Shown here piece after piece: positions 1 through 64,000 of a DNA stretch of 64,000 nucleotides (the stretch's first letter is position 1; each line of letters begins with the position of its first letter). The stretch lies in the NCBI RefSeq assembly GCF_001544075.1, contig NZ_BCNT01000009.1:62001-126000 (forward strand), read 5' to 3'. The notes beneath the pieces were generated by a model. That model was not told the origin of the DNA. It did no database searches and saw nothing but the letters and a program-made list of their open reading frames with translations. The position numbers were made by a program, and so were the translations under genes. Source of the DNA: Comamonas terrae (GTDB lineage: Bacteria > Pseudomonadota > Gammaproteobacteria > Burkholderiales > Burkholderiaceae_C).

Positions 1-1386
1 ATTGTCTGCTCCTGATGGGGCTGCCTGTGTGAGTGATATGTGCAAGTGGCTACTTCCACGCGGCACCAATCAATGGTCCCAAATACCTCTTTCCTTGTGA
101 AATCGACAAATTGGACAATGTTTGCCGGTCAACATGGCAAATGGCTGAGGATGCAGTCCTACGATGGCGTAGTGTTAGGTAGATAGTTGCTTCCATGGTT
201 TGAGAAGAGAAGCTCTATGAAGAAATGATGCCAACGGTTTCCGCATTGCTGCAGTCCGGAAATGTCGGCTGGAAGCAGCTTGGCTTTCGCAGATGGCGAC
301 GGACCTACCCATCACTTTTCATTGAATTTCTGGAAATCCATTGCAAGCGAAGAACACTGTCGAGAGAGCGTCAGGCTTTGAACTTGTTGACGGATGGCAT
401 TGCCGCAGATGCCTGGCTGGGATTGCCCTGCATCGTTGCCATGGCGGCTCCGCCGATACAGCTGTGGAGCCTTGCTTCAGTCATATTGGAAAGGCAGGCC
501 TTGCCATAGACATGACTTGTGACAGCGGACCATCTGCCCAGCGGAAGAAGTCCGGAAGCCGAATTGCACTAGGCCGATGGCTTCAGAAAGATGAAAAGGG
601 ACCGGGGTGGGCGTCTACGCGTCAAGCAAAAATGATGCGCAGCCATTGATGAAATTGCTGTTATGAAAGTTTCATTTTCAAAGTTTCATGAGTTTTTTCA
701 TGGGCTTAGTAAATTTATTGGAATAATCAATATTTTTAATATATTGACTTTTGAAAAATGAAGAGTATGAAAACCAGCAGAAACAATAAGAAAAAGAAGA
801 ACTGTCTATGCTGGTTGTTTTCTCTTTTATCGTATTTTTTGTTTTTCGGAAATTTACGCAGGCATGGTCTTTGGGTGCGTGTCCTGCTCCATGAACATGG
901 CTTTTGTTTGATCATGGCACAGTAATATTTCTGCGGAATGGAAAAATTTCTGCAAGAATTTCCTGCATCCTGTAGAACCTGAAAAATTTTTATTTGCTTG
1001 TCCGAGGTTTTGGTAGTTCAGCAGCGATCGGCCGGCCTTTCGGATGGTTGGTAATTTTCCTTTGTCTTTGCTCTGGTGCAGACTTTCTCTCTTGGTCTGC
1101 AATGATGACGCCATGCTTGGCAGTCTTGCTTTTGGAGGAAATATTTCTTTCCATGATGCGCCTCGACATTTTTCATGTTTGCTGGTGACTGTGCAAGGTT
1201 GGGTGCATATATGCCGCACCATTGCGGCAATATTCATGCCAGTCATCCTGAACGACATGGGGCAGAGAGGAATATGTGGATGTTGCTTCTCCGGCGAACA
1301 AGAGTTTTTATGGTCGATGGAATAAGAAGATCTGAATCAGGAATGCCGATTGCCTGACAGGTTTTTTAAACTCATGGGAGCATGAA
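1..1386. other. Gene-poor left end
   Basis: No convincing gene was found here. Open frames on both strands are short, lack ribosome-binding sites and do not resemble known proteins. A short frame entering from outside the window closes near position 98 and could be the tail of a gene to the left. Positions about 660-850 are strongly AT-rich compared with the rest of the window, as seen in old insertions or promoter-dense DNA. An isolated sigma-54-like element on the minus strand (1098-1113) has no obvious gene behind it. Confidence 0.5.
1339..1354 (+). promoter_or_regulatory. Putative sigma-54 promoter of the DUF4142 gene
   Basis: AGGAATGCCGATTGCC has GG and GC 12 bases apart and an intact TTGC. 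Predicted transcription start is about 1365, 22 bases before the ATG at 1387. The -24 half is weaker than at other sites. It is nearly identical to the site at 22711. Confidence 0.5.
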
Positions 1387-2043
1387 ATGCGCTCTGATCT
1401 ATTCAAGATGAAAGAAAAGGCGGAGTACAAGACCGCAATAGCTGAACCAGCTCTATGCATGGCATTGTTGCTGGGCTTTCCAGCCGCTGCGCAGCCCGCC
1501 GTCATCCACGGAACAACGGGTCAAAGGACCGAGACAACTCGTCCGCAGACAGGAAGTGAAAACGGGGCCGTTGCAACCCAGCAAAAGCTTGCTCACAAGG
1601 ATGTGGCATTCCTCAAGCAGGCTGCGGAAAACAATCATGCGGAGATAGAAAGTAGCCGGCTTGCCGTACAGAAATCCTCGGATAACCGGATAAAGACATT
1701 TGCTCAGCAAATGATAGAAGACCATGGAAAAACTGCAGAAGAGCTGAATCGGCTGGCTGCAGCCAAGGTGGTTGATTTACCGGAAGGGCCCTCCGTGCTG
1801 CAAAAGGCCAAGATCAAGTTGCTGAGTTCTGCAGAGGGCTCGAATTTTGATCATCTCTACAGTGAAAACATGGGAATTACAGCCCATAGGGAAACATTGG
1901 AGCTATTCCAGAAGGCGATGGACAATGTGAAAGATGGTGAAGTCAGGGACTTCGTTGCCAAGACCTTGCCAACCTTGCGTCATCATCTTGAAATGGCACG
2001 CCAGCTGCCCGGGAACAGTCCTGGAAATGGAAAAGGTCGTTAA
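1387..2043 (+). CDS. DUF4142 domain exported protein
   Basis: The 218-residue product carries a DUF4142 domain (residues about 65-210), a ferritin-like helical bundle seen in exported and outer-membrane-associated proteins of stress regions. Visible family features are the AFLKQAAENNHAEIESSRLA helix and a late THRE/LRHH-type helix pair. A hydrophobic signal-like stretch (residues about 15-33, ending in PAAAQPAV) suggests export. The start at 1387 has GGGAG six bases upstream; an internal ATG at 1408 would give a more typical signal peptide. The gene stands alone and is followed by a hairpin. Its biochemical role is unknown. Confidence 0.85.
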   Translation: MRSDLFKMKEKAEYKTAIAEPALCMALLLGFPAAAQPAVIHGTTGQRTETTRPQTGSENGAVATQQKLAHKDVAFLKQAAENNHAEIESSRLAVQKSSDNRIKTFAQQMIEDHGKTAEELNRLAAAKVVDLPEGPSVLQKAKIKLLSSAEGSNFDHLYSENMGITAHRETLELFQKAMDNVKDGEVRDFVAKTLPTLRHHLEMARQLPGNSPGNGKGR

Positions 2044-2063
2044 TGACTCTTGAGTCAAAGAGT

Positions 2064-2093
2064 TTGACGGCTTTCGTTTCTTTAAGCTATCTT
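2064..2093 (+). promoter_or_regulatory. Possible sigma-70 promoter of the dehydrogenase operon
   Basis: TTGACG (2064-2069) and TATCTT (2088-2093) are separated by 18 bases, giving a start near 2100. No sigma-54 element was found upstream of 2236. A transcript starting here would carry the hairpins at 2124-2177 in its leader. Confidence 0.4.
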
Positions 2094-2123
2094 TGCTCGC
2101 ATAGTGATTGAACGCCGTCAAGC

Positions 2124-2151
2124 GCTGGCCTGGATATCACTTCAGGCCGGC
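2124..2151 (+). terminator. Hairpin with T-rich tail after the DUF4142 gene
   Basis: GCTGGCCTG (2124-2132) pairs with CAGGCCGGC (2143-2151) with one wobble pair, followed by TTTTCTTT. A second small hairpin, GCCAGC/GCTGGC, follows at 2160-2177. It can end the DUF4142 transcript. If the promoter at 2064 is real, it may act as an attenuator in the leader of the next operon. Confidence 0.5.
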
Positions 2152-2235
2152 TTTTCTTTGCCAGCGATACAGCTGGCGAGCAGGAATTGGCTGCGAGATG
2201 CTCCGAGATGCATTTGAAGGTGAAAAGGAAGGTCC

Positions 2236-2994
2236 ATGGCCCAAGACGACACTGCGCAGAACCCGGCACGGCGTGCTTTCTTCCGGAAATCCTTGCCCAT
2301 CATTCCAGTCACGGCGCTTGCAGCAGCAGGCGGAGCTGCCACGCTGGCCACTACAGAGCATAACCATCTGCCTCCGGTGCCAGGGCCTGCCGTGGATATG
2401 GCCATGGCGGATGCTGCACGCTACCGGCCCAGTTTCTTCAGTGCCGATGAATATCGGTTTCTGCAGTCGGCCGTGGCACGGCTCATACCCCAGGACGACC
2501 TCGGCCCGGGCGCGCTCGAAGCAGGTGTTCCGGAATTCATCGACCGCCAGATGGGCACCGCGTACGCGGCCGGCAGCCTCTGGTACATGCAGGGACCGTT
2601 CGACCCCAATGCGTTACCCGAGCTCGGCTACCAGCTCAAGCTCAGTCCCCGGGAGGTCTACCGGCTGGGCATCGCCGCGGCCGACCGGTGGAGCGAAAAG
2701 AACCTCGGCAGGAAGTTTGCCGAACTCTCCGCTACCGACCAGGACAAGGCGCTGGCCGCCATGGAGCACGGTATCGAGGATTTCGAGGGACTGCCTTCCA
2801 AGACCTTTTTTTCGATGCTCTGGACGAATACACGCGAAGGATTCTTCAGCGACCCGCTGCATGGCGGCAACAAGGGCATGGTCGGCTGGAAGCTCATAGG
2901 CTTTCCTGGCGCACGTGCCGATTTCATGGACTGGGTGGAGCGTGACGAGAAGTATCCGTTCCCGCCGGTGTCTATCCATGGCCAGCGAGGGTGA
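2236..2994 (+). CDS. Gluconate 2-dehydrogenase-type gamma (subunit 3) protein
   Basis: This is the small subunit of a membrane-bound FAD sugar/polyol dehydrogenase. In this family it escorts the flavoprotein subunit through the Tat pathway. The N-terminus has a twin-arginine segment (ARRAFFRKS) followed by a hydrophobic alanine-rich stretch. The body (residues about 65-240) matches the gluconate 2-dehydrogenase subunit 3 family, with the early FFSADEYRFLQSAVARLIP motif. It is first in a three-gene operon; six bases separate it from the flavoprotein gene at 3001. The GAAAAGGAAGGTCC ribosome site supports the start. The sugar or polyol oxidised cannot be told from sequence. Confidence 0.9.
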   Translation: MAQDDTAQNPARRAFFRKSLPIIPVTALAAAGGAATLATTEHNHLPPVPGPAVDMAMADAARYRPSFFSADEYRFLQSAVARLIPQDDLGPGALEAGVPEFIDRQMGTAYAAGSLWYMQGPFDPNALPELGYQLKLSPREVYRLGIAAADRWSEKNLGRKFAELSATDQDKALAAMEHGIEDFEGLPSKTFFSMLWTNTREGFFSDPLHGGNKGMVGWKLIGFPGARADFMDWVERDEKYPFPPVSIHGQRG

Positions 2995-3000
2995 GAAGAG

Positions 3001-4788
3001 ATGGCAAAGACAATGAAGAAGACCGACGTGGTGGTCATCGGCTTTGGCTGGACGGGCGCCATCATGTCCAAGGAACTGACCGAGGCCGGCCTCAATGTGG
3101 TCGCGCTGGAACGCGGTCCGGCGCGGGATACCGATCCCGACGGTGTTTACCCCCAGACCATGGACGAGCTGACCTACAACTCGCGCAAGAAACTGTTCGT
3201 CGATGTCTCCAAGGAAACCGTCACCATCCGCCATACCGTAAACGACGTGGCCCTACCCAATCGGCAACTGGGCGCCTTCCTGCCCGGCACGGGCGTGGGC
3301 GGGGCAGGGCTGCACTGGTCGGGCGTGCATTTCCGGGTGGATCCGGTGGAGTTGCGCCTGCGCAGCCATTACGAGGAGCGCTACGGCAGGAACTTCATTC
3401 CGGAAGGCATGACCATCCAGGATTTCGGGGTGAGCTACGAGGAGCTGGAGCCGTATTTCGATTTTGCCGAAAAGGTGTTCGGCACCTCGGGCACCGCCTG
3501 GACGGTCAAGGGGCAGAAGGTCGGCGAGGGCAAAGGCGGCAATCCTTTCGCTCCGGATCGCTCCAGCGATTTTCCGCTGCCCGCGCAAAAGAACACGGTC
3601 TCCGCCATGTTGTTTGCCAAGGCGGCCGAGTCCGTTGGCTACCATCCGTACAACATGCCGTCGGCCAACACTTCCGGGCCCTACACCAACCCCTACGGCG
3701 CGCAGATGGGCCCCTGCAATTTCTGCGGTTTTTGCAGCGGCTACGCCTGCTACATGTATTCCAAGGCTTCGCCGAACGTGAACATCCTGCCCGCGCTGCG
3801 CATGGATCCGCGTTTCGAGCTGCGCACGCTGTGCCAGGCCACGCGCATCAACCTGGCCGAAGACGGCAAGACCGCCACGGGCGTGACCTACATGGATGCC
3901 TCGGGCCAGGAAGTGTTCCAGCCTGCCGATATCGTGGCCGTGTGCAGCTTCCAGTTCAACAATGTGCGCATGCTGCTGCTGTCGGGCATCGGCAAGCCTT
4001 ATGACCCGGTGAGCAACACCGGTGTGGTGGGGCGCAACTTCGCGTTCCAGAACATGGCGACCATCAAGGTCTTCTTCGACAAGGGCCAGCACTATACGAA
4101 TACCTTCGTGGGAGCGGGCGGCAACGGTGTTGCGGTGGATGACTTCAACGCCGACAACTTCGACCATGGGCCGCACGGGTTTGTGGGCGGCTCGCCATTC
4201 TGGGTCAACCAGGCCGGTACCAAGCCCATTGCTGCCTCCGTCACGCCGCCGGGCACGCCGGGCTGGGGCAGCGCCTGGAAAGCCGCCACGGCCCAGTATT
4301 ACACCCACCATGTGTCCATGGATTCGCACGGCGCCCACCAGAGCTACCGCGCCAACTACCTGAGCCTGGATCCTACCTACAAGGATGCCTACGGCAACCC
4401 GCTGCTGCGCATGACCTTCGACTGGCAGCCCAACGACATCAAGATGAACCTCTTCATGCAGGAAAAAATGGGGCTGCTTGCCAAGGCCATGGGGGGCAAA
4501 GCCATGGGCGTGTACGGCAAGAAGGAGGGCACGCGCTTCGATACCAACAGCTATCAGACCACGCACCTGAACGGCGGGGCCATCATGGGCACCGACCCGG
4601 CGACCAGTGTCGTGAACCGCTACCTGCAATCCTGGGATGTGCACAACGTCTTTGTTCTTGGCGCGTCGGCCTTTCCGCAGGGACTGGGGTACAACCCCAC
4701 GGGCCTGGTCGCTGCGCTGGCCTACTGGTCGGCGCGGGCAATCCGCGAGCAGTACCTCAAGAGCCCAGGCGCCTTGATCAAGGCATGA
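3001..4788 (+). CDS. GMC-family FAD dehydrogenase, large subunit
   Basis: This is the catalytic flavoprotein of the three-subunit dehydrogenase. It oxidises a sugar, sugar acid or polyol in the periplasm and passes electrons to the cytochrome subunit. The FAD-binding Rossmann motif (VVVIGFGWTGA) is at residues about 10-20. The GMC C-terminal domain has the expected THLNGG and GYNPTG active-site segments. Four cysteines (C239, C242, C245, C250 in CNFCGFCSGYAC) form the cluster that in bacterial FAD-glucose dehydrogenases binds an iron-sulfur centre. It has no signal peptide, consistent with Tat export together with subunit 3. At 595 residues its length is typical. The next gene starts ten bases later. 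Confidence 0.92.
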   Translation: MAKTMKKTDVVVIGFGWTGAIMSKELTEAGLNVVALERGPARDTDPDGVYPQTMDELTYNSRKKLFVDVSKETVTIRHTVNDVALPNRQLGAFLPGTGVGGAGLHWSGVHFRVDPVELRLRSHYEERYGRNFIPEGMTIQDFGVSYEELEPYFDFAEKVFGTSGTAWTVKGQKVGEGKGGNPFAPDRSSDFPLPAQKNTVSAMLFAKAAESVGYHPYNMPSANTSGPYTNPYGAQMGPCNFCGFCSGYACYMYSKASPNVNILPALRMDPRFELRTLCQATRINLAEDGKTATGVTYMDASGQEVFQPADIVAVCSFQFNNVRMLLLSGIGKPYDPVSNTGVVGRNFAFQNMATIKVFFDKGQHYTNTFVGAGGNGVAVDDFNADNFDHGPHGFVGGSPFWVNQAGTKPIAASVTPPGTPGWGSAWKAATAQYYTHHVSMDSHGAHQSYRANYLSLDPTYKDAYGNPLLRMTFDWQPNDIKMNLFMQEKMGLLAKAMGGKAMGVYGKKEGTRFDTNSYQTTHLNGGAIMGTDPATSVVNRYLQSWDVHNVFVLGASAFPQGLGYNPTGLVAALAYWSARAIREQYLKSPGALIKA

Positions 4789-4798
4789 GGAGCACGCA

Positions 4799-6238
4799 AT
4801 GAAGACAAGCCGCAAGAACTCCGTCCTGCCTGTTACGCTGCTTGCCGGCATGGTGCTGCTGGCAGGCGCCGTTGGCCTGGCCCATGGCCAGAAAGGCGAT
4901 GCGCCAAAAAGCTCTGCCGCGCCGCTCGCGCATATTGCCAACGGCATGGGGCGCGATCCGCAGCCCATGGTGACTGCACAACCCCATGCGCTGCCTGCCG
5001 GAGCGCCGGCTCCCGGTGCCGATGCCGTGAGCCGCGGCGCATATCTGGCCCGTGCAGGCGATTGCGTGGCCTGCCATACGGCACCGGGTGGCCAGCCGTT
5101 CGCGGGAGGGCTGCCCATGTCCTCGCCCATAGGCACCATCTACAGCTCCAACATCACGCCCGATGCCAGGACCGGCATCGGGGGCTACAGCTTCGAGGAT
5201 TTCGACCGGGCGGTGCGCCATGGCGTGGCCAAAGGCAAGGGCAGCCTGTATCCGGCCATGCCCTATCCCTCGTATGCACGTGTGAGCGAGCAGGACATGA
5301 AGGACCTGTTCGCCTACTTCCTGAGCCTGCCGCCAGTGGAGCACGCGGTGCCGGGCAACGACATTCCCTGGCCTTTGTCCATGCGCTGGCCGCTGGCCGT
5401 CTGGCGCGGCATGTTTGCACCCGACGCGGACAAGGTGCAGCTGAAACAGGCTCCCGCCATTGCAGCGCAAGGCACTCCGGAGGCCGACGTGAAAGCCCGT
5501 GGAGCCTATCTGGTCGAAGGGCTGGGGCACTGCGGCGCCTGCCATACGCCGCGGGCCTTCACCATGCAGGAAAAAGGCCTGGCAGCAGCCGATGCACAGT
5601 TTCTGGCGGGGGGGGCCACCATGGACGGCTGGGTCGCGAAAAGCCTGCGCACGGGCGGCAGCGACGGGCTGGCGCGCTGGAGCGAGGAGGACATCGTGGC
5701 CCTGCTCAAGACCGGCCGCAACCGGCACAGCGCCGTGTTCGGCGGCATGGCCGACGTAGTCAGCCACAGCACGCAGCACATGACTGACGGGGATCTGCAC
5801 GCCATTGCGGCCTACCTCAAGGCCCTTCCTGCGGATGGCGCTGCCAGCACTTACACCTACAACACGGCCACGGCCGAGGCGCTATGGAAGGGCAACGACA
5901 GCCAGCGCGGCGCGGCGTTGTACGTGGACAGCTGCGCCGCGTGCCATCGCACCGACGGACTGGGTTACCAGGAAGTCTTTCCGGCCCTGGCCGGCAACAG
6001 CGCCGTGCTTTCCGCAGACCCGCACAACCTGGTGGCCATCATTCTCAACGGCCACCAGGTGCCGGCCACGGCCACGCGGCCTTCGACTTTCACCATGCCC
6101 GCATTCGGCTGGCGCCTGAATGATGCCCAGGTGGCGGATCTGGCCAGCTTTGTGCGTTCGAGCTGGGGCAATGCGTCCGCAGCCGTCAGTGCGGACCAGG
6201 TGGCAAAGCAGCGCAAGAGCACGCCGCACGGAAACTAG
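4799..6238 (+). CDS. Triheme cytochrome c subunit of the membrane dehydrogenase
   Basis: This is the electron-transfer subunit that links the flavoprotein to the quinone pool or oxidases. It has an N-terminal signal peptide (hydrophobic core about residues 10-28, AHGQ cleavage region). Three CXXCH heme sites are visible at C89 (CVACH), C245 (CGACH) and C379 (CAACH). Three heme-c domains in about 480 residues is the standard plan for gluconate and alcohol dehydrogenase cytochrome subunits. It is the last gene of the operon at 2236-6238. The reading frame is clean and all axial-ligand regions appear intact. Confidence 0.93.
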   Translation: MKTSRKNSVLPVTLLAGMVLLAGAVGLAHGQKGDAPKSSAAPLAHIANGMGRDPQPMVTAQPHALPAGAPAPGADAVSRGAYLARAGDCVACHTAPGGQPFAGGLPMSSPIGTIYSSNITPDARTGIGGYSFEDFDRAVRHGVAKGKGSLYPAMPYPSYARVSEQDMKDLFAYFLSLPPVEHAVPGNDIPWPLSMRWPLAVWRGMFAPDADKVQLKQAPAIAAQGTPEADVKARGAYLVEGLGHCGACHTPRAFTMQEKGLAAADAQFLAGGATMDGWVAKSLRTGGSDGLARWSEEDIVALLKTGRNRHSAVFGGMADVVSHSTQHMTDGDLHAIAAYLKALPADGAASTYTYNTATAEALWKGNDSQRGAALYVDSCAACHRTDGLGYQEVFPALAGNSAVLSADPHNLVAIILNGHQVPATATRPSTFTMPAFGWRLNDAQVADLASFVRSSWGNASAAVSADQVAKQRKSTPHGN

Positions 6239-6255
6239 CTGTCCATGCTGCTGGC

Positions 6256-6271
6256 GGGAGCGGGGATTGCC
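6256..6271 (+). promoter_or_regulatory. Putative sigma-54 promoter of the short-chain dehydrogenase gene
   Basis: GGGAGCGGGGATTGCC has correct GG-GC spacing. Predicted start is about 6282, 23 bases before the ATG at 6305. It separates this gene from the dehydrogenase operon that ends at 6238. Confidence 0.6.
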
Positions 6272-6304
6272 GGTCCTCGCTCTCGAAACCATGAAGGAAG
6301 CAGC

Positions 6305-7315
6305 ATGAACCAAGAGCAGAAAACCTCTGGCGCACGCCAGGACACCGTTGCGAAACAGCGCGAGATACAGCAGGAGCAGGACAGGCTGGACAAGCAGTCC
6401 GCAGCGAGTTTCCAGGGCGGCTCCCAGGACAAGGGCAAGCACGCCGTGCAGGCCGGCGCGCGCGAGCAGCCGCAGGACATGCCCGCACAGCATATCGACA
6501 AACCGGGCAGCGAGGCCGAGCTCGATCTGGCGCCCCGCTTCATGGCCCCCGATTATCTGGGAAGCCAGAAACTGCAGGACAAGGTGGCACTGATCACCGG
6601 TGGTGATTCGGGGATCGGCCGGGCGGTAGCCGTGCTGTATGCGCGCGAGGGTGCCGATGTAGCCATTGTCTATCTGAGTTCCGACGAAGATGCGCAAGAG
6701 ACATGCCGCTGCGTGGAGCGCGAAGGGCGCAGTTGCCTGTTGATCCGTGGCGACGTCAAGGACGAAGGATTTTGCAAGCAGGCAGTGCAGAAGACCCTGG
6801 AGAAGTTCGGCCATCTTGATGTGCTGGTGAACAACGCGGCTTTCCAGGAGCATGCGAAGTCGCTCGACGACATCACCGATGAGCGCTTGCAGGAGACGCT
6901 GCAGACGAATATCGGCGGCTATTTCCATATGGCAAAGGCCGCGACTGCACACCTGGAGCGTGGAGCCGCCATCATCAACACCGGCTCCGTCGTCGGGCTG
7001 CAGGGCAGTGCCCAGTTGCTGGACTATGCAGCCACCAAGGGCGCAGTGCATGCATTCACCAAATCACTGGCGCAAAACCTGCTGGAGCGGGGCATCCGGG
7101 TCAATGCCGTTGCGCCGGGGCCGGTCTGGACCCCTTTGAATCCCGCGGATTCTCCCGCAGAAAAAGTGGCCAAGTTCGGCAAAAACACCGACATGGGGCG
7201 GGCGGCCCAGCCAGAGGAGCTGTCGCCCGCATACGTTTTTCTGGCATCTGGCGTGATGTCCGGCTATGTGACGGGCATTGTGCTGCCCGTCACAGGCAGC
7301 GTCGGGGCGATATGA
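6305..7315 (+). CDS. Short-chain dehydrogenase/reductase, YghA type
   Basis: This is an NAD(P)-dependent oxidoreductase of the long-N-terminus SDR group (YghA/stress-type). About 95 charged, Gln-rich residues precede the Rossmann domain. The cofactor motif TGGDSGIG, the NNAA segment and the catalytic YAATK are present, and the C-terminus ends with a typical V-T-G-x-V-L-P-V-T-G strand. The start at 6305 is chosen because AAGGAAG lies just upstream; an open frame extends further upstream without homology. It has its own sigma-54-like promoter. Genes of this type recur next to catalase and Ku-type stress genes in other bacteria. The substrate is unknown. Confidence 0.88.
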   Translation: MNQEQKTSGARQDTVAKQREIQQEQDRLDKQSAASFQGGSQDKGKHAVQAGAREQPQDMPAQHIDKPGSEAELDLAPRFMAPDYLGSQKLQDKVALITGGDSGIGRAVAVLYAREGADVAIVYLSSDEDAQETCRCVEREGRSCLLIRGDVKDEGFCKQAVQKTLEKFGHLDVLVNNAAFQEHAKSLDDITDERLQETLQTNIGGYFHMAKAATAHLERGAAIINTGSVVGLQGSAQLLDYAATKGAVHAFTKSLAQNLLERGIRVNAVAPGPVWTPLNPADSPAEKVAKFGKNTDMGRAAQPEELSPAYVFLASGVMSGYVTGIVLPVTGSVGAI

Positions 7316-7324
7316 GCCCCTGGC

Positions 7325-7978
7325 TCAGGAGGCCGCCGGCTGCTCCGCGTGGAGCATGCCGGCCCGTGCCAGGCCTTGTTCCACCAGGGCACACAGGACA
7401 TGGCCGACGAAGATGTGGGCTTCCTGAATTCTGGCGGTGATGGTCGAGGGAACGACGATGGCCGTGTCGCAGAGGTCGCGAAGGCGGCCGCCGCCGCGGC
7501 CCGTCAAGGCCACGGTCGCAATGCGCATGCGCCGGGCGGTTTCCACGGCCTGTATCACATTGCTGGAATTGCCTGAGGTGGAGATCGCCAGCAGGCAATC
7601 GCCCGGGCGCCCGAGGCCCGCCAACTGCCGGGAGAACACTTCGTCGAAGTCATAGTCGTTGGCAATGCAGGTCAGGGCGGAGCTGTCCGTGGTCAAGGCT
7701 ATGGCCGCCAGCGGACGGCGGTCCTTGACAAAACGGCCGGTCAGCTCGGCGGCCAGATGCTGGCTGTCGGCGGCAGAGCCGCCATTGCCGCAGAGCATGA
7801 GCTTTTTTCCGTCTGCCAGGCTGCGCACGATGACGGCAGCCGCATCCTCCACCTCGGGCCTGATGGCGGCCAGATCGTCGAACAGGGCGATGTGTTCCCG
7901 CAGAGCGCTGGGGTAGGGTCCTTCTCGGCCGACATGATCGGCAATACGTACCACTTGGGATTTTTTCAATGCTTTCAT
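7325..7978 (-). CDS. gmhA: D-sedoheptulose-7-phosphate isomerase (SIS domain)
   Basis: It converts sedoheptulose 7-phosphate to D-glycero-D-manno-heptose 7-phosphate, the first step of ADP-heptose synthesis. The 217-residue protein shows the SIS-domain signatures GNGGSAADSQHLAAEL and STSGNSSNV with the expected central ELTGRF segment. It is last in a four-gene minus-strand operon (SDR, glycosyltransferase, hldC, gmhA). Its ATG overlaps the hldC stop by four bases, fixing the start at 7978. Only nine bases separate its end from the convergent SDR gene. The other pathway genes (hldA at 28.7 kb, gmhB at 24.1 kb) are nearby, so the window encodes the whole route. Confidence 0.92.
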   Translation of the reverse strand: MKALKKSQVVRIADHVGREGPYPSALREHIALFDDLAAIRPEVEDAAAVIVRSLADGKKLMLCGNGGSAADSQHLAAELTGRFVKDRRPLAAIALTTDSSALTCIANDYDFDEVFSRQLAGLGRPGDCLLAISTSGNSSNVIQAVETARRMRIATVALTGRGGGRLRDLCDTAIVVPSTITARIQEAHIFVGHVLCALVEQGLARAGMLHAEQPAAS

Positions 7979-8466
7979 AGCGCTCTCTCCATGGTGTGGA
8001 TCTGATGGGCCCGCTCGATCAGGTGGGTTGTCGAGCGTCCTTTCACATAGTCCAGAATGACGGTGCGGCCGCCCCATTGCTGCATGAGTTCTGCCTCGTG
8101 CAGCGTGCAAATGTTGTAGTCGCCTCCTTTGGCATAGATGTTGGGTTTGAGATCGGCAAGCAGCGCCATGGGCGTGGGTTCCTCGAAGACAACGGCCAGC
8201 GAGACGCATTGCAGCGCGGCAATGACCGCCATCCGGTCGTCGGCGCAGTTGAGAGGGCGTCCGGGTCCCTTGCCCAGCGTCTTGACGGAGCGGTCGCTGT
8301 TGATGCCCACGATCAGCGAAGCGCCCAGGCGCCGTGCCGCTTCCAGGCATTCCACATGGCCCCGGTGCAGGAGATCAAACACGCCATTGGTGAAGACCAC
8401 GGGACGGGCAAGGCTGGCCGCCCGGGAAACCAGTTCGTTGCGGTGGCATATTTTTGTCGTGTACAT
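7975..8466 (-). CDS. hldC: D-glycero-beta-D-manno-heptose 1-phosphate adenylyltransferase
   Basis: This is the stand-alone nucleotidyltransferase that makes ADP-heptose from heptose 1-phosphate. The cytidylyltransferase-fold signature is clear: FTNGVFDLLHRGHVECLEAA contains the HxGH nucleotide-binding motif, and IYAKGGDY follows later. At 163 residues it matches the single-domain HldC/RfaE2 type. In many proteobacteria this activity is fused to the kinase as HldE; here the kinase is a separate gene at 28.7 kb. The start at 8466 (MYTTKIC) is chosen because the nineteen residues before it overlap the upstream gene and lack homology. It overlaps gmhA by four bases. Confidence 0.9.
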   Translation of the reverse strand: MYTTKICHRNELVSRAASLARPVVFTNGVFDLLHRGHVECLEAARRLGASLIVGINSDRSVKTLGKGPGRPLNCADDRMAVIAALQCVSLAVVFEEPTPMALLADLKPNIYAKGGDYNICTLHEAELMQQWGGRTVILDYVKGRSTTHLIERAHQIHTMERAL

Positions 8467-8474
8467 GGCCGTTT

Positions 8475-9653
8475 TCAGAAAGCAAGGGGGCGGGCGCACG
8501 GTGCCAGCGACGGCTTTCGCCAATGGCTCGTGCGGGTCCAGGCCTGCGGCACTGCTCTTTTCTGGACGGATGACTCCGTCTCGGCCAGCAACGCATGAAC
8601 GGCGTCCAAGACTGTTTCGGGTGCAATGCGTTCCAGACAGTCATGATGGATTTGCGGGCATTTGCTTTTGAGGCAGTTCCTGCATGGCACATCGTGGCTG
8701 AGCACGCGCGAAGGCACGCGCCACGGCGTGTGCTGCGGATTCGTCAGGGCGTAGAGCACCGCCACTGGCGTGCCCAGCGCTGCAGCCAGGTGGGCGGGTC
8801 CGGTGTTGTTGCAAAGCAGGGCGCGGGCTCCGGCGATCAAGGCGGCCAACCCTCCCAGGCTCAGGCGGCCAGCCAGATTGATGGGTGGCCGCTCCATGCG
8901 GGATGCGGCCTGTGCCACGAGCTCTGCTTCTTCGTCCGAACCGGTAAATACCACCTGGTAGTCGCCATGTGCCTGCAGCGCCTGGGCCACGACGCCATAA
9001 CGGTCGGCGGGATAACGGCGCGACGCGGCGCTGGCGCCGGGATGAATGACGATGTAGGGCCGGTCGGGAGAGCCGCCCGCCGCAGCAAGAGCCTGCTGCA
9101 TTTGCTGCACGTCGTTGCCGTCGTAGCGCAGGCGCAGATGCTCGTCGGCCGTTTCGTAGCCGACATGGTGGACCAGGTCTAGCTGCCTTTGCACCTCATG
9201 CCGTGCAGTGGCTATGCAGGTGTCCTGCTCAGGGGCCCAGTTCGTCAAGAGCGCGTAGGGGTTTTCGCGGGAATGGGCCAGTCTCAAGGGAATGCCGGCA
9301 AGCCTGCAGAGCAACGCGGCAGGCAGCGCACTTTGCGTACAGACCGTGAAGATGATGGCCGCATCGAAGCGGCGCGCAGCCAGTTCGGCCATGAGATTGA
9401 GGTCCGATCGGGCCGAGCCGGCTGCCGATGCGGGCCCCACCCATGGGGCCGCGTAGACGAGCGTCTCGTCCACCGCATCGATCATGGAGGCAACTTCGGC
9501 GCCCGCACCTGAAGTGAGCAGCGTGAGCCGCATGTCCGGTGCGCTGTGGCGCACGGCAGCGAGTGCCGGTGAAGTCATGAGCACATCGCCCATGCTGTCG
9601 AGCCGCACAGCCAATATGTTCTTGGCATGGGCCCATTCCGGTTTCATGGCCAT
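8475..9653 (-). CDS. Glycosyltransferase family 9 (heptosyltransferase-like)
   Basis: It probably transfers heptose from ADP-heptose to a glycan acceptor. The N-terminal ILAVRLDSMGDVLMTSPAL segment and the C-terminal LCNNTGPAHLAAALGTPVAVL segment are the hallmark regions of family 9. A Cys-rich loop (CRNCLKSKCPQIHHDCL) near the end is common in these enzymes. The product is 392 residues, within the family range. Its start overlaps the end of the upstream SDR gene by ten bases, and it lies in the same operon as hldC and gmhA, which supports a heptose substrate. The acceptor, lipid A core or another polymer, cannot be read from sequence. Confidence 0.87.
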   Translation of the reverse strand: MAMKPEWAHAKNILAVRLDSMGDVLMTSPALAAVRHSAPDMRLTLLTSGAGAEVASMIDAVDETLVYAAPWVGPASAAGSARSDLNLMAELAARRFDAAIIFTVCTQSALPAALLCRLAGIPLRLAHSRENPYALLTNWAPEQDTCIATARHEVQRQLDLVHHVGYETADEHLRLRYDGNDVQQMQQALAAAGGSPDRPYIVIHPGASAASRRYPADRYGVVAQALQAHGDYQVVFTGSDEEAELVAQAASRMERPPINLAGRLSLGGLAALIAGARALLCNNTGPAHLAAALGTPVAVLYALTNPQHTPWRVPSRVLSHDVPCRNCLKSKCPQIHHDCLERIAPETVLDAVHALLAETESSVQKRAVPQAWTRTSHWRKPSLAPCARPLAF

Positions 9654-10378
9654 GATGTCTCCTGGTCAGGCAAAACCATGACTTCGGCGATGACCGTCCC
9701 TCTTGGCATGCCCAGCAGGAACAGCACGGTGCTGGCCACATTGTCGGGATCCTGCAGCACATCCGGATTCAGGTCGGGAAAGCGCTCGAGCAGAAAGGGG
9801 GTGCGCATGCCGCCGGCAAACAGGGTGGAGACGCGGATGCCGCTGGCTCGCAGTTCCACATGCATTGCTTCGCTGAGTCCGCGCAGGCCCCATTTGCTGG
9901 CGTGGTAGGCGCTTGCATTGGGCCAGGCGCGCAACGCAGCCGTCGAAGCAACGTTGACGATGTGGCCTCCGCGGCCCATGTCGGACTCCCGCAGCATGGG
10001 CAGCGCGGCTTTGCTCAGCAAAAAGGGGCCGAAAAGATTGGTCTGGACGACACGCGTCCATTCCTGGCTTTCTATCTCATCAATGGAGGCGGTATGGTCT
10101 GTGCCGGCATTGTTGATGAGCACGTCGAGGCCGCCCCAGCGTTCGCGTACGGCCGCCAAGGCATCGGCGATGCTGGACTGCTGGCCCACATCGAAATTCA
10201 GGGCCATTGTCGATAGTCCCGAGGGATCGATCGTGCTGGCGATATGTGCGACCTTGCCTGCATCGATGTCCGCAAGAACTACCCGGGCCTGGGCATGCAC
10301 GAGCTTGCGCGAAATGGCGGCGCCAAGACCGCTGCCTGCACCGGTGACCAGCACCGTCTTGTCTTTGAGAGTGTCCAT
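9644..10378 (-). CDS. Short-chain dehydrogenase/reductase
   Basis: This is a 244-residue classical SDR oxidoreductase with TGAGSGLG at residues about 12-19, the NNAG motif and the catalytic Ser/Tyr/Lys arrangement (VASTAA, then YHASK). It is the first gene of the heptose operon running down to gmhA. A role in tailoring a sugar nucleotide is possible but not shown. The ATG at 10378 lies 24 bases after the predicted start from the sigma-54-like site at 10413-10428. No specific substrate motif is visible. Confidence 0.87.
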   Translation of the reverse strand: MDTLKDKTVLVTGAGSGLGAAISRKLVHAQARVVLADIDAGKVAHIASTIDPSGLSTMALNFDVGQQSSIADALAAVRERWGGLDVLINNAGTDHTASIDEIESQEWTRVVQTNLFGPFLLSKAALPMLRESDMGRGGHIVNVASTAALRAWPNASAYHASKWGLRGLSEAMHVELRASGIRVSTLFAGGMRTPFLLERFPDLNPDVLQDPDNVASTVLFLLGMPRGTVIAEVMVLPDQETSWP

Positions 10379-10412
10379 TGTGTCGAAGGTTGGTTGCTAC
10401 CAGGAAATCGGG

Positions 10413-10428
10413 AGCAAGAACCGTTCCC
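10413..10428 (-). promoter_or_regulatory. Putative sigma-54 promoter of the SDR-GT9-hldC-gmhA operon
   Basis: Minus strand reads GGGAACGGTTCTTGCT, with A5, C6, G7 and the full TTGCT of the consensus. Predicted start is about 10402, 24 bases before the ATG at 10378. This is one of the best matches in the window. Confidence 0.65.
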
Positions 10429-10446
10429 GGCGCAGCACGACGTTGT

Positions 10447-10462
10447 GGGTACAGCAATTGCC
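10447..10462 (+). promoter_or_regulatory. Putative sigma-54 promoter of mscS and the ABC fusion
   Basis: GGGTACAGCAATTGCC has correct spacing. The predicted start (about 10473) falls two bases before the ATG at 10475, so the mRNA would be almost leaderless. Either the start codon is further downstream or translation is leaderless. Confidence 0.45.
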
Positions 10463-10474
10463 GCCCGGCGACCC

Positions 10475-11305
10475 ATGAGCTTCGAGAATCTGACTTCACA
10501 TGAGGGCTGGCTGTTTGCTGCGCTCGATGTGGTGCTGTTGAAGGTGGGCGACTTGGCAATCACCGTAGGCTCTCTCCTCAAGCTGGTGCTGCTCATGAGC
10601 CTGCTGTTCTGGTTTGCCGGGGCATTGAGGCGCTGGCTGGTCAGACGGGTGCTGAGCCGCTTCCACGTCGACCATGGAACGCGCATCGCAATCGCTTCCG
10701 TGCTGCGTTATCTGGTGCTGGTTCTGGGCATGGTGCTGATCCTGCAGAACGTGGGCATCAACCTGTCGGCCTTGGGGGTGGTGGCCGGTGCGGTCGGCGT
10801 GGGGGTGGGGTTCGGCCTGCAGAACATCTTCAGCAACTTCATCAGCGGCCTGATCGTCATGCTCGAGAGGCCCATCAAGGTGGGCGACCACATCGAGGTG
10901 GGCTCCATCGCAGGCGTGGTGCGCGAGATCTCGGCCCGGCGCACGACGCTGGTCACGGCGGACAACGTGGCCGTGCTGGTTCCCAACCAGCGTTTCATCG
11001 TGGAAAACGTCATCAACTCCGCCTACCTCGAGGAGCCGGTGCGCCTGCGCATCGCCGCGACGCTGGCCGCAGATACGGATCCCGCACTGCTGGAGCAATT
11101 GCTGATGCAGGTGGCGCGCAGCCACGCGATGGTGCTTGCCGCGCCGGCGCCGCAGATATTGCTGCGCTCCGTGGGCGGGACGTCGCGGCAGTTCGAGTTT
11201 GCATTCTGGTTCCGGCCCGAGGCCATCGCCAGGGAGCTGCTGACCAGCGAACTCAGCAGTGCCCTGGAAGAGGCGTTCTCCGCCAACGGAGTACAGCATG
11301 CCTGA
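10475..11305 (+). CDS. MscS-family mechanosensitive channel
   Basis: This is a small-conductance mechanosensitive channel that releases solutes on hypo-osmotic shock. The 276-residue protein has about three membrane segments (residues about 22-48, 70-93, 98-125). The third is the Gly/Ala-rich pore helix (GVVAGAVGVGVGFGLQNIF), followed by the conserved VMLERPIKVGDHIEVG beta-domain entry. The start at 10475 keeps the whole family region; no good ribosome site precedes it. The end overlaps the ABC-fusion start by eight bases, so the two are translationally coupled and may respond to the same envelope stress. Confidence 0.88.
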   Translation: MSFENLTSHEGWLFAALDVVLLKVGDLAITVGSLLKLVLLMSLLFWFAGALRRWLVRRVLSRFHVDHGTRIAIASVLRYLVLVLGMVLILQNVGINLSALGVVAGAVGVGVGFGLQNIFSNFISGLIVMLERPIKVGDHIEVGSIAGVVREISARRTTLVTADNVAVLVPNQRFIVENVINSAYLEEPVRLRIAATLAADTDPALLEQLLMQVARSHAMVLAAPAPQILLRSVGGTSRQFEFAFWFRPEAIARELLTSELSSALEEAFSANGVQHA

Positions 11306-14081
11306 GTTGAAGAACACCGAAAAAGCGGATGCGGGAGCTGCCCCTGGCATTCTTATGGAGCTGTGGCGCGCCACGTGGCGCTATCGGCGGCGCACCCTCG
11401 CAGCCCTGGTGCTGCTGGTGCTGGCCAAGGTGGCAGCGGTCTGCGTGCCCCTCGTATTCAAGCGGATTGTCGATCTTTTCAGTTCCCCTGGGAGCCTGGC
11501 GTCCGAACTGAATACCGGAACATCGCCGCTGGCGCCCAACGGGGCCCACATCATCATGCTGCCGGTTTTTCTGCTGGTCGGGTATGCGCTGCTGCGTTTC
11601 CTGAGCACGTTGTTTACCGAGCTGCGTGACCTGTGCTATGCCCGTGTCACCCTGGTCACGGTGGCAGATTTTGCGCAGCGCGCGCTGGCGCACATGCACC
11701 GGATGGGGCCGCGCTTTCACCTGCAGATGCATACCGGCGCGATGATCCGCGACATGGATCGGGGCACCGCCGGAGTGGGCTTTCTGCTGGGCGCCCTGCT
11801 GTTCACGCTGCTGCCCACGCTGGTGGAGATTGTGTCCGTGATGGCCATCATGGCGGCCGGCTACAGCCTCTGGTTCACCGCCATCATCTTTCTCACCTTC
11901 ATCGTCTATGCCAGCTACACCACGGTGATGACACGGCGCAGAGTCCTGTTCCAGCGCCGTGTCAACGAGCTTGATTCACGCTCCAACGGCCTGCTGCTCG
12001 ACAGCCTGGTCAACCAGGAAGCCGTGCGCAACAACGCACGCGGCCCGCAGGAAGTGCAGCGCTACCAGAAGGCCCGCAACGCCTGGGTGGAGCAAAGCGT
12101 GGAAAACCAGAAGGCACTGTCGGCGCTGCATCTGGGCCAGGGGGCCATCATCGCTTTCGGCGTGGGGGCCATCATGCTTTTTGCCGGCCTGGAGGCAATA
12201 CATGGCCGCATCACCGTGGGCGATCTGGTATTGCTCAATACCTATGTGATCCAGATCTGCCTGCCGCTCAATGCCCTGGGCTTTCTGTTCCGCGAGGCCC
12301 GCGATGCGCTGACCAACGCCGAAAAGCTGCGGCAGATGCTGGCACTGCGTCCCGAAATCGAGGAAAGTGCGCGCGCCACTCCGCTGACCGTCACACGCGG
12401 CGAAGTGATCTTCGAGCATGTCGATTTTTCCTACGAACCCGGGCGCCAGGTGCTGTGGGACGTCAGTTTCCGGATCGGGCCCGGCCAGACAGTCGCGGTG
12501 GTGGGCGGCAGCGGTTCGGGCAAATCCACTTTGGCGCGCCTGCTGCTGCGCACCTATGACCCGCAGCGCGGGCGGGTACTCATCGACGACTGCGACATCA
12601 GCATGGTGACGCTGGAGAGCTTGCGCGCTGCGGTAGGCGTGGTTCCCCAGGACAGTACGCTGTTCAATGAAAGCGTGGCGTACAACATCGCCTATGGCCG
12701 GCCCGGAGCTTCCATGGTCGAAATCATCGAAGCGGCAAAGGCCGCGCAGATCGATGAGCTCATTGCCTCCCTGCCCCAGCATTTCGATACCCTGGTGGGG
12801 GAGCGCGGCCTGAAGCTGTCGGGGGGAGAGAAACAGCGCATTGCCATTGCGCGCGCGTTCCTCAAGAACGCGCCGATCATGCTCCTCGATGAGGCCACTT
12901 CGGCGCTGGATACCCGCTCGGAGAAAGCCATTCAGACGCAGCTGGACAGGCTGGCAGCCCACCGCACCACGCTGGTGATCGCGCACCGGCTCTCCACGAT
13001 TGTGGATGCCGACCATATCCTGGTGCTCGACAAAGGCCGCATCGTGGAGCAGGGGGGACACGAGGAGCTGCTTTCACGGCGCGGCCTGTATGCGCAGCTC
13101 TGGGACCTGCAGCTTCAGAAGCAGGAGTTCGATCGGCTCGAAAGAAAGCTGGTGCGCCAGCCGCTCAATCTGGGCGTGCTGCTGGCCAGTGTGGTCGACG
13201 GCCTGGGCAGTGTGCTGGAGGCCAAGTCGATCCAGCTCTATACCCATATCCATCCGGAGCCCTTGCGCATCAGCGGCGACCCTTCGGTACTGTCGCAGGC
13301 CATCTGGGACATCTGCATGCACGCGATCGACGCGACACCCGCGGGCGGGCGCATCGAGTTGCGGCTGGAGCGTGCGGGCGAGCGCGCACAGCTGTCGTTG
13401 ACGGATGGCCGGCATCTATCGCCATCGGACTCCTCCGTGCAGGAGCCTGTTTCTTCCAAGTTCGATCCGCTGGTGCTGCGCTCGTCCATAGAGCGCCAGG
13501 GCGGCAAGCTGACGATCAAGCTGCCTACCTCGGTGCAGGGAATGCGCTTTTCGGTGGATTTGCCCCTGCGCGGGACCCGCGCCACGGCCGCGGGCGGCGC
13601 TGCGCTGCTGCCAGGGCAGCCCGAGTCCGCCGGCCTGGGCGGGGTGGAGGTGCTGATCGTGGACGACAGCGAGGCCGTGAGGGCTTTCTTCGAATCCGTA
13701 TTGCACGCCGAGGGCGCCCGCACCTACAGTTTTTCCTCGGGGCAGCAGGTGTTGGACTGGCTTGAAGCGCGGCCGTTGCAGCAATGGCCTGCGGTGCTGA
13801 TCTGCGACAGCTCGCTCGGAAAGGAGGACGGACGCCAGGTGATGGCGCGGATCCGCGACATGGAAGAGGCAAAAGGCATAGCGCTGGCAAGAAGAATGTC
13901 CGCCATTGCCCTGACAAATTCATCGCAGCCCAATGAAGGTTTGATCGTGCTGATGTCGGGCTTTCAATCCCATCTTTCCAAAACTGCCTCCCCTTCCGAG
14001 GTGATTGCCGGCGTTGCCGCCTTGGCGCGACGGGGTGGACACGCAGCTGTGCAGACGAATGAGCAAGGAGAACAGAAATGA
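11298..14081 (+). CDS. ABC exporter fused to a degenerate HATPase-like module and a receiver domain
   Basis: The 927-residue protein has an unusual domain order. Residues about 25-330 form a type-1 ABC exporter membrane domain. Residues about 370-600 form its ATPase, with Walker A GGSGSGKST (about 402-410), the LSGGEKQR signature (about 505) and Walker B IMLLDEATSA. Residues about 620-770 resemble a histidine-kinase ATPase domain (GDPSVLSQAIWDICMHAIDATPAGG), but the N-box Asn is His and the DxGxG loop is lost. The last 140 residues form a receiver domain with VLIVDDSE, phospho-acceptor D837 and conserved K895. The start overlaps mscS by eight bases, and the end overlaps the next small gene by four. 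The exported substrate is unknown. Confidence 0.88.
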   Translation: MPELKNTEKADAGAAPGILMELWRATWRYRRRTLAALVLLVLAKVAAVCVPLVFKRIVDLFSSPGSLASELNTGTSPLAPNGAHIIMLPVFLLVGYALLRFLSTLFTELRDLCYARVTLVTVADFAQRALAHMHRMGPRFHLQMHTGAMIRDMDRGTAGVGFLLGALLFTLLPTLVEIVSVMAIMAAGYSLWFTAIIFLTFIVYASYTTVMTRRRVLFQRRVNELDSRSNGLLLDSLVNQEAVRNNARGPQEVQRYQKARNAWVEQSVENQKALSALHLGQGAIIAFGVGAIMLFAGLEAIHGRITVGDLVLLNTYVIQICLPLNALGFLFREARDALTNAEKLRQMLALRPEIEESARATPLTVTRGEVIFEHVDFSYEPGRQVLWDVSFRIGPGQTVAVVGGSGSGKSTLARLLLRTYDPQRGRVLIDDCDISMVTLESLRAAVGVVPQDSTLFNESVAYNIAYGRPGASMVEIIEAAKAAQIDELIASLPQHFDTLVGERGLKLSGGEKQRIAIARAFLKNAPIMLLDEATSALDTRSEKAIQTQLDRLAAHRTTLVIAHRLSTIVDADHILVLDKGRIVEQGGHEELLSRRGLYAQLWDLQLQKQEFDRLERKLVRQPLNLGVLLASVVDGLGSVLEAKSIQLYTHIHPEPLRISGDPSVLSQAIWDICMHAIDATPAGGRIELRLERAGERAQLSLTDGRHLSPSDSSVQEPVSSKFDPLVLRSSIERQGGKLTIKLPTSVQGMRFSVDLPLRGTRATAAGGAALLPGQPESAGLGGVEVLIVDDSEAVRAFFESVLHAEGARTYSFSSGQQVLDWLEARPLQQWPAVLICDSSLGKEDGRQVMARIRDMEEAKGIALARRMSAIALTNSSQPNEGLIVLMSGFQSHLSKTASPSEVIAGVAALARRGGHAAVQTNEQGEQK

Positions 14082-14359
14082 AGAAACGCCAAATACGAAA
14101 AATTCCGGGAGCCCCATTGAAGCCCAGGGTCCATGTGGGCCAGGCCCCGCATGCGCCGGGCGAATCGGGTCCTGCACAGCCGCAGCTGAGATTGCCCAAC
14201 GAGCGTGACGAGAGCACGGATGCGACCAGCCGACAGCCGGATCCTGCCATGGAGCAAGCCGCACAGGATCTCAAATCCGGGCAGGTGGACACCGATCTGC
14301 GCAATACGCCGGGCCTGGATGCCCAACACAGGGAAAAGCTGCTGCGCAAATCGCGTTAG
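14078..14359 (+). CDS. Small hydrophilic protein of unknown function
   Basis: This is a 93-residue, Pro/Arg/Gln-rich, probably disordered protein with no recognised domain. Its ATG overlaps the stop of the ABC-receiver fusion (ATGA), so it is the third gene of the mscS operon and probably translated by coupling. The C-terminal part (ATSRQPDPAMEQAAQDLKSG, then TDLRNTPGLDAQHREKLLRK) looks conserved in style and ends in a basic helix. It could be an accessory factor of the fusion protein, but this is inference from position only. Confidence 0.6.
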   Translation: MKKRQIRKIPGAPLKPRVHVGQAPHAPGESGPAQPQLRLPNERDESTDATSRQPDPAMEQAAQDLKSGQVDTDLRNTPGLDAQHREKLLRKSR

Positions 14360-14487
14360 CGCCCGGCGTCAGTGCGCCTCCTGTGTGCCAAGGGGCATGT
14401 GGTGCGTTGGCTCGGCGGGAGCGCTGCAAGGATTGCAGAACGGTTTACAAGCAGGCGCTGCCGCAGCCAAGTCCCGTACCCGTGCGC

Positions 14488-14503
14488 AGGCATGGCGTTT
14501 GCC
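14488..14503 (+). promoter_or_regulatory. Putative sigma-54 promoter of the Gly/Tyr/Gln-rich gene
   Basis: AGGCATGGCGTTTGCC matches GG, C, A, G and TTGC of the consensus with correct spacing. Predicted start is about 14514, giving a 54-base leader to the ATG at 14568. Confidence 0.6.
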
Positions 14504-14567
14504 AACCCTCAGGGCAGGCTTCATTTTCCGGAGTCTGGTATTGCAACGCATATGAAAGGATCCAGTA

Positions 14568-15575
14568 ATGGCACAACACGAAGAGCACGGTCGTCAAGGC
14601 ACAGCTCGCCATGCACAGCAGGACATGGGTGAAGGTTTTCAGGGGCGCGAAGGCAACCGGAGCTCCTCTGGAGGCAACTCTGGCGACTGGCGCGGTGAAA
14701 GCGAATACCGGGGCGGCCAGCAAGGCGGGTATCAGGGCGGCTACCAGGGAGGCCAGCAAGGTTACCAAGGTGGCCAGCAAGGCTATCAGGGCGGCTACCA
14801 GGGCGGGCAGCAAAGCCAGCAAGGCGGCGGCTACTACGGCAGCCAGCAAGGTGGTGGAGGCTACGGCGGCCACCAGAGCGGCTACGGCGGAGGCTATGGC
14901 GGCCACCAAGGCGGCTATGGCGGAGGCTACGGCGGCTATCAAGGTGGCGGCTATGGTGGCCAGCAGGGCGGCTATTCCGGCGGCGGCTACGAATCGGGCA
15001 TGGGCGGCAACGAATACGGGTCCGGCTATCAAGGCGGCGGCTATGGTGGTGGCTACGGCAGCCAGGGTCGCTACGGCGGCCAGCAAGGCCAGTATGGGGG
15101 AGGCTCGTCGCAATGGCAGGGCCGCCAGGGCTCGCAGGGCCAATATGGCTCCAGCGGTTATGGCGGCTATGGCGGTGGCTACGGCGGCAACCAGCAGGGC
15201 GGCTCGCAAGGCTGGGAAGGCGGCGGCCAGGGCCAGGGATGGCATCAAGGCCGTTCGGGCGGACATCATGAGCATTTCGACCCTGACTACAGCCAGTGGC
15301 GTGACGAGCAGGTGCGGGCGCTGGATGAGGATTACCGCTCCTGGCGCAATGACCGCTACAAGAAGTTCTCGGATGAGTTCTCGCAGTGGCGCAATCAGCG
15401 TACCAACAACAGCAAGCCTTCCGGTTCCGCGTCGGGCTCGACATCGGGCTCTTCAACGAGCGGGACGTCCGGCTCCACATCGGGGACGGCTTCCGGATCG
15501 TCCGCCAGCGGCCATGACAGCACTACTGGCTCTACCGGTTCTACCGGTTCTACCGGCTCCAAGGGCAGCCATTGA
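14568..15575 (+). CDS. Gly/Tyr/Gln-rich low-complexity protein
   Basis: The 335-residue protein has three zones. Residues 1-45 are polar. Residues about 46-225 are built of degenerate GGYGG, GGQQGGYQGG and related units, a prion-like or condensate-forming composition rich in Gly, Tyr and Gln. Residues about 240-285 form a charged, Trp-containing helical segment with repeated SQWR/SWRND motifs. A Ser/Gly/Thr tail follows. There is no signal peptide. AAGGATCC precedes the ATG, and a sigma-54-like promoter lies 65 bases upstream. Proteins with the Trp-Arg C-terminal segment accompany stress genes in other proteobacteria, but I cannot name a function. Confidence 0.8.
   Translation: MAQHEEHGRQGTARHAQQDMGEGFQGREGNRSSSGGNSGDWRGESEYRGGQQGGYQGGYQGGQQGYQGGQQGYQGGYQGGQQSQQGGGYYGSQQGGGGYGGHQSGYGGGYGGHQGGYGGGYGGYQGGGYGGQQGGYSGGGYESGMGGNEYGSGYQGGGYGGGYGSQGRYGGQQGQYGGGSSQWQGRQGSQGQYGSSGYGGYGGGYGGNQQGGSQGWEGGGQGQGWHQGRSGGHHEHFDPDYSQWRDEQVRALDEDYRSWRNDRYKKFSDEFSQWRNQRTNNSKPSGSASGSTSGSSTSGTSGSTSGTASGSSASGHDSTTGSTGSTGSTGSKGSH
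14707..15240 (+). repeat. Degenerate coding tandem repeat (GGYGG / GGQQGGYQGG units)
   Basis: Short imperfect in-frame units encode Gly-Gly-Tyr and Gly-Gln-Gln blocks of the low-complexity protein. A second, perfect nine-base unit repeats near 15529-15556. Such tracts vary in length between strains by slippage. Confidence 0.8.
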
Positions 15576-15614
15576 TGCTGCGTAGTTGACCGTGCGGCCC
15601 GGCCGCAAGCAATG

Positions 15615-15647
15615 AATGCCGCCAGCGGCCCATCCGCTGGCGGCATT
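15615..15647. terminator. Bidirectional hairpin between the low-complexity gene and rpoN
   Basis: AATGCCGCCAGCGG (15615-15628) pairs perfectly with CCGCTGGCGGCATT (15634-15647) around a five-base loop. It lies between two convergent genes, so it can stop transcripts from both sides. Its base is shared with the hairpin at 63905. Confidence 0.75.
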
Positions 15648-15655
15648 GTCATTTT

Positions 15656-17065
15656 CTAGAAGTAGCGGCGACGCTTTTCGACCGGGGCAATCTGGAGCAG
15701 CTGGCGGTATTTGGTAACGGTGCGCCGGGCGACCACCAGTCCCTGCATGGCCAGCTGATCGGTGATCTTTCCATCGGACAGGGGCTGGGCGGGGGATTCC
15801 GCAGCGATGATGTCGCTGATCAGTTCACGGATGGCGGTGGCCGAGCAGGCCTTGCCGCTTGCGCTCAGCATGGGACGCGAGAAGAAGTATTTCAGCTCGA
15901 AGACGCCCAGTGGCGTGGCCATGTATTTGTTGTTGGTGACCCGGGAGACCGTGGATTCGTGCACCCCGATTTCATCTGCAATCTCCCGCAGAAGCAAAGG
16001 CTTCATCGCCATGGCGCCGAACTCCAGGAACAGGTGCTGCTTGCGCACGATGGCCTGGGCGACATCCAGAATGGTCGAGAAACGCTGGGCGACATTGCGC
16101 AAAGTCCAGCGGGCGTCCTGAAGATGGTCTGCCAGCTCGGCATGTTCCTTGCGCCGATGCCTCTGGAAAAGCTCCTCGTAGACCTTGTTCATGCGTACCC
16201 GCGGTATCACGGCGGGGTTGAGCTGCACATCCCAACTGCCCTGGCTGCGGCGGACGATGACATCCGGAACGATGTAGTCGGTACGGGATGTGCCGACCGA
16301 CCAGCCGGGACGGGGATTGAGCCGCCGTATGCACGCGATGGCGGCTTCGATGTGCGCGGCCGGCTGTTCCAGCACCTTGCTGAGCTTTCCCACGTCTCGC
16401 GCGGCCAACTTGTCCAGATGATGCTCGATGATGTTCTTGGCAATCCGGCGCAGGAATGTGTCTTCGATGCGCGAGCATTGGAGCATCAGGCATTCACGCA
16501 CGTCGCGAGCTCCCACGCCGGCCGGATCCAGAGACTGCACCAGGCGCAGTGCGATGGTGAGCTCTTCGATCAGGGGGGGCGGCGTGAGGGGAAGGAGCTG
16601 GGCAAGCTCTTCCAGGCTGGTGCGCAGATATCCGTCATCGTCCAGGGATTCGATGATGGCCTGGGCCAGATACAGATCCCGTGAAGACAAGGGCATGACA
16701 TTCACCTGTGTGCGCAAATGCATGGCCAGCGTGGTGTCCGATGCCGTGAGGTCCATGGCAGAGGAGTCCTCGCTGTCCTTGAGGCGTCGTCCTGTCGAGC
16801 CATCGGCCAGCCAGATGTCGCGGTCGCTGGCAAAAGAGTCTTCCCTGGTGAATTCACTGTCCTGGGCAGGCGCATCCGTGGCGGCCGGCTCTCCTGCATT
16901 GGCTTCGAGGTCCTCTTCCTCCAGGAAAGGATTTTCTCCCACCTTGCTGCGCACCATTGCGGCAAAGTCCAGGGAAGACATCTGCAGCAGTTGAACGGCA
17001 CGCTGCAAGCGAGGTGAAAGTGTCTGGGACTGATGCGTGTTGACGCTCAGGTACATTGAACTCAT
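15656..17065 (-). CDS. rpoN: RNA polymerase sigma-54 factor
   Basis: It directs RNA polymerase to -24/-12 promoters and needs an AAA+ activator to open them. The 469-residue product shows region I (QSQTLSPRLQRAVQLLQMSS), an acidic region II, the core-binding and helix-turn-helix domains (HESTVSRVTNNKY), and a near-canonical RpoN box ARRTVTKYRQ at residues about 446-455. The start at 17065 has AGGAG eight bases upstream. The usual rpoN neighbours (lptB upstream, hpf and ptsN downstream) are absent, so this may be a second, specialised copy. Its own promoter region has a strong sigma-54 element, suggesting autoregulation. Confidence 0.95.
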   Translation of the reverse strand: MSSMYLSVNTHQSQTLSPRLQRAVQLLQMSSLDFAAMVRSKVGENPFLEEEDLEANAGEPAATDAPAQDSEFTREDSFASDRDIWLADGSTGRRLKDSEDSSAMDLTASDTTLAMHLRTQVNVMPLSSRDLYLAQAIIESLDDDGYLRTSLEELAQLLPLTPPPLIEELTIALRLVQSLDPAGVGARDVRECLMLQCSRIEDTFLRRIAKNIIEHHLDKLAARDVGKLSKVLEQPAAHIEAAIACIRRLNPRPGWSVGTSRTDYIVPDVIVRRSQGSWDVQLNPAVIPRVRMNKVYEELFQRHRRKEHAELADHLQDARWTLRNVAQRFSTILDVAQAIVRKQHLFLEFGAMAMKPLLLREIADEIGVHESTVSRVTNNKYMATPLGVFELKYFFSRPMLSASGKACSATAIRELISDIIAAESPAQPLSDGKITDQLAMQGLVVARRTVTKYRQLLQIAPVEKRRRYF

Positions 17066-17485
17066 TTCATCTCCTGAATGACATGGTTGGCATGGCGACG
17101 GCCCTTCAGGAAATGCAAGTACCATGCCGCGGCGCGCAGGAGGATTCGAATAGATACACTTTGGGCGCAATTCATGCCCTGGCTTGCTTTTGCCGGCAGC
17201 AGCGGCGGCATTTGCCCAAGGTCTCATCGACAAAATGGGATCCTTGCCGGCATGGGACTTCTTTGTGCCGCAAATTTTTCTGCAGTCTTTGGCTGCCGCC
17301 GTTGCCGCTTTCCCAGGGAAGAGCGGTCCGCAGAAGCTGAGAAGAAAAGCGTGAGGTTCCGGTGCAGGAGGGCGGAGAGCCTCTTGCGCGGAGGAACCGC
17401 CTATGCCGATTTGATGCCGGTATGCGGGGTCCAACGGCACGGCGCTTTTCCCCTTTGGTCTTGCGCGTAAACCAGGAAACATGAA
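17066..17485. other. 420-base divergent intergenic region between rpoN and the kinase gene
   Basis: It contains the rpoN promoter element at 17114-17129. No gene is supported. A weaker element AGGAACCGCCTATGCC (17392-17407, plus strand) has a good -24 half but ATGC instead of TTGC, and could serve the kinase gene at 17486. Confidence 0.5.
17114..17129 (-). promoter_or_regulatory. Putative sigma-54 promoter of rpoN (autoregulation)
   Basis: Minus strand reads CGGCATGGTACTTGCA, matching GGCA, G7 and TTGCA of the consensus. Predicted start is about 17103, with a 38-base leader to the rpoN ATG at 17065. Confidence 0.65.
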
Positions 17486-18880
17486 TTGGCCTCCATGCTC
17501 AAACCTTCACGAACGGTTTTTCTGCTTGTTGCGCTAGCGGTGCTGGCGGCGGTTTTTGCAGCCCTTCTGCTGCATCTGCGCCAGTCCGATTACAGGGCTG
17601 CTGAACGGGAGGCACAGTTGAAAAGCCATTTTCTGGTGCTCTCGTTGCAAAACGAGCTGAACGGCATGGACACGGGTGGAAAGCATGCTGCACGGCCAGA
17701 TGTCGCCGCACCTGTCCATGCCTTGCTGGACACTGCCGCACGCAGGATGATGGATGCCCTGCCTTCCCTTGAGCCGAGGCCCTGGAACGGCCTGCTGGTC
17801 GATGACCTTGGCCGTGTGGTCATCGTTCAGCCTCCCGATTTCTTGGAGGCAGCCCATATCTCGCCACAAGCAATCGCCAAAGCGCATGCACAAGTACAAG
17901 GCCCCTCCGAAAGGTGGGTCCTCATCCAGGACATCGAAGGCGCTTTCCGGCCGGCATATCTGAACAGGACGCCCCAGGGCTGGGCCTGGATTGTTCCGCT
18001 GTCATGCGGTGCACCCCTCGAATGCACCGTATCCCGCACATGGCAGTGGATTGGGGGAGGTGTGCTGCTGCTGGTTCTGGCCTGCATCTTGGTGGTGCGC
18101 ACCGCGAGCCGCAAAAAGGCAGTACCGGATACGGAGAGAACACAGACATCAGCCATATCGGAGCGCAGGGAGGAAATCTTCTCCACGCAGGACCGGTGGG
18201 CAGTCGTGGGGCGGATGGCCGGCCGCTTTGCGCATGAATTCAACAACCAGCTGGGCATCATGAGCAATAGCGCGTACCTGATACAGCGCCGTACCACGGA
18301 TCCCAAACTGGCCTTGCCGACGCAGGCCATGCTGCGTGCCGTGGATGCGGCAAGCCTGCTGACCCAATTCCTGCAAAGGCTGGGCGCGGGCCATGCGACC
18401 CAAACGCAGGCCATCGACCTGACGAACTGGCTGGAAGAGTCCGAGACGACGTTCACCATGGTGCTGGGAAAGTGCATCCCCCTGGATTTGCAGATTGGCA
18501 CCGAGCCGCTTGGAGTATCCGCCGATCCGGAAATACTGGAGCTGGCGCTGATCATCGCCCTGCTGCATATTCGCGCCGCTTTGCAGGATATCGAGCGGGT
18601 TTCCATTTCGGCAGCGGTAATGGGGCCTGACAAGGAGCGGGAGCTTCTTTCGGGGCGTTATGCCGAAATCCTGGTGGTCGCCAAAACGTCCGGAGAAAGC
18701 TCCGGGCCGGTCACCTGGAAACTGCTGGATATTCACGACGAGGGCGAATTGGGTTTGCTGCAGCGGCTGTGCCAGAGCATGGAGGGCTGCGGATGGAGCG
18801 GCCAGAATGACGGTGGCCATATGGCTGTCTCCATCACTTTGCCCATGCCCGGGGAAGACCGGCCGGCACAGAGTGCGTAG
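17486..18880 (+). CDS. Membrane histidine-kinase-like protein with a degenerate ATPase domain
   Basis: The 464-residue protein has a periplasmic sensor region between two membrane segments (residues about 8-28 and 190-208). A dimerisation/phospho-acceptor helix carries an intact H-box (GRFAHEFNNQLGIM, near residue 250). The ATP-binding domain is eroded: the N-box reads LLHIRAAL with His in place of Asn, and no DxGxG or second glycine loop is seen. It is unlikely to autophosphorylate and may be a phosphatase or a phospho-transfer partner. The start is TTG at 17486, eight bases after AGGA; ATG at 17495 is the alternative. It diverges from rpoN. Confidence 0.75.
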   Translation: MASMLKPSRTVFLLVALAVLAAVFAALLLHLRQSDYRAAEREAQLKSHFLVLSLQNELNGMDTGGKHAARPDVAAPVHALLDTAARRMMDALPSLEPRPWNGLLVDDLGRVVIVQPPDFLEAAHISPQAIAKAHAQVQGPSERWVLIQDIEGAFRPAYLNRTPQGWAWIVPLSCGAPLECTVSRTWQWIGGGVLLLVLACILVVRTASRKKAVPDTERTQTSAISERREEIFSTQDRWAVVGRMAGRFAHEFNNQLGIMSNSAYLIQRRTTDPKLALPTQAMLRAVDAASLLTQFLQRLGAGHATQTQAIDLTNWLEESETTFTMVLGKCIPLDLQIGTEPLGVSADPEILELALIIALLHIRAALQDIERVSISAAVMGPDKERELLSGRYAEILVVAKTSGESSGPVTWKLLDIHDEGELGLLQRLCQSMEGCGWSGQNDGGHMAVSITLPMPGEDRPAQSA

Positions 18881-18882
18881 CC

Positions 18883-18898
18883 TGGCAAGCCCATTGCT
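18883..18898 (+). promoter_or_regulatory. Putative sigma-54 promoter of the DUF2383 gene
   Basis: TGGCAAGCCCATTGCT has TGGCA, G7 and TTGCT of the consensus with exact spacing. Predicted start is about 18909, leaving a roughly 100-base leader to the ATG at 19011. Confidence 0.62.
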
Positions 18899-19010
18899 AT
18901 TCATGGGCGCAGATGCCTGCCTCACATCAGGAAGTATTTCGGGCATGCCGAATGCCTGAACCAAGCTGCCAACAGGCAAGCGACTTCATCAACGATCAGG
19001 AAGGCACATC

Positions 19011-19469
19011 ATGGATCCCAAGCAAGTCATCGACACATTGAATGACCTTATTGAAAACTGCCGGGACGGCGAATTCGGATTTAGAAGCACTGCCGAACAT
19101 ACTGGCACCGCTTCCTTGAAGCAGATTTTTCTGGCCCGTGCCGAGGACTGCAAGGCGGCCGCGCAGGAGCTGCAAAATCTCGTGGTCCAGCTTGGAGGCG
19201 AGACAGCCGAAGGCGGTACGCTGGCCGGCGCTGCCCATAGAGGCTGGGTGGCCGTCAAAGGTACGCTGGCCGGGTATGACGACCTCAACATGCTGGAAGA
19301 GGCAGAGCGCGGCGAAGATACCGCAGTGGCACGCTACCGCGAAGCACTGGATCAGGATTTGCCGGATACCGTGCGCCCCGTGGTGCAGCGCCAATATGAA
19401 GGCGCCAAGAGAAACCATCTGCAGATCCGCGAACTCAGGGACCAGGCGCGGCGCAAAGAGAACACCTAA
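19011..19469 (+). CDS. DUF2383 four-helix-bundle protein
   Basis: The 152-residue protein of the DUF2383 (PA2169-like) family adopts a ferritin-like four-helix bundle. Visible family features are the opening VIDTLNDLIENCRDGEFGFR, the middle RAEDCKAAAQELQ, and the closing EALDQDLPDTVRPVV helix. These proteins are recurrent in stress-response neighbourhoods, but the biochemical role is not established. The gene is monocistronic, with a hairpin 10 bases after its stop and convergent to the DUF883 gene. A sigma-54-like site precedes it. Confidence 0.88.
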   Translation: MDPKQVIDTLNDLIENCRDGEFGFRSTAEHTGTASLKQIFLARAEDCKAAAQELQNLVVQLGGETAEGGTLAGAAHRGWVAVKGTLAGYDDLNMLEEAERGEDTAVARYREALDQDLPDTVRPVVQRQYEGAKRNHLQIRELRDQARRKENT

Positions 19470-19478
19470 AGCATGAAC

Positions 19479-19507
19479 AAGCATGTCCGCCCCAAGGCGG
19501 CATGCTT
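19479..19507. terminator. Bidirectional hairpin between the DUF2383 and DUF883 genes
   Basis: AAGCATG-CCGCC (19479-19491, one bulged T) pairs with GGCGG-CATGCTT (19496-19507) around CCAA. It lies between convergent genes. Confidence 0.7.
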
Positions 19508-19596
19508 GCGTTGCTCTTCAAACCGCTTCCTCCATGCCTACTCTACTCGCTTGCGAACGCAGGGGCTGAGGCGTCGGGCATGCCGGCTCACCGTCG

Positions 19597-19962
19597 CTAC
19601 TCCTGGCCGGACCGCTGGCAAAGCCGGGCCAGGATGAAGCCCGCCGCGAATGCCGTGGCCAATGCGGCAACAGGCTTTTCCTTTACGGTGTCCCTCAGGC
19701 ATTCGGTCCACTCTTCGCCGGTGCCTTTCCATTCCCGGGCTTTTTGCTGCACGCTTTCGCTGGCTTTTGCAAACACCTCCTGCGCATACCTTACCTGCGC
19801 CGCAGCGGTATCGGCGAGCTGATTGATCGTCTGATGGGCGCCCTGCTCCAGCTTGTCCAGCGCCTCGGGCCGGCTCGTGTTGGTGCGGTCGGCCTTTTCG
19901 CTGTCCTGGGACGTGGGAAACGGATTGTCGGCGGCGGTGGACTTGGGGGTGTCGTTGTTCAT
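19597..19962 (-). CDS. DUF883 (ElaB/YqjD-like) membrane-anchored protein
   Basis: The 121-residue protein belongs to the ElaB/YqjD/DUF883 group, which anchors to the inner membrane by one C-terminal helix and in E. coli associates with ribosomes in stationary phase. A long amphipathic coiled region (residues about 35-95) leads to KEKPVAALATAFAAGFILA, the membrane anchor. The start at 19962 is supported by AGGAG immediately upstream; a second ATG at 19980 has no such site. It lies 23 bases after the GlsB-like gene and is probably co-transcribed with it. Confidence 0.87.
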   Translation of the reverse strand: MNNDTPKSTAADNPFPTSQDSEKADRTNTSRPEALDKLEQGAHQTINQLADTAAAQVRYAQEVFAKASESVQQKAREWKGTGEEWTECLRDTVKEKPVAALATAFAAGFILARLCQRSGQE

Positions 19963-19985
19963 GCTAACTCCTGTATTCATCCGCA

Positions 19986-20258
19986 TCAGCGCGAAGAGCC
20001 CCGGCGGATCAGGTTGACGATGGCCAGCAGGATGACCGCTCCTGCCAGCGACACGAAAATAGACATGGCGCTGTAGGTATGGTCGTTGATTGTTGATTGC
20101 GGGCCCAGCAGGGGGGTGATCAGCCATCCTCCGATCAGCGCTCCCACCACGCCCACTATCACGTTGAGCAGGAGACCTTGTTGGGCATCGGTGCGCATGA
20201 TCATGCTTGCTATCCAACCGATGAGCCCTCCGACCAATAGCCAGATGAGAAAGTCCAT
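19986..20258 (-). CDS. GlsB/YeaQ/YmgE family stress membrane protein
   Basis: The 90-residue integral membrane protein of the transglycosylase-associated (GlsB/YeaQ/YmgE) family shows the typical three hydrophobic segments and the conserved IGWIASMIM and NVIVGVVGALIGGWL motifs. In enterobacteria the homologues are RpoS-dependent. The ATG at 20258 has GGAG nine bases upstream and lies 24 bases from the start predicted by a sigma-54-like promoter. The DUF883 gene follows in the same direction. Confidence 0.9.
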   Translation of the reverse strand: MDFLIWLLVGGLIGWIASMIMRTDAQQGLLLNVIVGVVGALIGGWLITPLLGPQSTINDHTYSAMSIFVSLAGAVILLAIVNLIRRGSSR

Positions 20259-20293
20259 TGCAGTGATCTCCAAAGTTGCTGGTAATGATGTAG

Positions 20294-20309
20294 GGCAATT
20301 GATATGCCG
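20294..20309 (-). promoter_or_regulatory. Putative sigma-54 promoter of the GlsB-DUF883 pair
   Basis: Minus strand reads CGGCATATCAATTGCC. Predicted start is about 20282, 24 bases before the ATG at 20258. Confidence 0.58.
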
Positions 20310-20312
20310 GTT

Positions 20313-20837
20313 TCAGCTTCCTGTTTCCTTGCGGGGTGAAGTCGCCCTGGATGGGCGCAGCTCGGCGCGTTCGTCTTCCCGGCCCGAAGGGGTCTGTGCA
20401 TCCAGGCCGCTGTCCGGGGACTCCCGGACTTGCGGCAGATCCGTAGGGTGGGCAATCAGCTCCTCGATGATGAAGCGGCCATAGAGCTGGGCGCGCTCGG
20501 CTCCTGCCGTGCGCAGTGCGGCGGCAGCTTGCCGGGCACGGTCGTCGCTGCCCACCCGCACGACAAGCCAGTGATAGCCGCGCTCGGCCAATGCCCGATG
20601 CGCCTTGATGAGGTTGAGCTCCTGTCCGACAGAGGCCACGGGGCTGGCTTTTGCCAAGTCCGCGTCGATCTGGGCCAGCATTTCCCGGTCGGTATATCTG
20701 TGAATGTCCGACGGCCCGAAATGCAGTTTCTCCAGAACCTCGTATCCCTTGTCTGCCAATGGAGCGTTCGCAAAGGATATGACCATGTGGCCGACGGGTT
20801 TGAATACGCCATATGCGTGGTGCTTGCTGGTATCCAT
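20313..20837 (-). CDS. Conserved protein of unknown function
   Basis: The 174-residue soluble protein has no domain I can name. The N-terminal half (HAYGVFKPVGHMVISF, then FGPSDIHRYTDREMLAQID) and a central VVRVGSDDRARQAAAALRTA segment look like an alternating alpha/beta fold. The pattern VxVGSDDxA resembles small stress proteins that bind their own kind by a ferredoxin-like sheet, but this is a guess. The last 35 residues are polar and disordered. GGGAAC lies just upstream of the ATG at 20837, and a strong sigma-54-like site precedes it by 34 bases. The convergent end toward 20258 holds the GlsB promoter. Confidence 0.7.
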   Translation of the reverse strand: MDTSKHHAYGVFKPVGHMVISFANAPLADKGYEVLEKLHFGPSDIHRYTDREMLAQIDADLAKASPVASVGQELNLIKAHRALAERGYHWLVVRVGSDDRARQAAAALRTAGAERAQLYGRFIIEELIAHPTDLPQVRESPDSGLDAQTPSGREDERAELRPSRATSPRKETGS

Positions 20838-20870
20838 GATGGTTCCCTGTTGGTGCCGGGACTTGTCATT

Positions 20871-20886
20871 GGCAAGCAAGATGCCA
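20871..20886 (-). promoter_or_regulatory. Putative sigma-54 promoter of the gene at 20313-20837
   Basis: Minus strand reads TGGCATCTTGCTTGCC: full TGGCA and TTGC. Predicted start is about 20860, 23 bases before the ATG. Confidence 0.65.
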
Positions 20887-20953
20887 TCTCGATCCGTATG
20901 GAAATATTGCGGCAGCTTTTTCTCCAGTGTGACCACGCCGGTATTTGCGAGGC

Positions 20954-20969
20954 AGGTATGTGCATTGCC
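20954..20969 (+). promoter_or_regulatory. Putative sigma-54 promoter of the gene at 21034
   Basis: AGGTATGTGCATTGCC has correct spacing. Predicted start is about 20980, with a 54-base leader. With the site at 20871 it forms a divergent pair only 67 bases apart. Confidence 0.55.
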
Positions 20970-21033
20970 GCCGGCGATATGCGGCCCTGCAGTCAGTCGG
21001 GGGCGTACCCTCAATCGAACAGGAGCACTCACC

Positions 21034-21441
21034 ATGAATATTTTCGCGAGAGAAGCCATTGCCGCAGCAGCGATCGGCCTGCTGGCCGCAGCCGGTGCGG
21101 CACATGCGCAGACCGGCTCTGCTCCGTCCTCCGGCAGCGACGGCAGCACCACGCGTCCCATGCAGGGAAACGGAACCCAGGGAAGCGGGATGCAAGGCAG
21201 CGGTACGTCAGGTAGTGGTACGGCCCCCAGGCCCGAGGCCGGCACGCCGGGCAGCGATCCCTACCCGCCCCAGGTGGGCACAGGGGCGGAGAGCGGCAAC
21301 CGCACTGATGGCCGCCAGATGCCTTCGCCAGGAGGCCGGAACCAGGGGGCCACGACCACTTCTCCTTCGGACAGCCAGTTTCCGAATTCCGATGGCAACT
21401 GGAACAACAATGGCCGCCGCGCGCGTGGCGACCGGGGGTGA
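21034..21441 (+). CDS. Secreted low-complexity Gly/Ser/Thr/Pro-rich protein
   Basis: The 135-residue protein has a clear signal peptide (hydrophobic AIAAAAIGLLAAAGAAHA, cleavage likely before QTGSA). The mature part is low-complexity: repeated GSGMQGSGTSGSG-like units, then Pro- and Asn-rich stretches. It is likely an intrinsically disordered periplasmic or extracellular protein. AGGAG lies eight bases before the ATG. A sigma-54-like promoter precedes it. No homologue with known function is recognised. Confidence 0.72.
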   Translation: MNIFAREAIAAAAIGLLAAAGAAHAQTGSAPSSGSDGSTTRPMQGNGTQGSGMQGSGTSGSGTAPRPEAGTPGSDPYPPQVGTGAESGNRTDGRQMPSPGGRNQGATTTSPSDSQFPNSDGNWNNNGRRARGDRG

Positions 21442-21473
21442 TTCCAGGGGCATGAGCCTGCCGACGGGCCCTC

Positions 21474-22175
21474 CTAAGGGGAGAGCTTCCACGAAGGAGG
21501 AGGCTGAGCCGGCTTTGCTTTGCTGTCCTGACGCCGCGCCAGGGGCGTCAGAAAGGGAAAGGCGTGCTGGATATTGCTGTTTTCCGGCAGGATGTAGGCA
21601 TAGCCGCCCCGCTGCTGAAAGAGCGCGTGCACGCTTCGATTGAAGACCGCAATCGGTACGTTCACGCAGCCGTAAGAGATCCGGTTGTCCGATGCAGTGG
21701 CTGACGCCAGCCGCTGCAGGCGCCTGTCTCCCGGAGCGCCGGGGCGTACACGGTGAAGCGATACCGCGGCGTCGTAATCCACCCAGAAAACGCCTTCCCC
21801 TTCGCTGTTGGTGCCTTTTTCGAGATAGAACCTGCCGGCCGGCGTGGTTCTCTCGCTGGGTTTGATCTGAGCGAGAGGGCGTGCTCCTATCCCAGGCACC
21901 GAGTCGTCGCCGATTGCGCTGCCAAGCAGGACGGCCGAGCTCTCTACCAACTGGCCGGAGCGGTCGTAGATCCACATGCGGGCCGACCGCTTGTCGATGA
22001 TGAGATAGGGCAGCCCACGGTTGTCCTTCATTTGTCCGATCCAGTCTCGCAAGCCCGCTGCCGTTACCGGCATGGAGGGCTCGGACGACGGGGCGACTGG
22101 CTGTGCGGCACCCGCGCACAGGCATGCAGCGGTCAGGCAGCAGGCAAGGCCGGTGGTCCTGTTGGCGTTTTGCAT
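21474..22175 (-). CDS. L,D-transpeptidase (YkuD-type catalytic domain)
   Basis: This periplasmic enzyme probably makes 3-3 cross-links in peptidoglycan or tethers proteins to it. The 233-residue product has a signal peptide (residues about 5-25, ending GAAQ). The YkuD domain begins at PYLIIDKRSARMWIYDR. The catalytic motif reads ISYGCVNVP, with Tyr where most members have His (S-H-G-C), preceded by the conserved upstream His (SLHRVRPG). The catalytic Cys is present. The start at 22175 gives the signal peptide; upstream residues overlap the promoter. A strong sigma-54-like site precedes it. Confidence 0.88.
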   Translation of the reverse strand: MQNANRTTGLACCLTAACLCAGAAQPVAPSSEPSMPVTAAGLRDWIGQMKDNRGLPYLIIDKRSARMWIYDRSGQLVESSAVLLGSAIGDDSVPGIGARPLAQIKPSERTTPAGRFYLEKGTNSEGEGVFWVDYDAAVSLHRVRPGAPGDRRLQRLASATASDNRISYGCVNVPIAVFNRSVHALFQQRGGYAYILPENSNIQHAFPFLTPLARRQDSKAKPAQPPPSWKLSP

Positions 22176-22211
22176 GGTCGTTTCTGCGAGGCGTGTGAAT
22201 GCAGCTTTCGC

Positions 22212-22227
22212 GGCAAAAGCCATGCCG
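22212..22227 (-). promoter_or_regulatory. Putative sigma-54 promoter of the L,D-transpeptidase gene
   Basis: Minus strand reads CGGCATGGCTTTTGCC: GGCA, G7 and TTGC match. Predicted start is about 22201, 26 bases before the ATG at 22175. Confidence 0.65.
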
Positions 22228-22228
22228 C

Positions 22229-22244
22229 GGGAGCGCGGCTTGCC
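22229..22244 (+). promoter_or_regulatory. Putative sigma-54 promoter of the gene at 22256
   Basis: GGGAGCGCGGCTTGCC closely resembles the site at 6256. The predicted start (22255) is one base before the ATG, again implying a leaderless mRNA. It is back-to-back with the site at 22212. Confidence 0.45.
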
Positions 22245-22255
22245 CATGCCGGGGC

Positions 22256-22744
22256 ATGAAAAACACCAGCCGTTTTGCAGATATCGAGGCAGCCCGTACC
22301 GCGGTGAATCTGGCCTTGCCCTTCATCGAGAAGACGCTGGAGCGTCCTGGAGTCAGTGCCAGAAAGGTGCTCCACGTCGTCGTGCTGGACCCTGCCGCGA
22401 CCTGCGACTGCAGCAACTTCGAAGAAGCGCTCCTGTATGAGCATTCGGTCGGCGACCGCCACAACTGGGATGCGGACTATGCCGCCTTCGCGCGCGACAA
22501 GGCCCGGCTGAGCTGGCGCCACCAGATGGGAAGTCGGCATCTCATCCATATGGAGCCCCATCGGCTCTCTCTCTCGGACACCTTGCTCTGGGGAAGTGTG
22601 TGGCTTGACGGAATCGTGGTGGCGGCCAGTGGAGCCATGCCGGCATGGGACGAGGCGTTTTCCTTGTGCGTCGCGGGAAACCTGCGGGCCATTGCCCTGG
22701 AGCGGTCGACAGGCATGCCGATTGCCAAGTCCCAGGGCGATTGA
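22256..22744 (+). CDS. Conserved protein, possibly GlcG/HbpS-like fold
   Basis: The 162-residue soluble protein has no firm family. The C-terminal half (LWGSVWLDGIVVAASGAMPAW, then DEAFSLCVAGNLRAIALE) has the spacing of the GlcG/HbpS heme-binding-type fold, where a glycine-rich strand is followed by DE-x-C/A and a final helix. I rate that as a weak resemblance. The ATG at 22256 has no ribosome-binding site, and the sigma-54-like element ends 12 bases before it. The 3-prime end of the gene contains the putative promoter of the next operon. Confidence 0.65.
   Translation: MKNTSRFADIEAARTAVNLALPFIEKTLERPGVSARKVLHVVVLDPAATCDCSNFEEALLYEHSVGDRHNWDADYAAFARDKARLSWRHQMGSRHLIHMEPHRLSLSDTLLWGSVWLDGIVVAASGAMPAWDEAFSLCVAGNLRAIALERSTGMPIAKSQGD
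22711..22726 (+). promoter_or_regulatory. Putative sigma-54 promoter of the glycosyltransferase operon
   Basis: AGGCATGCCGATTGCC lies inside the last codons of the preceding gene. Predicted start is about 22737, 33 bases before the ATG at 22770. Confidence 0.6.
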
Positions 22745-22769
22745 GTACGACAACGAACCGGAGCAATTG

Positions 22770-24071
22770 ATGACCGAACGCCCATTCCGAATTGCAATGA
22801 TCAGCGAGCATGCTTCACCCCTTGCGCTGGCAGGCGGCGTCGATGCAGGGGGACAGAACATCTATGTCGACAGCGTGGCGCGCGAACTGGGAGCACTGGG
22901 CCACAAGGTGGATGTCTTGACGCGCCGAGACGATCCCGACCTGCCGGAAATGGTGCAGATGGCGCCGGGTGTCCGGGTGCTGCATATCAATGCAGGCCCT
23001 CCTGGCTATGTACCCAAGGAAGAGCTGCTCGATTGGATGCCCGCGTTCGCCCACCAGGCACAAAAGAGGCTGATCGGCCAGGGGGCGTACGACGCCATAC
23101 ATGCCAATTTTTTCATGTCCGGGTGGGTGGGGCTCGTGTTGCGGCCCGTGCTCAAGGCGCCCCTCGTCACGACCTTCCATGCGCTGGGGCTGGTAAGACG
23201 CGAGCATCAGGGCGCGGCTGACGGGTTTCCTGCGGCAAGAGAAGCGATAGAGCGCTCGCTGGTCCAATGCTCGGACCGCCTGATCGCGGAATGCCCCCAG
23301 GACCGCAGTGATTTGCTGCGCCTCTACGAAGCCTCGCCTGAACGCATCGACATGATTCCCTGTGGGGTGAATACACGTGCCTTCTTTCCAGGCGACAAGG
23401 TGGAGGCCCGCAAACGCCTGGGGCTGTCCCCGCATGAATTTGTCATCCTGCAGCTGGGGCGCATCGTGCCTCGCAAGGGTATCGATAACGTCATCCGTTC
23501 GATGGCGCTGCTGCCTTCCTCGGTGCCTTCCCGCCTTTTCGTGGTCGGAGGGGAGTCCCGAACACCGGATCCCCAGATGACGCCCGAGCTTGGCCGCCTG
23601 ATGCGCCTGGCTTCCGCGGTGGGCGTTGCCGACCGGATGACCTTTGTGGGGCAGCGGAGCCGCGCCGAATTGCGCGACTGGTATGTGGCGGCCGATGTGT
23701 TCGTGACCACGCCATGGTATGAGCCTTTCGGCATCACTCCGCTGGAGGCCATGGCCTGTGGAACGCCGGTTATCGGCAGCAATGTGGGCGGGATATGCCA
23801 TACCGTGCGCGACGGTGTCACGGGCTATCTTGTGCACCCCAAGAATCCGCAGGAACTGGCCCGCAAGCTGCTTGATTTGCATGCCAGGCCGCGCCTGGCC
23901 CAGGCGTTCGGGCAGGCCGGGGTGGAACGGGTACACAAGCACTTCACCTGGGAGCGTGTGGCACGGGAATTTGCCACGGTCTTCGAACGTGTGTGCGCCA
24001 AGGAAAAGCCCTTGCTGCGGATGCATAGACCCGCCGTCCGCCCCTATGCGTTGCAAAGGGGCATGCTATGA
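22770..24071 (+). CDS. Glycosyltransferase family 4, sucrose-phosphate-synthase-like
   Basis: This is a retaining GT-B glycosyltransferase of 433 residues. The N-terminal GGVDAGGQNIYVDSVARELG loop is typical of sucrose-phosphate synthase and related family 4 enzymes. The C-terminal nucleotide-sugar site has the E-x7-E motif (EPFGITPLE, E318 and E326), followed by GTPVIGSNVGGI. It leads a four-gene operon with gmhB, a family 9 transferase and another transferase, each overlapping the last by 4-20 bases. The context suggests assembly of a heptose-containing glycan rather than sucrose synthesis. Confidence 0.87.
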   Translation: MTERPFRIAMISEHASPLALAGGVDAGGQNIYVDSVARELGALGHKVDVLTRRDDPDLPEMVQMAPGVRVLHINAGPPGYVPKEELLDWMPAFAHQAQKRLIGQGAYDAIHANFFMSGWVGLVLRPVLKAPLVTTFHALGLVRREHQGAADGFPAAREAIERSLVQCSDRLIAECPQDRSDLLRLYEASPERIDMIPCGVNTRAFFPGDKVEARKRLGLSPHEFVILQLGRIVPRKGIDNVIRSMALLPSSVPSRLFVVGGESRTPDPQMTPELGRLMRLASAVGVADRMTFVGQRSRAELRDWYVAADVFVTTPWYEPFGITPLEAMACGTPVIGSNVGGICHTVRDGVTGYLVHPKNPQELARKLLDLHARPRLAQAFGQAGVERVHKHFTWERVAREFATVFERVCAKEKPLLRMHRPAVRPYALQRGML

Positions 24072-24706
24072 CAACGAAGAAGCAGTTGAGGCCGGCAATC
24101 TTCGTGGACAAGGACGGCACCCTGATAGACAACGTGCCCTACAACGTGGATCCTGCACTGCTGACGTTCCGGCCGGGGGCGGTCCAGGCCATGGCATTGC
24201 TTGCCGCCAGGGGCTACATGATCGTGATCGTCACCAACCAGAGCGGCATAGCCAGGGGGTGCTTTACACGTGCCCAGCTCATGGAGCTGCGTGACGCCCT
24301 TGCACGGCGCCTGGCAGAGGAAGGGCATGTCTATCTCAAGGGCTTCCAGTTCTGCCCCCATGGACCCGACGAGCATGGGCGTCCCACCTGCCTGTGCAGG
24401 AAGCCCCGGCCCGGGCTGCTGCTGGAGGCGGCCATGCTGTATGGGATAGATCTCGAACGCTCCTGGATGATCGGCGACACGCTCGACGATGTGGAGGCGG
24501 GCCGGCGCGCCGGATGCAAGACCATTCTCTACGACTCCGGAGGAGAGACATTGTGGCGCAATACGCCACTGAGGAAACCCCATGCGCATGTCTTCCATTG
24601 GTCGGAGGTTTCGCGCTTCATCCTGGAATACACAGGCACCAGAAAAGAAAGAGCTGTTTTGAACCTTCCCGTGATGCCCATGAATTATGGACACATTGCG
24701 CGCTGA
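24068..24706 (+). CDS. gmhB: D-glycero-beta-D-manno-heptose 1,7-bisphosphate 7-phosphatase
   Basis: This HAD-family phosphatase removes the 7-phosphate in the ADP-heptose pathway. The nucleophile motif is FVDKDGTLID near the N-terminus. The later ITNQSGIARG and the zinc loop (CPHGPDEHGRPTCLCRKP) are characteristic of GmhB. The final motif is MIGDTLDDVEAG. At 212 residues it is slightly longer than usual owing to a C-terminal extension. The ATG overlaps the upstream stop (ATGA). It completes the set with gmhA, hldA and hldC in this window. A histidinol-phosphatase-like specificity is the alternative. Confidence 0.88.
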   Translation: MTTKKQLRPAIFVDKDGTLIDNVPYNVDPALLTFRPGAVQAMALLAARGYMIVIVTNQSGIARGCFTRAQLMELRDALARRLAEEGHVYLKGFQFCPHGPDEHGRPTCLCRKPRPGLLLEAAMLYGIDLERSWMIGDTLDDVEAGRRAGCKTILYDSGGETLWRNTPLRKPHAHVFHWSEVSRFILEYTGTRKERAVLNLPVMPMNYGHIAR

Positions 24707-25790
24707 CAATCGCAGCTTGCCTGCCCCCATGAGCCATATGGCATCGCTACCATGGCTGCAACCCCGGAGAATCGGTGTTTTCCGCGCATTGATGCTGGGA
24801 GACATGCTGTGTGCAACACCTGCCTTGCGGGCACTGCGTTCGGCATGGCCCGAGGCCCACATCACGCTGATAGGCTTGCCCTGGGCTGCAGGCTTGGCGC
24901 AGCGCCTGGCATCCATTGACGACTTCCTGGCCTTTCCAGGCTGGCCGGGCCTGCCGGAACTCCGGGCCCCGGCACCCGAGCAAATGCGAAGCTTCATGGG
25001 CCAGGTCCGGAGGCGCCATTTCGATCTAGCCATCCAGCTGCATGGATCGGGGCAGTTGACCAATGCGCTCGTGGCCAGTTTCGGAGCCGAATGCAATGCG
25101 GGTTTTGGAGACGAGAAAACCGGCTTTCCTGCTGCAGACGCATCGCGCTTCGTCCCATGGCCCGAACGGGGCAACGAGATATTGAGGCTCTTGCAACTTA
25201 CCGACCATCTCGGCCTGCCGCGTCGCGGAGTGGAGCTGGACCTGCCCTTGACGCTGGAAGACTATCGGCGTGCTGACGCCTTGGTCTCCAGAAAGAAGCC
25301 GTATGCCATAGTCCACGCAGGATCACAGCTGCCGTCCCGGCGCTGGCCGCCCCAGCGTTTTGCGGCAGTAGCAGACCGGCTTGCGGCCACCGGTCTGACC
25401 GTCGTGCTGACCGGCACGGCCTCGGAAAAATTGCTGGTGGATTCGGTCGCTTCGGCGATGGCGCACCGGCCCCTCGATCTCTGTGGCGAAACGGACCTGT
25501 GGACCCTGGGTGCCTTGCTGGCTTCGGCCCAGGTGCTGCTTTGCAACGACACCGGCTTGTCGCACATGGCTGCGGCCTTGGGGGTGCCCAGCGTCATCAC
25601 GGCGTGTGGCAGCGAGATCGAGCGCTGGGCTCCGCTCAACAGGCACAAGCATCGCGTCCTGTCGCATGAGGTGGCGTGCCGGCCCTGTGCACACAGGGAG
25701 TGTCCACTGGATCACCAGTGTGCGAAGGGACTGCCCGTGAAATTGGTCACGGAGGCGGTTATCCAAATGGCAAACGGAGAGGTTGCATGA
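24687..25790 (+). CDS. Glycosyltransferase family 9 (heptosyltransferase-like)
   Basis: The 367-residue family 9 glycosyltransferase probably uses ADP-heptose. It shows the N-terminal IGVFRALMLGDMLCATPALRA segment and the C-terminal LLCNDTGLSHMAAALGVPSV segment, plus the terminal Cys cluster (CRPCAHRECPLDHQC) also seen in the copy at 8.5 kb. It starts within the last 20 bases of gmhB; ATG at 24729 is an alternative start. Pairing with gmhB in one operon supports heptose transfer. Confidence 0.87.
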   Translation: MDTLRADNRSLPAPMSHMASLPWLQPRRIGVFRALMLGDMLCATPALRALRSAWPEAHITLIGLPWAAGLAQRLASIDDFLAFPGWPGLPELRAPAPEQMRSFMGQVRRRHFDLAIQLHGSGQLTNALVASFGAECNAGFGDEKTGFPAADASRFVPWPERGNEILRLLQLTDHLGLPRRGVELDLPLTLEDYRRADALVSRKKPYAIVHAGSQLPSRRWPPQRFAAVADRLAATGLTVVLTGTASEKLLVDSVASAMAHRPLDLCGETDLWTLGALLASAQVLLCNDTGLSHMAAALGVPSVITACGSEIERWAPLNRHKHRVLSHEVACRPCAHRECPLDHQCAKGLPVKLVTEAVIQMANGEVA

Positions 25791-26755
25791 ACGAGCGCAT
25801 GGCCCAGTCCCGCAGACGCCTGAACATTCTGACCTGGCATGTCCATGGCAACTACCTGTACAACCTCACCCAGGCGCCCCACGACTTCTGGCTGGTGGTG
25901 GATGCCGAGCGCTCCACGCATCGCACCGGACGCAACGGCTCCCTCCCCTGGGGGCCGAATGTGCATGAGGTGCGGGTGGAGGAGCTCAGGAGCATGCGCT
26001 TCGACCTGGTGCTTTACCAGTCCAGGCAGGCATGGGAATATGATCGCCTGGAACTGCTGTCCGAGCAGCAGCGGACCTTGCCGCGGATCGTGCTCGAACA
26101 TGACCCGCCGCAGGAGAGCCCCAGCAATACGCGCCATTGGTGCAACGATCCGCATGCCTTGCTCGTGCATGTGACGCCTTATAACGCTTTGATGTGGGAC
26201 AACGGAAATACTCCGGTCCGGATCATCGAGCATGGGGTTGTCCTCCTGGGACAGGCGCCCTGGTCCGGAGAAATACCTCAGGGTCTGGTAGTCGTCAATA
26301 ACATCCAGCGGCGAGGCCGGCGCCTGGGACTGGATATCTGGAGACGGATGTCTGACGAAATTCCCTTGTGTCTGGTCGGCATGGGAAGCGTGGAGGCCGG
26401 CGGAATGGGGGAGATACCCCAGCAGGAACTCCCCCAGTTGATGGCGAGGCACCGTTTCTTTTTCAATCCCATACGCCATACCAGCCTGGGCCTGGCTGTG
26501 ATTGAGGCGATGATGGTGGGGCTGCCCGTGGTCGGTCTGGCAACCACCGAGCTGGTGACAGTGATCGACAGCGGGCGCAACGGCTTTATCGACACACGTC
26601 TTGAGCGCCTGAGCGCAGCCATGCGCCAATTGATCAAGGAGCCCGGCCTTGCAAGGGAATGGGGAGAGGCGGGGCGCCTTACTGCAATGGAGCGTTTCTC
26701 CATCGATCGTTTCGTCGAGGACTGGAACCGAGCATTCCATCTCGTGACCAGCTGA
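25787..26755 (+). CDS. Glycosyltransferase (GT-B fold)
   Basis: The 322-residue putative glycosyltransferase opens with LNILTWHVHGNYLYNL, a form common in family 4-like enzymes. The C-terminal domain has HTSLGLAVIEAMMVGLPVVG, the acidic nucleotide-sugar-binding loop. It overlaps the preceding gene by four bases (ATGA) and closes the operon. A hairpin 10 bases after the stop separates it from the convergent regulator gene. Donor and acceptor are unknown. Confidence 0.82.
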   Translation: MNERMAQSRRRLNILTWHVHGNYLYNLTQAPHDFWLVVDAERSTHRTGRNGSLPWGPNVHEVRVEELRSMRFDLVLYQSRQAWEYDRLELLSEQQRTLPRIVLEHDPPQESPSNTRHWCNDPHALLVHVTPYNALMWDNGNTPVRIIEHGVVLLGQAPWSGEIPQGLVVVNNIQRRGRRLGLDIWRRMSDEIPLCLVGMGSVEAGGMGEIPQQELPQLMARHRFFFNPIRHTSLGLAVIEAMMVGLPVVGLATTELVTVIDSGRNGFIDTRLERLSAAMRQLIKEPGLAREWGEAGRLTAMERFSIDRFVEDWNRAFHLVTS

Positions 26756-26764
26756 AGCAGGGCA

Positions 26765-26792
26765 GCGGAAGGCGCGTGGCGCGCCCTTCCGC
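26765..26792. terminator. Bidirectional hairpin after the glycosyltransferase operon
   Basis: GCGGAAGG-CGCG (26765-26776) pairs with CGCGCCCTTCCGC (26780-26792) with one bulged base. It lies between convergent genes and ends two bases before the regulator stop. Confidence 0.7.
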
Positions 26793-26793
26793 C

Positions 26794-28257
26794 TCATCCA
26801 GAATCCCGCGCCTGCTTGTCTTGCGCTCCATTGGCATAGTCCTTCAGACGGTTGTAGAGCGTCTTGAGGCTGATTCCCAGTACGGCTGCCGTCCGCTCCT
26901 TCTGGTACATGCATTGCTTGAGCGTGGCCTGGATCAGCAGACGCTCGGCCTGCGCCATCGACAGGCCGATGGGAAGATTCAGCGTATCCTCGTCCCCGCC
27001 CATCAAGGGCTGGGGGGGCCGTATGGACTCCGGAGCTCGTTCCACCAGGTCGTTCTGCAATGGCAAGGCAAGCCTGTCGGCATGCGCGGGCGTGCTGTCG
27101 TTGCGAGGCAGCCACTCGCTGCCGATTTCATCTGTGGTGGCCATGACGTAGGCGCGTTGCACGGCGTTGCGCAGCTCGCGTACATTGCCCGGCCAGCGGT
27201 ATTCGCACAGCTGCTGCAGGGCATCGGCATTGAAGGTCTTGAGCTGTCCTTCGCGTTCGGAAATGGCTTGCAGAAAATGCTCGGCCAGAAGCGGGACATC
27301 CGAGAGCCGTTCACGCAACGGCGGCAGCTCTATGGGAAAAACATTCAGGCGGTAGAGCAGGTCTTCGCGCAGTTTTCCTTCGGTAACCGCTTCCGTGGGC
27401 TGCCGGTTGGTAGCTGCGACGATGCGCACATCCGTTTCCTGGCTCTGAGTGGATCCCACACGCATGAAGCGGCCGGTTTCAAGAACGCGCAGGAGCTTGA
27501 CCTGCAGTTCGAGAGGCATTTCGGTGACTTCATCGAGGAACAGCGTTCCGCCTGCTGCGCGTTCGAAAAAGCCCTGATGCTGCCGCTCCGCCCCGGTGAA
27601 GCTGCCTTTTTCGTGGCCGAATATCTCGCTTTCAATCAGATTGGGAGAGATTGCGCCGCAGTTGACTGCAAGAAATGGCTTGGAACGCCTTGCGCTGAGG
27701 TCGTGAAGAGTCTGTGCAACGACTTCCTTGCCGGTTCCGCTTTCGCCCGTGATGAGCACCGTGACAGAGGTTGCCGCCACGCGGCCGATCTGTTCATAGA
27801 CGCGCTGCATGGCCGCAGAACGACCCCACAGCCTGCCAAAGCGGCCATTCTTGGCATTGTTTTCGAGCGCCGGGCATTGACTTTTCGAAGAGGAAAAAGG
27901 AGTGGCCTGGGTGAACTGGGAAAGAATGTTTTCGAGGCGCTGGAGGCCGACTGGCTTGACCAGGTAATCCATGGCGCCCTGCCTGAGTGCCTCGATGGAG
28001 GAATCAAGGCTGGCATGCCCGGTAACCAGAACCACCTTGGACTCATCGGAGACATTAGGGTCGGCAAACAGCTCCATGCCATTGCCATCGGGAAGCTGTA
28101 GGTCAAGCAAGACCAGGTTGGGTGGCTGCATCGCAATTTGTCTGCGTGCATCGCGAAGAGTGTGAGCCATAGCGATGGAGAAGCGTTCCACTCCTATTAA
28201 CTCACGCATGGTGGTGGCGGAGTCGATGTCATCATCAACAATCAGCACATGGTTCAT
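26794..28257 (-). CDS. NtrC-family sigma-54-dependent response regulator
   Basis: This is an enhancer-binding activator that opens sigma-54 promoters. The 487-residue protein has a receiver domain (VLIVDDDID at the N-terminus, phospho-acceptor D52 in LLDLQLPDGNG). The AAA+ domain has Walker A GESGTGKE (about 169-176), the sigma-54 contact loop GSFTGA (about 218-223, Ser for the usual Ala) and GGTLFLDEV. A C-terminal Fis-type helix-turn-helix ends in GISLKTLYNRLKDY. GGAG lies eight bases upstream of the ATG. No sigma-54 element precedes it. With rpoN 9 kb away and many sigma-54-like promoters around, it is the natural candidate activator. Confidence 0.93.
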   Translation of the reverse strand: MNHVLIVDDDIDSATTMRELIGVERFSIAMAHTLRDARRQIAMQPPNLVLLDLQLPDGNGMELFADPNVSDESKVVLVTGHASLDSSIEALRQGAMDYLVKPVGLQRLENILSQFTQATPFSSSKSQCPALENNAKNGRFGRLWGRSAAMQRVYEQIGRVAATSVTVLITGESGTGKEVVAQTLHDLSARRSKPFLAVNCGAISPNLIESEIFGHEKGSFTGAERQHQGFFERAAGGTLFLDEVTEMPLELQVKLLRVLETGRFMRVGSTQSQETDVRIVAATNRQPTEAVTEGKLREDLLYRLNVFPIELPPLRERLSDVPLLAEHFLQAISEREGQLKTFNADALQQLCEYRWPGNVRELRNAVQRAYVMATTDEIGSEWLPRNDSTPAHADRLALPLQNDLVERAPESIRPPQPLMGGDEDTLNLPIGLSMAQAERLLIQATLKQCMYQKERTAAVLGISLKTLYNRLKDYANGAQDKQARDSG

Positions 28258-28352
28258 TTCATGATCTCCACATCTCCTGAAAACTGCTGGTGACAAGCGA
28301 CCATCATGGCACCAATTTAGTGCGGGTACTGTATGCGTATGTATCGCAGTCT

Positions 28353-28368
28353 TGGCGCGCTGTTTGCC
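28353..28368 (+). promoter_or_regulatory. Putative sigma-54 promoter of the small membrane protein gene
   Basis: TGGCGCGCTGTTTGCC differs from the consensus TGGCACG-N4-TTGC at one position. Predicted start is about 28379, 23 bases before the ATG at 28402. One of the strongest sites. Confidence 0.68.
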
Positions 28369-28401
28369 GGAAATGGCTTTCCAAGCAAGGAGGCGATTTT
28401 T

Positions 28402-28647
28402 ATGAACTATGTATATCCCGCAGCTGCCTTGAATATGCTGGGGCGATTGGTTCCTCAAGGGCGTATGCGCACAATGGCCCTTGTATTCACGCTGGGCTTT
28501 CTGGTGGCCAAGAGTTGTGCACGCTGTGCAGCGGTACATAAAAGAAGAGCGGAGGAACGCTCCAGCGCCCAGCCTGGAGATCTACAGCAATGGGAAGGGG
28601 AAGGCGGACAGAATGAGCCGCCGGTGGAAGGTGGCATCTTGGAGTGA
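28402..28647 (+). CDS. Small membrane protein of unknown function
   Basis: The 81-residue protein has one membrane segment (residues about 22-42, MRTMALVFTLGFLVAKSC) and a charged, Glu/Gln-rich tail. No family is recognised. It is supported as a real gene by a near-perfect ribosome-binding site (AAGGAGG, eight bases before the ATG) and a strong sigma-54-like promoter at the usual distance. It diverges from the sigma-54 activator gene at 28257. Confidence 0.7.
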   Translation: MNYVYPAAALNMLGRLVPQGRMRTMALVFTLGFLVAKSCARCAAVHKRRAEERSSAQPGDLQQWEGEGGQNEPPVEGGILE

Positions 28648-28716
28648 TGGCTGGCAGCCGGCCGTGCCGGTTGCCATGCAAGCCCAGCCGGCTGCAGTTC
28701 GAGGCAATCGGCGGGT

Positions 28717-29658
28717 TCAGGAGGCGGCTGCCAGCGCAGCCGCCTGGGCTTTCTGGATTTCGGTACGGGTCACCGCCGCGGTTCCGAACTTTGCAACGGC
28801 CAGGCCAGCAGCGAGGTTGGCATGGTGCATGGCTTCGTGCAGAGAGTTCCCGGAAGCGAGATAGGACGCCAGGGCTGCCAGCACGGTATCTCCTGCACCG
28901 CTGACATCGAAAACCTCGCGCGCAGCCGTCGGTACATGCACGGCAGGCCTGTCGGCACTGAACAAGGACATGCCGCGCTCGCCCCGGGTCACCAGGAGGT
29001 GCTGTATATCCAGGCGTGCGCGAAGCGAGGTCATCGCGCCTGCAAAGCCTTCTTCATCGTCCCAGGAGCCTACGACGGCTGCCGCTTCCTTCTCGTTAGG
29101 CTTGAGCAACCAGGCGCCCCGGTAGCGATCGAAGTCGATGCCTTTGGGGTCGACCATCACATGGCAGCGATGCTGGCGGGCGCGTTCGATGAGGCGTTCG
29201 CAGTGCGCGAGCGCACCTTTTTGATAGTCGCTCAATATGACCCAGGGATGCTCCGGCAACAAGCCCTCTACCAGGTCCTCGAGTGACTGGACCGCATCGG
29301 AAGGCGGCGGATGTTCGATATCAATGCGCAGCATCTGATGCCGGCGGCACACCGTGCGTATCTTCTGGGTCGTCGTCACGGCTGCCGAGCGGACGGCATG
29401 CAGTTGCACGCCCTGCGCCTCCATCGTGTGCGCAAGGCTGTCTCCCGCTTCATCGCGGCCCAGCAGCGTAGCCAGGGTCGTGAAGCTGCCCAGCGCGAGC
29501 AGATTGACGGCCACATTGGCAGCACCGCCCGGACGCTGCCATTCGTTGGCGAACTTCAGTACCGGGACGGGAGCTTCGGGAGAAATGCGCTCCACATTTC
29601 CTTCCCAATAGCGGTCGAGCATGCTGTCGCCTACGACGAGGACCTGATCATTTTGCAT
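28717..29658 (-). CDS. hldA: D-glycero-beta-D-manno-heptose-7-phosphate kinase (PfkB family)
   Basis: It phosphorylates heptose 7-phosphate to the 1,7-bisphosphate. The 313-residue ribokinase-family protein has VLVVGDSMLDRYWEGNVERI at the N-terminus, the RPGGAANVAVNL loop, and the anion-hole motif FDVSGAGDTVLAAL with catalytic Asp. It matches the N-terminal half of bifunctional HldE; the adenylyltransferase half is the separate hldC gene 20 kb away. AAGGA lies six bases before the ATG. The preceding small gene ends nine bases upstream, so both are probably one transcript. Other PfkB sugar kinases are the alternative. Confidence 0.9.
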   Translation of the reverse strand: MQNDQVLVVGDSMLDRYWEGNVERISPEAPVPVLKFANEWQRPGGAANVAVNLLALGSFTTLATLLGRDEAGDSLAHTMEAQGVQLHAVRSAAVTTTQKIRTVCRRHQMLRIDIEHPPPSDAVQSLEDLVEGLLPEHPWVILSDYQKGALAHCERLIERARQHRCHVMVDPKGIDFDRYRGAWLLKPNEKEAAAVVGSWDDEEGFAGAMTSLRARLDIQHLLVTRGERGMSLFSADRPAVHVPTAAREVFDVSGAGDTVLAALASYLASGNSLHEAMHHANLAAGLAVAKFGTAAVTRTEIQKAQAAALAAAS

Positions 29659-29667
29659 GCAGAATCC

Positions 29668-29862
29668 TTATTTGAAAGAAGCCGAGGAGGCCATGTGCGG
29701 GCAGGGCTCATGCCCGCAAGCAGGCTTGTGTCCTGCTGCGTTTATCGGAATGGAGACTGGCGGCGGGCTGCTTGGATGATCCAGCGAAGAATGTGGGGCG
29801 GAACCGGCTTTTTCACATTGAGGGCATTGTCTGCATGCACGGTCTTCAGGTATGGATGGCAT
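29668..29862 (-). CDS. Small cysteine/histidine-rich protein
   Basis: The 64-residue protein has five cysteines and five histidines, including CRQCPQC (residues 10-16) and HKPACGHEPCPH near the C-terminus, which suggests metal binding. No family is recognised. Support for the gene is GGAG five bases before the ATG, a sigma-54-like promoter with predicted start 22 bases upstream, and a nine-base gap to hldA. It could be a small regulator or metal carrier linked to the heptose pathway, but nothing in the sequence proves it. Confidence 0.5.
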   Translation of the reverse strand: MPSIPEDRACRQCPQCEKAGSAPHSSLDHPSSPPPVSIPINAAGHKPACGHEPCPHMASSASFK

Positions 29863-29894
29863 AAGTTCTCCAACGGGAAGTTATGCCGATGCAT

Positions 29895-29910
29895 GGCAAA
29901 AAATGTTCCA
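29895..29910 (-). promoter_or_regulatory. Putative sigma-54 promoter of the small gene and hldA
   Basis: Minus strand reads TGGAACATTTTTTGCC: TGG, A5, C6 and TTGC match. Predicted start is about 29884. Confidence 0.58.
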
Positions 29911-29957
29911 GGGAATTTGCTGGCACATTCGAGAGGTCCGCTATGAATACGGTTGCT

Positions 29958-32666
29958 TCAGCGGAGTGGGGAGGGAGGGGCAGAAGCATCCTGCAGGCTA
30001 TGCTTTTTCAAAAGCTGGCTGATTTGCTTGGGGCTCACCGGCTTGGTCAGGTGGTGATCAAAACCGGCCTTCAAGGACGCCTGCCGATCCTGGCTCTGAC
30101 CCCAGCCCGTCAAGGCCAGCAGCAGTGTGCTGGACCCTTCGGCGCTGGCCCTGATCTGGCGCGCAACTTCATAGCCGGTCATCTTGGGCATGCCGATATC
30201 CAGCAGGCAGACATCGGGGTGCTGTTCATGCCAGATTCTCAAGGCATTTTCGCCATCATGTGCATGGTGTACTTCATGCCCTTCGGCAATGAGCAATGCT
30301 CCCAGGGTTTCCAGAGCATCCTGATTGTCATCAGCAATCAGTATCTTTCGCGAAGGTGTCTCAAAAGGAGTCTCCTCTTCAAACCTCGTGATCGGACTGA
30401 GTGACTGGATATCGCTCTTGACGGGCAGTTTCAAGGTGAAGGTGCTGCCTTTTCCCAGACCTGCACTGTGTGCGGAGATCGAGCCACCGTGCAGCTCTAT
30501 CAATCCCTTGGACAGAGCAAGACCTATTCCCAGCCCGCCTCCAATTCTGTCTTCCGTATGGTGAAGCTGTGTAAACATATGGAATACCTCGGAGACGGAC
30601 TCCGAAGGAATCCCGATGCCGTTGTCGCTCACTTCGATGATCAGTTCATCGGCATGAATACGGGTCTGCAGAATGATATTTCCACCGGAGTCGGTATATT
30701 TGGCCGCATTGTTGAGTAGGTTGGCAATGACCTGCGCAATGCGCAATGTGTCGACTTCAAGCACCACTGACGGGGCATTGTTATGGACTGCCAGATGGTG
30801 GCTTTTCGCTTCGATATTGGGCAGTGCCGTCTCGACCGCGGAAGCCACGATGTCGCTGACGCTGGAAAGGGTCTTCTTCAGCGTCAGGGTCCCGCGGCTG
30901 ATACGCGGAACATCCAGCAGGTCGTCCAGAAGTGCCCCCATGCGTTTTACCTGCCGGTCTATGACTGCGCTGGCCCATTGCCGTTGCGTATCCGTGACCG
31001 GGGCTGCCACCAGCAGCTGGGCCGCCTGCTGGATGGGCGCCAGCGGATTTCTCAGCTCGTGCGCCAAGGTGGCCAGAAATTCATCCTTGCGTTTATCGCT
31101 ATGGCGCAGCAGCTGTTCGTTTCGGATGCGCTCCGATATGTCGGCGAACCATATTGCAATGCCTCCGTGTATCGGAGACGCGATGCAGTGGAACCAGCGC
31201 GTTTTTTCGCCCTGTACATAAGCCGTGTCGAATTCGCTGGTGCGCTGGGTCTCGATGACCTTGATGCAATGGTAGAACTCGGGACTGCCGGCCGACATGT
31301 ACGAAAGGGTCTCGAGGACTTCGTGCTTCATCAGTTCGCTGGGAAGCTGGCCGAATGCTCTTGCTGCAGCGCGATTGATGTATTTCCAGCGGAAATTGAC
31401 GATCTCACGCTTTTTGCGAACGGGCTCGAGAATGATGAAAGGAGCTCCCGATGCATCGAGCACGGCTTCAAAGCGTCCCTGGGAATCCTCCAGATCCTTT
31501 TGAGCCCGATCTCTTTCTATGAACAGAACGGCTTTGCGCGCACAAATATCTGCGAGCGTGCATTCGCGCAGAGTAGGGCGTCGGGGATCGGGAAGGAAAA
31601 TGGATAATGTGCCCAGCACTTCGCCTTGATGGCTGATGAGCGGAGTGCAATGGATTGCGCGAAATCCCAGGGACAGTGCGATATCTCTGCAGGCATGGAA
31701 CTGCGAACTGCTTTCCGTGTCTTCGATGATGATCCGGCTTTTTTCCAGGCAGGCATCTATGCATGCATTGGTGCCACCGAATCTGGATACCTGGGATAAA
31801 AGCTTGAGATCTATGCCGACATTTGCCCCTATTTTTAATTGGTTCTTTCTGATGTCATAAAGCGAGATCAAACCCATGGCTGCGCCATGAAACTGGACCA
31901 AAGTGCTTAATATCGTCTTCAACTGTGTTTTAAGATCCGGTATTTCCAGAAGCTGTGTGCTGAGTTCATGCAGATGGCCCAAGTCACTCAATTGCTGGTT
32001 CAGCTTGTGTTGGGTCGATATCAGCTGGCTGTCGATCACCTTGCGCTCGGTGATATCCAGGCATGCACCATACAGGCGGATTGGATAGCCCTTGCTGCGC
32101 TCTATCCTGGCCCGTATCAATAATCCTGTATTTCCATGATCGGCTGCCGGTATGGAGGTTTCATGCTCATAGGCAATGCGTCCTTCCGCTGCCTTGATCC
32201 AGAAAAAGGCAATGCATTCATTGAGAAAATTCTCTGGCAGATATTGCTGAATCGCCGAGAAATTTATATCCTGTGCAGTTACTGGAATGCCAAATAAATT
32301 CAAAAGTGCAGGGGAAGCGAAGACAGTTTGTTTTCGCAAGTCGATATCGAAAACTCCAATTCCCGTACCTTCCGTGACAAGCGCGAGGCGTTCTTCGACG
32401 ACTTTTGTATGAAATTTCTCCTTGTAAAAAAAACGGCTCAGGTAAAGCAGAAGAAATCCCATGCCGAGAAAAATAAAAGGCAGTAAACGGTGGAGAAAAT
32501 CGTGGGTATGGAACCAGGCCAAAGCTATTCCAGAGACCAGACCCACAGCCAGCAGGCCCATTCCCAGCCATTTGCCTCCCAAGCTAAGGGAAAGAACCGA
32601 GGAACCGGCTTCCGGGCCCAGAAGCCGTGCCCGCACATTGCTCCATCTCTTTGATTTGGGTTTCAT
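29958..32666 (-). CDS. Hybrid sensor histidine kinase (PAS-GAF-PAS-HisKA-HATPase-REC)
   Basis: The 902-residue membrane sensor kinase has two N-terminal membrane segments (about residues 28-48 and 58-78). PAS (about 95-205), GAF (about 240-385) and a second PAS (about 400-515) domains follow. The phospho-acceptor helix has LAHELRNPL with H536. The ATPase domain is intact (N-box NLLNNAAKYT, DNGIGIP, GGLGIGLAL). A C-terminal receiver has ILIADDNQ and D823 in LLDIGMPKMTGYE. The ATG at 32666 is preferred over a TTG nine bases earlier. It is the only complete kinase in the block, so it may feed the nearby response regulator and receiver domains. Confidence 0.9.
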   Translation of the reverse strand: MKPKSKRWSNVRARLLGPEAGSSVLSLSLGGKWLGMGLLAVGLVSGIALAWFHTHDFLHRLLPFIFLGMGFLLLYLSRFFYKEKFHTKVVEERLALVTEGTGIGVFDIDLRKQTVFASPALLNLFGIPVTAQDINFSAIQQYLPENFLNECIAFFWIKAAEGRIAYEHETSIPAADHGNTGLLIRARIERSKGYPIRLYGACLDITERKVIDSQLISTQHKLNQQLSDLGHLHELSTQLLEIPDLKTQLKTILSTLVQFHGAAMGLISLYDIRKNQLKIGANVGIDLKLLSQVSRFGGTNACIDACLEKSRIIIEDTESSSQFHACRDIALSLGFRAIHCTPLISHQGEVLGTLSIFLPDPRRPTLRECTLADICARKAVLFIERDRAQKDLEDSQGRFEAVLDASGAPFIILEPVRKKREIVNFRWKYINRAAARAFGQLPSELMKHEVLETLSYMSAGSPEFYHCIKVIETQRTSEFDTAYVQGEKTRWFHCIASPIHGGIAIWFADISERIRNEQLLRHSDKRKDEFLATLAHELRNPLAPIQQAAQLLVAAPVTDTQRQWASAVIDRQVKRMGALLDDLLDVPRISRGTLTLKKTLSSVSDIVASAVETALPNIEAKSHHLAVHNNAPSVVLEVDTLRIAQVIANLLNNAAKYTDSGGNIILQTRIHADELIIEVSDNGIGIPSESVSEVFHMFTQLHHTEDRIGGGLGIGLALSKGLIELHGGSISAHSAGLGKGSTFTLKLPVKSDIQSLSPITRFEEETPFETPSRKILIADDNQDALETLGALLIAEGHEVHHAHDGENALRIWHEQHPDVCLLDIGMPKMTGYEVARQIRASAEGSSTLLLALTGWGQSQDRQASLKAGFDHHLTKPVSPKQISQLLKKHSLQDASAPPSPLR

Positions 32667-32838
32667 CGAAGTCAAATGTAAGAGCGTATACGCTCGGTAA
32701 ATTTTTTGTAATCGTTATACCTTATTTTTGACGTTCCCAAGCAAGTGTGTTATTGCATTTGAATGCAATTTAATAAGAAAAATTACAATTTTTCTTAAAA
32801 AAAATCAATGAGTGAAGTGGACTTACGAGGAATAATTT
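32667..32838. other. AT-rich intergenic region with two perfect inverted repeats
   Basis: This gap between the hybrid kinase and topoisomerase genes is far more AT-rich than its surroundings. ATTGCATT-TG-AATGCAAT (32752-32769) is a perfect palindrome of operator type. AAGAAAAATT-AC-AATTTTTCTT (32775-32796) is a second. They may be regulator or nucleoid-protein sites for the kinase promoter; no sigma-54 element was found here. Confidence 0.6.
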
Positions 32839-33846
32839 TTAACTATTGTATTGGAGAATTTTTAGGAATAATTTTTCAGCACAATTTAGTCCGGATTTTT
32901 TAATTTTATTGGTGAAAGGATGTTTTATACACTCTTGCTCGCAAAAGCGTAGAACATGGGGGTGTATGTAGAAGTTGCGGCACACAGAATAAGTATTGCC
33001 TATGGTCTTGGCGACTTTTTTTATAATCTCAGCCGTTGACAGCTGTGGAGAAGAATTCTGCCCCTGTTCTTTGATGCTGTCGAGCTTGGCCTGCACTGCA
33101 CATACATTGGCATGCCAGGTCCGGAAATCCTTTGCAGTGAAATTTTCCCCGGATATGGAGCGCAGATAAGAGTTCACATCTTCTGATTGCACGGATTGAA
33201 GCTGCCCATTTTGGTCCGGAAACTGGAAAAGCCGTTGGCCGGGAAGTTCCTGGCAGCGGTGAATGATGTGGATTATTCTCCTGTCGGTAATTGTGGTTTT
33301 CTGCATAACGCCACTTTTACCCCGGAAGTGGAGAGTCAGCCGACCTGCCTTGACAACGGCGTGCCTGTTTTTGAGTGTACTCACGCCGTAGGACTTGTTT
33401 TGCAGAGCATATTGCTCATTGCCAATGCGGAAACCCGTTTGGTCCAATATTTTGACGATGGCAGCCGTGATAACTTTGAGTTCCAGCTTTTTCAGGGCGA
33501 GATCATGCTCGACGGCACGCCTGATGGCAGGCAGACAACGCCCGAATGCCAGCATGCGGCTGAATTTTTCCTGCGTGCGCCGCTCTTGCCACAGAGGATG
33601 GTATCTGTATTGAAGGCGGCCTTTGGCGTCGCGTCCCATTGCCTGTATATGGCCTTGTGCAGAAGGACAGATCCATACATCCGTGTAGGCAGGCGGAATG
33701 GCCAGCTTGCGTATTCTTTCGAGTTCCTCCAGTGCCCGTATATGTTTCCCGTCTGCAGTGAAATAGGCAAAACCGCGGCCCCGGCGTACACGACGCCAGC
33801 CTTCCGAAAATGTATCTATATAGACAAGTGGCGCTTGTGCGTCCAT
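32839..33846 (-). CDS. DNA topoisomerase IB (poxvirus/eukaryote type)
   Basis: The enzyme relaxes supercoils through a 3-prime phosphotyrosyl intermediate. The 335-residue length fits bacterial topoisomerase IB. Seen features are the N-terminal RVRRGRGFAYF, the IPPAYTDVWICPSAQGHIQA signature, a middle RIGNEQYALQNKSYGVSTL segment, and the active-site region SVCRNFYIHPHVL with the nucleophilic Tyr. The C-terminus is Lys- and Ile-rich, and the whole gene is lower in GC than the block average. It lies two bases after a small proline-rich gene and may share its promoter. Confidence 0.92.
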   Translation of the reverse strand: MDAQAPLVYIDTFSEGWRRVRRGRGFAYFTADGKHIRALEELERIRKLAIPPAYTDVWICPSAQGHIQAMGRDAKGRLQYRYHPLWQERRTQEKFSRMLAFGRCLPAIRRAVEHDLALKKLELKVITAAIVKILDQTGFRIGNEQYALQNKSYGVSTLKNRHAVVKAGRLTLHFRGKSGVMQKTTITDRRIIHIIHRCQELPGQRLFQFPDQNGQLQSVQSEDVNSYLRSISGENFTAKDFRTWHANVCAVQAKLDSIKEQGQNSSPQLSTAEIIKKVAKTIGNTYSVCRNFYIHPHVLRFCEQECIKHPFTNKIKKSGLNCAEKLFLKILQYNS

Positions 33847-33848
33847 TG

Positions 33849-34016
33849 CTATGCCATCAGGCTATTTCCCTGTATGGGCGGAGGCGAGGACGGAGGGTCG
33901 GTATAGGGCGCGGGGGGAGGAGCCGGAGGCGGGTCTCCCAGGGGGGGAAGTATGGGGTCTGTGGGAGGAGGATTGACGGGCGGCGCAATGGGAGGAGTAG
34001 GCGGAGTCGTATGCAT
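33849..34016 (-). CDS. Small proline-rich protein
   Basis: The 55-residue protein is about half proline (repeated PPTPPIAPPV, PPPAPPPAPY units). No function is recognised. The gene ends two bases before the topoisomerase ATG and is preceded by GAAAGAG and, about 73 bases upstream, by a strong sigma-54-like promoter. It may be a genuine short leader gene that couples translation to topoisomerase, or a chance open frame in a transcribed leader. Confidence 0.4.
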   Translation of the reverse strand: MHTTPPTPPIAPPVNPPPTDPILPPLGDPPPAPPPAPYTDPPSSPPPIQGNSLMA

Positions 34017-34088
34017 GAAATGGCTCTTTCCAAATTCACTGAGTGCCTGTTGAGGTCTTGTTGTCCCACGGAAGGGGCTCTGAGTTCC

Positions 34089-34104
34089 GGCAAAAAACAT
34101 GCCT
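34089..34104 (-). promoter_or_regulatory. Putative sigma-54 promoter of the proline-rich gene and topoisomerase IB
   Basis: Minus strand reads AGGCATGTTTTTTGCC: GGCA, G7 and TTGC match. Predicted start is about 34078. Confidence 0.65.
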
Positions 34105-34309
34105 GGAAATCACGCTCGGACTGGTGGTTGTTTTTATTTTTACAAGTCCGGTGACCGCTATTGCATCCGATACGAAGGCTGATTTTGGGGTGAAACGATA
34201 TTTGATATTGGAATGCCATTGAAAAGCTTTCTGTCCGTGGACATTGAACTGAGGCTTTCGGCCTGTGCTGCCGTGGAATCCGTGCAGCGAGGCAACGCGC
34301 AGCCGGGGC

Positions 34310-34325
34310 GGGCATGCTGATTGCC
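34310..34325 (+). promoter_or_regulatory. Putative sigma-54 promoter of the CBS-domain gene
   Basis: GGGCATGCTGATTGCC: GGCA, G7 and TTGC match. Predicted start is about 34336, 46 bases before the ATG at 34382. Confidence 0.65.
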
Positions 34326-34381
34326 CTTGTCTTCGCACAGGCGCTGGAACTGCCACAGCAAGAAATGCAAGGAGTCGAGCA

Positions 34382-34861
34382 ATGACCACAGTCAAGGATG
34401 TGATGACACGCGGTGTGCGAAGCCTTTCGCCCACAGATACCGTGCAATTTGCTGCCCAGGCCATGGATGAACTGGCCGTGGGCTCGGTGCCCATATGTGA
34501 CGGACAGAAGCTGGTCGGAATGGTGACCGACCGCGATATCACCATCAGAAGCACGGCCCAGGGTTTGCCAGCAGACACCACCTCCTTGTCGCAAGTGATG
34601 TCCGAGGGCGTGCGATGGTGCTATGAAGACCAGACGCTGGAAGAAGCTGCGCGCCAGATGTGTGACGCCCAGATACGGCGCTTGCCGGTGGTGGACAGGG
34701 AAAAGCGCCTGGTCGGCGTCCTATCCCTAGGGGATGTGGCTGTCAAGTTCAGCGCAGAAGAGGCCGCCCAGGCTCTCCGGGATATTTCCAAGCCGGCCGA
34801 GCCCGACAGGCGCGGCATATCTGCCGCGGCAGGCAGTACGGCCGGCGGAGCCACCCCCTGA
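34382..34861 (+). CDS. CBS-domain protein
   Basis: The 159-residue protein consists of a pair of CBS domains (residues about 5-60 and 70-128) that usually bind adenine nucleotides. The first opens with VKDVMTRGVRSLSPTDTV, and each ends with a characteristic strand (KLVGMVTDRDI; RLVGVLSLGDVA). A disordered tail follows. GGAG lies about seven bases before the ATG. It is followed after 78 bases by a ferritin-like gene in the same direction. Stand-alone CBS proteins of this kind are frequent in stress gene clusters; the partner is unknown. Confidence 0.9.
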   Translation: MTTVKDVMTRGVRSLSPTDTVQFAAQAMDELAVGSVPICDGQKLVGMVTDRDITIRSTAQGLPADTTSLSQVMSEGVRWCYEDQTLEEAARQMCDAQIRRLPVVDREKRLVGVLSLGDVAVKFSAEEAAQALRDISKPAEPDRRGISAAAGSTAGGATP

Positions 34862-34939
34862 CACAGGCGGCTTGCGGTGCAGCCGCATCGACATAGAGAA
34901 CCGAAAACTACCAGCCACTCAACCACGATGGAGATCGCC

Positions 34940-35548
34940 ATGGCAAAGCGCCCCTATGATGCAGCACAACTCAAGCAGCTCTTGCTGCAGATGATGGAAA
35001 CCGAACTGGGGGGCGAGCTTGTCTACCGGACGGCGCTGGAAGCTGCATGCAATGACGATTTGAAAAAGGAATGGGAAGAGTATCTTGAGGAAACGCGCAA
35101 GCATCAGGAAGTGGTGCGCAGCGTGTGCGAGGCTCTGGACATGGATCCCGACGAGCAATCCCCGGCACGGATGGTTGTGAAGTCCATCGGTGAATCCCTC
35201 GTCAAGGCCATGGAGCTGGCCAGGAAGACCTGCGATGCAAAAACTGCGGAAATCATGGCCTGCGAATGCGTCGTGCATGCCGAAACCAAGGACCAGGCCA
35301 ACTGGGAATTGCTTGGCAAGATAGCCGAGGCAGCCGGGGGCAAGCAGCAGGAGATTTTGCAGCAGGCGTACGACAGCGTCTGGAAGGATGAGCAGCATCA
35401 TCTGTTCCATACCAAAGGGTGGTGCAGAGAGCTGGCCATTGAACACCTGGGCATGCCTTCGGTTCTTCCTCCGCCCGAAGAAGCCAAGCAGGTGGAAACC
35501 GCTATTGGAGCGGCCCGTGCCGAGCAGCAGCGAAGCAAAATGCTCTGA
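34940..35548 (+). CDS. Ferritin-like helical-bundle protein
   Basis: The 202-residue all-helical protein has Glu and His residues spaced as in ferritin-like bundles (METELGGELVYRTALEAAC; HAETKDQANWELLG; WKDEQHHLFHT). Such proteins may bind a di-iron centre; specific ligands cannot be assigned by eye. The start at 34940 is chosen for GGAG six bases upstream; ATG at 34928 is possible. It likely shares the CBS-gene transcript. A Pro-rich C-terminal tail ends with QQRSKML. Confidence 0.75.
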   Translation: MAKRPYDAAQLKQLLLQMMETELGGELVYRTALEAACNDDLKKEWEEYLEETRKHQEVVRSVCEALDMDPDEQSPARMVVKSIGESLVKAMELARKTCDAKTAEIMACECVVHAETKDQANWELLGKIAEAAGGKQQEILQQAYDSVWKDEQHHLFHTKGWCRELAIEHLGMPSVLPPPEEAKQVETAIGAARAEQQRSKML

Positions 35549-35564
35549 TGCTCCTCGCAAGGAA

Positions 35565-36155
35565 ATGCGGCGGCTGAAACCCGCGAAAGTGCCTCACAGC
35601 CCGGAAGTGCTGGTGCTGGTCGATGTGATCAATCCCCTGCATTTTCCGAATGCGCAAGCACTCCTTCCCGCCGCCCTCGAGGCTTCGCATCGTATTGCCA
35701 AGCTCAAGGCCAGGCTGGCTGCCCGGGGTGTCGCGGCCATCTATGCCAATGACAACTATGGCACCTGGCACAGCGAATTCAGCGATGTGCTGGCCTCCTG
35801 CCGTGCGTTGCCGGGTGCACGAGGTGAAATAGCGCGGAGGCTGGCCCCACAGCCTCAGGACCTCGTCATCCTGAAGCCCCAGCATTCGGCCTTCCATTCC
35901 ACGCCCCTGGAGCACCTGCTGCGCAGGATGCAGGCGGAAAAGCTCATCATCGTAGGCTTCGCGACCGATATGTGCGTGATGCTGACTGCCACGGATGCAC
36001 GCATGTCGGGGTATGAGGTCTGGATACCGCAGGACTGTACGGCCGCGGAATCCTCCCGCTGCAAGCAGGACGTTCTAAACCAGTTGAAAGCCGCCTTCAA
36101 ATGCTCGACCAGGGCAGCCTTGCCCAAGTCCGCACGCATGGAGAAGCTGTCGTAA
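35565..36155 (+). CDS. Isochorismatase-family cysteine hydrolase
   Basis: The 196-residue cysteine hydrolase is of the isochorismatase/nicotinamidase superfamily. The catalytic triad is visible: Asp in VLVLVDVINP, Lys in LVILKPQHSAF, and Cys137 in VGFATDMCVMLTATDA. The substrate is unknown; members cleave amides such as nicotinamide or ureido acids. The start at 35565 has AAGGAA close upstream. It begins 16 bases after the ferritin-like gene and probably ends the CBS operon. Confidence 0.85.
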   Translation: MRRLKPAKVPHSPEVLVLVDVINPLHFPNAQALLPAALEASHRIAKLKARLAARGVAAIYANDNYGTWHSEFSDVLASCRALPGARGEIARRLAPQPQDLVILKPQHSAFHSTPLEHLLRRMQAEKLIIVGFATDMCVMLTATDARMSGYEVWIPQDCTAAESSRCKQDVLNQLKAAFKCSTRAALPKSARMEKLS

Positions 36156-36217
36156 GGCAGCCCATATGGATGTGCCTCCGGGGTGGCCTTTGTTGCATCA
36201 CCGGCCCGAGTCCGGAT

Positions 36218-36558
36218 TCATGGGCCGGCCAGGCGCTGCGCCATGGCTTCTGCCGCTGCCGGCAGCGGCAGAGAAGTCCCTCGGAGAGGTGGACTTTCAA
36301 GAATCGATGCCTGCGCCTTTTCCATCTCTTTCTTTGCCCGGCACAATGCCGATGGAATCTTGCCCCGGTCTTTGTCAGTTCGAGGTTCTGGGGCAGGCGC
36401 TTGAACAGCTGGGTGTCGAGACGCTCTTTCAGGCGTGCGATGGCTTTGCGCACGGCAGATTCCGTAAGACAGAGGCTCCGGGAAGCCGCACCGAAGCTTC
36501 CCGCGTTGGCAGTGGCAACAAAGACATCGATACCTCTGAGGCGGCCTAACAGCCGCAT
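36218..36558 (-). pseudogene. LysR-family regulator remnant, frameshifted and truncated
   Basis: The N-terminal DNA-binding region is clear (GIDVFVATANAGSFGAASRS, then SAVRKAIARLKERL and LFKRLPQNLELTKTGARFH). After about residue 70 the frame changes near position 36340: the linker helix of the family (KEMEKAQASILES, then PLRGTSLPLPAAAEA) is read in another frame, which stops at 36218. The effector-binding domain is missing. The intact part alone would be a short DNA-binding peptide. I judge this a decayed gene, unless an error in the sequence explains the shift. Confidence 0.75.
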
Positions 36559-36652
36559 GAGCTATCCTTCTGGCTTGTTTGCATGGGTCTGGATTCGGCC
36601 ATATGGCGCATGACCGAGTGCATCATGTATTGCAGCAGGGCAGTGGTTTGGG

Positions 36653-38635
36653 CTATTTGTCGGTGACCCATTTTTCCAGCCACTGCAGTATTCTCTGCAG
36701 CGCATCCACGCGATGTGAAGGCTTGCCGCTGACGGCAAAAGAATGATCTCCCCCGGGGTACAGAACCATCTCTGTGGGGGTGTCGGTGGTGTATCTGAGC
36801 TTGACAAACAATTCTTCCGTTTGGGCTCGTGGGCAGCGCTCGTCCTCCATGCCCTGGAGGAACAGGGTGGGAGTTTTCGCTTTGTCTATGCTGCTGGCAG
36901 GTGACAATTTATGGAAGATATGATGGCTCTCCTCTTCATCCACTTCCATCGAATAAGTGTCTGCGTAATAGCCGCTATCCGAAGTCCCGAAGTGGGATTC
37001 GAGGTTTGCCACAGGAGCGCTGACAATGGCAGCCTTGAACCTGTCCGAATGGCCTATTGCATAGGCCGCCATGTAGCCGCCATATGAATTGCCGATGATT
37101 GCCGCTTCCCTGGCAATACCTTGCTGCTGCAGTTGGCCGAGTGCACCAAGGTGTTGGGGCAAATCGAGTTCCCCCCATTTCCCGCGCAGACGCTCCGAGA
37201 AATCTCGTCCGTAACTGCTGGAGCCCACGGCATTCAATGCAAGCACTGTCCAGCCGCGCGAGCAAAGGATCTGCCAATAGGCATGGGAGGAAAATTGGAA
37301 ATCCACATAGCTTGCCGGTCCTCCGTGGATATCGATCAACAGAGGCCTCGCTTTTTCAAGCTCGTCGCAATCCCGCAGCGCAAGCAACCAGCCATCTATC
37401 TTCTCGGTGCTGCCGCCGCCGGCAGGCACGTCAAAAACACGATGCTCTGCATGGAGCCTGTCTCGCTCTTGCCACCACGGGTTGAAGTGCGACAACTGTG
37501 TTTCTTCTTCCTGCCCGTCCCATCTTCTGCAGTAGAGTTCCTGCGCGGATACCAGGTCTTCGCTGCTGTAGACGAGAAAGTCATTGGCAGCCAATATCCC
37601 AACTTGCCGCTCTCCCTGCGCGAGCGGCCGGGTCTTTCCCGTAGGAACGGATATTTCAACCACGCTTTGCAGTCCGCGGATGGCCTGTATGAATGCGACG
37701 GCAGTGCTGTCCTTTTTCCAGTGAAGCTCTCCGGCCACGACTTCAATGGACTCGTCACCCAGGGGCCTGACCTGCCTGCCGTCCATGTCGATGAGCCACA
37801 GCCGCATCTGGGCATCGCCGTCTGCCTGCGCTCCTGCAAACACTATCCATTTGCCCTCCGGAGACCAGCTGGGCGAGGTGCAGTTATTCTGCCCGGAGCT
37901 CAGGCGCATGCATTGCGCAGGCTTGTCGCCTTCCAGGTCCAGCAGCCATATATCCGTGCAATGCTGCTGGTCTTCCTCTTCCCTGGTTCTGCAAAAGCAT
38001 AGGCGCTTGCCATCGGGTGCCCAGGCTGCGGAATGGACATTGAAGTCGCCGGCCGTCAGCTGCCTGGGTTTTCCCTTCGCCGCGTCCAGCATGAACAGAT
38101 GGGTTCGCGCGTCGAGCAGATAGCCCGTGCCATTCATCTTGTAGGGCAGTCTCCAGCATAGATGGGGAGCATCGGCCTTGCGCGCAGGCGCATCGGCGCC
38201 ATCCCAGCGCATGCAACCTTCCTTTCGCCGGTCCGGATCCACCGTGACGCTGGCCAGCACCAGCAGGCGATCGCCTTGCGGTCGCCACCAGACCTCGGAG
38301 GCACCGCCTGCTAGGTGGCCGAGCTGACGTGCTTCTCCGCCATCCATGGGGAGAATGTGGACTTGCGAGGTTCCATCCCCGGAGCGATCCGACAGAAATG
38401 CCAATTGGCTACCGTCATGCGAATAGCGCGGCGATATATCCATGTGGGAGCCAAAGGTCAGCTGGCGTGGATGCTTGCCGTTCAAGGAAAATTCCCAGAG
38501 CGTGGAGAAATAGCCATCGGATTCGGTGTCTATCGCCTTGACGGCGCATACCGCGATTTCCTTTTCAACATTTACGTTGATGGCGGTAATGATTTTCTCC
38601 AGTTCGATATCCTGGGGCACAAAGTTTTTTGGCAT
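36653..38635 (-). CDS. S9-family (prolyl oligopeptidase-type) serine peptidase
   Basis: The 660-residue protein has an N-terminal beta-propeller (WD40/TolB-like repeats such as ISPRYSHDGSQLAFLSDRSG and CTSPSWSPEGKWIVFAG) and a C-terminal alpha/beta-hydrolase domain. The nucleophile is S517 in GNSYGGYMAAYAIG, with Asp in EDERCPRAQ and His in GGDHSF. It probably cleaves short peptides in the cytoplasm, since no signal peptide is seen. The start at 38635 (MPKNFVPQD) follows AGGGAA. A near-consensus sigma-54-like site lies 29 bases upstream. Confidence 0.88.
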   Translation of the reverse strand: MPKNFVPQDIELEKIITAINVNVEKEIAVCAVKAIDTESDGYFSTLWEFSLNGKHPRQLTFGSHMDISPRYSHDGSQLAFLSDRSGDGTSQVHILPMDGGEARQLGHLAGGASEVWWRPQGDRLLVLASVTVDPDRRKEGCMRWDGADAPARKADAPHLCWRLPYKMNGTGYLLDARTHLFMLDAAKGKPRQLTAGDFNVHSAAWAPDGKRLCFCRTREEEDQQHCTDIWLLDLEGDKPAQCMRLSSGQNNCTSPSWSPEGKWIVFAGAQADGDAQMRLWLIDMDGRQVRPLGDESIEVVAGELHWKKDSTAVAFIQAIRGLQSVVEISVPTGKTRPLAQGERQVGILAANDFLVYSSEDLVSAQELYCRRWDGQEEETQLSHFNPWWQERDRLHAEHRVFDVPAGGGSTEKIDGWLLALRDCDELEKARPLLIDIHGGPASYVDFQFSSHAYWQILCSRGWTVLALNAVGSSSYGRDFSERLRGKWGELDLPQHLGALGQLQQQGIAREAAIIGNSYGGYMAAYAIGHSDRFKAAIVSAPVANLESHFGTSDSGYYADTYSMEVDEEESHHIFHKLSPASSIDKAKTPTLFLQGMEDERCPRAQTEELFVKLRYTTDTPTEMVLYPGGDHSFAVSGKPSHRVDALQRILQWLEKWVTDK

Positions 38636-38959
38636 GGAATTTTCCCTGTAACCCTGCCGAACTGGCAAATTCCGTTCCATTATTTTCTTTAAGGCTTGGC
38701 ATGCTTAAAGCTCGCATTGCCGGCGATAGGCTGGAAGAGGGGGCTTTGAAGGGGACATTGCCGCCCTGCAGCTTTTGCAGTGGCGGCGGCCGGATAGGCA
38801 GGAGGGAAGGACGCTGCGCCTAAAAAGCCGGCGTGCCTTTGCCAAGTCGAAGCCGGCAGTCCAGCGGATTTGTCTCCATGGAAAATCCGTCTCTGGAGTG
38901 GAGCGGCATTACATTCGACAGCGAATGGTTTAGGAAACAAATACAGGTCTCGGACCACC
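38636..38959. other. Intergenic region between the S9 peptidase and catalase genes
   Basis: It holds the sigma-54-like promoter of the peptidase gene and an inverted repeat CTTTAAG / CTTAAAG (38687-38693 and 38704-38710) just upstream of it. No gene is supported on either strand. Confidence 0.5.
38664..38679 (-). promoter_or_regulatory. Putative sigma-54 promoter of the S9 peptidase gene
   Basis: Minus strand reads TGGAACGGAATTTGCC: only position 4 departs from TGGCACG-N4-TTGC. Predicted start is about 38653, 18 bases before the ATG at 38635. Confidence 0.68.
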
Positions 38960-41047
38960 TCAGGCAAGAGAGCGCACCGATGGCTCGCGGCTCCAGAACC
39001 GGGTTTTAGCGCCTTCGAGGAAGGCATCGGTATCGTCGATGGAAAAAACGCCTTCATCGAAAGTGATGCCTGCCTTTGCCATGAGGGCCTGCGTTGCTTC
39101 GCAGGCCGCGATGGCTTTCAAATGGACGAAGGCATCCCTGAACCAGGCTTGTGCATCGGCGTCCATGCACAGCCTTTCTGCGGATTCCGGTGTCAGCACG
39201 GCGGCCACGGCGTCGAATTGCGCCGATGGACTGCCTGCCAGATGGCCGTGGGCGGCAAGCAGGCTGCCGTCATCCAGTCTCGCTCCTGCGATCTTCGGTG
39301 CAACGATCCTGACCATGGCTTTTTCCGCCTGCAGTGCCCCGCGGAGCTTTGCAATGGCATGCGCGTTCGATCCATCGTCGGCGAGGATTGCCACGCAACG
39401 CCCTTCCAATGTGTGCTTCATGCGTCCGATGAGCGTGGTGGCGGGGCTCGGATCGAGGTTCAGTACCGGCATTGCAGGCTCCGCCGGCCGTGGCAGCGGG
39501 CTGATCCCCAGTCCCTGAGCGACGCGTTTGCCGAGGTCCTCGTCGATCACCAGCAGATGGCTTACCATGGCCATACGCACGTGGGCGGTTTCGACCTTGG
39601 AAAGCTCGAAAACCAGGGCGCTGGCGAGATGAGATTGCTCGACGGTGTCCTGGCTTCGATAAAACATCCGGGCCTGGCTGTAGTGATCGGCAAAGCTTTC
39701 AGGGCGCAGGCGCCCTTTGGTTCCCGTAGGAGCGGCCTGCGCGAAATGCCTGAATCCGGTGGCCCTGCAGGCACGAGGGCTGTCCGCCTGCAGGCTCGAA
39801 GGCTCGTAGGCCACCCGTCCATGCGGTCGCTGCGTCTGCATGTGGCCATCGCGTTGGTTGTTCGCAAAAGGGCACTGCGGCGCGTTGATGGGCAACTGCG
39901 CGAAATTGGGACCGCCCAGGCGCAGGAGCTGCGTATCCAGATAGGAAAACAGGCGGCCCTGCAAGAGCGGGTCGTTGGTGAAATCGATGCCCGGTGGAAC
40001 ATTGGCGGGGCAGAAAGCCACCTGCTCGGTTTCGGCAAAGAAGTTGTCGGGCCAGCGATCCAGCACCATCTGGCCGATACGCCGCAATGCAATGAGCTCT
40101 TCAGGAATGATCTTGGTAGGGTCGAGATGGTCGAAAGGCAGGGTCTGCGCCTGTTCCTCGGTGAACAGCTGCACGCAAAGATCCCAGGCAGGAAAGGCAC
40201 CGGCTTCGATGGCTTCGAACAGGTCGCGCCGGTGATAGTCATTGTCGGCCGCCTGGAGCTTGAGCGCTTCGTCCCAGACTGTCGATTGGACTCCCAGGGC
40301 CGGGCGCCAATGGAACTTCACATAGGTGCTCCTGCCTTCCGCATTGACCAGCCGAAAGCTATGGATGCCGAAGCCTTCCATCATGCGCAGACTGCGCGGC
40401 AGGGTGCGATCGCTCATGATCCACATCACCATGTGCATGGACTCCGGCATCAGCGAAATAAGGTCCCAGAAAGTGTCATGCGCGGGTGCAGCCTGCGGAA
40501 AAGCCCGGTCGGGTTCCATCTTCAGCGCATGCACCAGGTCCGGGAACTTCATCGCATCCTGTATGAAGAACACGGGAATGTTGTTTCCCACCAGGTCCCA
40601 GTTGCCCTCTTCGGTATAGAGCTTGACCGCAAAGCCGCGCACGTCCCGTGGCGTATCCACGGATCCCGCACCGCCTGCCACCGTGGAGAACCTGGCAAAG
40701 ACCGGTATTCTCCTGCCGGTTTCCGTCAGTACCTTGGCCGTGGTGAAGCCGGACAGAGAATCCGTCAACACGAAATATCCGTGAGCTGCAGAGCCTCTGG
40801 CGTGTACGACGCGTTCGGGAATGCGCTCGTGGTCGAAGTGCGTGATCTTTTCCCGCAGGATGAAGTCTTCCAGAAGGGTGGCGCCATGTTTGGCGTCTGC
40901 AAGTGAGTTCTGGTTGTCGGCAACCACTATCCCCTGCTGTGTCGTCAGCGGTGGATGGTTTGCCTGGGCTTGCTGCTGTGGCTCTCCACCTGCGCCGATA
41001 TTGTCATTTCCATCAAATGTTTCACGGATCGCATGGGGCATGGGCAT
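38960..41047 (-). CDS. katE: Large-subunit (clade II) monofunctional catalase
   Basis: It breaks down hydrogen peroxide. The 695-residue length marks the HPII/KatE type, with a C-terminal flavodoxin-like domain (from about residue 540, [21 protein letters not shown]). The heme pocket is intact: distal His in [14 protein letters not shown], Asn in [11 protein letters not shown], and proximal Tyr in [15 protein letters not shown]. The start gives the usual polar N-terminal extension. In E. coli katE is RpoS-dependent; here a sigma-54-like promoter lies 37 bases beyond the ATG. It is one of several oxidative-stress genes in the block. Confidence 0.95.
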
Positions 41048-41094
41048 CTCCTTCGATAGCGTGGCCGAAGCGGTTGAGAACGATCAAGCCACCG

Positions 41095-41110
41095 GGCAAT
41101 CCGACTGCCA
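41095..41110 (-). promoter_or_regulatory. Putative sigma-54 promoter of the catalase gene
   Basis: Minus strand reads TGGCAGTCGGATTGCC: full TGGCA and TTGC. Predicted start is about 41084, 37 bases before the ATG at 41047. Confidence 0.63.
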
Positions 41111-41143
41111 GCAGCTCATTGCAGCGGACATGAGGCGCTCTCT

Positions 41144-42103
41144 TCAGTGGAACTTTCCCTGCGCCGCGGTGGCGGCATTGGATGAGTGCCTGCGGGCGCC
41201 CTGCGAGGCCTTGTTCCTTGGAGCACGGGACGGCATGTTCTCTTCCTGCCGCGAAACGGACTTGCGCGGTCTTTCATTTCGCCCGAGCAGGCTTCTTTCC
41301 AGCAGGGTGGTGAGATCCATCACCTCGGAGCCGCTCCGGGAAGGCAGTACGTTCGGTTCGTGCCTGAGGGCCTGGGCGTCCCTGGCCTGGATCTTGGTTT
41401 CCAGCAGGCGATGTATTTCGTCTTGGAACGAGTTCCTGAACTGGTCGGCATCCCAGGGCTGCGTCATTTCATTGATCAATGCCAGGGCCATTCGGATTTC
41501 CGACGCCTTGATGCCTGCGTCCCTGGGATCCAGGGGCGGAAGGTTCAACGCCTCGAAAGGACGGATTTCTCCGCCCCAGCGCAGAAGATTGAGGATGAGT
41601 GCCCTGCCGCAGGGAATGAGCAAAGCCAGGTGCTGCTTGGTCTGGATGACGATTCTGGATATGCCCACCTTGTTGCTTTTCTTGAGGGCCTCCCTGAGCA
41701 AGGCATAGGTTTTTTCCCCGCCATTCAAAGGCGCTGTGTAGTAAGGCTTTTCCAGGTAGATAAAGGGAATTTCGTCGACATCTATGAACGCCTCTATCTC
41801 TATCGCTCGGGTGAGCTTGGGAAATGCGGCCATGATCTCCTCTTCGGTAAGGACCACGTACTTGCCGTTCTCATACTCCACACCCTTCACAATTTCCGAA
41901 GGTTTCAGCTCTTCCTCAGTGGCCTTGTTGATCCGCTTGTAGCCAACCGGCTGCAAGGTTCTTTTGTCCAGCCAGTTGAAATCGGTATCGGAGCTGGATG
42001 TGGCGGAATATAAACCGATGGGTATATGGACCAAGCCAAAATTTACAGCACCTTTCCAAACGGCGCGGGTGGAAGAATAGTTTGATCGGGTGCTCTGAGC
42101 CAT
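41144..42103 (-). CDS. ku: Non-homologous end-joining protein Ku
   Basis: The 319-residue bacterial Ku forms a ring on DNA ends for end joining. The family core is clear: VWKGAVNFGLVHIPIGLYSAT at the N-terminus, YKRINKATEEELKPSEIVKGYEY-like bridge (here VKGVEYENGKYVVLTEEE), and DEIPFIYLEKPYYTAP. The C-terminal 50 residues are Arg/Ser-rich and basic, a typical DNA-binding tail. Its usual partner ligase LigD is not in the window. No sigma-54-like element was found upstream, unlike its neighbours. Confidence 0.95.
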   Translation of the reverse strand: MAQSTRSNYSSTRAVWKGAVNFGLVHIPIGLYSATSSSDTDFNWLDKRTLQPVGYKRINKATEEELKPSEIVKGVEYENGKYVVLTEEEIMAAFPKLTRAIEIEAFIDVDEIPFIYLEKPYYTAPLNGGEKTYALLREALKKSNKVGISRIVIQTKQHLALLIPCGRALILNLLRWGGEIRPFEALNLPPLDPRDAGIKASEIRMALALINEMTQPWDADQFRNSFQDEIHRLLETKIQARDAQALRHEPNVLPSRSGSEVMDLTTLLERSLLGRNERPRKSVSRQEENMPSRAPRNKASQGARRHSSNAATAAQGKFH

Positions 42104-42291
42104 GGTCTATTCCTGTAAAGATCGGCCCGTCGGCAGGCCGGACCGGTTATTTCATTGATTTTTCCAGGTGGTTATTTCATGGGAAAATGGAAAGCAGCCA
42201 TGGATCAATCCCGGAGCTAATATGCAAATAAGCGTCGATGGAATAAAAACCATGATCTGATCCAAGATGCATACCGTGCTTTTCTGTATAC

Positions 42292-42504
42292 CTAGGAGGG
42301 TTTATGAATAAGCATATATGCAAGCGCCAAAATTAGACCTATCAATATCAAGGACATCCAGAGATTCCGGTATGTGCGCTTGCTCCTGGAGTGGAATATG
42401 GAGATAGCGTCGGCCGCTGCACAGGGAAAGGCTTCTGCAGTCGTTCGATAGTAGCGTACGTGCGGCTCGGGATTGAAATACTCATCAGGTGTTACGCGTT
42501 GCAT
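42292..42504 (-). CDS. Small membrane protein of unknown function
   Basis: The 70-residue protein has one C-terminal membrane segment (LWMSLILIGLILALAYMLIH) and a polar N-terminus (MQRVTPDEYFNPEPHVRYYR). No family is recognised. The ATG at 42504 follows GGAG by five bases, and a sigma-54-like site lies about 80 bases upstream. The tail-anchored layout resembles other small stress membrane proteins of this block. Confidence 0.65.
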   Translation of the reverse strand: MQRVTPDEYFNPEPHVRYYRTTAEAFPCAAADAISIFHSRSKRTYRNLWMSLILIGLILALAYMLIHKPS

Positions 42505-42935
42505 AGTATCTCCAAGATAAATATCAGCGGAATCAATGTGCCGAAAGAATATCAATGAGCCACCCACGATGTTTGAGAATTCTGGTTGGATCCGAGGCAA
42601 GTGTCGTTCCTGGAATATTGCAAAATTTCTGCTGGGTAAAAAAATGAAACTGCAACTGCAATAAATGCTGCTTCTTTTGCTGAAAATAATTCAAAGAAAC
42701 CATTTTCCGGCCTGCAGCTGAATCTGCCACAACCAATGCAGCACATTTGCAGGCCCGAATTGCATGCTGTTGTATTTGCAGACAGACCATGCTCTGTGAT
42801 TTGGTTATATTGCAGAGGTCAGCGACCCAATGAAATATTGCAAGCTGTTTGTGTCGGCACAACCTGGTAGCCAGGGGCCGGGTTTCTCATGCCCAGATTC
42901 ATGCCTGCACCAATTCGAACGAGAAAGGAAGAACA
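42505..42935. other. AT-rich intergenic region
   Basis: It holds the sigma-54-like promoter at 42596-42611 and otherwise no supported gene. A minus-strand frame ending at 42533 encodes a Gln-rich, vaguely phasin-like peptide (LNYFQQKKQHLLQLQFHFF), but it overlaps that promoter and has no ribosome site. Confidence 0.45.
42596..42611 (-). promoter_or_regulatory. Putative sigma-54 promoter of the small membrane gene at 42292
   Basis: Minus strand reads AGGAACGACACTTGCC: GG, A5, C6, G7 and TTGC match. Predicted start is about 42585, 81 bases before the ATG. Confidence 0.58.
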
Positions 42936-43250
42936 ATGCCTCGAGGTGACAAATCCGCTTATACCGACAAGCAAAAGCGCCAAGCCCGGCACATCGAAGA
43001 CAGCTATGAAGATCGGGGTGTCAGCCATGAAGAGGCTGAAAGGCGGGCCTGGGCTACGGTCAACAAGGAAACCGGCGGAGGAAAGAAGTCCGGCTCGGGA
43101 CGGGGCCATTCCGTGGATCATTCGCCGTCCCGCAAAGGTGGAAAGCTGGGCGGCGCCGCGTCGGCATCGCGGCCGGCACAGGAGCGTTCGGCATCTGCAA
43201 AGAAAGCCGCTGCCACACGCAAGAAAAATGCAGAGGCTGCCAAGAAGTGA
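42936..43250 (+). CDS. Plasmid-stabilisation-like (KGG/ChaB-like) basic protein
   Basis: The 104-residue, Lys/Arg/Ser/Gly-rich protein has an N-terminal motif (RGDKSAYTDKQKRQARHIE, then SYEDRGVSHEEAERRAWATV) that recurs in small proteins often labelled plasmid stabilisation proteins, though a real stabilisation role is unproven. The C-terminal half is a basic, Ala/Lys-rich tail that could bind nucleic acid. AAAGGAAG lies before the ATG. No sigma-54-like site was found upstream. Confidence 0.78.
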   Translation: MPRGDKSAYTDKQKRQARHIEDSYEDRGVSHEEAERRAWATVNKETGGGKKSGSGRGHSVDHSPSRKGGKLGGAASASRPAQERSASAKKAAATRKKNAEAAKK

Positions 43251-43408
43251 GCGGGCCACAGCCCATTGTCTGCCCGAATTGCATTCGTCTCATATCAATG
43301 CCCGCAATGTGCGGGCAGGAAGAAAGAAGAGCCGGTGCCCCCGGGGCTGAGGCGTGTCTGGTAAGTGGTGTTGGGTGGCGTGCAATCCAGACCCGGCTGA
43401 AAACCGGT

Positions 43409-43567
43409 TTAAAGCAGGGGATCTGTCAAATAGGCAAGGCCCAGCGTAATTGCACCTATTTCAGACCAGACAAAAAGCATCAAAAGAAGAAATGAAGCAG
43501 TATCTTTGACATGAAGCTTGCTGTAGATGAATTTTGTAAATTTTTCTGCAAGAATTACATAGATCAT
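43409..43567 (-). CDS. Small membrane protein of unknown function
   Basis: The 52-residue protein has a hydrophobic C-terminal half (SFLLLMLFVWSEIGAITLGLA). No family is recognised. The evidence that it is a gene is contextual: GGAG seven bases before the ATG at 43567, and about 72 bases upstream one of the best sigma-54-like promoters in the window. Confidence 0.55.
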   Translation of the reverse strand: MIYVILAEKFTKFIYSKLHVKDTASFLLLMLFVWSEIGAITLGLAYLTDPLL

Positions 43568-43638
43568 GTAATTGCTCCGGTATGAATGGTTTGTTCTAAG
43601 GAAAAAATATGCCGATCGGCGTTTGGCGAAGATAAATA

Positions 43639-43654
43639 AGCAAGAAGGGTGCCA
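43639..43654 (-). promoter_or_regulatory. Putative sigma-54 promoter of the gene at 43409
   Basis: Minus strand reads TGGCACCCTTCTTGCT: TGGCAC and TTGCT are both perfect. Predicted start is about 43628, 61 bases before the ATG. Confidence 0.7.
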
Positions 43655-43672
43655 GAAAGAATGGCTCCCGTC

Positions 43673-43688
43673 GGGAACGCCACATGCC
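43673..43688 (+). promoter_or_regulatory. Possible sigma-54 promoter facing the gene at 43700
   Basis: GGGAACGCCACATGCC has a good -24 half but ATGC in place of TTGC. The predicted start falls one base before the ATG at 43700. Confidence 0.35.
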
Positions 43689-43699
43689 GCAGCTTTTCC

Positions 43700-43834
43700 A
43701 TGAAAGATCAAGACAAATCCCGTAATCAGACGCCTCGCCCTGGCATACCGTCGCTGTTTCCCAAGCGTGGAATCCTCTGGGCGTTGGCGATTGTTCTCAT
43801 CATCTGGCTTGTCATCATGTTCCCTCCCTGGTAA
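43700..43834 (+). CDS. Possible very small membrane protein
   Basis: The 44-residue frame starts polar (MKDQDKSRNQTP) and ends in a clear membrane helix (ILWALAIVLIIWLVIMFPPW). There is no ribosome-binding site. The layout is that of a single-pass small protein, and the sigma-54-like element directly before it would give a leaderless transcript. I list it as plausible only. Confidence 0.4.
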   Translation: MKDQDKSRNQTPRPGIPSLFPKRGILWALAIVLIIWLVIMFPPW

Positions 43835-44032
43835 ATGCGGAGGGCAACGGGTTGTTTTATTTTTGCATTGCCGTAGCTAAAAGCATTCCGGCATTGAAAA
43901 TTGCAAACCCATAAAATCCTGCCTGGAATTGATTTCAGCTCAAGGCCGCGAAAAAATCCCATGACTTGGGATAAGCGAGGATGGCTTTTCAATTCCGGTG
44001 AAGGCCGGTGAATACAATGTGTGGAGAAAGGT

Positions 44033-44389
44033 ATGGCTGCCTGTGCGACCGAAAGCAATATTGTGTCCTTTGATAAAGTGACCGGCACAAACGTCTATGA
44101 TTGCCTGGGCGAAAAGCTGGGCACCATCGATTCATTGATGATCGACAGATTTTCCGGAAAGGTGCGGTATGCCGTACTGGAGTCCGGCGGGATTTTGGGC
44201 ATGGGCGCCGACCGTTATCCGCTGCCCTGGGAATCCTTGAGCTACGAGCCCAGCAAAGGCGGCTATGTGGCACATCTCACCAGAGAGCAGATTGAAAATG
44301 CCCCCAGGTACGAAAGCGGAACGGCCAAGGAATATACGAACGAATACGGGCGTAGCATTAGCGATTATTATGGAGTGCCATATTTCTGA
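44033..44389 (+). CDS. PRC-barrel domain protein
   Basis: The 118-residue protein has a PRC-barrel domain (residues about 18-90), with GTNVYDCLGEKLGTIDSLMI and the following KVRYAVLESGG strand typical of this fold. Such proteins are small adaptors related to photosynthetic reaction-centre H subunits and RimM, common in stress clusters. GGAGAAAGG precedes the ATG. Upstream there is a -24/-12-like element with one base too many (43889-43905). A hairpin terminator follows. Confidence 0.87.
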   Translation: MAACATESNIVSFDKVTGTNVYDCLGEKLGTIDSLMIDRFSGKVRYAVLESGGILGMGADRYPLPWESLSYEPSKGGYVAHLTREQIENAPRYESGTAKEYTNEYGRSISDYYGVPYF

Positions 44390-44422
44390 TGGCTGTCCTG
44401 GCGAGGTGCTAGCCATGGGAGC

Positions 44423-44444
44423 AAGGCCTGCCAATGCAGGCTTT
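44423..44444 (+). terminator. Terminator of the PRC-barrel gene
   Basis: GGCCTGC (44425-44431) pairs with GCAGGCT (44436-44442) around CAAT, followed by TTTGCTTT. The stem extends by two A-T pairs. Confidence 0.7.
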
Positions 44445-44623
44445 TGCTTTCTGCCGCGGCAGTTGCTGGCGGCCAGGGTCTGAGCAGTGCCGCAGCAGGG
44501 GCGCCCGCAGCAGGCGGGCTGCCCGATAAAGCCGCCGTTATAGACATATTTCGGTGCGCCCGGTACTTGCAAGGGGCAGCGGCCGCTAAACTGATTTCAG
44601 TCAAAAGTGGAAAGGCGGTGGTT

Positions 44624-45904
44624 GTGCATTTCGATATCGTGATCGTCGGCGGAGGGGCCGGAGGCCTGGAGCTTGCAGCCCGGCTGGGCCGCCAGCTGGG
44701 AAGCGGGCAGGGCCGCGAGCGTGTGCTGCTCATCGACAAGTTTCCATTCCATATCTGGAAACCGACACTGCATGAGGTGGCTGCCGGCACGCTGGATGCG
44801 CATCAGGAAGGACTGTCCTATACGGTGCTGGCAAGGCGCAACCATTTCAGCTTCACGATGGGGGAGTTATGTGCCCTGGATACGCAGCGCAAGACCGTCA
44901 CGCTGGAGGCCATCCATGGCGCGCAGGACGAGGAAATCGTTCCGTCCCGCACCGTGAGCTTCAAGCGCCTGGTGCTGGCGCTGGGCAGCGGCTCGAATTC
45001 GTTCGGTACGCCGGGCATCGAGCATGCCTACCTGCTCGAGAACGTGCGCGATGCGCAGCGTTTCCATTCCGACTGGCTGAGCGCCAGTGCACGCGCCTCG
45101 TTCTCGAATGAGCGCAGCCTCTCCATCGCCATCGTGGGCGCCGGAGCTACCGGCGTGGAGCTGTCGGCGGAGCTGCTGGAAGCCCATGCGGTTCTGCTCG
45201 ACAGCCTGGGCAGCGCCCAGCGCTTCAGGCTCGATATTTCCCTGGTGGAAGGCGGGGACCGCATCCTGGGCGGTTTGCCGCCGCGCATCTCGGAGCAGGC
45301 CATGCTGGCGCTGCGGCGAAAGCAGGTCAACGTGCTCACCGGCACGCGCGTGCAGGAGCTGCGCAAGGGCGTGCTGGTCACTTCCGCGGGCGAGATCCAT
45401 GCCGACATGATCGTCTGGGCCGCGGGCATCAAGGCGGCGGACGGCAATGCCAGGCTGGGCCTGGAAACCAATCGGCTCAACCAGTTTGTCGTGGACACGC
45501 ATCTGCGCACTTCGGTGCCCGAGATCTATGCCATGGGCGATTGCGCCGCCTGTCCCTGGGGCGAGGACAAGCTCGTTCCCGCACGGGCCCAGGCTGCCCA
45601 CCAGCAGGCGGCCTATCTGGCCAAGGTGTTTCTGGCCATGCTGCGCGAGAGCGACGTGCGCGAGCCCTTTGTCTACCAGGACCTGGGTTCGCTCGTCTCG
45701 CTGGGCGACAACAAGGGCGTGGGCAATTTGATGGGCGGGCTGGCCGGCAAGAACTTCTTCGTGGAAGGACTGATGGCCAAGTGGATGTACATGTCGCTGC
45801 ACCTGATGCACCACCGCGCCATCCTGGGCCTTGGCAAGACCGTGCTGCTGGCCCTGGCCCGGCTGCTGCAGCAGCGCGTATCCGGCCGGCTCAAGCTGCA
45901 CTGA
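44624..45904 (+). CDS. ndh: Type II NADH dehydrogenase (NAD(P)/FAD oxidoreductase)
   Basis: This single-subunit, non-proton-pumping NADH:quinone oxidoreductase is peripheral to the inner membrane. Two dinucleotide-binding folds are seen: FDIVIVGGGAGGLELA at the N-terminus and SIAIVGAGATGVELSAEL in the middle. The family's IYAMGDCAAC segment follows. The C-terminal helix (FVEGLMAKWMYMSLHLMHH) is the membrane-binding part. GTG at 44624 is chosen as start since the Rossmann strand begins two residues later, and AAAGG lies eight bases upstream. It is convergent with, and directly abuts, the regulator gene. Confidence 0.9.
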   Translation: MHFDIVIVGGGAGGLELAARLGRQLGSGQGRERVLLIDKFPFHIWKPTLHEVAAGTLDAHQEGLSYTVLARRNHFSFTMGELCALDTQRKTVTLEAIHGAQDEEIVPSRTVSFKRLVLALGSGSNSFGTPGIEHAYLLENVRDAQRFHSDWLSASARASFSNERSLSIAIVGAGATGVELSAELLEAHAVLLDSLGSAQRFRLDISLVEGGDRILGGLPPRISEQAMLALRRKQVNVLTGTRVQELRKGVLVTSAGEIHADMIVWAAGIKAADGNARLGLETNRLNQFVVDTHLRTSVPEIYAMGDCAACPWGEDKLVPARAQAAHQQAAYLAKVFLAMLRESDVREPFVYQDLGSLVSLGDNKGVGNLMGGLAGKNFFVEGLMAKWMYMSLHLMHHRAILGLGKTVLLALARLLQQRVSGRLKLH

Positions 45905-47137
45905 TCATTGCGCCTGCTTCCAGCTGCGCAGCAGGCGATACAGCGTCCCTCGCGAGATGCGCAGCTGCCGGGCTGCCTGGGAGATATTTCCGCCATGGGC
46001 GGCCAGCGTGGCCTCGACCAGCCTGCGGTTGTGCTCGCGCAGCGTGGGCTGGCAGGCTTCATTTTCCGCGTCCATCCCCGCCTCTTTGGCCGCTGCTTCG
46101 GGCGGACGCGGTGCCAGCGCGGCCGGCTGCGCCGCGCCTGCGGCTTCTTCATCGGCCAGCAGGGCATGTGCGCCACAGGCCTGCAGCCGCGCCTGTGCCC
46201 AGACGCCAAGACCGCTGGCCAGCCTGAGGAACCGGGGCGCCGCGGCAGTGCTCAGGCGTAGCAACTGCTGCAGGCTGTGGCCGAACAGGCTTTCCACCTC
46301 GCGCGATGCGGCGTCGGCCGGCAGCAGGCCCACGATGCGGGCGCCTGCGTCATTGAGCCAGGCGACGTGGCCATCGGAGGCAATGCCGGCCAATCCCTGC
46401 AAAGGCGTCTCCAGCAGCGCGGGATGGAGCTGGAAGCGCAGTATCAGATGTTCCTGCGACTGCGCCTGCAGCAATACGTTCTCGATCACGGTGGCATGCA
46501 TGCCCACCATCTGGCCGGCGTCGAAGCCGAAGGGGCGGGCCAGCGTGGTGAGGTCGAGCACACCGACCACCTTGCCGCGCACGTCGCGGATGGGTGCGGC
46601 CGCACATTGCAGCAGACGCAGTTCGTCGAAGTAGTGCTCGCCACCCAGGACCGTGCAGGCCTGGCCGGTGGCAGCCACAATGCCAGGTGCCGTGGTGCCG
46701 GCAATGCGTTCGCCGATATTGGAGCCGGGCTGTCCCATATGGCGCGACAGCATTTCCGGGGCGGATGACTGCGGCACGGGGCTCAGATAGAGAGCAACGC
46801 CGTCGCCGTCGGTCAGCAGCACGCGCACATCGGCGCCCGCCAGCGCCCGCTCCATGGCCGCGATTTCGTGTTGCGCGACCTGGAGCAGGCCCCGGCTGCG
46901 CTCCTGCGTGGCATGCAGGCGGCTGCGGGTGACCGGCGCGAACGCCACCTGGCGCTGCGGATCGGGATGCACGCGGCGGCAGCGCATCCAGGACTGGATC
47001 ACGGCTTCGCTCACCAGCCCCGAGGGGCGCATGCCTTCCTCGAAAAACTGGCGCCTCGCGATTTCGACCCGCTCTGTGGCCGAGGTTGAAAACAATTGCC
47101 TGGGCGCATCTGCCGTACGCCATTTTCCAGGCCCCAT
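45905..47137 (-). CDS. AcoR-like GAF/Fis regulator lacking the AAA+ domain
   Basis: The 410-residue regulator has an N-terminal activator region and GAF-type sensor (residues about 60-235, with the family's SNIGERIAGTTAPGIVAATG segment). A second PAS-like region and a C-terminal Fis-type helix-turn-helix (GNISQAARQLRISRGTLYRL) follow. The central AAA+ sigma-54-interacting domain of true AcoR proteins is absent; no Walker A or GAFTGA is present. It cannot be a classical sigma-54 activator and likely acts on sigma-70 promoters. The start at 47137 has GGAG six bases upstream. It diverges from the PQQ dehydrogenase gene and likely controls it. Confidence 0.85.
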   Translation of the reverse strand: MGPGKWRTADAPRQLFSTSATERVEIARRQFFEEGMRPSGLVSEAVIQSWMRCRRVHPDPQRQVAFAPVTRSRLHATQERSRGLLQVAQHEIAAMERALAGADVRVLLTDGDGVALYLSPVPQSSAPEMLSRHMGQPGSNIGERIAGTTAPGIVAATGQACTVLGGEHYFDELRLLQCAAAPIRDVRGKVVGVLDLTTLARPFGFDAGQMVGMHATVIENVLLQAQSQEHLILRFQLHPALLETPLQGLAGIASDGHVAWLNDAGARIVGLLPADAASREVESLFGHSLQQLLRLSTAAAPRFLRLASGLGVWAQARLQACGAHALLADEEAAGAAQPAALAPRPPEAAAKEAGMDAENEACQPTLREHNRRLVEATLAAHGGNISQAARQLRISRGTLYRLLRSWKQAQ

Positions 47138-47283
47138 GGGCATCTCCTCGGGGAACGACGACGGTCGAATGTGTTCCGAAACGGCACAACCGCTGCTTGG
47201 TGAAATCCCGAGCATGCAAAAAACAGGACGAGGCGGGATGCTCTGCAGTGCCAATTTGAACAAAGCAGAACCAGGAGACACCC

Positions 47284-49383
47284 ATGAGCTTGCTTGGCAA
47301 CAGACTCGCGTTCGGCGTTCTTTCATGTGTGGTCGCGGCTGCGGCATCGGCCCAGGATACCGGCAGCCGCGCCGCGGCCAGCCGGCGCGTGGACCAGTCA
47401 TTCGTCTTGAACAACGCTGCGGGAACGCCCGACTGGCCCGTTGTCGGCGTGGACTACGCCGAGACCCGCTACAGCCGGCTGGACCAGATCAACACCGCCA
47501 ATGCCAAGGACCTGGGTCTGGCCTGGTCCTACAACCTGGAGTCCACGCGCGGCGTGGAGGCAACACCCGTGGTGGTGGATGGCGTGATGTATGTATCCGC
47601 CTCCTGGAGCGTGGTGCATGCCATCGATGCGCGCACCGGCCAGAAGCTGTGGACCTACGACCCCGGGGTGGATCGCAGCATCGGCTACCGGGGCTGCTGC
47701 GACGTCGTCAACCGGGGCGTGGCCTTGTGGAAGGGCAAGGTCTACGTGGGCGCCTACGACGGCCGCCTGATTGCGCTGGACGCCGCCACGGGCAAGGTGG
47801 TGTGGGAGCGCAACACCATCGAGGGGCAGAAGGGCTCGTACACCATCACCGGCGCGCCGCGTGTGTTCAAGGGCAAGGTCATCATCGGCAATGGCGGCGC
47901 CGAGTACGGGGTGCGCGGCTACCTCACGGCCTACGACGCCGAGACCGGCGAGCAGAAATGGCGCTGGTTCAGCGTGCCCGGCGATCCGTCCCGGCCTTTC
48001 GAGGACGAATCCATGCGACGCGCGGCCAAGACCTGGGACTCCAGCGGCAAGTGGTGGGAGGCGGGCGGCGGCGGCACCATGTGGGACACCATGGCCTTCG
48101 ACCCCGAACTCAACACCATGTACGTAGGCACCGGCAACGGCTCTCCCTGGGCCCACAAGAAACGCAGCCCCAAGGGCGGCGACAACCTGTACCTGGCCTC
48201 CGTCGTGGCGCTGGACCCCGACACCGGCAAATACAAGTGGCATTACCAGGAAACCCCGGGCGACAACTGGGACTACACCTCCACGCAGCCCATGATCCTG
48301 GCCGACATCCGGATCGACGGAAAGCTGCGCAAGGTGATCCTGCATGCGCCCAAGAACGGGTTCTTCTTCGTCATCGACCGCACCAACGGCAAGTTCATCT
48401 CGGCCAGGAACTTCGTGCCGGTGAACTGGGCCAGCGGTTACGACAAGAACGGCCGGCCCATGGAGATCGCCGCGGCGCGCGACGGCAGCAAGCCCTATGA
48501 CGCGATTCCCGGCCCCTATGGCGCGCACAACTGGCATCCGATGTCCTTCAATCCCAAGACCGGTCTGGTGTACCTGCCGGCTCAGAACGTGCCCGTCAAC
48601 CTGATGGACGACAAGAACTGGAAGTTCAACGAGGTCGGGCCGGGCAAGCCCCAGTCCGGCACCGGCTGGAACACGGGCAAGTTCTTCAATGCCGAGCCGC
48701 CCAAGAGCAAGCCTTTCGGCCGCCTGCTGGCCTGGGATCCCGTCGCGCAGAAGGAGGTCTGGCGCGTGGAGCATGTCTCGCCGTGGAACGGCGGCACGCT
48801 CACCACGGCCGGCAATGTAGTGTTCCAGGGCACGGCCGACGGCCGGCTGGTGGCCTATGACGCCAGCAATGGCGACAAGCTCTGGGAGACGCCCACCGGC
48901 ACCGGCGTGGTCGCCGCGCCCAGCACCTATATGGTGGATGGCAAGCAGTATGTCTCGGTCGCCGTGGGCTGGGGCGGCGTGTACGGCCTGGCGGCGCGGG
49001 CCACCGAGCGCCAGGGCCCGGGCACGGTCTACACCTTTGCCGTGGGCGGCACGGCCAAGATGCCGGAGTTCGTGGCCCAGCGCATGGGCAAGCTGCTGCA
49101 GGGCGTGAAGTACGACCCGGCCAAGGTCGAGGCGGGCACCGCGCTGTATGTGGCCAACTGCGTGTTCTGCCATGGCGTGCCGGGCGTGGACCGCGGCGGC
49201 AACATTCCCAACCTGGGCTATCTGGACGCCTCCTATATCGAGAACCTGGGCAGCTTCGTCTTCAAGGGGCCGGCCATGGCGCGAGGCATGCCGGACTTCA
49301 CGGGCAAGCTGTCCGCGGACGACGTCGAATCCCTCAAGGCCTTCATCCAGGGCACGGCCGACGCGATCCGGCCCAAGAACTGA
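47284..49383 (+). CDS. PQQ- and heme-containing alcohol dehydrogenase (type II quinohemoprotein)
   Basis: This periplasmic enzyme oxidises primary alcohols to aldehydes using PQQ and passes electrons through a fused cytochrome c. The 699-residue protein has a signal peptide (cleaved near ASAQ), an eight-bladed PQQ propeller with repeated tryptophan-docking motifs, and the vicinal Cys138-Cys139 disulfide (RGCCDVVNRG) that lines the PQQ site. The C-terminal cytochrome domain has heme motif CVFCH (C626-H630). This is the Comamonas-type quinohemoprotein ethanol dehydrogenase layout. AGGAG precedes the ATG. An aldehyde dehydrogenase gene follows after 85 bases. Confidence 0.94.
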   Translation: MSLLGNRLAFGVLSCVVAAAASAQDTGSRAAASRRVDQSFVLNNAAGTPDWPVVGVDYAETRYSRLDQINTANAKDLGLAWSYNLESTRGVEATPVVVDGVMYVSASWSVVHAIDARTGQKLWTYDPGVDRSIGYRGCCDVVNRGVALWKGKVYVGAYDGRLIALDAATGKVVWERNTIEGQKGSYTITGAPRVFKGKVIIGNGGAEYGVRGYLTAYDAETGEQKWRWFSVPGDPSRPFEDESMRRAAKTWDSSGKWWEAGGGGTMWDTMAFDPELNTMYVGTGNGSPWAHKKRSPKGGDNLYLASVVALDPDTGKYKWHYQETPGDNWDYTSTQPMILADIRIDGKLRKVILHAPKNGFFFVIDRTNGKFISARNFVPVNWASGYDKNGRPMEIAAARDGSKPYDAIPGPYGAHNWHPMSFNPKTGLVYLPAQNVPVNLMDDKNWKFNEVGPGKPQSGTGWNTGKFFNAEPPKSKPFGRLLAWDPVAQKEVWRVEHVSPWNGGTLTTAGNVVFQGTADGRLVAYDASNGDKLWETPTGTGVVAAPSTYMVDGKQYVSVAVGWGGVYGLAARATERQGPGTVYTFAVGGTAKMPEFVAQRMGKLLQGVKYDPAKVEAGTALYVANCVFCHGVPGVDRGGNIPNLGYLDASYIENLGSFVFKGPAMARGMPDFTGKLSADDVESLKAFIQGTADAIRPKN

Positions 49384-49468
49384 AGCCGGCCCTCGTGCCG
49401 CCGCACAAGCCGGTGCGCCTTGCCAGCGCGCCGGCGATCCTGCCATCAAACGTCAAGGAAACCCGTAC

Positions 49469-50908
49469 ATGAAAGACCAGTTGCAGTTCTACATCGACGG
49501 CCAATGGGTGGACCCGGCCATTACGCGCACCCTGGAGGTCGTCAATCCCTCCACCGAGCAACCCATTGCGCGTATCAGCCTGGGCTCGGCCGCCGACGTG
49601 GACCTGGCCGTGAAGGCCGCGCGGCGCGCTTTCGAAAGCTATTCGCAGACCCGCCGCGAAGAGCGCCTTGCCCTGCTGGCCAGGGTGCTGGAGGTCTACC
49701 AGCGCCGCTACGGCGACTTCGTGCAGACCATCTCGCAGGAGATGGGGGCGCCGCTGTGGCTGTCCAAGGCCGCGCAGGCCGCCACGGGCGTGGCGCACCT
49801 GGCGACCACCATCGAGGTGCTCAAGCAATTTTCCTTCGAGCATGTGCAGGGCACCACGGCCATCGTGCACGAGCCCGTGGGCGTGGTCGGCATGATCACG
49901 CCCTGGAACTGGCCCGTCAACCAGATCATGTGCAAGGTGGCGCCGGCCCTGGCGGCGGGCTGCACCATGGTGCTCAAGCCCTCGGAGATCGCGCCGCTCA
50001 ATGCCATCCTCATGGCCGAGGTGCTGCACGAGGCGGGCGTGCCGCCCGGCGTGTTCAACCTCGTCAACGGCGACGGCCCCGGCGTGGGCGAAGCCCTGTC
50101 GGCCCACCCGGGCATCGACATGATGACTTTCACCGGCTCCACGCGCGCCGGCATTGCCGTGGCCAAGGCCGCGGCCGACAGCGTCAAGCGCGTGGCGCAG
50201 GAACTGGGCGGCAAGTCCGCCAACATCGTGCTCGAAGATGCCGACCTGCAAAAGGCGGTCACCCAGGGCGTGCAGGCCTGCTTCACCAACTCGGGCCAGA
50301 GCTGCAATGCGCCCACGCGCATGTTCGTGCCGCGCGCGCTGCACGCGCAGGCCGCGGCCATCGCCAAGGCCGTGGCGGGCGCCGTGACCGTGGCCGATGC
50401 TTCGGCCGAGGGCATGCACATGGGGCCCGTGGCCAGCGAAGCCCAGTTCCACAAGATCCAGGCCCTGATCCAGAAAGGGCTGGACGAGGGTGCCACGCTG
50501 GTGGCCGGCGGCACGGGCCGGCCCGAAGGGCTGGCCAAGGGCTATTTCGTCAGGCCCACGGTGTTTGCCGATGTGCGCAACGACATGGCGATTGCCCGCG
50601 AGGAAATCTTCGGCCCGGTGCTGGTGATGATTCCCTATGACAGCGAGGAAGAAGCCATCCGCATGGCCAACGACACCGTCTACGGCCTGTCCGGCTATGT
50701 GCAGTCCGGCAGCCTGGAGCATGCACGCCGGGTGGCTTCGCGCCTGCGCACCGGCATGGTCCATCTCAATGGCGCGGGGCCGGACTTCGGCGCGCCCTTT
50801 GGTGGCTACCGGCAGTCGGGCAACGGCCGCGAGTGGGGCGAGCACGGCCTGCGAGAATTCCTGGAGGTCAAGGCCGTGATGGGCTATGGGATCAAGGAAA
50901 AAGAATGA
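49469..50908 (+). CDS. Aldehyde dehydrogenase (NAD(P)+)
   Basis: It oxidises the aldehyde made by the adjacent alcohol dehydrogenase to the acid, in the cytoplasm. The 479-residue protein shows the ITPWNWPVNQIMCKVAPALAAG substrate/cofactor segment, the catalytic Glu in QELGGKSANIV, and the nucleophile C279 in NSGQSCNAPTRM. The EEIFGPVL and FGGYRQSGNGREWG segments are typical. Substrate range cannot be set. CAAGGAAA precedes the ATG. It is likely co-transcribed with the PQQ dehydrogenase. Confidence 0.93.
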   Translation: MKDQLQFYIDGQWVDPAITRTLEVVNPSTEQPIARISLGSAADVDLAVKAARRAFESYSQTRREERLALLARVLEVYQRRYGDFVQTISQEMGAPLWLSKAAQAATGVAHLATTIEVLKQFSFEHVQGTTAIVHEPVGVVGMITPWNWPVNQIMCKVAPALAAGCTMVLKPSEIAPLNAILMAEVLHEAGVPPGVFNLVNGDGPGVGEALSAHPGIDMMTFTGSTRAGIAVAKAAADSVKRVAQELGGKSANIVLEDADLQKAVTQGVQACFTNSGQSCNAPTRMFVPRALHAQAAAIAKAVAGAVTVADASAEGMHMGPVASEAQFHKIQALIQKGLDEGATLVAGGTGRPEGLAKGYFVRPTVFADVRNDMAIAREEIFGPVLVMIPYDSEEEAIRMANDTVYGLSGYVQSGSLEHARRVASRLRTGMVHLNGAGPDFGAPFGGYRQSGNGREWGEHGLREFLEVKAVMGYGIKEKE

Positions 50909-50930
50909 GCACAAGAGGCAAGCCCGCGCA

Positions 50931-53075
50931 ATGGCGAAACACGTGAATGACCGGCCACCGCCTGGGTGCAGCAGCACGGCGCTGGCGCTGGCCGCCGGGC
51001 TTCTGGGGCTGCCCGGCATCGGCCTGGCGCAGGAGGCAGAGGCCCCCGGTCCATTGCCCGAGGTGACGGTGCGCAGCACCTTGCTGGCATCGCCGCTGGA
51101 GCAGGCGCCTGCTTCCGTGACGGTGGTGGACGGCGCGCGGGTGCGCGACCGCCAGTGGCAGGTCAACCTGTCGGAATCCCTGGCGGCGGTGCCTGGCCTG
51201 CTGCTGCAAAACCGTCAGAACTACGCGCAGGACCTGCAGCTGTCCATTCGCGGCCAGGGCGCGCGCTCCACCTTCGGCGTGCGCGGCATCCAGATCTATG
51301 TGGACGGAATTCCCGCCACCATGCCGGACGGCCAGGGCCAGACCAGCAACATCGACCTGGCCTCGGTGGAGCGCATCGAGGTGCTGCGCGGCCCGTATTC
51401 CGCGCTGTACGGCAATGCCTCGGGCGGCGTGATCAACATCTATACCGAGCGTGGCGAGGGCCGGCCCGAAGTGCACAGCAGCTTCACCGTCGGCAGCAAC
51501 GGCCAGAAGCGCCTGGGCCTGAAAGCCAGCGGCGAGAGCCATGGCGTGGGCTATGTGGTCAGCGCCAGCCGCTACCTGACCGACGGCTACCGGCCCCAGA
51601 GCGCCGCCGACAAAAACCTCTTCAATGCCCGCCTGGACACGCAGCCCGATGAGGACAGTCACCTGACGCTGGTGGCCAGCCATACGGCGATAGACGCCAA
51701 GGACCCCGGCGGCGTCACGCCTGCCGAATGGCGGGCCGACCGCCGGGCCGTCGCGCAGGGGCCGCTGGACTACGACGCGCGCAAGAGCGTGAGCCAGACC
51801 CAGGCCGGCCTCGGCTACGAGCGGCGCATCGGCAGCGGCAGTGCCCTGCGCCTCATGGTCTATGCGGGCCGGCGCGAAACCACGCAATACCAGGCAACAC
51901 CGGCCGCCGCGCAAAGGCCGGCCACCAGCGCCGGCGGCGTGATCGCGCTGCAGCGCGACTATGGCGGGCTGGACCTGCGCTGGGCCGCGAGCCGCGAAAC
52001 GTCGGCCGGCCGTTTCGAGCTGGCCACGGGCCTGGCGGCCAATATCACACGGGAAGACCGGCAGGGCTACAACAATTTCATCGGCAGCCGGTACGGCGTG
52101 ATGGGCGCGCTGCGCCGCGACGAGCGCAACACGCTGGGCAATATCGATCCCTATGTGCAGGCCTCCTGGGCCTTTGCACCGGCCTGGAAGATGCAGGCCG
52201 GGCTGCGCTGGAGCAATGTCAGCTTCGAATCGCACGACCGCTACATGGCGCCCGGCAACGGCGACGACAGCGGCAATGCCGCCTATCACCGCCTGCTGCC
52301 CGTGGTGACGCTGCAGCATCAGCTGGACGAGCGCACCCACGTCTATGCCTCGCTGGGCAGCGGGTTCGAGACGCCGACCTTCAATGAAATCTCCTACCGC
52401 CCGGCGGGCCTGCCGGGCCTGAACTTCGGCCTTCGGCCTGCCGTCTCGGCCAGCGCCGAAGCCGGCATCCGCCAGCGCTTCGAGGGCGAAAGCATGCGCG
52501 GACAATGGGCTGCCGCGCTGTTCCGGACCCAGACGCGGGACGAGATCGTTGCCGCGGAGAATGCCGGCGGCCGCGCCACCTACCAGAATGCCGGCCGGAC
52601 CCGGCGCCAGGGCATGGAGCTCAGCGCCACGGCCTGGCTGACGCGGCAGCTCAAGATCGAGGCGGCGCTGACGCTGCTCGATGCCCGGTTGCGCGATGGC
52701 TTTTGCGATGCCCGGGGCGGCTGCATCGCTGCAGGCCGGCGCATTGCCGGCACGGCGAGAAGCCAGGCCTACCTGGCCCTGGACTGGCGCCCGGCGCAGG
52801 ACTGGAGCCTGGGCCTGGACTGGCGCCAGGTGGGGCGCGTCGCCGCCAACGACGACAACAGTGTCCATGCGCCCGGCTATGGCGTGGCCGGCCTCAGCGT
52901 GGGCCATGCCATGCGCCTGGGAGCCTGGACGCTGAACGCCTTTGCGCGGCTGGACAACCTGGCCGACAGGAAATACGTGGGCTCGGTCATCGTCAACGAA
53001 GCCAATGGCCGCTACTACGAGGCCGCGCCGGGCCGGCAGTGGATGGCGGGCATGAACCTGGCGTACCAGTTCTGA
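50931..53075 (+). CDS. TonB-dependent outer-membrane receptor, PqqU/YncD-like
   Basis: The 714-residue outer-membrane transporter has a signal peptide (ALALAAGLLGLPGIGLAQ). The plug domain (PLPEVTVRS at the start, then LQLSIRGQGARSTFGVRGIQ and IEVLRGPYSALYGNASGGVIN) is standard. A 22-strand barrel ends in the C-terminal aromatic (NLAYQF). The plug's RSTFGVRGIQIYVDGIPATM segment resembles E. coli YncD, shown to import PQQ and renamed PqqU. Position directly after a PQQ-dependent dehydrogenase supports PQQ uptake. Iron-siderophore or other substrates are the alternative. The start at 50931 (MAKHVND) follows AGAGG. Confidence 0.85.
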   Translation: MAKHVNDRPPPGCSSTALALAAGLLGLPGIGLAQEAEAPGPLPEVTVRSTLLASPLEQAPASVTVVDGARVRDRQWQVNLSESLAAVPGLLLQNRQNYAQDLQLSIRGQGARSTFGVRGIQIYVDGIPATMPDGQGQTSNIDLASVERIEVLRGPYSALYGNASGGVINIYTERGEGRPEVHSSFTVGSNGQKRLGLKASGESHGVGYVVSASRYLTDGYRPQSAADKNLFNARLDTQPDEDSHLTLVASHTAIDAKDPGGVTPAEWRADRRAVAQGPLDYDARKSVSQTQAGLGYERRIGSGSALRLMVYAGRRETTQYQATPAAAQRPATSAGGVIALQRDYGGLDLRWAASRETSAGRFELATGLAANITREDRQGYNNFIGSRYGVMGALRRDERNTLGNIDPYVQASWAFAPAWKMQAGLRWSNVSFESHDRYMAPGNGDDSGNAAYHRLLPVVTLQHQLDERTHVYASLGSGFETPTFNEISYRPAGLPGLNFGLRPAVSASAEAGIRQRFEGESMRGQWAAALFRTQTRDEIVAAENAGGRATYQNAGRTRRQGMELSATAWLTRQLKIEAALTLLDARLRDGFCDARGGCIAAGRRIAGTARSQAYLALDWRPAQDWSLGLDWRQVGRVAANDDNSVHAPGYGVAGLSVGHAMRLGAWTLNAFARLDNLADRKYVGSVIVNEANGRYYEAAPGRQWMAGMNLAYQF

Positions 53076-53166
53076 GCGCCAGCTTGCGATCTCCCGGTCG
53101 CCGGCCGGCATTTGGCGCATGGCGCCGTGCTAGGCTGGGCGCTCTTTGTTTTCTGTTCGATTTGCC

Positions 53167-53421
53167 GTGTACAAGATCTTCTTTATGGCTGCTTGCCTGG
53201 CGGTGACCGCGTGCGGCACCTCGGCTCCCGGCCCTGCGCCGGCATCGGCGCCGGCGGTGCCCCCGGCCGTGGGCATGGCCAATCCGGCTTCGGTCCACTG
53301 CGCCAGGCTGGGCGGCCGCCTGGTGATCGAGGGCACGGCGCGGGGCCAGGTGGGCATGTGCCATCTGCCCGACGGCTCGGTGCAGGAAGAGTGGGCGCTG
53401 TACCGGCGCGACCACCGCTGA
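53167..53421 (+). CDS. DUF333 lipoprotein
   Basis: The 84-residue lipoprotein has a signal ending in the lipobox AVTAC-G. A Pro/Ala linker leads to the DUF333 motif (GMANPASVHCARLGGRLVIE, then GMCHLPDGSVQEEWAL). These small exported proteins carry two conserved Cys and are common in proteobacteria; some are annotated as hemolysin-related without proof. GTG at 53167 is preferred as start; ATG at 53185 would leave a very short n-region. Confidence 0.8.
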   Translation: MYKIFFMAACLAVTACGTSAPGPAPASAPAVPPAVGMANPASVHCARLGGRLVIEGTARGQVGMCHLPDGSVQEEWALYRRDHR

Positions 53422-53574
53422 AGAAGAGCCTGTCTGGTGCTTTGAAATCGAGAGCAGGCAGCGCTTGCTTTCACTGATTTTCTGATTCTAAATGCCCTGA
53501 ACCCAAGGCGCTTCACGCGCCAGCTGCTTTGATTTTTGAAGCGCGGCCTTCTTGGGCCGTATCGTCCTGTACGG

Positions 53575-53982
53575 CTAGGCGCCGGGCATGCCGAACAAAT
53601 CGTGCGCATCGAGCAGCGCAAAGGCGATCTCGGGATTGCGCTCCAGTCCCTTGCGGATGGCCGCCGGAATGCTTTGCCGCGTCTTGCGGCACAGGCCGGG
53701 CAGGTCGGACAGCTCGATCTGTATGCCGCGCATGCTGCGCACCTCGCCGCTGCCGGGCGCGATGGTGATGGACAGGCCCAGCTGCTCCTGGATGCGCTGC
53801 TGCATATGGGCCAGATCCTGCAGGCTGCTGATGCGCTCCAGCCGCTCCAGCAGCTTTTTCTCTTCCTCGCGCGTGAGCCGCAGGATGCGGCAGTCGGCCT
53901 GCGGATCGCTCAGCAGCTGCTCGCGCTGGCAGACGCAGGCCCCGGGCGGGCATTCGACGCGGACAGGAAAGGGAAGCTGCAT
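53575..53982 (-). CDS. Conserved protein with an N-terminal Cys cluster
   Basis: The 135-residue cytoplasmic protein begins with VECPPGACVCQREQLL, three cysteines that may bind metal. A Leu/Glu-rich helical region (REEEKKLLERLERISSLQDLAHMQQRI) and a C-terminal segment ending in FALLDAHDLFGM follow. I do not recognise the family. Codon use is like the neighbouring core genes. The ATG at 53982 is preferred over an upstream TTG. It stands alone on the minus strand between two plus-strand units. Confidence 0.7.
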   Translation of the reverse strand: MQLPFPVRVECPPGACVCQREQLLSDPQADCRILRLTREEEKKLLERLERISSLQDLAHMQQRIQEQLGLSITIAPGSGEVRSMRGIQIELSDLPGLCRKTRQSIPAAIRKGLERNPEIAFALLDAHDLFGMPGA

Positions 53983-54292
53983 ACCGGACGGCAAAGGGGC
54001 GGGGCACTTGGGTCCATGATGCTACGGGCAGCCCGCCCCCAGGGAAAAGCAGGGAAAGCGTGAGGTGCCGGCGTTGCTGCCTTGCCCGACTTGCTGCCAG
54101 GCTTGCCCGGTTTCAGGCATAGTTGCGGGTTATTACCAAAAAGACCGGCTGCAACCACCTGGGCAGCGGGTCGAGAAAATTCGGGTGAAGGCCTGCGTTG
54201 CACGCGCCGGCTCCAGCCCTTGTCTCCATTGACTTTTGATCGCGCACCGTCCGGCTCCTTGCGGGGGCTTTGTGCGGCGTGCCTATATCTTC

Positions 54293-55330
54293 ATGATTGA
54301 AATTCGGGATCTGTCCCTGACTTACCAAGGCCCCAAGGGGCCTGTCCACGCCCTGCGCGGCATCGATCTGCAGGTCCGGTCGGGCGAGGTGTTCGGCATC
54401 ATCGGCCGCAGCGGCGCCGGCAAGAGTTCCCTGGTGCGCTGCCTGAACCTGCTCAACCGGCCCACGGGCGGCCAGGTGATCGTGGGCGGGCGCGACCTGA
54501 TGCAGCTGTCCGAGACCGAGCTGCGCGCCGCACGCCGCGACATCGGCATGGTGTTCCAGCATTTCAATCTGCTGTCCTCGCGCACGGTGTTCGACAACGT
54601 GGCGCTGCCGCTGGAGCTGGCCGGCATGGCCAAGAACGAGATCCGCCAGCGCGTGACGCCGCTGCTGGAACTGGTGGGGCTGGACCACCTGGCAGACCGC
54701 TATCCGGCCCAGATCTCGGGCGGCCAGAAGCAGCGCGTGGGCATTGCGCGCGCGCTGGCCAGCCATCCCAAGGTGCTGCTCAGCGACGAGGCGACCTCGG
54801 CCCTGGATCCCGAGACCACGCGCTCCATCCTGGACCTGCTGCGCAAGGTCAACCGCGAGCTGGGCGTGACCGTGGTGCTGATCACTCACCAGATGCAGGT
54901 GATCAAGCAGATCGCCGACCGCGTGGCCGTGATCGACGGCGGGCGGATTGCCGAGATGGGCTCGGTCATCGAGGTGTTCACGCGCCCGCAGCAGGCCATC
55001 ACCAAGAGCCTGATCGACGAGATCGTGCCGCAGGAGCTGCCCGCGTCGGTGTCGGCCCGCGTGCACCAGCTGTCGCAGAAGCTGCAGGCCGGCCAGGTCG
55101 GCCAGCTGCTGCGCCTGTCCTATGCGGGCGAGAGCGCATACCAGCCCATCCTGTCGCACCTGATCCGCGAGCTAGGGCTGGACCTGTCCATCCTGCACGG
55201 CCAGATCGACGAGATCCAGGACCAGACCTTCGGCTCGCTGGCCGTGTATGCCAGCGGCGAGCCTGCCAGGATCGAAGCAGCCGTCACCCATCTGCGCGCC
55301 GGCGGCGTGCAGGTGCAGATCGTGCACTGA
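54293..55330 (+). CDS. metN: Methionine ABC importer, ATP-binding protein
   Basis: This is the ATPase of the D/L-methionine importer. The 345-residue protein has Walker [10 protein letters not shown] (about residues 38-46), the [15 protein letters not shown] signature and Walker [12 protein letters not shown]. The C-terminal NIL domain (from about residue 265) senses internal methionine and is diagnostic for MetN. Its start at 54293 lacks a strong ribosome site. metI follows after 24 bases. The partner binding protein metQ lies 1.3 kb further, after a PriB-like gene. Confidence 0.93.
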
Positions 55331-55354
55331 GCGTGACCTAAAGGATTGAGAGCG

Positions 55355-56020
55355 ATGTTTGAGAATTTTTCGGAAATGATGCTGCAGCTGCTGCTGGATT
55401 CGCTGTGGGAGACCCTCATCATGGTCGGCGTCTCCGGCCTGATCGGCGGGCTGATCGGCATTCCCCTGGGCGTGTTCCTGCGCGTGACGGACCAGGGCGG
55501 CATTTTGCAGAACGGCCCGGCCAACAAGATCGTGGGCTGGATCGTGAATGCGCTGCGCTCCACGCCGTTCATCATCTTGCTGGTGGCCATCATCCCGCTG
55601 ACGCGCCTGATCACGGGCTCGTCCATCGGCACCTGGGCCGCCGTGGTGCCACTGACCATTGCGGCCGCGCCCTTCGTGGCGCGCCTGGTGGAAACAGCCC
55701 TGCGCGAAGTGGACAACGGCCTGGTCGAGGCTGCCCAGTCCATGGGCGCGAGCACCGCGCAGATCGTGTGGAAGGTGCTGCTGCCCGAGGCGCTGCCCGG
55801 CATCGTGGCCGGCCTGACCATCAGCTTCGTGAGCCTGACCGGCTACTCGGCCATGGCCGGCGCCATCGGCGGCGGCGGCCTGGGCGACCTGGGCATCCGC
55901 TATGGCTACCAGCGCTTTCTGCCCGACGTGATGCTGGTGGTGGTGGTCATCCTCATCTTCTTCGTGCAGGCCATCCAGAGCCTGGGCGACTGGGTGGTGC
56001 GCCGCCTGAGCCACCGCTGA
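55355..56020 (+). CDS. metI: Methionine ABC importer, permease protein
   Basis: The 221-residue inner-membrane permease of the methionine importer has five hydrophobic segments. The EAA loop that contacts MetN is EAAQSMGASTAQIVWKVLLP. The early GLIGIPLGVFLRVTDQGG segment is typical of MetI. GAGAG precedes the ATG at 55355. A GC-rich hairpin (56061-56089) follows the gene. Confidence 0.94.
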   Translation: MFENFSEMMLQLLLDSLWETLIMVGVSGLIGGLIGIPLGVFLRVTDQGGILQNGPANKIVGWIVNALRSTPFIILLVAIIPLTRLITGSSIGTWAAVVPLTIAAAPFVARLVETALREVDNGLVEAAQSMGASTAQIVWKVLLPEALPGIVAGLTISFVSLTGYSAMAGAIGGGGLGDLGIRYGYQRFLPDVMLVVVVILIFFVQAIQSLGDWVVRRLSHR

Positions 56021-56060
56021 CCGTGCCTGGCGAAAGATACGGCTGCCAAAAAAGCAGCAA

Positions 56061-56089
56061 GGCCGGCGCCGCGGTTGTTGGCGCTGGCC
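56061..56089 (+). terminator. Hairpin after metI
   Basis: GGCCGGCGCC (56061-56070) pairs with GGCGCTGGCC (56080-56089) with one mismatch. It lacks a T-tract, so it may only stabilise the metNI message. Confidence 0.45.
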
Positions 56090-56166
56090 CTAAAATGAGT
56101 GCTTCAATTTTTTCCAGGCCACCCAGGCAATGCGGTGGCCGCTATTTTTTTGGATAGACAAAGCAA

Positions 56167-56475
56167 ATGATGGATGGTCTGATCACCGGCCGGCTGACCG
56201 GTATTCCCGAAAGCCGCGTGGACCGCAACCGCCGCCCCTACATGGTGGCGCGCATGCGCGCCAACGCGGGCGACGGCTCTTCGATTCCGGTCAATATCGT
56301 GTCCTTCGACAATGCCCCCTGCGCGGTGCTGCGCAGCCTCTCCGAAGGCGATGCGATCGCCTTGCGCGGCAGCTTCACGCCCAAGGTCTGGATCGACCGC
56401 CAGGACCAGTCGCATGCCGTGCTCGACGTGGTGGCCCAGCAGGTGCTGGCCGCGCCCAGCCTCTCGGATCTCTGA
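56167..56475 (+). CDS. PriB-like single-strand DNA-binding (OB-fold) protein
   Basis: The 102-residue OB-fold protein opens with GLITGRLTGIPESRVDRN and has the central RPYMVARMRAN strand and SIPVNIVSF. It resembles PriB/Ssb-type proteins. A role in replication restart is possible but unproven; true priB usually lies between rpsF and rpsR, which are not here. A strong terminator follows at 56497. It sits between metI and metQ. Confidence 0.75.
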   Translation: MMDGLITGRLTGIPESRVDRNRRPYMVARMRANAGDGSSIPVNIVSFDNAPCAVLRSLSEGDAIALRGSFTPKVWIDRQDQSHAVLDVVAQQVLAAPSLSDL

Positions 56476-56496
56476 GCACCCGCCCGGCGATTTCCG

Positions 56497-56531
56497 AAAA
56501 GCGCGCCCAGGCACTGCCGGCGCGCTTTTTT
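56497..56531 (+). terminator. Rho-independent terminator after the PriB-like gene
   Basis: AAAAGCGCGCC (56497-56507) pairs with GGCGCGCTTTT (56519-56529), followed by a T-run to 56531. Confidence 0.85.
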
Positions 56532-56680
56532 CATGCCCGCTGGCAGGCCGGGCGTTTTGCAGCGCCCTTGTGCCATTCGGTGCTTTGCATGTGAGCAATC
56601 TGTCTGAAGCGGCGGCGGAAAAAGGCGCTCTGCCGAAGTAAAGTGTTGCCACTCGTTATTTGCTCCCACAAGGATTTCCC

Positions 56681-57481
56681 ATGCTGAACAAGCGCACACT
56701 CCTGCGCAATACCCTGGCCGTTGCAGCGGCTGCCACCTTGGCCTTTGCCGCCCAGGCACAGGACAAGACCATCAAGCTCGGCGTGACCGCCGGCCCGCAC
56801 GCCCAGATCATGGAAGTGGTCAAGAAGGTGGCCGCCAAAAACGGCCTGAACATCAAGGTGGTGGAGTTCGGCGACTATGTGCAGCCCAATGCAGCCCTGG
56901 CCGCCGGCGACCTGGATGCCAACAGCTACCAGCACCGCCCCTATCTGGACGCCCAGGTCAAGGACCGCGGCTACAAGATCGGCTGGGTGGCCGATACCGT
57001 CAACTTCCCGATCGGCATCTACTCCAGGAAGATCAAGAAGCTGGCCGACCTGCCCACGGGCGCCAAGTTCGGCCTGCCCAACGACCCGACCAATGGCGGC
57101 CGCGCCCTGCTGCTGCTGCAGGCCCAGGGCCTGATCAAGCTCAAGGACAACGCCGGCCTCAAGGCCACGCCGCTGGACGTGGTCTCCAACCCCAAGAAGC
57201 TGCGCTTCGTGGAACTGGACGCTGCCCAGCTGCCGCGCTCGCTGGACGATCTGGATGCCTCGACCATCAACACCAACTTCGCCATCTCGGCCGGGCTGAA
57301 CCCCAAGACCGACGCGATTGCGCTGGAGTCGGCGAAGAACCCCTACGTCAACATCCTGGTCGTGCGGGATGCCGACAAGAACCAGCCCTGGGTGGCCCAG
57401 CTGATCAAGTCCTACCACTCCGAGGAAGTGCGCCAGTTCATCGACAAGGAGTTCAAGGGCTCGGTGTTCCCGGCGTTCTAG
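56681..57481 (+). CDS. metQ: Methionine-binding protein of the ABC importer
   Basis: The 266-residue periplasmic binding protein of the NlpA/MetQ family delivers methionine to MetNI. The signal peptide ends FAAQAQ; there is no lipobox Cys, so it is soluble. Family features are KLGVTAGPHAQIMEVVKKVA, NSYQHRPYLD, FPIGIYSRKIKKLADLP and KFGLPNDPTNGGRALLLLQ. AAGGA precedes the ATG. It has its own transcript after the terminator at 56497. A dispersed repeat begins one base after the stop. Confidence 0.93.
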   Translation: MLNKRTLLRNTLAVAAAATLAFAAQAQDKTIKLGVTAGPHAQIMEVVKKVAAKNGLNIKVVEFGDYVQPNAALAAGDLDANSYQHRPYLDAQVKDRGYKIGWVADTVNFPIGIYSRKIKKLADLPTGAKFGLPNDPTNGGRALLLLQAQGLIKLKDNAGLKATPLDVVSNPKKLRFVELDAAQLPRSLDDLDASTINTNFAISAGLNPKTDAIALESAKNPYVNILVVRDADKNQPWVAQLIKSYHSEEVRQFIDKEFKGSVFPAF

Positions 57482-57597
57482 GCTTCACCCCCTGAGCCGC
57501 TGCGCGGCCTCCCCCGGGGGACGACATCATCGCTGCAGGGCGGCGCGGCCGGCTCAGGCCCTTGCTGGATGCCCCCGGGTTGGGCTGCATCGGTTTT
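57482..57597 (-). repeat. Dispersed GC-rich intergenic repeat, copy 1
   Basis: The reverse complement of this segment aligns along about 115 bases with 61822-61944, sharing AAACCGA, GGGCC-GAGCCGGCCGC, a GTCGT core and a terminal GCG-rich hairpin. It follows metQ directly. I recall similar repeats in Comamonadaceae genomes. Confidence 0.75.
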
Positions 57598-57626
57598 GGT
57601 GCATGTGCTCACTGACCCGGTTTCGT

Positions 57627-57719
57627 AAAAACATAGCTGCTTGCGCCGGTCAGCTCCAGGTTTTGGTTGGTTATCCATCTGGAACCAAGGAGTTGCCGTC
57701 GTCGGCAGCTATTGTTTTT
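57627..57719. repeat. Palindromic element with inverted ends
   Basis: AAAAACATAGCTGC (57627-57640) and GCAGCTATTGTTTTT (57705-57719) are inverted copies with one base gap, bounding a 93-base element. It includes a small TGCCG/CGGCA hairpin. The left end resembles an AT-AGCTGCTTGCGC motif common downstream of Comamonadaceae genes. Confidence 0.55.
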
Positions 57720-58411
57720 TAACCGAGCATCTGAAACCACTCGCCCAGCGGCGCGCGCGCGGTGCGGGCCTGGTTGACGGGGGCCGAGGCATCGGCCCAG
57801 CCCAGGGCCAGGCCGCAGACGATATGGTGCTCGGCGCTCAGGCCCAGCACGCGGCGCACGGTTTCGGGGTAGGAGGCCAGGGCGCCGATGGCGCAACTGC
57901 CCAGGCCCTGGGCCGCGGCGGCCAGCTGCAGGCCGTACAGCGCCATGCCTAGGTCCATATAGCCGCCCGGGCCGAAGCTCGAGTCGATGGAGACCACCAG
58001 GGCCACGGGCGCATCGAAGAAACGGTAGTTGCGCGCGAACTGCGCATCGCGCCCCGCGCGGTCGTCGCGCGCCACGCCCAGGGCGCCGTAGAGCGCCTGG
58101 GCCGAGGCGACCTGGCGCTTGCGCAGCTGCATGGGCATGGGGCGTGGAAAGTAGGCGTAGTCCTCGCATTCAGGCGCCTGGCCGTGGAAGTCGGCCAGCA
58201 GGGCATCGGTGAGCTGCCGGCGCAGCTCGCCCTGCACGCCCCAGAAATGGCCGGGCTGCAGATTGCCGCCACTGGGTGCCTGGCGGGCCGTGGTCAGCAA
58301 TTGCTCCAGCAGCGGCTGTGACACGGGCCGGTCCAGAAAGGCGCGCATGGAGCGGCGCTGCTGCATCAGCGCCATGGCTTCGGGGCTGGTGAATGTGTTT
58401 GCGGTATGCAT
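57719..58411 (-). CDS. Nitroreductase-family FMN oxidoreductase
   Basis: The 230-residue FMN-dependent reductase shows the family opening QQRRSMRAFLDRPVSQPLLE and TARQAPSGGNLQPGHFWGV for FMN binding, and the late GLGSCAIGALASYPETVRRVLG segment. The substrate is unknown; members reduce quinones, nitro-compounds or enones. It begins five bases after the thiolase stop and is the last gene of the biotin operon. The palindromic element lies at its end. Confidence 0.88.
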   Translation of the reverse strand: MHTANTFTSPEAMALMQQRRSMRAFLDRPVSQPLLEQLLTTARQAPSGGNLQPGHFWGVQGELRRQLTDALLADFHGQAPECEDYAYFPRPMPMQLRKRQVASAQALYGALGVARDDRAGRDAQFARNYRFFDAPVALVVSIDSSFGPGGYMDLGMALYGLQLAAAAQGLGSCAIGALASYPETVRRVLGLSAEHHIVCGLALGWADASAPVNQARTARAPLGEWFQMLG

Positions 58412-58415
58412 CGTT

Positions 58416-59621
58416 TCAGGTATTTTTCATCGCCGGGCCGTGCAACAGCTTGCGCACCAGGCAGGCCGCGCCAATGCCGCCGGCGCCGGCAATTGCTGCC
58501 AGGCCCCAGGGACCGGCTTCAAGTTGTGTCTGTAGCTGGCTCAGCACGCGCACCAGCGCGATGGCGCCCGAGGCGCCTATGGGGTGGCCGCGCGCCAGCC
58601 CGCCGCCACCGGTGTTGATGGCTTGCGGATCGAGGCCCAGCTCCCGGCAGAACGCCAGGCCTTGAACGGCAAAGGCATCGTGCAGCTCGATGGCGGCGAT
58701 TTCGCCGGGTGTGAGCCTGGCTTGCTGTCTGAGCGCCGCCCGCTCCAGCACGGTGCGCGCAGCCAGGGTGGCGGCCAGCAGCGGGGTTTCGGGGGCGGCG
58801 CCCACGGAGGCGCTGCCCACCCATTGGGCGAGCGGGCGCAGGCCGTGGCGCCGGCAGGCCTCGGGCGTGGCCAGCAGCACCAGGGCTGCGCCGTCGGCCT
58901 TGGTGGAGACGGTCAGGGCACTGAGGGCGTGGCCGTCGGTATGGTCTTGCGCGCTCCGTGCCACCACGGGCATGCGCGCGGCGCGGGCGGCCGTCATCGT
59001 GCGCGGATAGGCATCGCATGCCAGGCCGGCCACGGGCGCGATCTCCGGGGTTTGCAAGGGTTGAGCAGCCAGCGCGCGGGCATGCGATTGCAGGGCATAG
59101 GTCTCCTGCTCGGCGCGGGCAAAGCCATGCGCCAGCGCATAGTCGGCGGCCGATTGGAGCAGGTCCGGGTCGCGTGCGGGATCGGGCGCGAAAGGTGGCC
59201 GCTCGTAGCTTTGCGGCGCTTCGCCCGCATGGCGCGGCCGTGTCTGGCGGATGGGGGCACGGCTCCAGGCTTCGACGCCACCGGCCACCACGATGTCGGC
59301 CTGGCCCGATTGCAGCAGACCGGCTGCCAGCGCCACGGCATCCAGGCCGGAGCAGCACTGGCTGTCGACCGACTGGGCCGCGCAGCGCTCGGGCAGTCCT
59401 GCGGCCAGGGCCAGCATGCGCGCCGGATTGCCACCGGCGCCCAGGGCATTGCCCAGCACCACGGCATCCACGGCGTCGGGAGCGAGCCCGGCGCGGGCCA
59501 GCAAGGCCTGCAGCACCGGTGCGCCCAGCTCATGCGCGGCCAACTGCGCCAGAGCGCCGCCCACGGGGGCCACGGGGCTGCGCATCCAGCCGGCAATCAG
59601 TACCGAAGGCAGGGTGTTCAT
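58416..59621 (-). CDS. Thiolase (YhfS-like)
   Basis: The 401-residue thiolase catalyses Claisen condensation or thiolysis of acyl-CoAs. The acylation Cys lies in VDSQCCSGLDAVALAAG, the His in AIELHDAFAVQGLAF, and the final motif is GGGLARGHPIGASGA. The last active-site segment reads GAGGIGAACLVRK, with Cys near the usual place. It overlaps the ligase by four bases. With BioY and the ligase it matches Bacillus yhfU-yhfT-yhfS, suggesting a role in handling biotin precursors such as pimeloyl-CoA. Confidence 0.88.
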   Translation of the reverse strand: MNTLPSVLIAGWMRSPVAPVGGALAQLAAHELGAPVLQALLARAGLAPDAVDAVVLGNALGAGGNPARMLALAAGLPERCAAQSVDSQCCSGLDAVALAAGLLQSGQADIVVAGGVEAWSRAPIRQTRPRHAGEAPQSYERPPFAPDPARDPDLLQSAADYALAHGFARAEQETYALQSHARALAAQPLQTPEIAPVAGLACDAYPRTMTAARAARMPVVARSAQDHTDGHALSALTVSTKADGAALVLLATPEACRRHGLRPLAQWVGSASVGAAPETPLLAATLAARTVLERAALRQQARLTPGEIAAIELHDAFAVQGLAFCRELGLDPQAINTGGGGLARGHPIGASGAIALVRVLSQLQTQLEAGPWGLAAIAGAGGIGAACLVRKLLHGPAMKNT

Positions 59622-61141
59622 GGCGTCGCCGTGCCTGTCTTCCAGGGCTGCAGCCAGGGCAGGCCGGCATCTGCCAGGTCCTGCTCGCTGCGGCCGGCCA
59701 GGATGGCCGCCAGGGCCTGGCCCAGGCGCGCATGGTCGGTCTTGCCGCTGGCGGTGTGCGGCCAGTGCGGGCACACCCACCACTGGCGCGGAGCCTTGAA
59801 GGCTTCCAGCCGCTCGCGCACCCAGGCGGTCAGCGCCATGGCGTCGGGCCTGGCTTCACCGTGGCCATGCGCAGTCCAGTGCAGCACGGCGTGGACCTGC
59901 ATGCCGCGCAGCGGATCGCCCTGGCCGTGCAGCGAGACCTGCGCGATCTGCGGGTGCGTGAGCAGCAGGTTCTCGACTTCCTCGGGAAACAGATTCTTGC
60001 CCTGGGTGACGATCATGCGGCTTTGCCGCCCGGCCAGGCACAGCATGCCGCGTTCGTCGATATGGCCCATGTCGCGCACCGACAGCCAGGGGCCGTCGCG
60101 CAGCACGGCGGTGCGGTCGTGCGCGTCGCCCAGGTAGTCCATGAACAGCATGGGGCTGCGCACATAGATCAGTCCGTCCTGCTCGCCGTGCTGGTCCGGC
60201 GACGGCTCGGCCAGCGGGCGGATGTCGATCTCCACATTGCTGAAGGGCCGGCCCACGGCCTGGGGCGAGCAGGGCTCGTCGGCCTCCATCCAGGCCACGA
60301 AGCTGGCTTCCGAAGCGCCATAGAACTCGATGAGGCGCGCCCTGGGGAACAGCGCCCGCAAGGCCGGCGTGTGCGCCCGCATCCAGCGCGCCCCGCTGAT
60401 GGTGATCAGCTCCACCTGCGGGACGGGTTCCAGCTGGCGGTGCTCGGCCCACTGCAGCATCAGCAGCAGCTGGCTGGGCACGGCCACCAGGCAGGGCGCT
60501 TCGCCCGCGGCCAAAGTGGCCAGGCAGCGCGAGGCGGAGAATTTTTCCTGCACCACGGCGCCTGCGCCGTTCCAGAGCGCCTGCATGGCGCCGAACAGGA
60601 ACAGCGAGTGCGAGATGCGTCCCGGCGACAGCGTGCGCCGGGCGGCCACGGCGCCGAAATCCTGCAGGCTCACACGAAAGCTCTCGGTCCAGGAGCGGTG
60701 GTGGCGCATGAAGCCCTTGGGCATGCCCGTGCTGCCCGAGGTGAAGCCCGTATAGAACGGGCTGGTGGGCGCGGCCGGGTTCATGGTGCAGGCTGCGGTG
60801 GGCAGCCAGCCGGTGATGCGCTCGCGCACGGCCTCGGGCCAGTCCGGGTCGGCCACGGCCGCGCAGCGCCCGCTGTGAATGATGGCGAGGAAATCGATCA
60901 GGCGCTCCAGCGTGCTGCGCTCGGCGTCCAGCAGCACCATGGCCGGCGCCTGGCGCGCCACCAGCGTGGCCGAGCGGCGCAGGACTTCCTCATGCACCTG
61001 GGCGAAGGTCCACTGCGTGGTTTCGTTCTGCAGCGCTATGGCCTCGGGGCGCTCCCGCGCCCAGTGCGCCAGCGGCCCGTGCACCAGTGTCCAGATGCCT
61101 TCCAGCGGCGCGGCCAATGGATGGGGGTGTGCTTGGGTCAT
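59618..61141 (-). CDS. AMP-forming acyl-CoA ligase (YhfT-like)
   Basis: The 507-residue adenylate-forming ligase activates a carboxylic acid to its CoA thioester. The phosphate loop is TSGSTGMPKG, preceded by FYTGF. Later motifs are EFYGASEASFVAW, the acidic SVRDMGHID, and the catalytic Lys near the C-terminus (HTASGKTDH). It overlaps bioY and the thiolase by four bases on each side. The BirA-regulated Bacillus gene yhfT has the same neighbours. The substrate may be pimelate or another biotin precursor, but this is inference. Confidence 0.87.
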   Translation of the reverse strand: MTQAHPHPLAAPLEGIWTLVHGPLAHWARERPEAIALQNETTQWTFAQVHEEVLRRSATLVARQAPAMVLLDAERSTLERLIDFLAIIHSGRCAAVADPDWPEAVRERITGWLPTAACTMNPAAPTSPFYTGFTSGSTGMPKGFMRHHRSWTESFRVSLQDFGAVAARRTLSPGRISHSLFLFGAMQALWNGAGAVVQEKFSASRCLATLAAGEAPCLVAVPSQLLLMLQWAEHRQLEPVPQVELITISGARWMRAHTPALRALFPRARLIEFYGASEASFVAWMEADEPCSPQAVGRPFSNVEIDIRPLAEPSPDQHGEQDGLIYVRSPMLFMDYLGDAHDRTAVLRDGPWLSVRDMGHIDERGMLCLAGRQSRMIVTQGKNLFPEEVENLLLTHPQIAQVSLHGQGDPLRGMQVHAVLHWTAHGHGEARPDAMALTAWVRERLEAFKAPRQWWVCPHWPHTASGKTDHARLGQALAAILAGRSEQDLADAGLPWLQPWKTGTATP

Positions 61142-61746
61142 GCGCGGCCACCGAAACGCCAATCGGGCAGGCCGCGCGCCACGGCATGCACGATGAGGGC
61201 GCACAGAATGCACTTGATGAAGTCGCCGGGAACGAAGGCCAGCGTCACCTTGAAGGCCTGGACCAGGCTCAGCTTGGCCATCAGCATCAGACCCAGCACG
61301 CCGAACGCATGCAGGCAGACCAGGCCGCCAAGCAGGGCGGCGATGAAGGCGCTGACGGCAATGCGGCGCGGCGTGGCCTGAGGCGAGCCCTTGAGCAATA
61401 CGGCCATGAGGGCGCCCACGATAGCGGCTGCCAGTGAATAGCCGGCCAGATAGCCGGCGGACGGCGACATGAACACGGCAATGCCGCCGCGCCCTCCCGC
61501 CAGCAGCGGCAGGCCCACGGCCACGGCTGCCAGGAACAGCAGCATGGACTGGAAACCGCGCCAGGGGCCCAGCATGACGCCGGCCAGCATCACGCCCAGC
61601 GACTGGATGGTGATGGGCACGCCCAGGGGCAGGTCGATCTTGGGAATCAGGCCCATCACGGCCATGAGGGCCGCGAACAGCGAAACCTGGGCCATGGAGC
61701 GCGCGCCGCTGCGCGATACCGTGGGGGACGAAGAGGCGTTGGACAT
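61138..61746 (-). CDS. bioY: Biotin ECF transporter S component BioY
   Basis: The 202-residue membrane protein is the biotin-binding subunit of the transporter. Six hydrophobic segments are seen. The conserved early LPLGVPITIQSLGVMLAGVM and the following GPWRGFQSMLLFLAAVAVGLP, then FAGGRGG-like turn, are family features. A late FVPGDFIKCILCALIVH segment matches BioY. It overlaps the ligase gene by four bases, and the ATPase and T-component genes lie just upstream. Confidence 0.93.
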   Translation of the reverse strand: MSNASSSPTVSRSGARSMAQVSLFAALMAVMGLIPKIDLPLGVPITIQSLGVMLAGVMLGPWRGFQSMLLFLAAVAVGLPLLAGGRGGIAVFMSPSAGYLAGYSLAAAIVGALMAVLLKGSPQATPRRIAVSAFIAALLGGLVCLHAFGVLGLMLMAKLSLVQAFKVTLAFVPGDFIKCILCALIVHAVARGLPDWRFGGRA

Positions 61747-61821
61747 CGGAACTCCTGATGAAGCGTAATCGGTTGTCGGTTGATCCAGGTAGAAAAATGA
61801 ATTCTTGCGGTGCTATGCATG

Positions 61822-61944
61822 AAACCGACGCGGCCCAGGTGCGAGACACCGAGAAAGGGCCCGAGCCGGCCGCACCGTCCCGCGCCGAGGGTGTCGTTCC
61901 CCTCTCGCGCAGCGAGAGAGGGGGAAGGCGCGAAGCATCTCAGG
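61822..61944 (+). repeat. Dispersed GC-rich intergenic repeat, copy 2
   Basis: It is homologous in opposite orientation to 57482-57597. It fills most of the gap between bioN and bioY and carries an internal hairpin of CCCCTCTCGC / GCGAGAGAGGGG type, which may act as a terminator or partial attenuator within the biotin operon. Confidence 0.75.
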
Positions 61945-61946
61945 CG

Positions 61947-62540
61947 CTATCTCCCCAGCCTTGCCCACAAGGCATCGGCGACGCGGCGCGTGGCCTGCAG
62001 CATGTGGATGGTCAGCGGGGCGATCAGGCGCAGCCCGCCGGCGTGGCCCGTGCGCAGGCGATGGGCATCGTCCAGCTTTTTCCACTGCACGAAGAAGTGT
62101 TCGGTAAAGCGCAGCATCAGCGCGATCTGCAGGGCCACGCGCTCCGGCGAGACGCCCAGCGGCCGCAGTGGCCCGAGCAGGCGCTCCAGCACCTCGACCA
62201 GATCGCTGGGGCGTGTGGTCACCGTCAGCGCCACGCCCAGCGCCGAAGCGCAGACCAGGCGCAGCGCGCTGGCGGCTCCCAGCGCGTAGTGGTGCATCAG
62301 CGCATGAAAGCCGGCCACGAGCAGGGCAGCCATGATGACCGAGCGCATCAGGCGCCTGGCCACCTGGGTGGCCTCGCCCAGCGATGCCCAGAGCAGGGCG
62401 CAGGCCAGTGCCGCTGCAGCCAGGAGCCAGGGGGCATCCGTGAGAAACAGCAGGGTGCCGAGAACCGCCATGAGCAGCAGCTTGGTGCCCGCACCCCAGC
62501 CATGCAGCCAGGTGATCTGTTCGCTGTACAGACTACCCAT
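61947..62540 (-). CDS. bioN: ECF transporter T component for biotin
   Basis: The 197-residue transmembrane coupling subunit of an ECF transporter has four to five hydrophobic segments. The EcfT signature is the long C-terminal ALQIALMLRFTEHFFVQWKKL helix that contacts the ATPase. It overlaps the ATPase gene by eight bases. Position next to bioY fixes the substrate as biotin with fair confidence. At under 200 residues it is short for a stand-alone EcfT but normal for BioN. Confidence 0.9.
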   Translation of the reverse strand: MGSLYSEQITWLHGWGAGTKLLLMAVLGTLLFLTDAPWLLAAAALACALLWASLGEATQVARRLMRSVIMAALLVAGFHALMHHYALGAASALRLVCASALGVALTVTTRPSDLVEVLERLLGPLRPLGVSPERVALQIALMLRFTEHFFVQWKKLDDAHRLRTGHAGGLRLIAPLTIHMLQATRRVADALWARLGR

Positions 62541-63276
62541 GAATGCCGTCCATGGACGTATGTGGCATGGATGCCAGCCGCAGGGCCACGTTGGCCTCGT
62601 AGGCGGCGCAGACTTCGGCGCCAGGGCCGTCCTCGCGCACCTTGCCGCAGTCCAGCCAGATCACGCGCTCGAAGCCGCGCACATGGTCCAGCACATGGGT
62701 GGAGACCAGCACCTGCTGCGGCGCCTGGGCAATGTCCTGCGCCAGTCGGGCCTGGCCGGGCAGGTCCAGGCTGGCAAAGGGCTCGTCCAGCAGCAGCACC
62801 CGGGGGGCCGCAATCAGCAGGGACAGCCAGCACACCTGCTGGCGCTGGCCCTGGCTCAGGCTGGAGACGGCGCGCTCGGCCCAATGCGCCAGACCTCGCT
62901 GGGCCAGCAGGGCGCGGGCCTGTTCCTTGGCCTGCTGCCTGGAAAGGCCGGCCGGGCGCAGGCCCAGGGCCAGTTCTTCCTGCACGGTCGGAAAGATGAT
63001 CTGGTCGTCGGGGTTCTGGAACATCAGCCCCACCAGGCCGGGGTGCTCGGCACGGGCCGCATGCAAGTCCTGGCCGCCGATGGAGACGCTGCCGGCCTGC
63101 GGCACATCCAGCCCGCACAGCAGGCGAAACAGGCTGCTCTTGCCGGCCCCGTTGTCGCCGATCAGGCCGATGCGCCGGGTATCCAAGGCGAGGTTCAGAT
63201 TCTCGAACACCGTGGTGATGCCACGCCGCAGCGTGACGCCCTGCAGCTGCAGGCCATGGGGCGCGTTCATGGGCAT
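62533..63276 (-). CDS. bioM: ECF transporter ATPase for biotin
   Basis: The 247-residue ABC ATPase energises the biotin transporter. Walker A is GDNGAGKSS. The Q-loop region is LMFQNPDDQIIFPTVQEEL, typical of ECF ATPases. The signature reads SSLSQGQRQQV, and Walker B is LLLDEPFASLD. ATG at 63276 is chosen, as AGGA lies five bases upstream; ATG at 63270 also fits. It is the first gene of the biotin operon. Confidence 0.92.
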   Translation of the reverse strand: MPMNAPHGLQLQGVTLRRGITTVFENLNLALDTRRIGLIGDNGAGKSSLFRLLCGLDVPQAGSVSIGGQDLHAARAEHPGLVGLMFQNPDDQIIFPTVQEELALGLRPAGLSRQQAKEQARALLAQRGLAHWAERAVSSLSQGQRQQVCWLSLLIAAPRVLLLDEPFASLDLPGQARLAQDIAQAPQQVLVSTHVLDHVRGFERVIWLDCGKVREDGPGAEVCAAYEANVALRLASMPHTSMDGIHG

Positions 63277-64000
63277 GCCGATCCTGCAGATCGGGTCAAG
63301 AGTGCGCGGGCGGGCGGGTGCGACAGGGCAATCACGGAAGGCATAGATACATGATGTTCGGCGAAGGCGGATTCTAGCGCTGCCCATTTGCGCCAACTAC
63401 CCTGCAATTTGTACTCTTTTTATGTGAATTTCGAAGAAAAGAAGCGTTCTTTCAGGGTTGTGGCATCGTGCCGGTGTCCAGGGTGCAGATGAATGCCTTT
63501 AGGGGGTAGATGGGAGGCGGTAGCCGGCAGTTGCTTGACTATGCCTGGAATCTGCACATATCTACCTTCATCTGCGTGCAAGCTGCAGGGAAGATGACCT
63601 GCAATTTGGGATGAATGCAGGCCGATCTTCGCTGGTTGCAGGCAAGAAGGGCATTGGCGGCTGCCAAAGCCGTTTCAGCAAGCTTGTGCCGCGGCCTTGA
63701 ATGGAGGTGTCCACAATGGCCGGGAATCCTTCGAGAGGGTAAAAAATCGATGGATTTTCATTGCGCCGGGCCGCCCCGAGGCAATCGGCTGCCTCTTGGG
63801 AGCTGCGGGCCCTACGAAGTGGGCGCGTCTCGGATCTTTTTTATTGGGTTGCCGGATGTAGGCCGGCTGCTGGATGTTGTACGTAGTCGAGGCGTACGAC
63901 GAAAAATGCCGCTCACTGGTTAAAGTGAGCGGCATTGTCATGAAAGCCGGATTTCAAGGCTGAGCGTACACGGATGAAATTCCATGCAGCAATATGTTGA
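63277..64000. other. Non-coding right end
   Basis: No supported gene was found. Nested inverted repeats GCAGATGAA/TTCATCTGC (63485-63493, 63567-63575) and GGTAGAT/ATCTACC (63505-63511, 63560-63566) could fold into a long RNA stem. A hairpin is present at 63905-63936. Open frames at 63615-63941 lack homology and ribosome sites. Confidence 0.5.
63905..63936. terminator. Perfect hairpin near the right end
   Basis: AATGCCGCTCAC (63905-63916) pairs with GTGAGCGGCATT (63925-63936) around an eight-base loop, followed by GTCATG. Its base sequence matches the hairpin at 15615. It probably belongs to a gene beyond the window. Confidence 0.65.

What the first reader, a model, noticed from the sequence alone, without database searches (positions are those of the whole stretch)
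15656..17129. rpoN outside its usual locus, with a sigma-54 element in its own promoter
The rpoN gene lacks the usual lptB, hpf and ptsN neighbours and instead lies between a low-complexity protein gene and a degenerate kinase gene. A strong -24/-12 element (CGGCATGGTACTTGCA) precedes it. This suggests a second sigma-54 factor with positive autoregulation and a dedicated regulon.
Basis: partly seen in the sequence, partly recalled or inferred. Interest (0 to 1): 0.65.

Follow-up and report, generated by a model that had tools for sequence, protein, structure and literature searches.

The report
Second sigma-54 running a stress-gene island
This Comamonas-type bacterium carries a second copy of the unusual transcription factor sigma-54 that, with its own partner activator, appears to control a separate set of stress-protection genes through slightly different on-switches, giving a testable role to a gene that had looked like a spare.

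Summary
The genome has exactly two rpoN genes: one after lptA-lptB and this intact copy, with its -24/-12 element at window 17114-17128. The window copy falls in a well-supported Burkholderiales RpoN2 clade. The RpoN box reads RRTVTKYR in 95 of 95 distinct RpoN2 and RRT[VI]AKYR in 26 of 26 RpoN1 sequences compared. None of 112 RpoN2 loci shows lptB in its fetched flanks. RpoN2 is inherited with one activator, window 26794-28257: the same 5 of 53 genus genomes have both, and 71 of 399 family genomes (2 RpoN2 only, 7 activator only). The island around it (catalase, Ku, topoisomerase IB, DUF2383, CBS) is dense in -24/-12 promoters: 10 of 29 upstream regions, against 0 of 218 elsewhere in the genome. 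'Dedicated regulon' is supported. 'Positive autoregulation' is not: rpoN2's own promoter has a purine at -11 (66 of 67 loci), other island promoters a pyrimidine (237 of 245). An RpoN1-to-RpoN2 cascade is likelier, as mutant data show in Ralstonia (PMC4371752). Second rpoN genes were known; the island-wide regulon and promoter code look new.

The parts
15656..17065 (-). rpoN2, second sigma-54 factor (469 aa), RpoN box ARRTVTKYRQ
   Evidence: Pfam AID, CBD, DBD; box and tree
17114..17128 (-). -24/-12 promoter of rpoN2 (GGCATGGTACTTGCA, -11 = A)
   Evidence: a strict match in 69 of 79 other RpoN2 loci
26794..28257 (-). Cognate enhancer-binding protein (receiver - AAA+ - Fis HTH, GSFTGA loop)
   Evidence: co-occurrence; loop
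17495..18880 (+). Histidine-kinase-like membrane protein with conserved H-box, catalytic boxes not recognisable
1340..1354 (+). -24/-12 element (-11 = C) before gene 1387-2043
10413..10427 (-). -24/-12 element (-11 = T) before short-chain dehydrogenase gene 9644-10378
10448..10462 (+). Looser -24/-12 element (GGTACA..TTGCC) before the MscS-type channel gene; a similar element lies 27 bp before the G032 homologue
14489..14503 (+). -24/-12 element (-11 = C) before the Gly/Gln-rich gene 14568-15575
18884..18898 (+). Looser -24/-12 element (GGCAAG..TTGCT) before DUF2383 gene 19011-19469
   Evidence: Pfam
20294..20308 (-). -24/-12 element (-11 = C) before the transglycosylase-associated (GlsB-type) gene 19986-20258
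   Evidence: Pfam
22212..22226 (-). -24/-12 element (-11 = C) before the gene ending at 21474 (weak YkuD match, below cut-off)
22712..22726 (+). -24/-12 element (-11 = C) before glycosyltransferase gene 22770-24071; it overlaps the end of the previous ORF, so it is not among the 10 counted
29895..29909 (-). -24/-12 element (-11 = C) about 250 bp before the PfkB-family kinase gene 28717-29658
   Evidence: Pfam
34089..34103 (-). -24/-12 element (-11 = C) about 257 bp before DNA topoisomerase IB gene 32839-33846
   Evidence: Pfam
34311..34325 (+). -24/-12 element (-11 = C) before CBS-domain gene 34382-34861, which is followed by a DUF892-type gene
38664..38678 (-). -24/-12 element (-11 = C) before S9 peptidase gene 36653-38635
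38960..41041 (-). Large-type (KatE-like) catalase gene, island member; no strict -24/-12 element of its own found
   Evidence: Pfam
41144..42103 (-). Ku gene, island member; a strict element lies about 490 bp upstream (42596-42610), too far to be counted
1..44000 (.). Stress-gene island (approximate limits): 16 strict -24/-12 matches in 44 kb, none in 44-64 kb

Best explanation
RpoN2 is an old, specialised sigma-54 paralogue of Burkholderiales that works with one co-inherited response-regulator activator (GSFTGA type) to transcribe a stress-protection regulon, much of it gathered around the two regulator genes. RpoN2-class promoters are -24/-12 elements with a pyrimidine, mostly C, at -11. The rpoN2 gene itself is read from a -24/-12 promoter of another class (purine at -11), most likely by the ordinary RpoN1 holoenzyme, so the two sigma factors form a cascade. 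Shown by sequence: second copy, clade, diagnostic residues, co-inheritance with the activator, promoter density and orientation, and the -11 split. Inferred: that RpoN2 rather than RpoN1 uses the C-11 promoters, that this activator acts at them, that a histidine kinase of the island family feeds it, and that the trigger is a general stress such as stationary phase or drying.
For: Two rpoN genes; the other follows lptA-lptB. RpoN2 clade with support 100/99. Of 20 class-specific residues, five fall in the RpoN box (A to T, E to Q), the helix-turn-helix (T to N) and just after it (GS to SR) (motif places recalled). Activator and RpoN2: the same 5 of 53 genus genomes; of 399 family genomes 71 have both, 2 only RpoN2, 7 only the activator, 319 neither. 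Strict motif: 321 in 183,642 bp of upstream DNA from 80 loci plus the window, against 3 reversed and 1.1 per shuffle; 175 per 100 kb upstream, 2.4 per 100 kb coding. Own genome: 10 of 29 island upstream regions, 0 of 218 elsewhere. In tandem gene pairs 131 point at the gene and 24 away; spacing is fixed (N4 172, N3 1, N5 0) and symmetric versions are rare, so a promoter fits better than a repressor dyad. -11 split. Literature: R. solanacearum rpoN2 needs rpoN1 (PMC4371752, sections 15, 20, 21 read); a B. pseudomallei rpoN2 mutant lost katE expression (PMC4745423, passages read); the -11 base and cognate activators separate paralogous sigma-54 factors in Cereibacter sphaeroides (PMC11999139, passages read).
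Against: No expression data. The motif pattern was chosen after seeing the window and three relatives, and the -11 split was found on the data that define it. rpoN2 promoters are orthologous, so 67 cases are not independent. At the B. multivorans RpoN2 locus the four strict elements have 1 C and 3 G at -11 and none lies before rpoN2 itself, so the rule may hold only in part of the order. Regions between convergent genes, where no promoter is expected, hold 16 matches in 23.7 kb, and 24 matches point the wrong way in tandem pairs; gene-calling errors may explain part. The wider regions of three genus relatives gave only 4 of 32, 3 of 50 and 2 of 40 upstream regions. Whole-genome counts of CRGGCAYGNNNNTTGCC do not separate genomes with RpoN2 (5 to 9) from those without (1 to 10). 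35 of 80 loci hold the clustered activator within the fetched flanks. The window catalase has no strict element of its own.
Confidence: 0.72

Rival explanations
1. Positive autoregulation: RpoN2 with the activator transcribes its own gene as well as the island.
For: A conserved -24/-12 element precedes rpoN2 in 69 of 79 loci; a candidate activator dyad CGGYA-N5-TRCCG lies upstream of rpoN2 and of some island genes.
Against: The -11 base is a purine at rpoN2 (66 of 67) and a pyrimidine at other island promoters (237 of 245). In R. solanacearum rpoN2 expression is abolished without rpoN1 (PMC4371752, section 20).
Confidence: 0.2
2. Redundant pair: RpoN1 serves the island promoters too, and RpoN2 only adds sigma-54 dose or replaces RpoN1 in some conditions.
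For: RpoN2 keeps all sigma-54 domains. R. solanacearum RpoN2 expressed from a plasmid rescued growth of rpoN1 mutants on C4-dicarboxylates (PMC4676750, passages read).
Against: Diagnostic changes lie in DNA-contacting parts, island promoters differ from the rpoN2 promoter at -11, and the R. solanacearum proteins were not interchangeable for other substrates (PMC4676750, passages).
Confidence: 0.17
3. RpoN2 is an antagonist that occupies RpoN1 promoters, as the R. solanacearum authors speculated.
For: [quoted passage not shown]
Against: RpoN2 keeps the activator-interacting region (Pfam AID), is co-inherited with an activator and sits among promoters of their own class. B. pseudomallei katE needs rpoN2 (PMC4745423, passages).
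Confidence: 0.05
4. The island motif is a dyad-binding transcription factor site and not a sigma-54 promoter.
For: With C at -11 the motif is a near-palindrome (GGCA-N7-TGCC); 16 matches lie between convergent genes.
Against: Orientation towards genes in tandem pairs (131 to 24), fixed asymmetric spacing, rare symmetric versions.
Confidence: 0.03

Closest known systems
RpoN2 of Ralstonia solanacearum (Rsp1671)
   Same: Second rpoN, 44% identical to RpoN1, with a predicted -24/-12 element (TGGCACAGCCTTTGCA, -11 = A) before the gene; two GSFTGA activators (Rsp1667, Rsp1668) listed with RpoN2 as a possible target (PMC4371752 sections 15, 20, 21; PMC4676750 passages)
   Different: Role called enigmatic there; no stress regulon or promoter class described in the parts read. 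I did not place its sequence in the tree.
RpoN2 of Burkholderia (B. pseudomallei chromosome 2; B. multivorans plasmid copy L229)
   Same: B. multivorans RpoN2 falls in the clade, has ARRTVTKYRQ, and lies by CBS, PRC-barrel, DUF892, Ku and ligD genes. B. pseudomallei rpoN2 is needed for katE expression (PMC4745423, passages)
   Different: One target gene followed up in that paper; at the B. multivorans locus -11 is G in 3 of 4 elements and no strict element precedes rpoN2
Cereibacter (Rhodobacter) sphaeroides RpoN1 to RpoN4
   Same: Paralogous sigma-54 factors; RpoN1 and RpoN2 are separated by the -11 promoter base and by cognate activators (PMC11999139 passages, PMC3162934 section 16)
   Different: Regulons named there are nitrogen fixation, flagella and an Xre-type repressor; no stress island mentioned in the passages seen
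RpoS and EcfG general stress regulons
   Same: Similar gene content (catalase, Ku/LigD, small stress proteins); recalled, not tested
   Different: Those use sigma-70-family factors and need no ATP-driven activator (recalled)

Membership tests
Sigma-54 (RpoN) family | Activator-interacting, core-binding and DNA-binding domains | tested here: met
   Pfam PF00309, PF04963, PF04552 over cut-off
Sigma-54 (RpoN) family | RpoN box (ARRTVAKYR in the usual form) | tested here: met
   Present with one clade-wide change, ARRTVTKYR
Canonical rpoN locus | lptB directly upstream | tested here: not met
   25 of 26 RpoN1 loci have lptB in the fetched flanks, 0 of 112 RpoN2 loci (flanks 1.5 to 10 kb, 112 includes repeats of the same gene)
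Burkholderiales RpoN2 clade | Groups apart from RpoN1 in a protein tree | tested here: met
   100/99 support, 40 RpoN2 rows (of 95 distinct) against 27 RpoN1 rows
Burkholderiales RpoN2 clade | R. solanacearum RpoN2 belongs to the same clade | not tested
   Its replicon was not fetched (listed crop pathogen); only published statements used
Dedicated sigma-54/activator pair (C. sphaeroides kind) | Activator co-inherited with the sigma factor | tested here: met
Dedicated sigma-54/activator pair (C. sphaeroides kind) | Promoter class distinguished at -11 | tested here: met
   on the same data on which the split was found; not met in the one Burkholderia locus looked at
Dedicated sigma-54/activator pair (C. 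sphaeroides kind) | Activator stimulates only its own sigma factor | not testable with these tools
   needs in vitro transcription or reporters
General stress sigma regulon | Genes induced under several unrelated stresses and lost without the sigma factor | not testable with these tools
   needs expression data; katE in B. pseudomallei is one published case (PMC4745423, passages)

The most novel reading that the evidence does not exclude
RpoN2 and its GSFTGA activator form a sigma-54-based general stress response, spread through Burkholderiales as a movable module, with its own promoter code (pyrimidine at -11) and a sigma-54-to-sigma-54 cascade in which RpoN1 switches on rpoN2.
Probability: 0.45. 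Interest if true: 0.82.

Novelty: new variant of a known kind. Interest (0 to 1): 0.68.

Why it matters
The second rpoN of R. solanacearum was called enigmatic, with no phenotype found (PMC4371752, PMC4676750). This gives a concrete, cheaply testable answer for such genes in Burkholderiales: a stress regulon, a named partner activator, a promoter code to scan for, and residues likely to set it. It would also be a natural test of how two sigma-54 factors in one cell keep their promoters apart.

Tried and rejected
Only-rpoN hypothesis: rejected. Recent duplication of rpoN1: rejected by the tree and about 43-46% identity. Palindromic regulator site: judged unlikely. Whole-genome motif count as a marker of RpoN2: failed. 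Activator sites: an unbiased dyad count returned mainly divergent promoters at island genes. The dyad CGGYA-N5-TRCCG is commoner upstream of rpoN2 (27 in 21 kb) than in other upstream DNA (36 in 163 kb), but over the whole loci it is only 76 against 39 in the reversed text and no intergenic copy was found in the window, so it stays a lead. -11 at candidate RpoN1 promoters of the own genome outside the island: 14 intergenic TGG-type sites, C 2, G 4, A 4, T 4, my count, which saw 30 of the 32 sites; unverified promoters, weak control. The exact pattern CAGGCATGNNNNTTGCC occurs 3 times in the genome, all in the island, but it was written from those three sites. Structure of the kinase-like gene: pLDDT 61.8, so only the fold class is used. 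The sigma-54 weight matrices were approximate frequencies written from memory; later counts use plain patterns. Gene calls come from a simple home-made caller, not Prodigal.

Literature searches that could have shown a stress regulon of RpoN2; beyond the katE paper nothing of the kind was seen in those listings (one search listed 20 of 25 papers).

Full report
WHAT IS THERE. The gene at 15656-17065 (minus strand) encodes a complete sigma-54 factor of 469 aa. The window's genome (4.72 Mb, 40 contigs, rated 100% complete) holds exactly two rpoN genes by PF04552. The other lies after lptA-lptB (locus L003; labels by reading). The two proteins are 43-46% identical.

WHO IT IS. Two of the genus relatives can be named: the G032 match lies at the position of Comamonas sp. 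B21-038 NZ_CP092462.1, and the G006 contig has the length (128,050) and match position of a Delftia tsuruhatensis contig. A search of named genomes kept the best 80 of 366 confirmed loci, from Comamonas, Delftia, Hydrogenophaga, Rubrivivax, Roseateles/Pelomonas, Azohydromonas, Aquabacterium, Rhizobacter, Ramlibacter and others. In the genus 5 of 53 genomes have RpoN2 at E 1e-105; in the family 73 of 399 at E 1e-100, a cut-off that might let in a few other copies. The tree separates 40 RpoN2 rows (a subset of 95 distinct) from 27 RpoN1 rows with support 100/99; RpoN2 of Burkholderia multivorans and of a Comamonadaceae plasmid fall on the RpoN2 side. Long branches make the exact place of the plasmid row unsure.

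SIGNATURE. Copies were sorted into RpoN1 and RpoN2 by which of the two window-genome proteins they resemble more. All 95 distinct RpoN2 sequences have threonine where all 26 RpoN1 sequences have alanine in the RpoN box (one RpoN2 has SRRT in place of ARRT), and glutamine where RpoN1 has glutamate (24 of 26; 2 have D) four residues on. By an 80% rule 20 positions separate the classes; others in the DNA-binding part are 378 (T to N) and 396-397 (GS to SR) (that 378 lies in the helix-turn-helix is recalled). Alignments to solved sigma-54 factors (7qxi, 7qwp, 5ui8) show the RpoN1-type letters at the box and at 378. lptB lies in the fetched flank of 25 of 26 RpoN1 loci (the other is at a contig end) and 0 of 112 RpoN2 loci, the 112 including repeats of the same gene. 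Among the 29 order-wide loci checked next, seven extra copies have other box variants or tails (TVTKYRR, TVTKYRN, TVSKYRG, TVSKYRA, TVAKYRH) and lack a home-made lptB motif that 21 of the others show; L234, a close B. multivorans relative, has TVTKYRQ and no lptB motif. These were not put in the tree.

PARTNER. One activator of the window (26794-28257, receiver - AAA+ - Fis) is the best of 9 strong sigma-54 activator matches in the genome; four further matches are weak. Its ortholog at E 1e-100 is in exactly the five genus genomes that have RpoN2 (Fisher 3.5e-7). In the 399-genome family sample 71 have both, 2 only RpoN2 (G389, G425), 7 only the activator (G092, G180, G237, G252, G290, G416, G433), 319 neither (p 9e-68; genomes are related, so these p-values overstate). 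All 36 clustered orthologs read GSFTGA. Of the 8 other strong activators, five show GAFTGA, one (L014) GSFTGA, and two could not be read with the patterns used, so the loop is not unique to this partner. GSFTGA activators are also listed with R. solanacearum rpoN2 (PMC4676750, passages).

ISLAND AND PROMOTERS. Frequent neighbour families in the 80 loci are DUF2383 (36 loci), the activator (35), two histidine-kinase families (27 and 21), a hemerythrin-like family (26), CBS (23), a BON-type lipoprotein (18), short-chain dehydrogenase (17), topoisomerase IB (16) and a GlsB-like family (13) (several labels come from reading the sequences, and only window proteins were run through Pfam). The strict pattern GG[CA]A[CT][GA]N4TTGC occurs 321 times in 1029 upstream regions (183,642 bp) of 81 sequences, 161 times on their opposite strand (divergent genes share the DNA), 3 times in the reversed text and 1.1 times per shuffle. 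Leaving out rpoN2 itself, 250 of 950 upstream regions and 76 of 81 sequences have one. In the window's genome 10 of 29 island upstream regions have one, 0 of 8 in window 44-64 kb and 0 of 218 in 20 stretches of 20 kb elsewhere. In the wider regions of three genus relatives the same test gave fewer: 4 of 32, 3 of 50 and 2 of 40. In tandem gene pairs the pattern points at the gene 131 times and away 24 times; it has fixed spacing and is not symmetric; 16 copies lie between convergent genes, which I cannot explain except by gene-calling errors.

TWO PROMOTER CLASSES. In the 80 loci the rpoN2 promoter has G 38, A 28, T 1, C 0 at -11 (67 hits); the other island promoters have C 212, T 25, A 6, G 2 (245 hits). 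In the window rpoN2 has A and the other eight hits of that set have C. 74 of 76 sequences with such hits have a pyrimidine majority. Before GG, T is rare at island promoters (18 of 245) though it is the classical base (consensus quoted in PMC4371752 and PMC4676750). On the Comamonadaceae plasmid the rpoN2 promoter has G and the only other strict element C; at B. multivorans the split is not seen. The -11 base is what separates RpoN1 from RpoN2 promoters in C. sphaeroides (PMC11999139 passages; PMC3162934 section 16).

HOW IT LIKELY WORKS. RpoN1 makes rpoN2 transcription possible; this step is shown by a reporter in an rpoN1 mutant only in R. solanacearum (PMC4371752, section 20). RpoN2 then directs polymerase to C-11 promoters, opened by the co-inherited activator. 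The activator gene mostly lacks a strict element (2 of 30 upstream regions have one), so it is probably made independently and switched by phosphorylation. Candidates for the signal are the island histidine kinases: the representative of one neighbour family found in 21 loci is an intact-looking hybrid kinase whose H-box block (NNLLGVISNSAYLIERR) resembles that of the kinase-like protein beside rpoN2 here. A published target fits: the B. pseudomallei rpoN2 mutant lost katE expression (PMC4745423, passages), and a KatE-type catalase gene lies in this island, though without a strict element of its own.

VERDICT. Second rpoN genes and single effects were known. The stress island, the promoter classes, the diagnostic RpoN box and the co-inherited activator as one system were not seen in print in the searches listed under Tried and rejected.

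Noticed in passing
window 11298-14081 (+): An ABC exporter (membrane and ATPase domains) is fused to a weak HATPase-like region and a response-regulator receiver domain in one 927-aa protein; a 67% identical protein in G032.
   Followed up: partly
window 26561-26635 (-): ARAGORN calls a tRNA-Leu inside a glycosyltransferase gene; probably spurious.
   Followed up: no
window 1-44000: G+C is 0.53-0.64 in 4-kb blocks of the island and 0.65-0.68 after 44 kb, as would fit acquired DNA.
   Followed up: partly
L228 (plasmid CP099607.1): A divergent RpoN2 with a GSFTGA activator nearby on a plasmid, beside gallate and metal-resistance genes.
   Followed up: partly
L235-L240, L248: Other extra rpoN copies in the order with different RpoN-box variants and no lptB motif; possibly further specialised sigma-54 factors.
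   Followed up: no
rpoN2 upstream regions of L090-L169: Dyad CGGYA-N5-TRCCG, often followed by CAA, mostly 140-270 bp before rpoN2; candidate activator site.
   Followed up: partly
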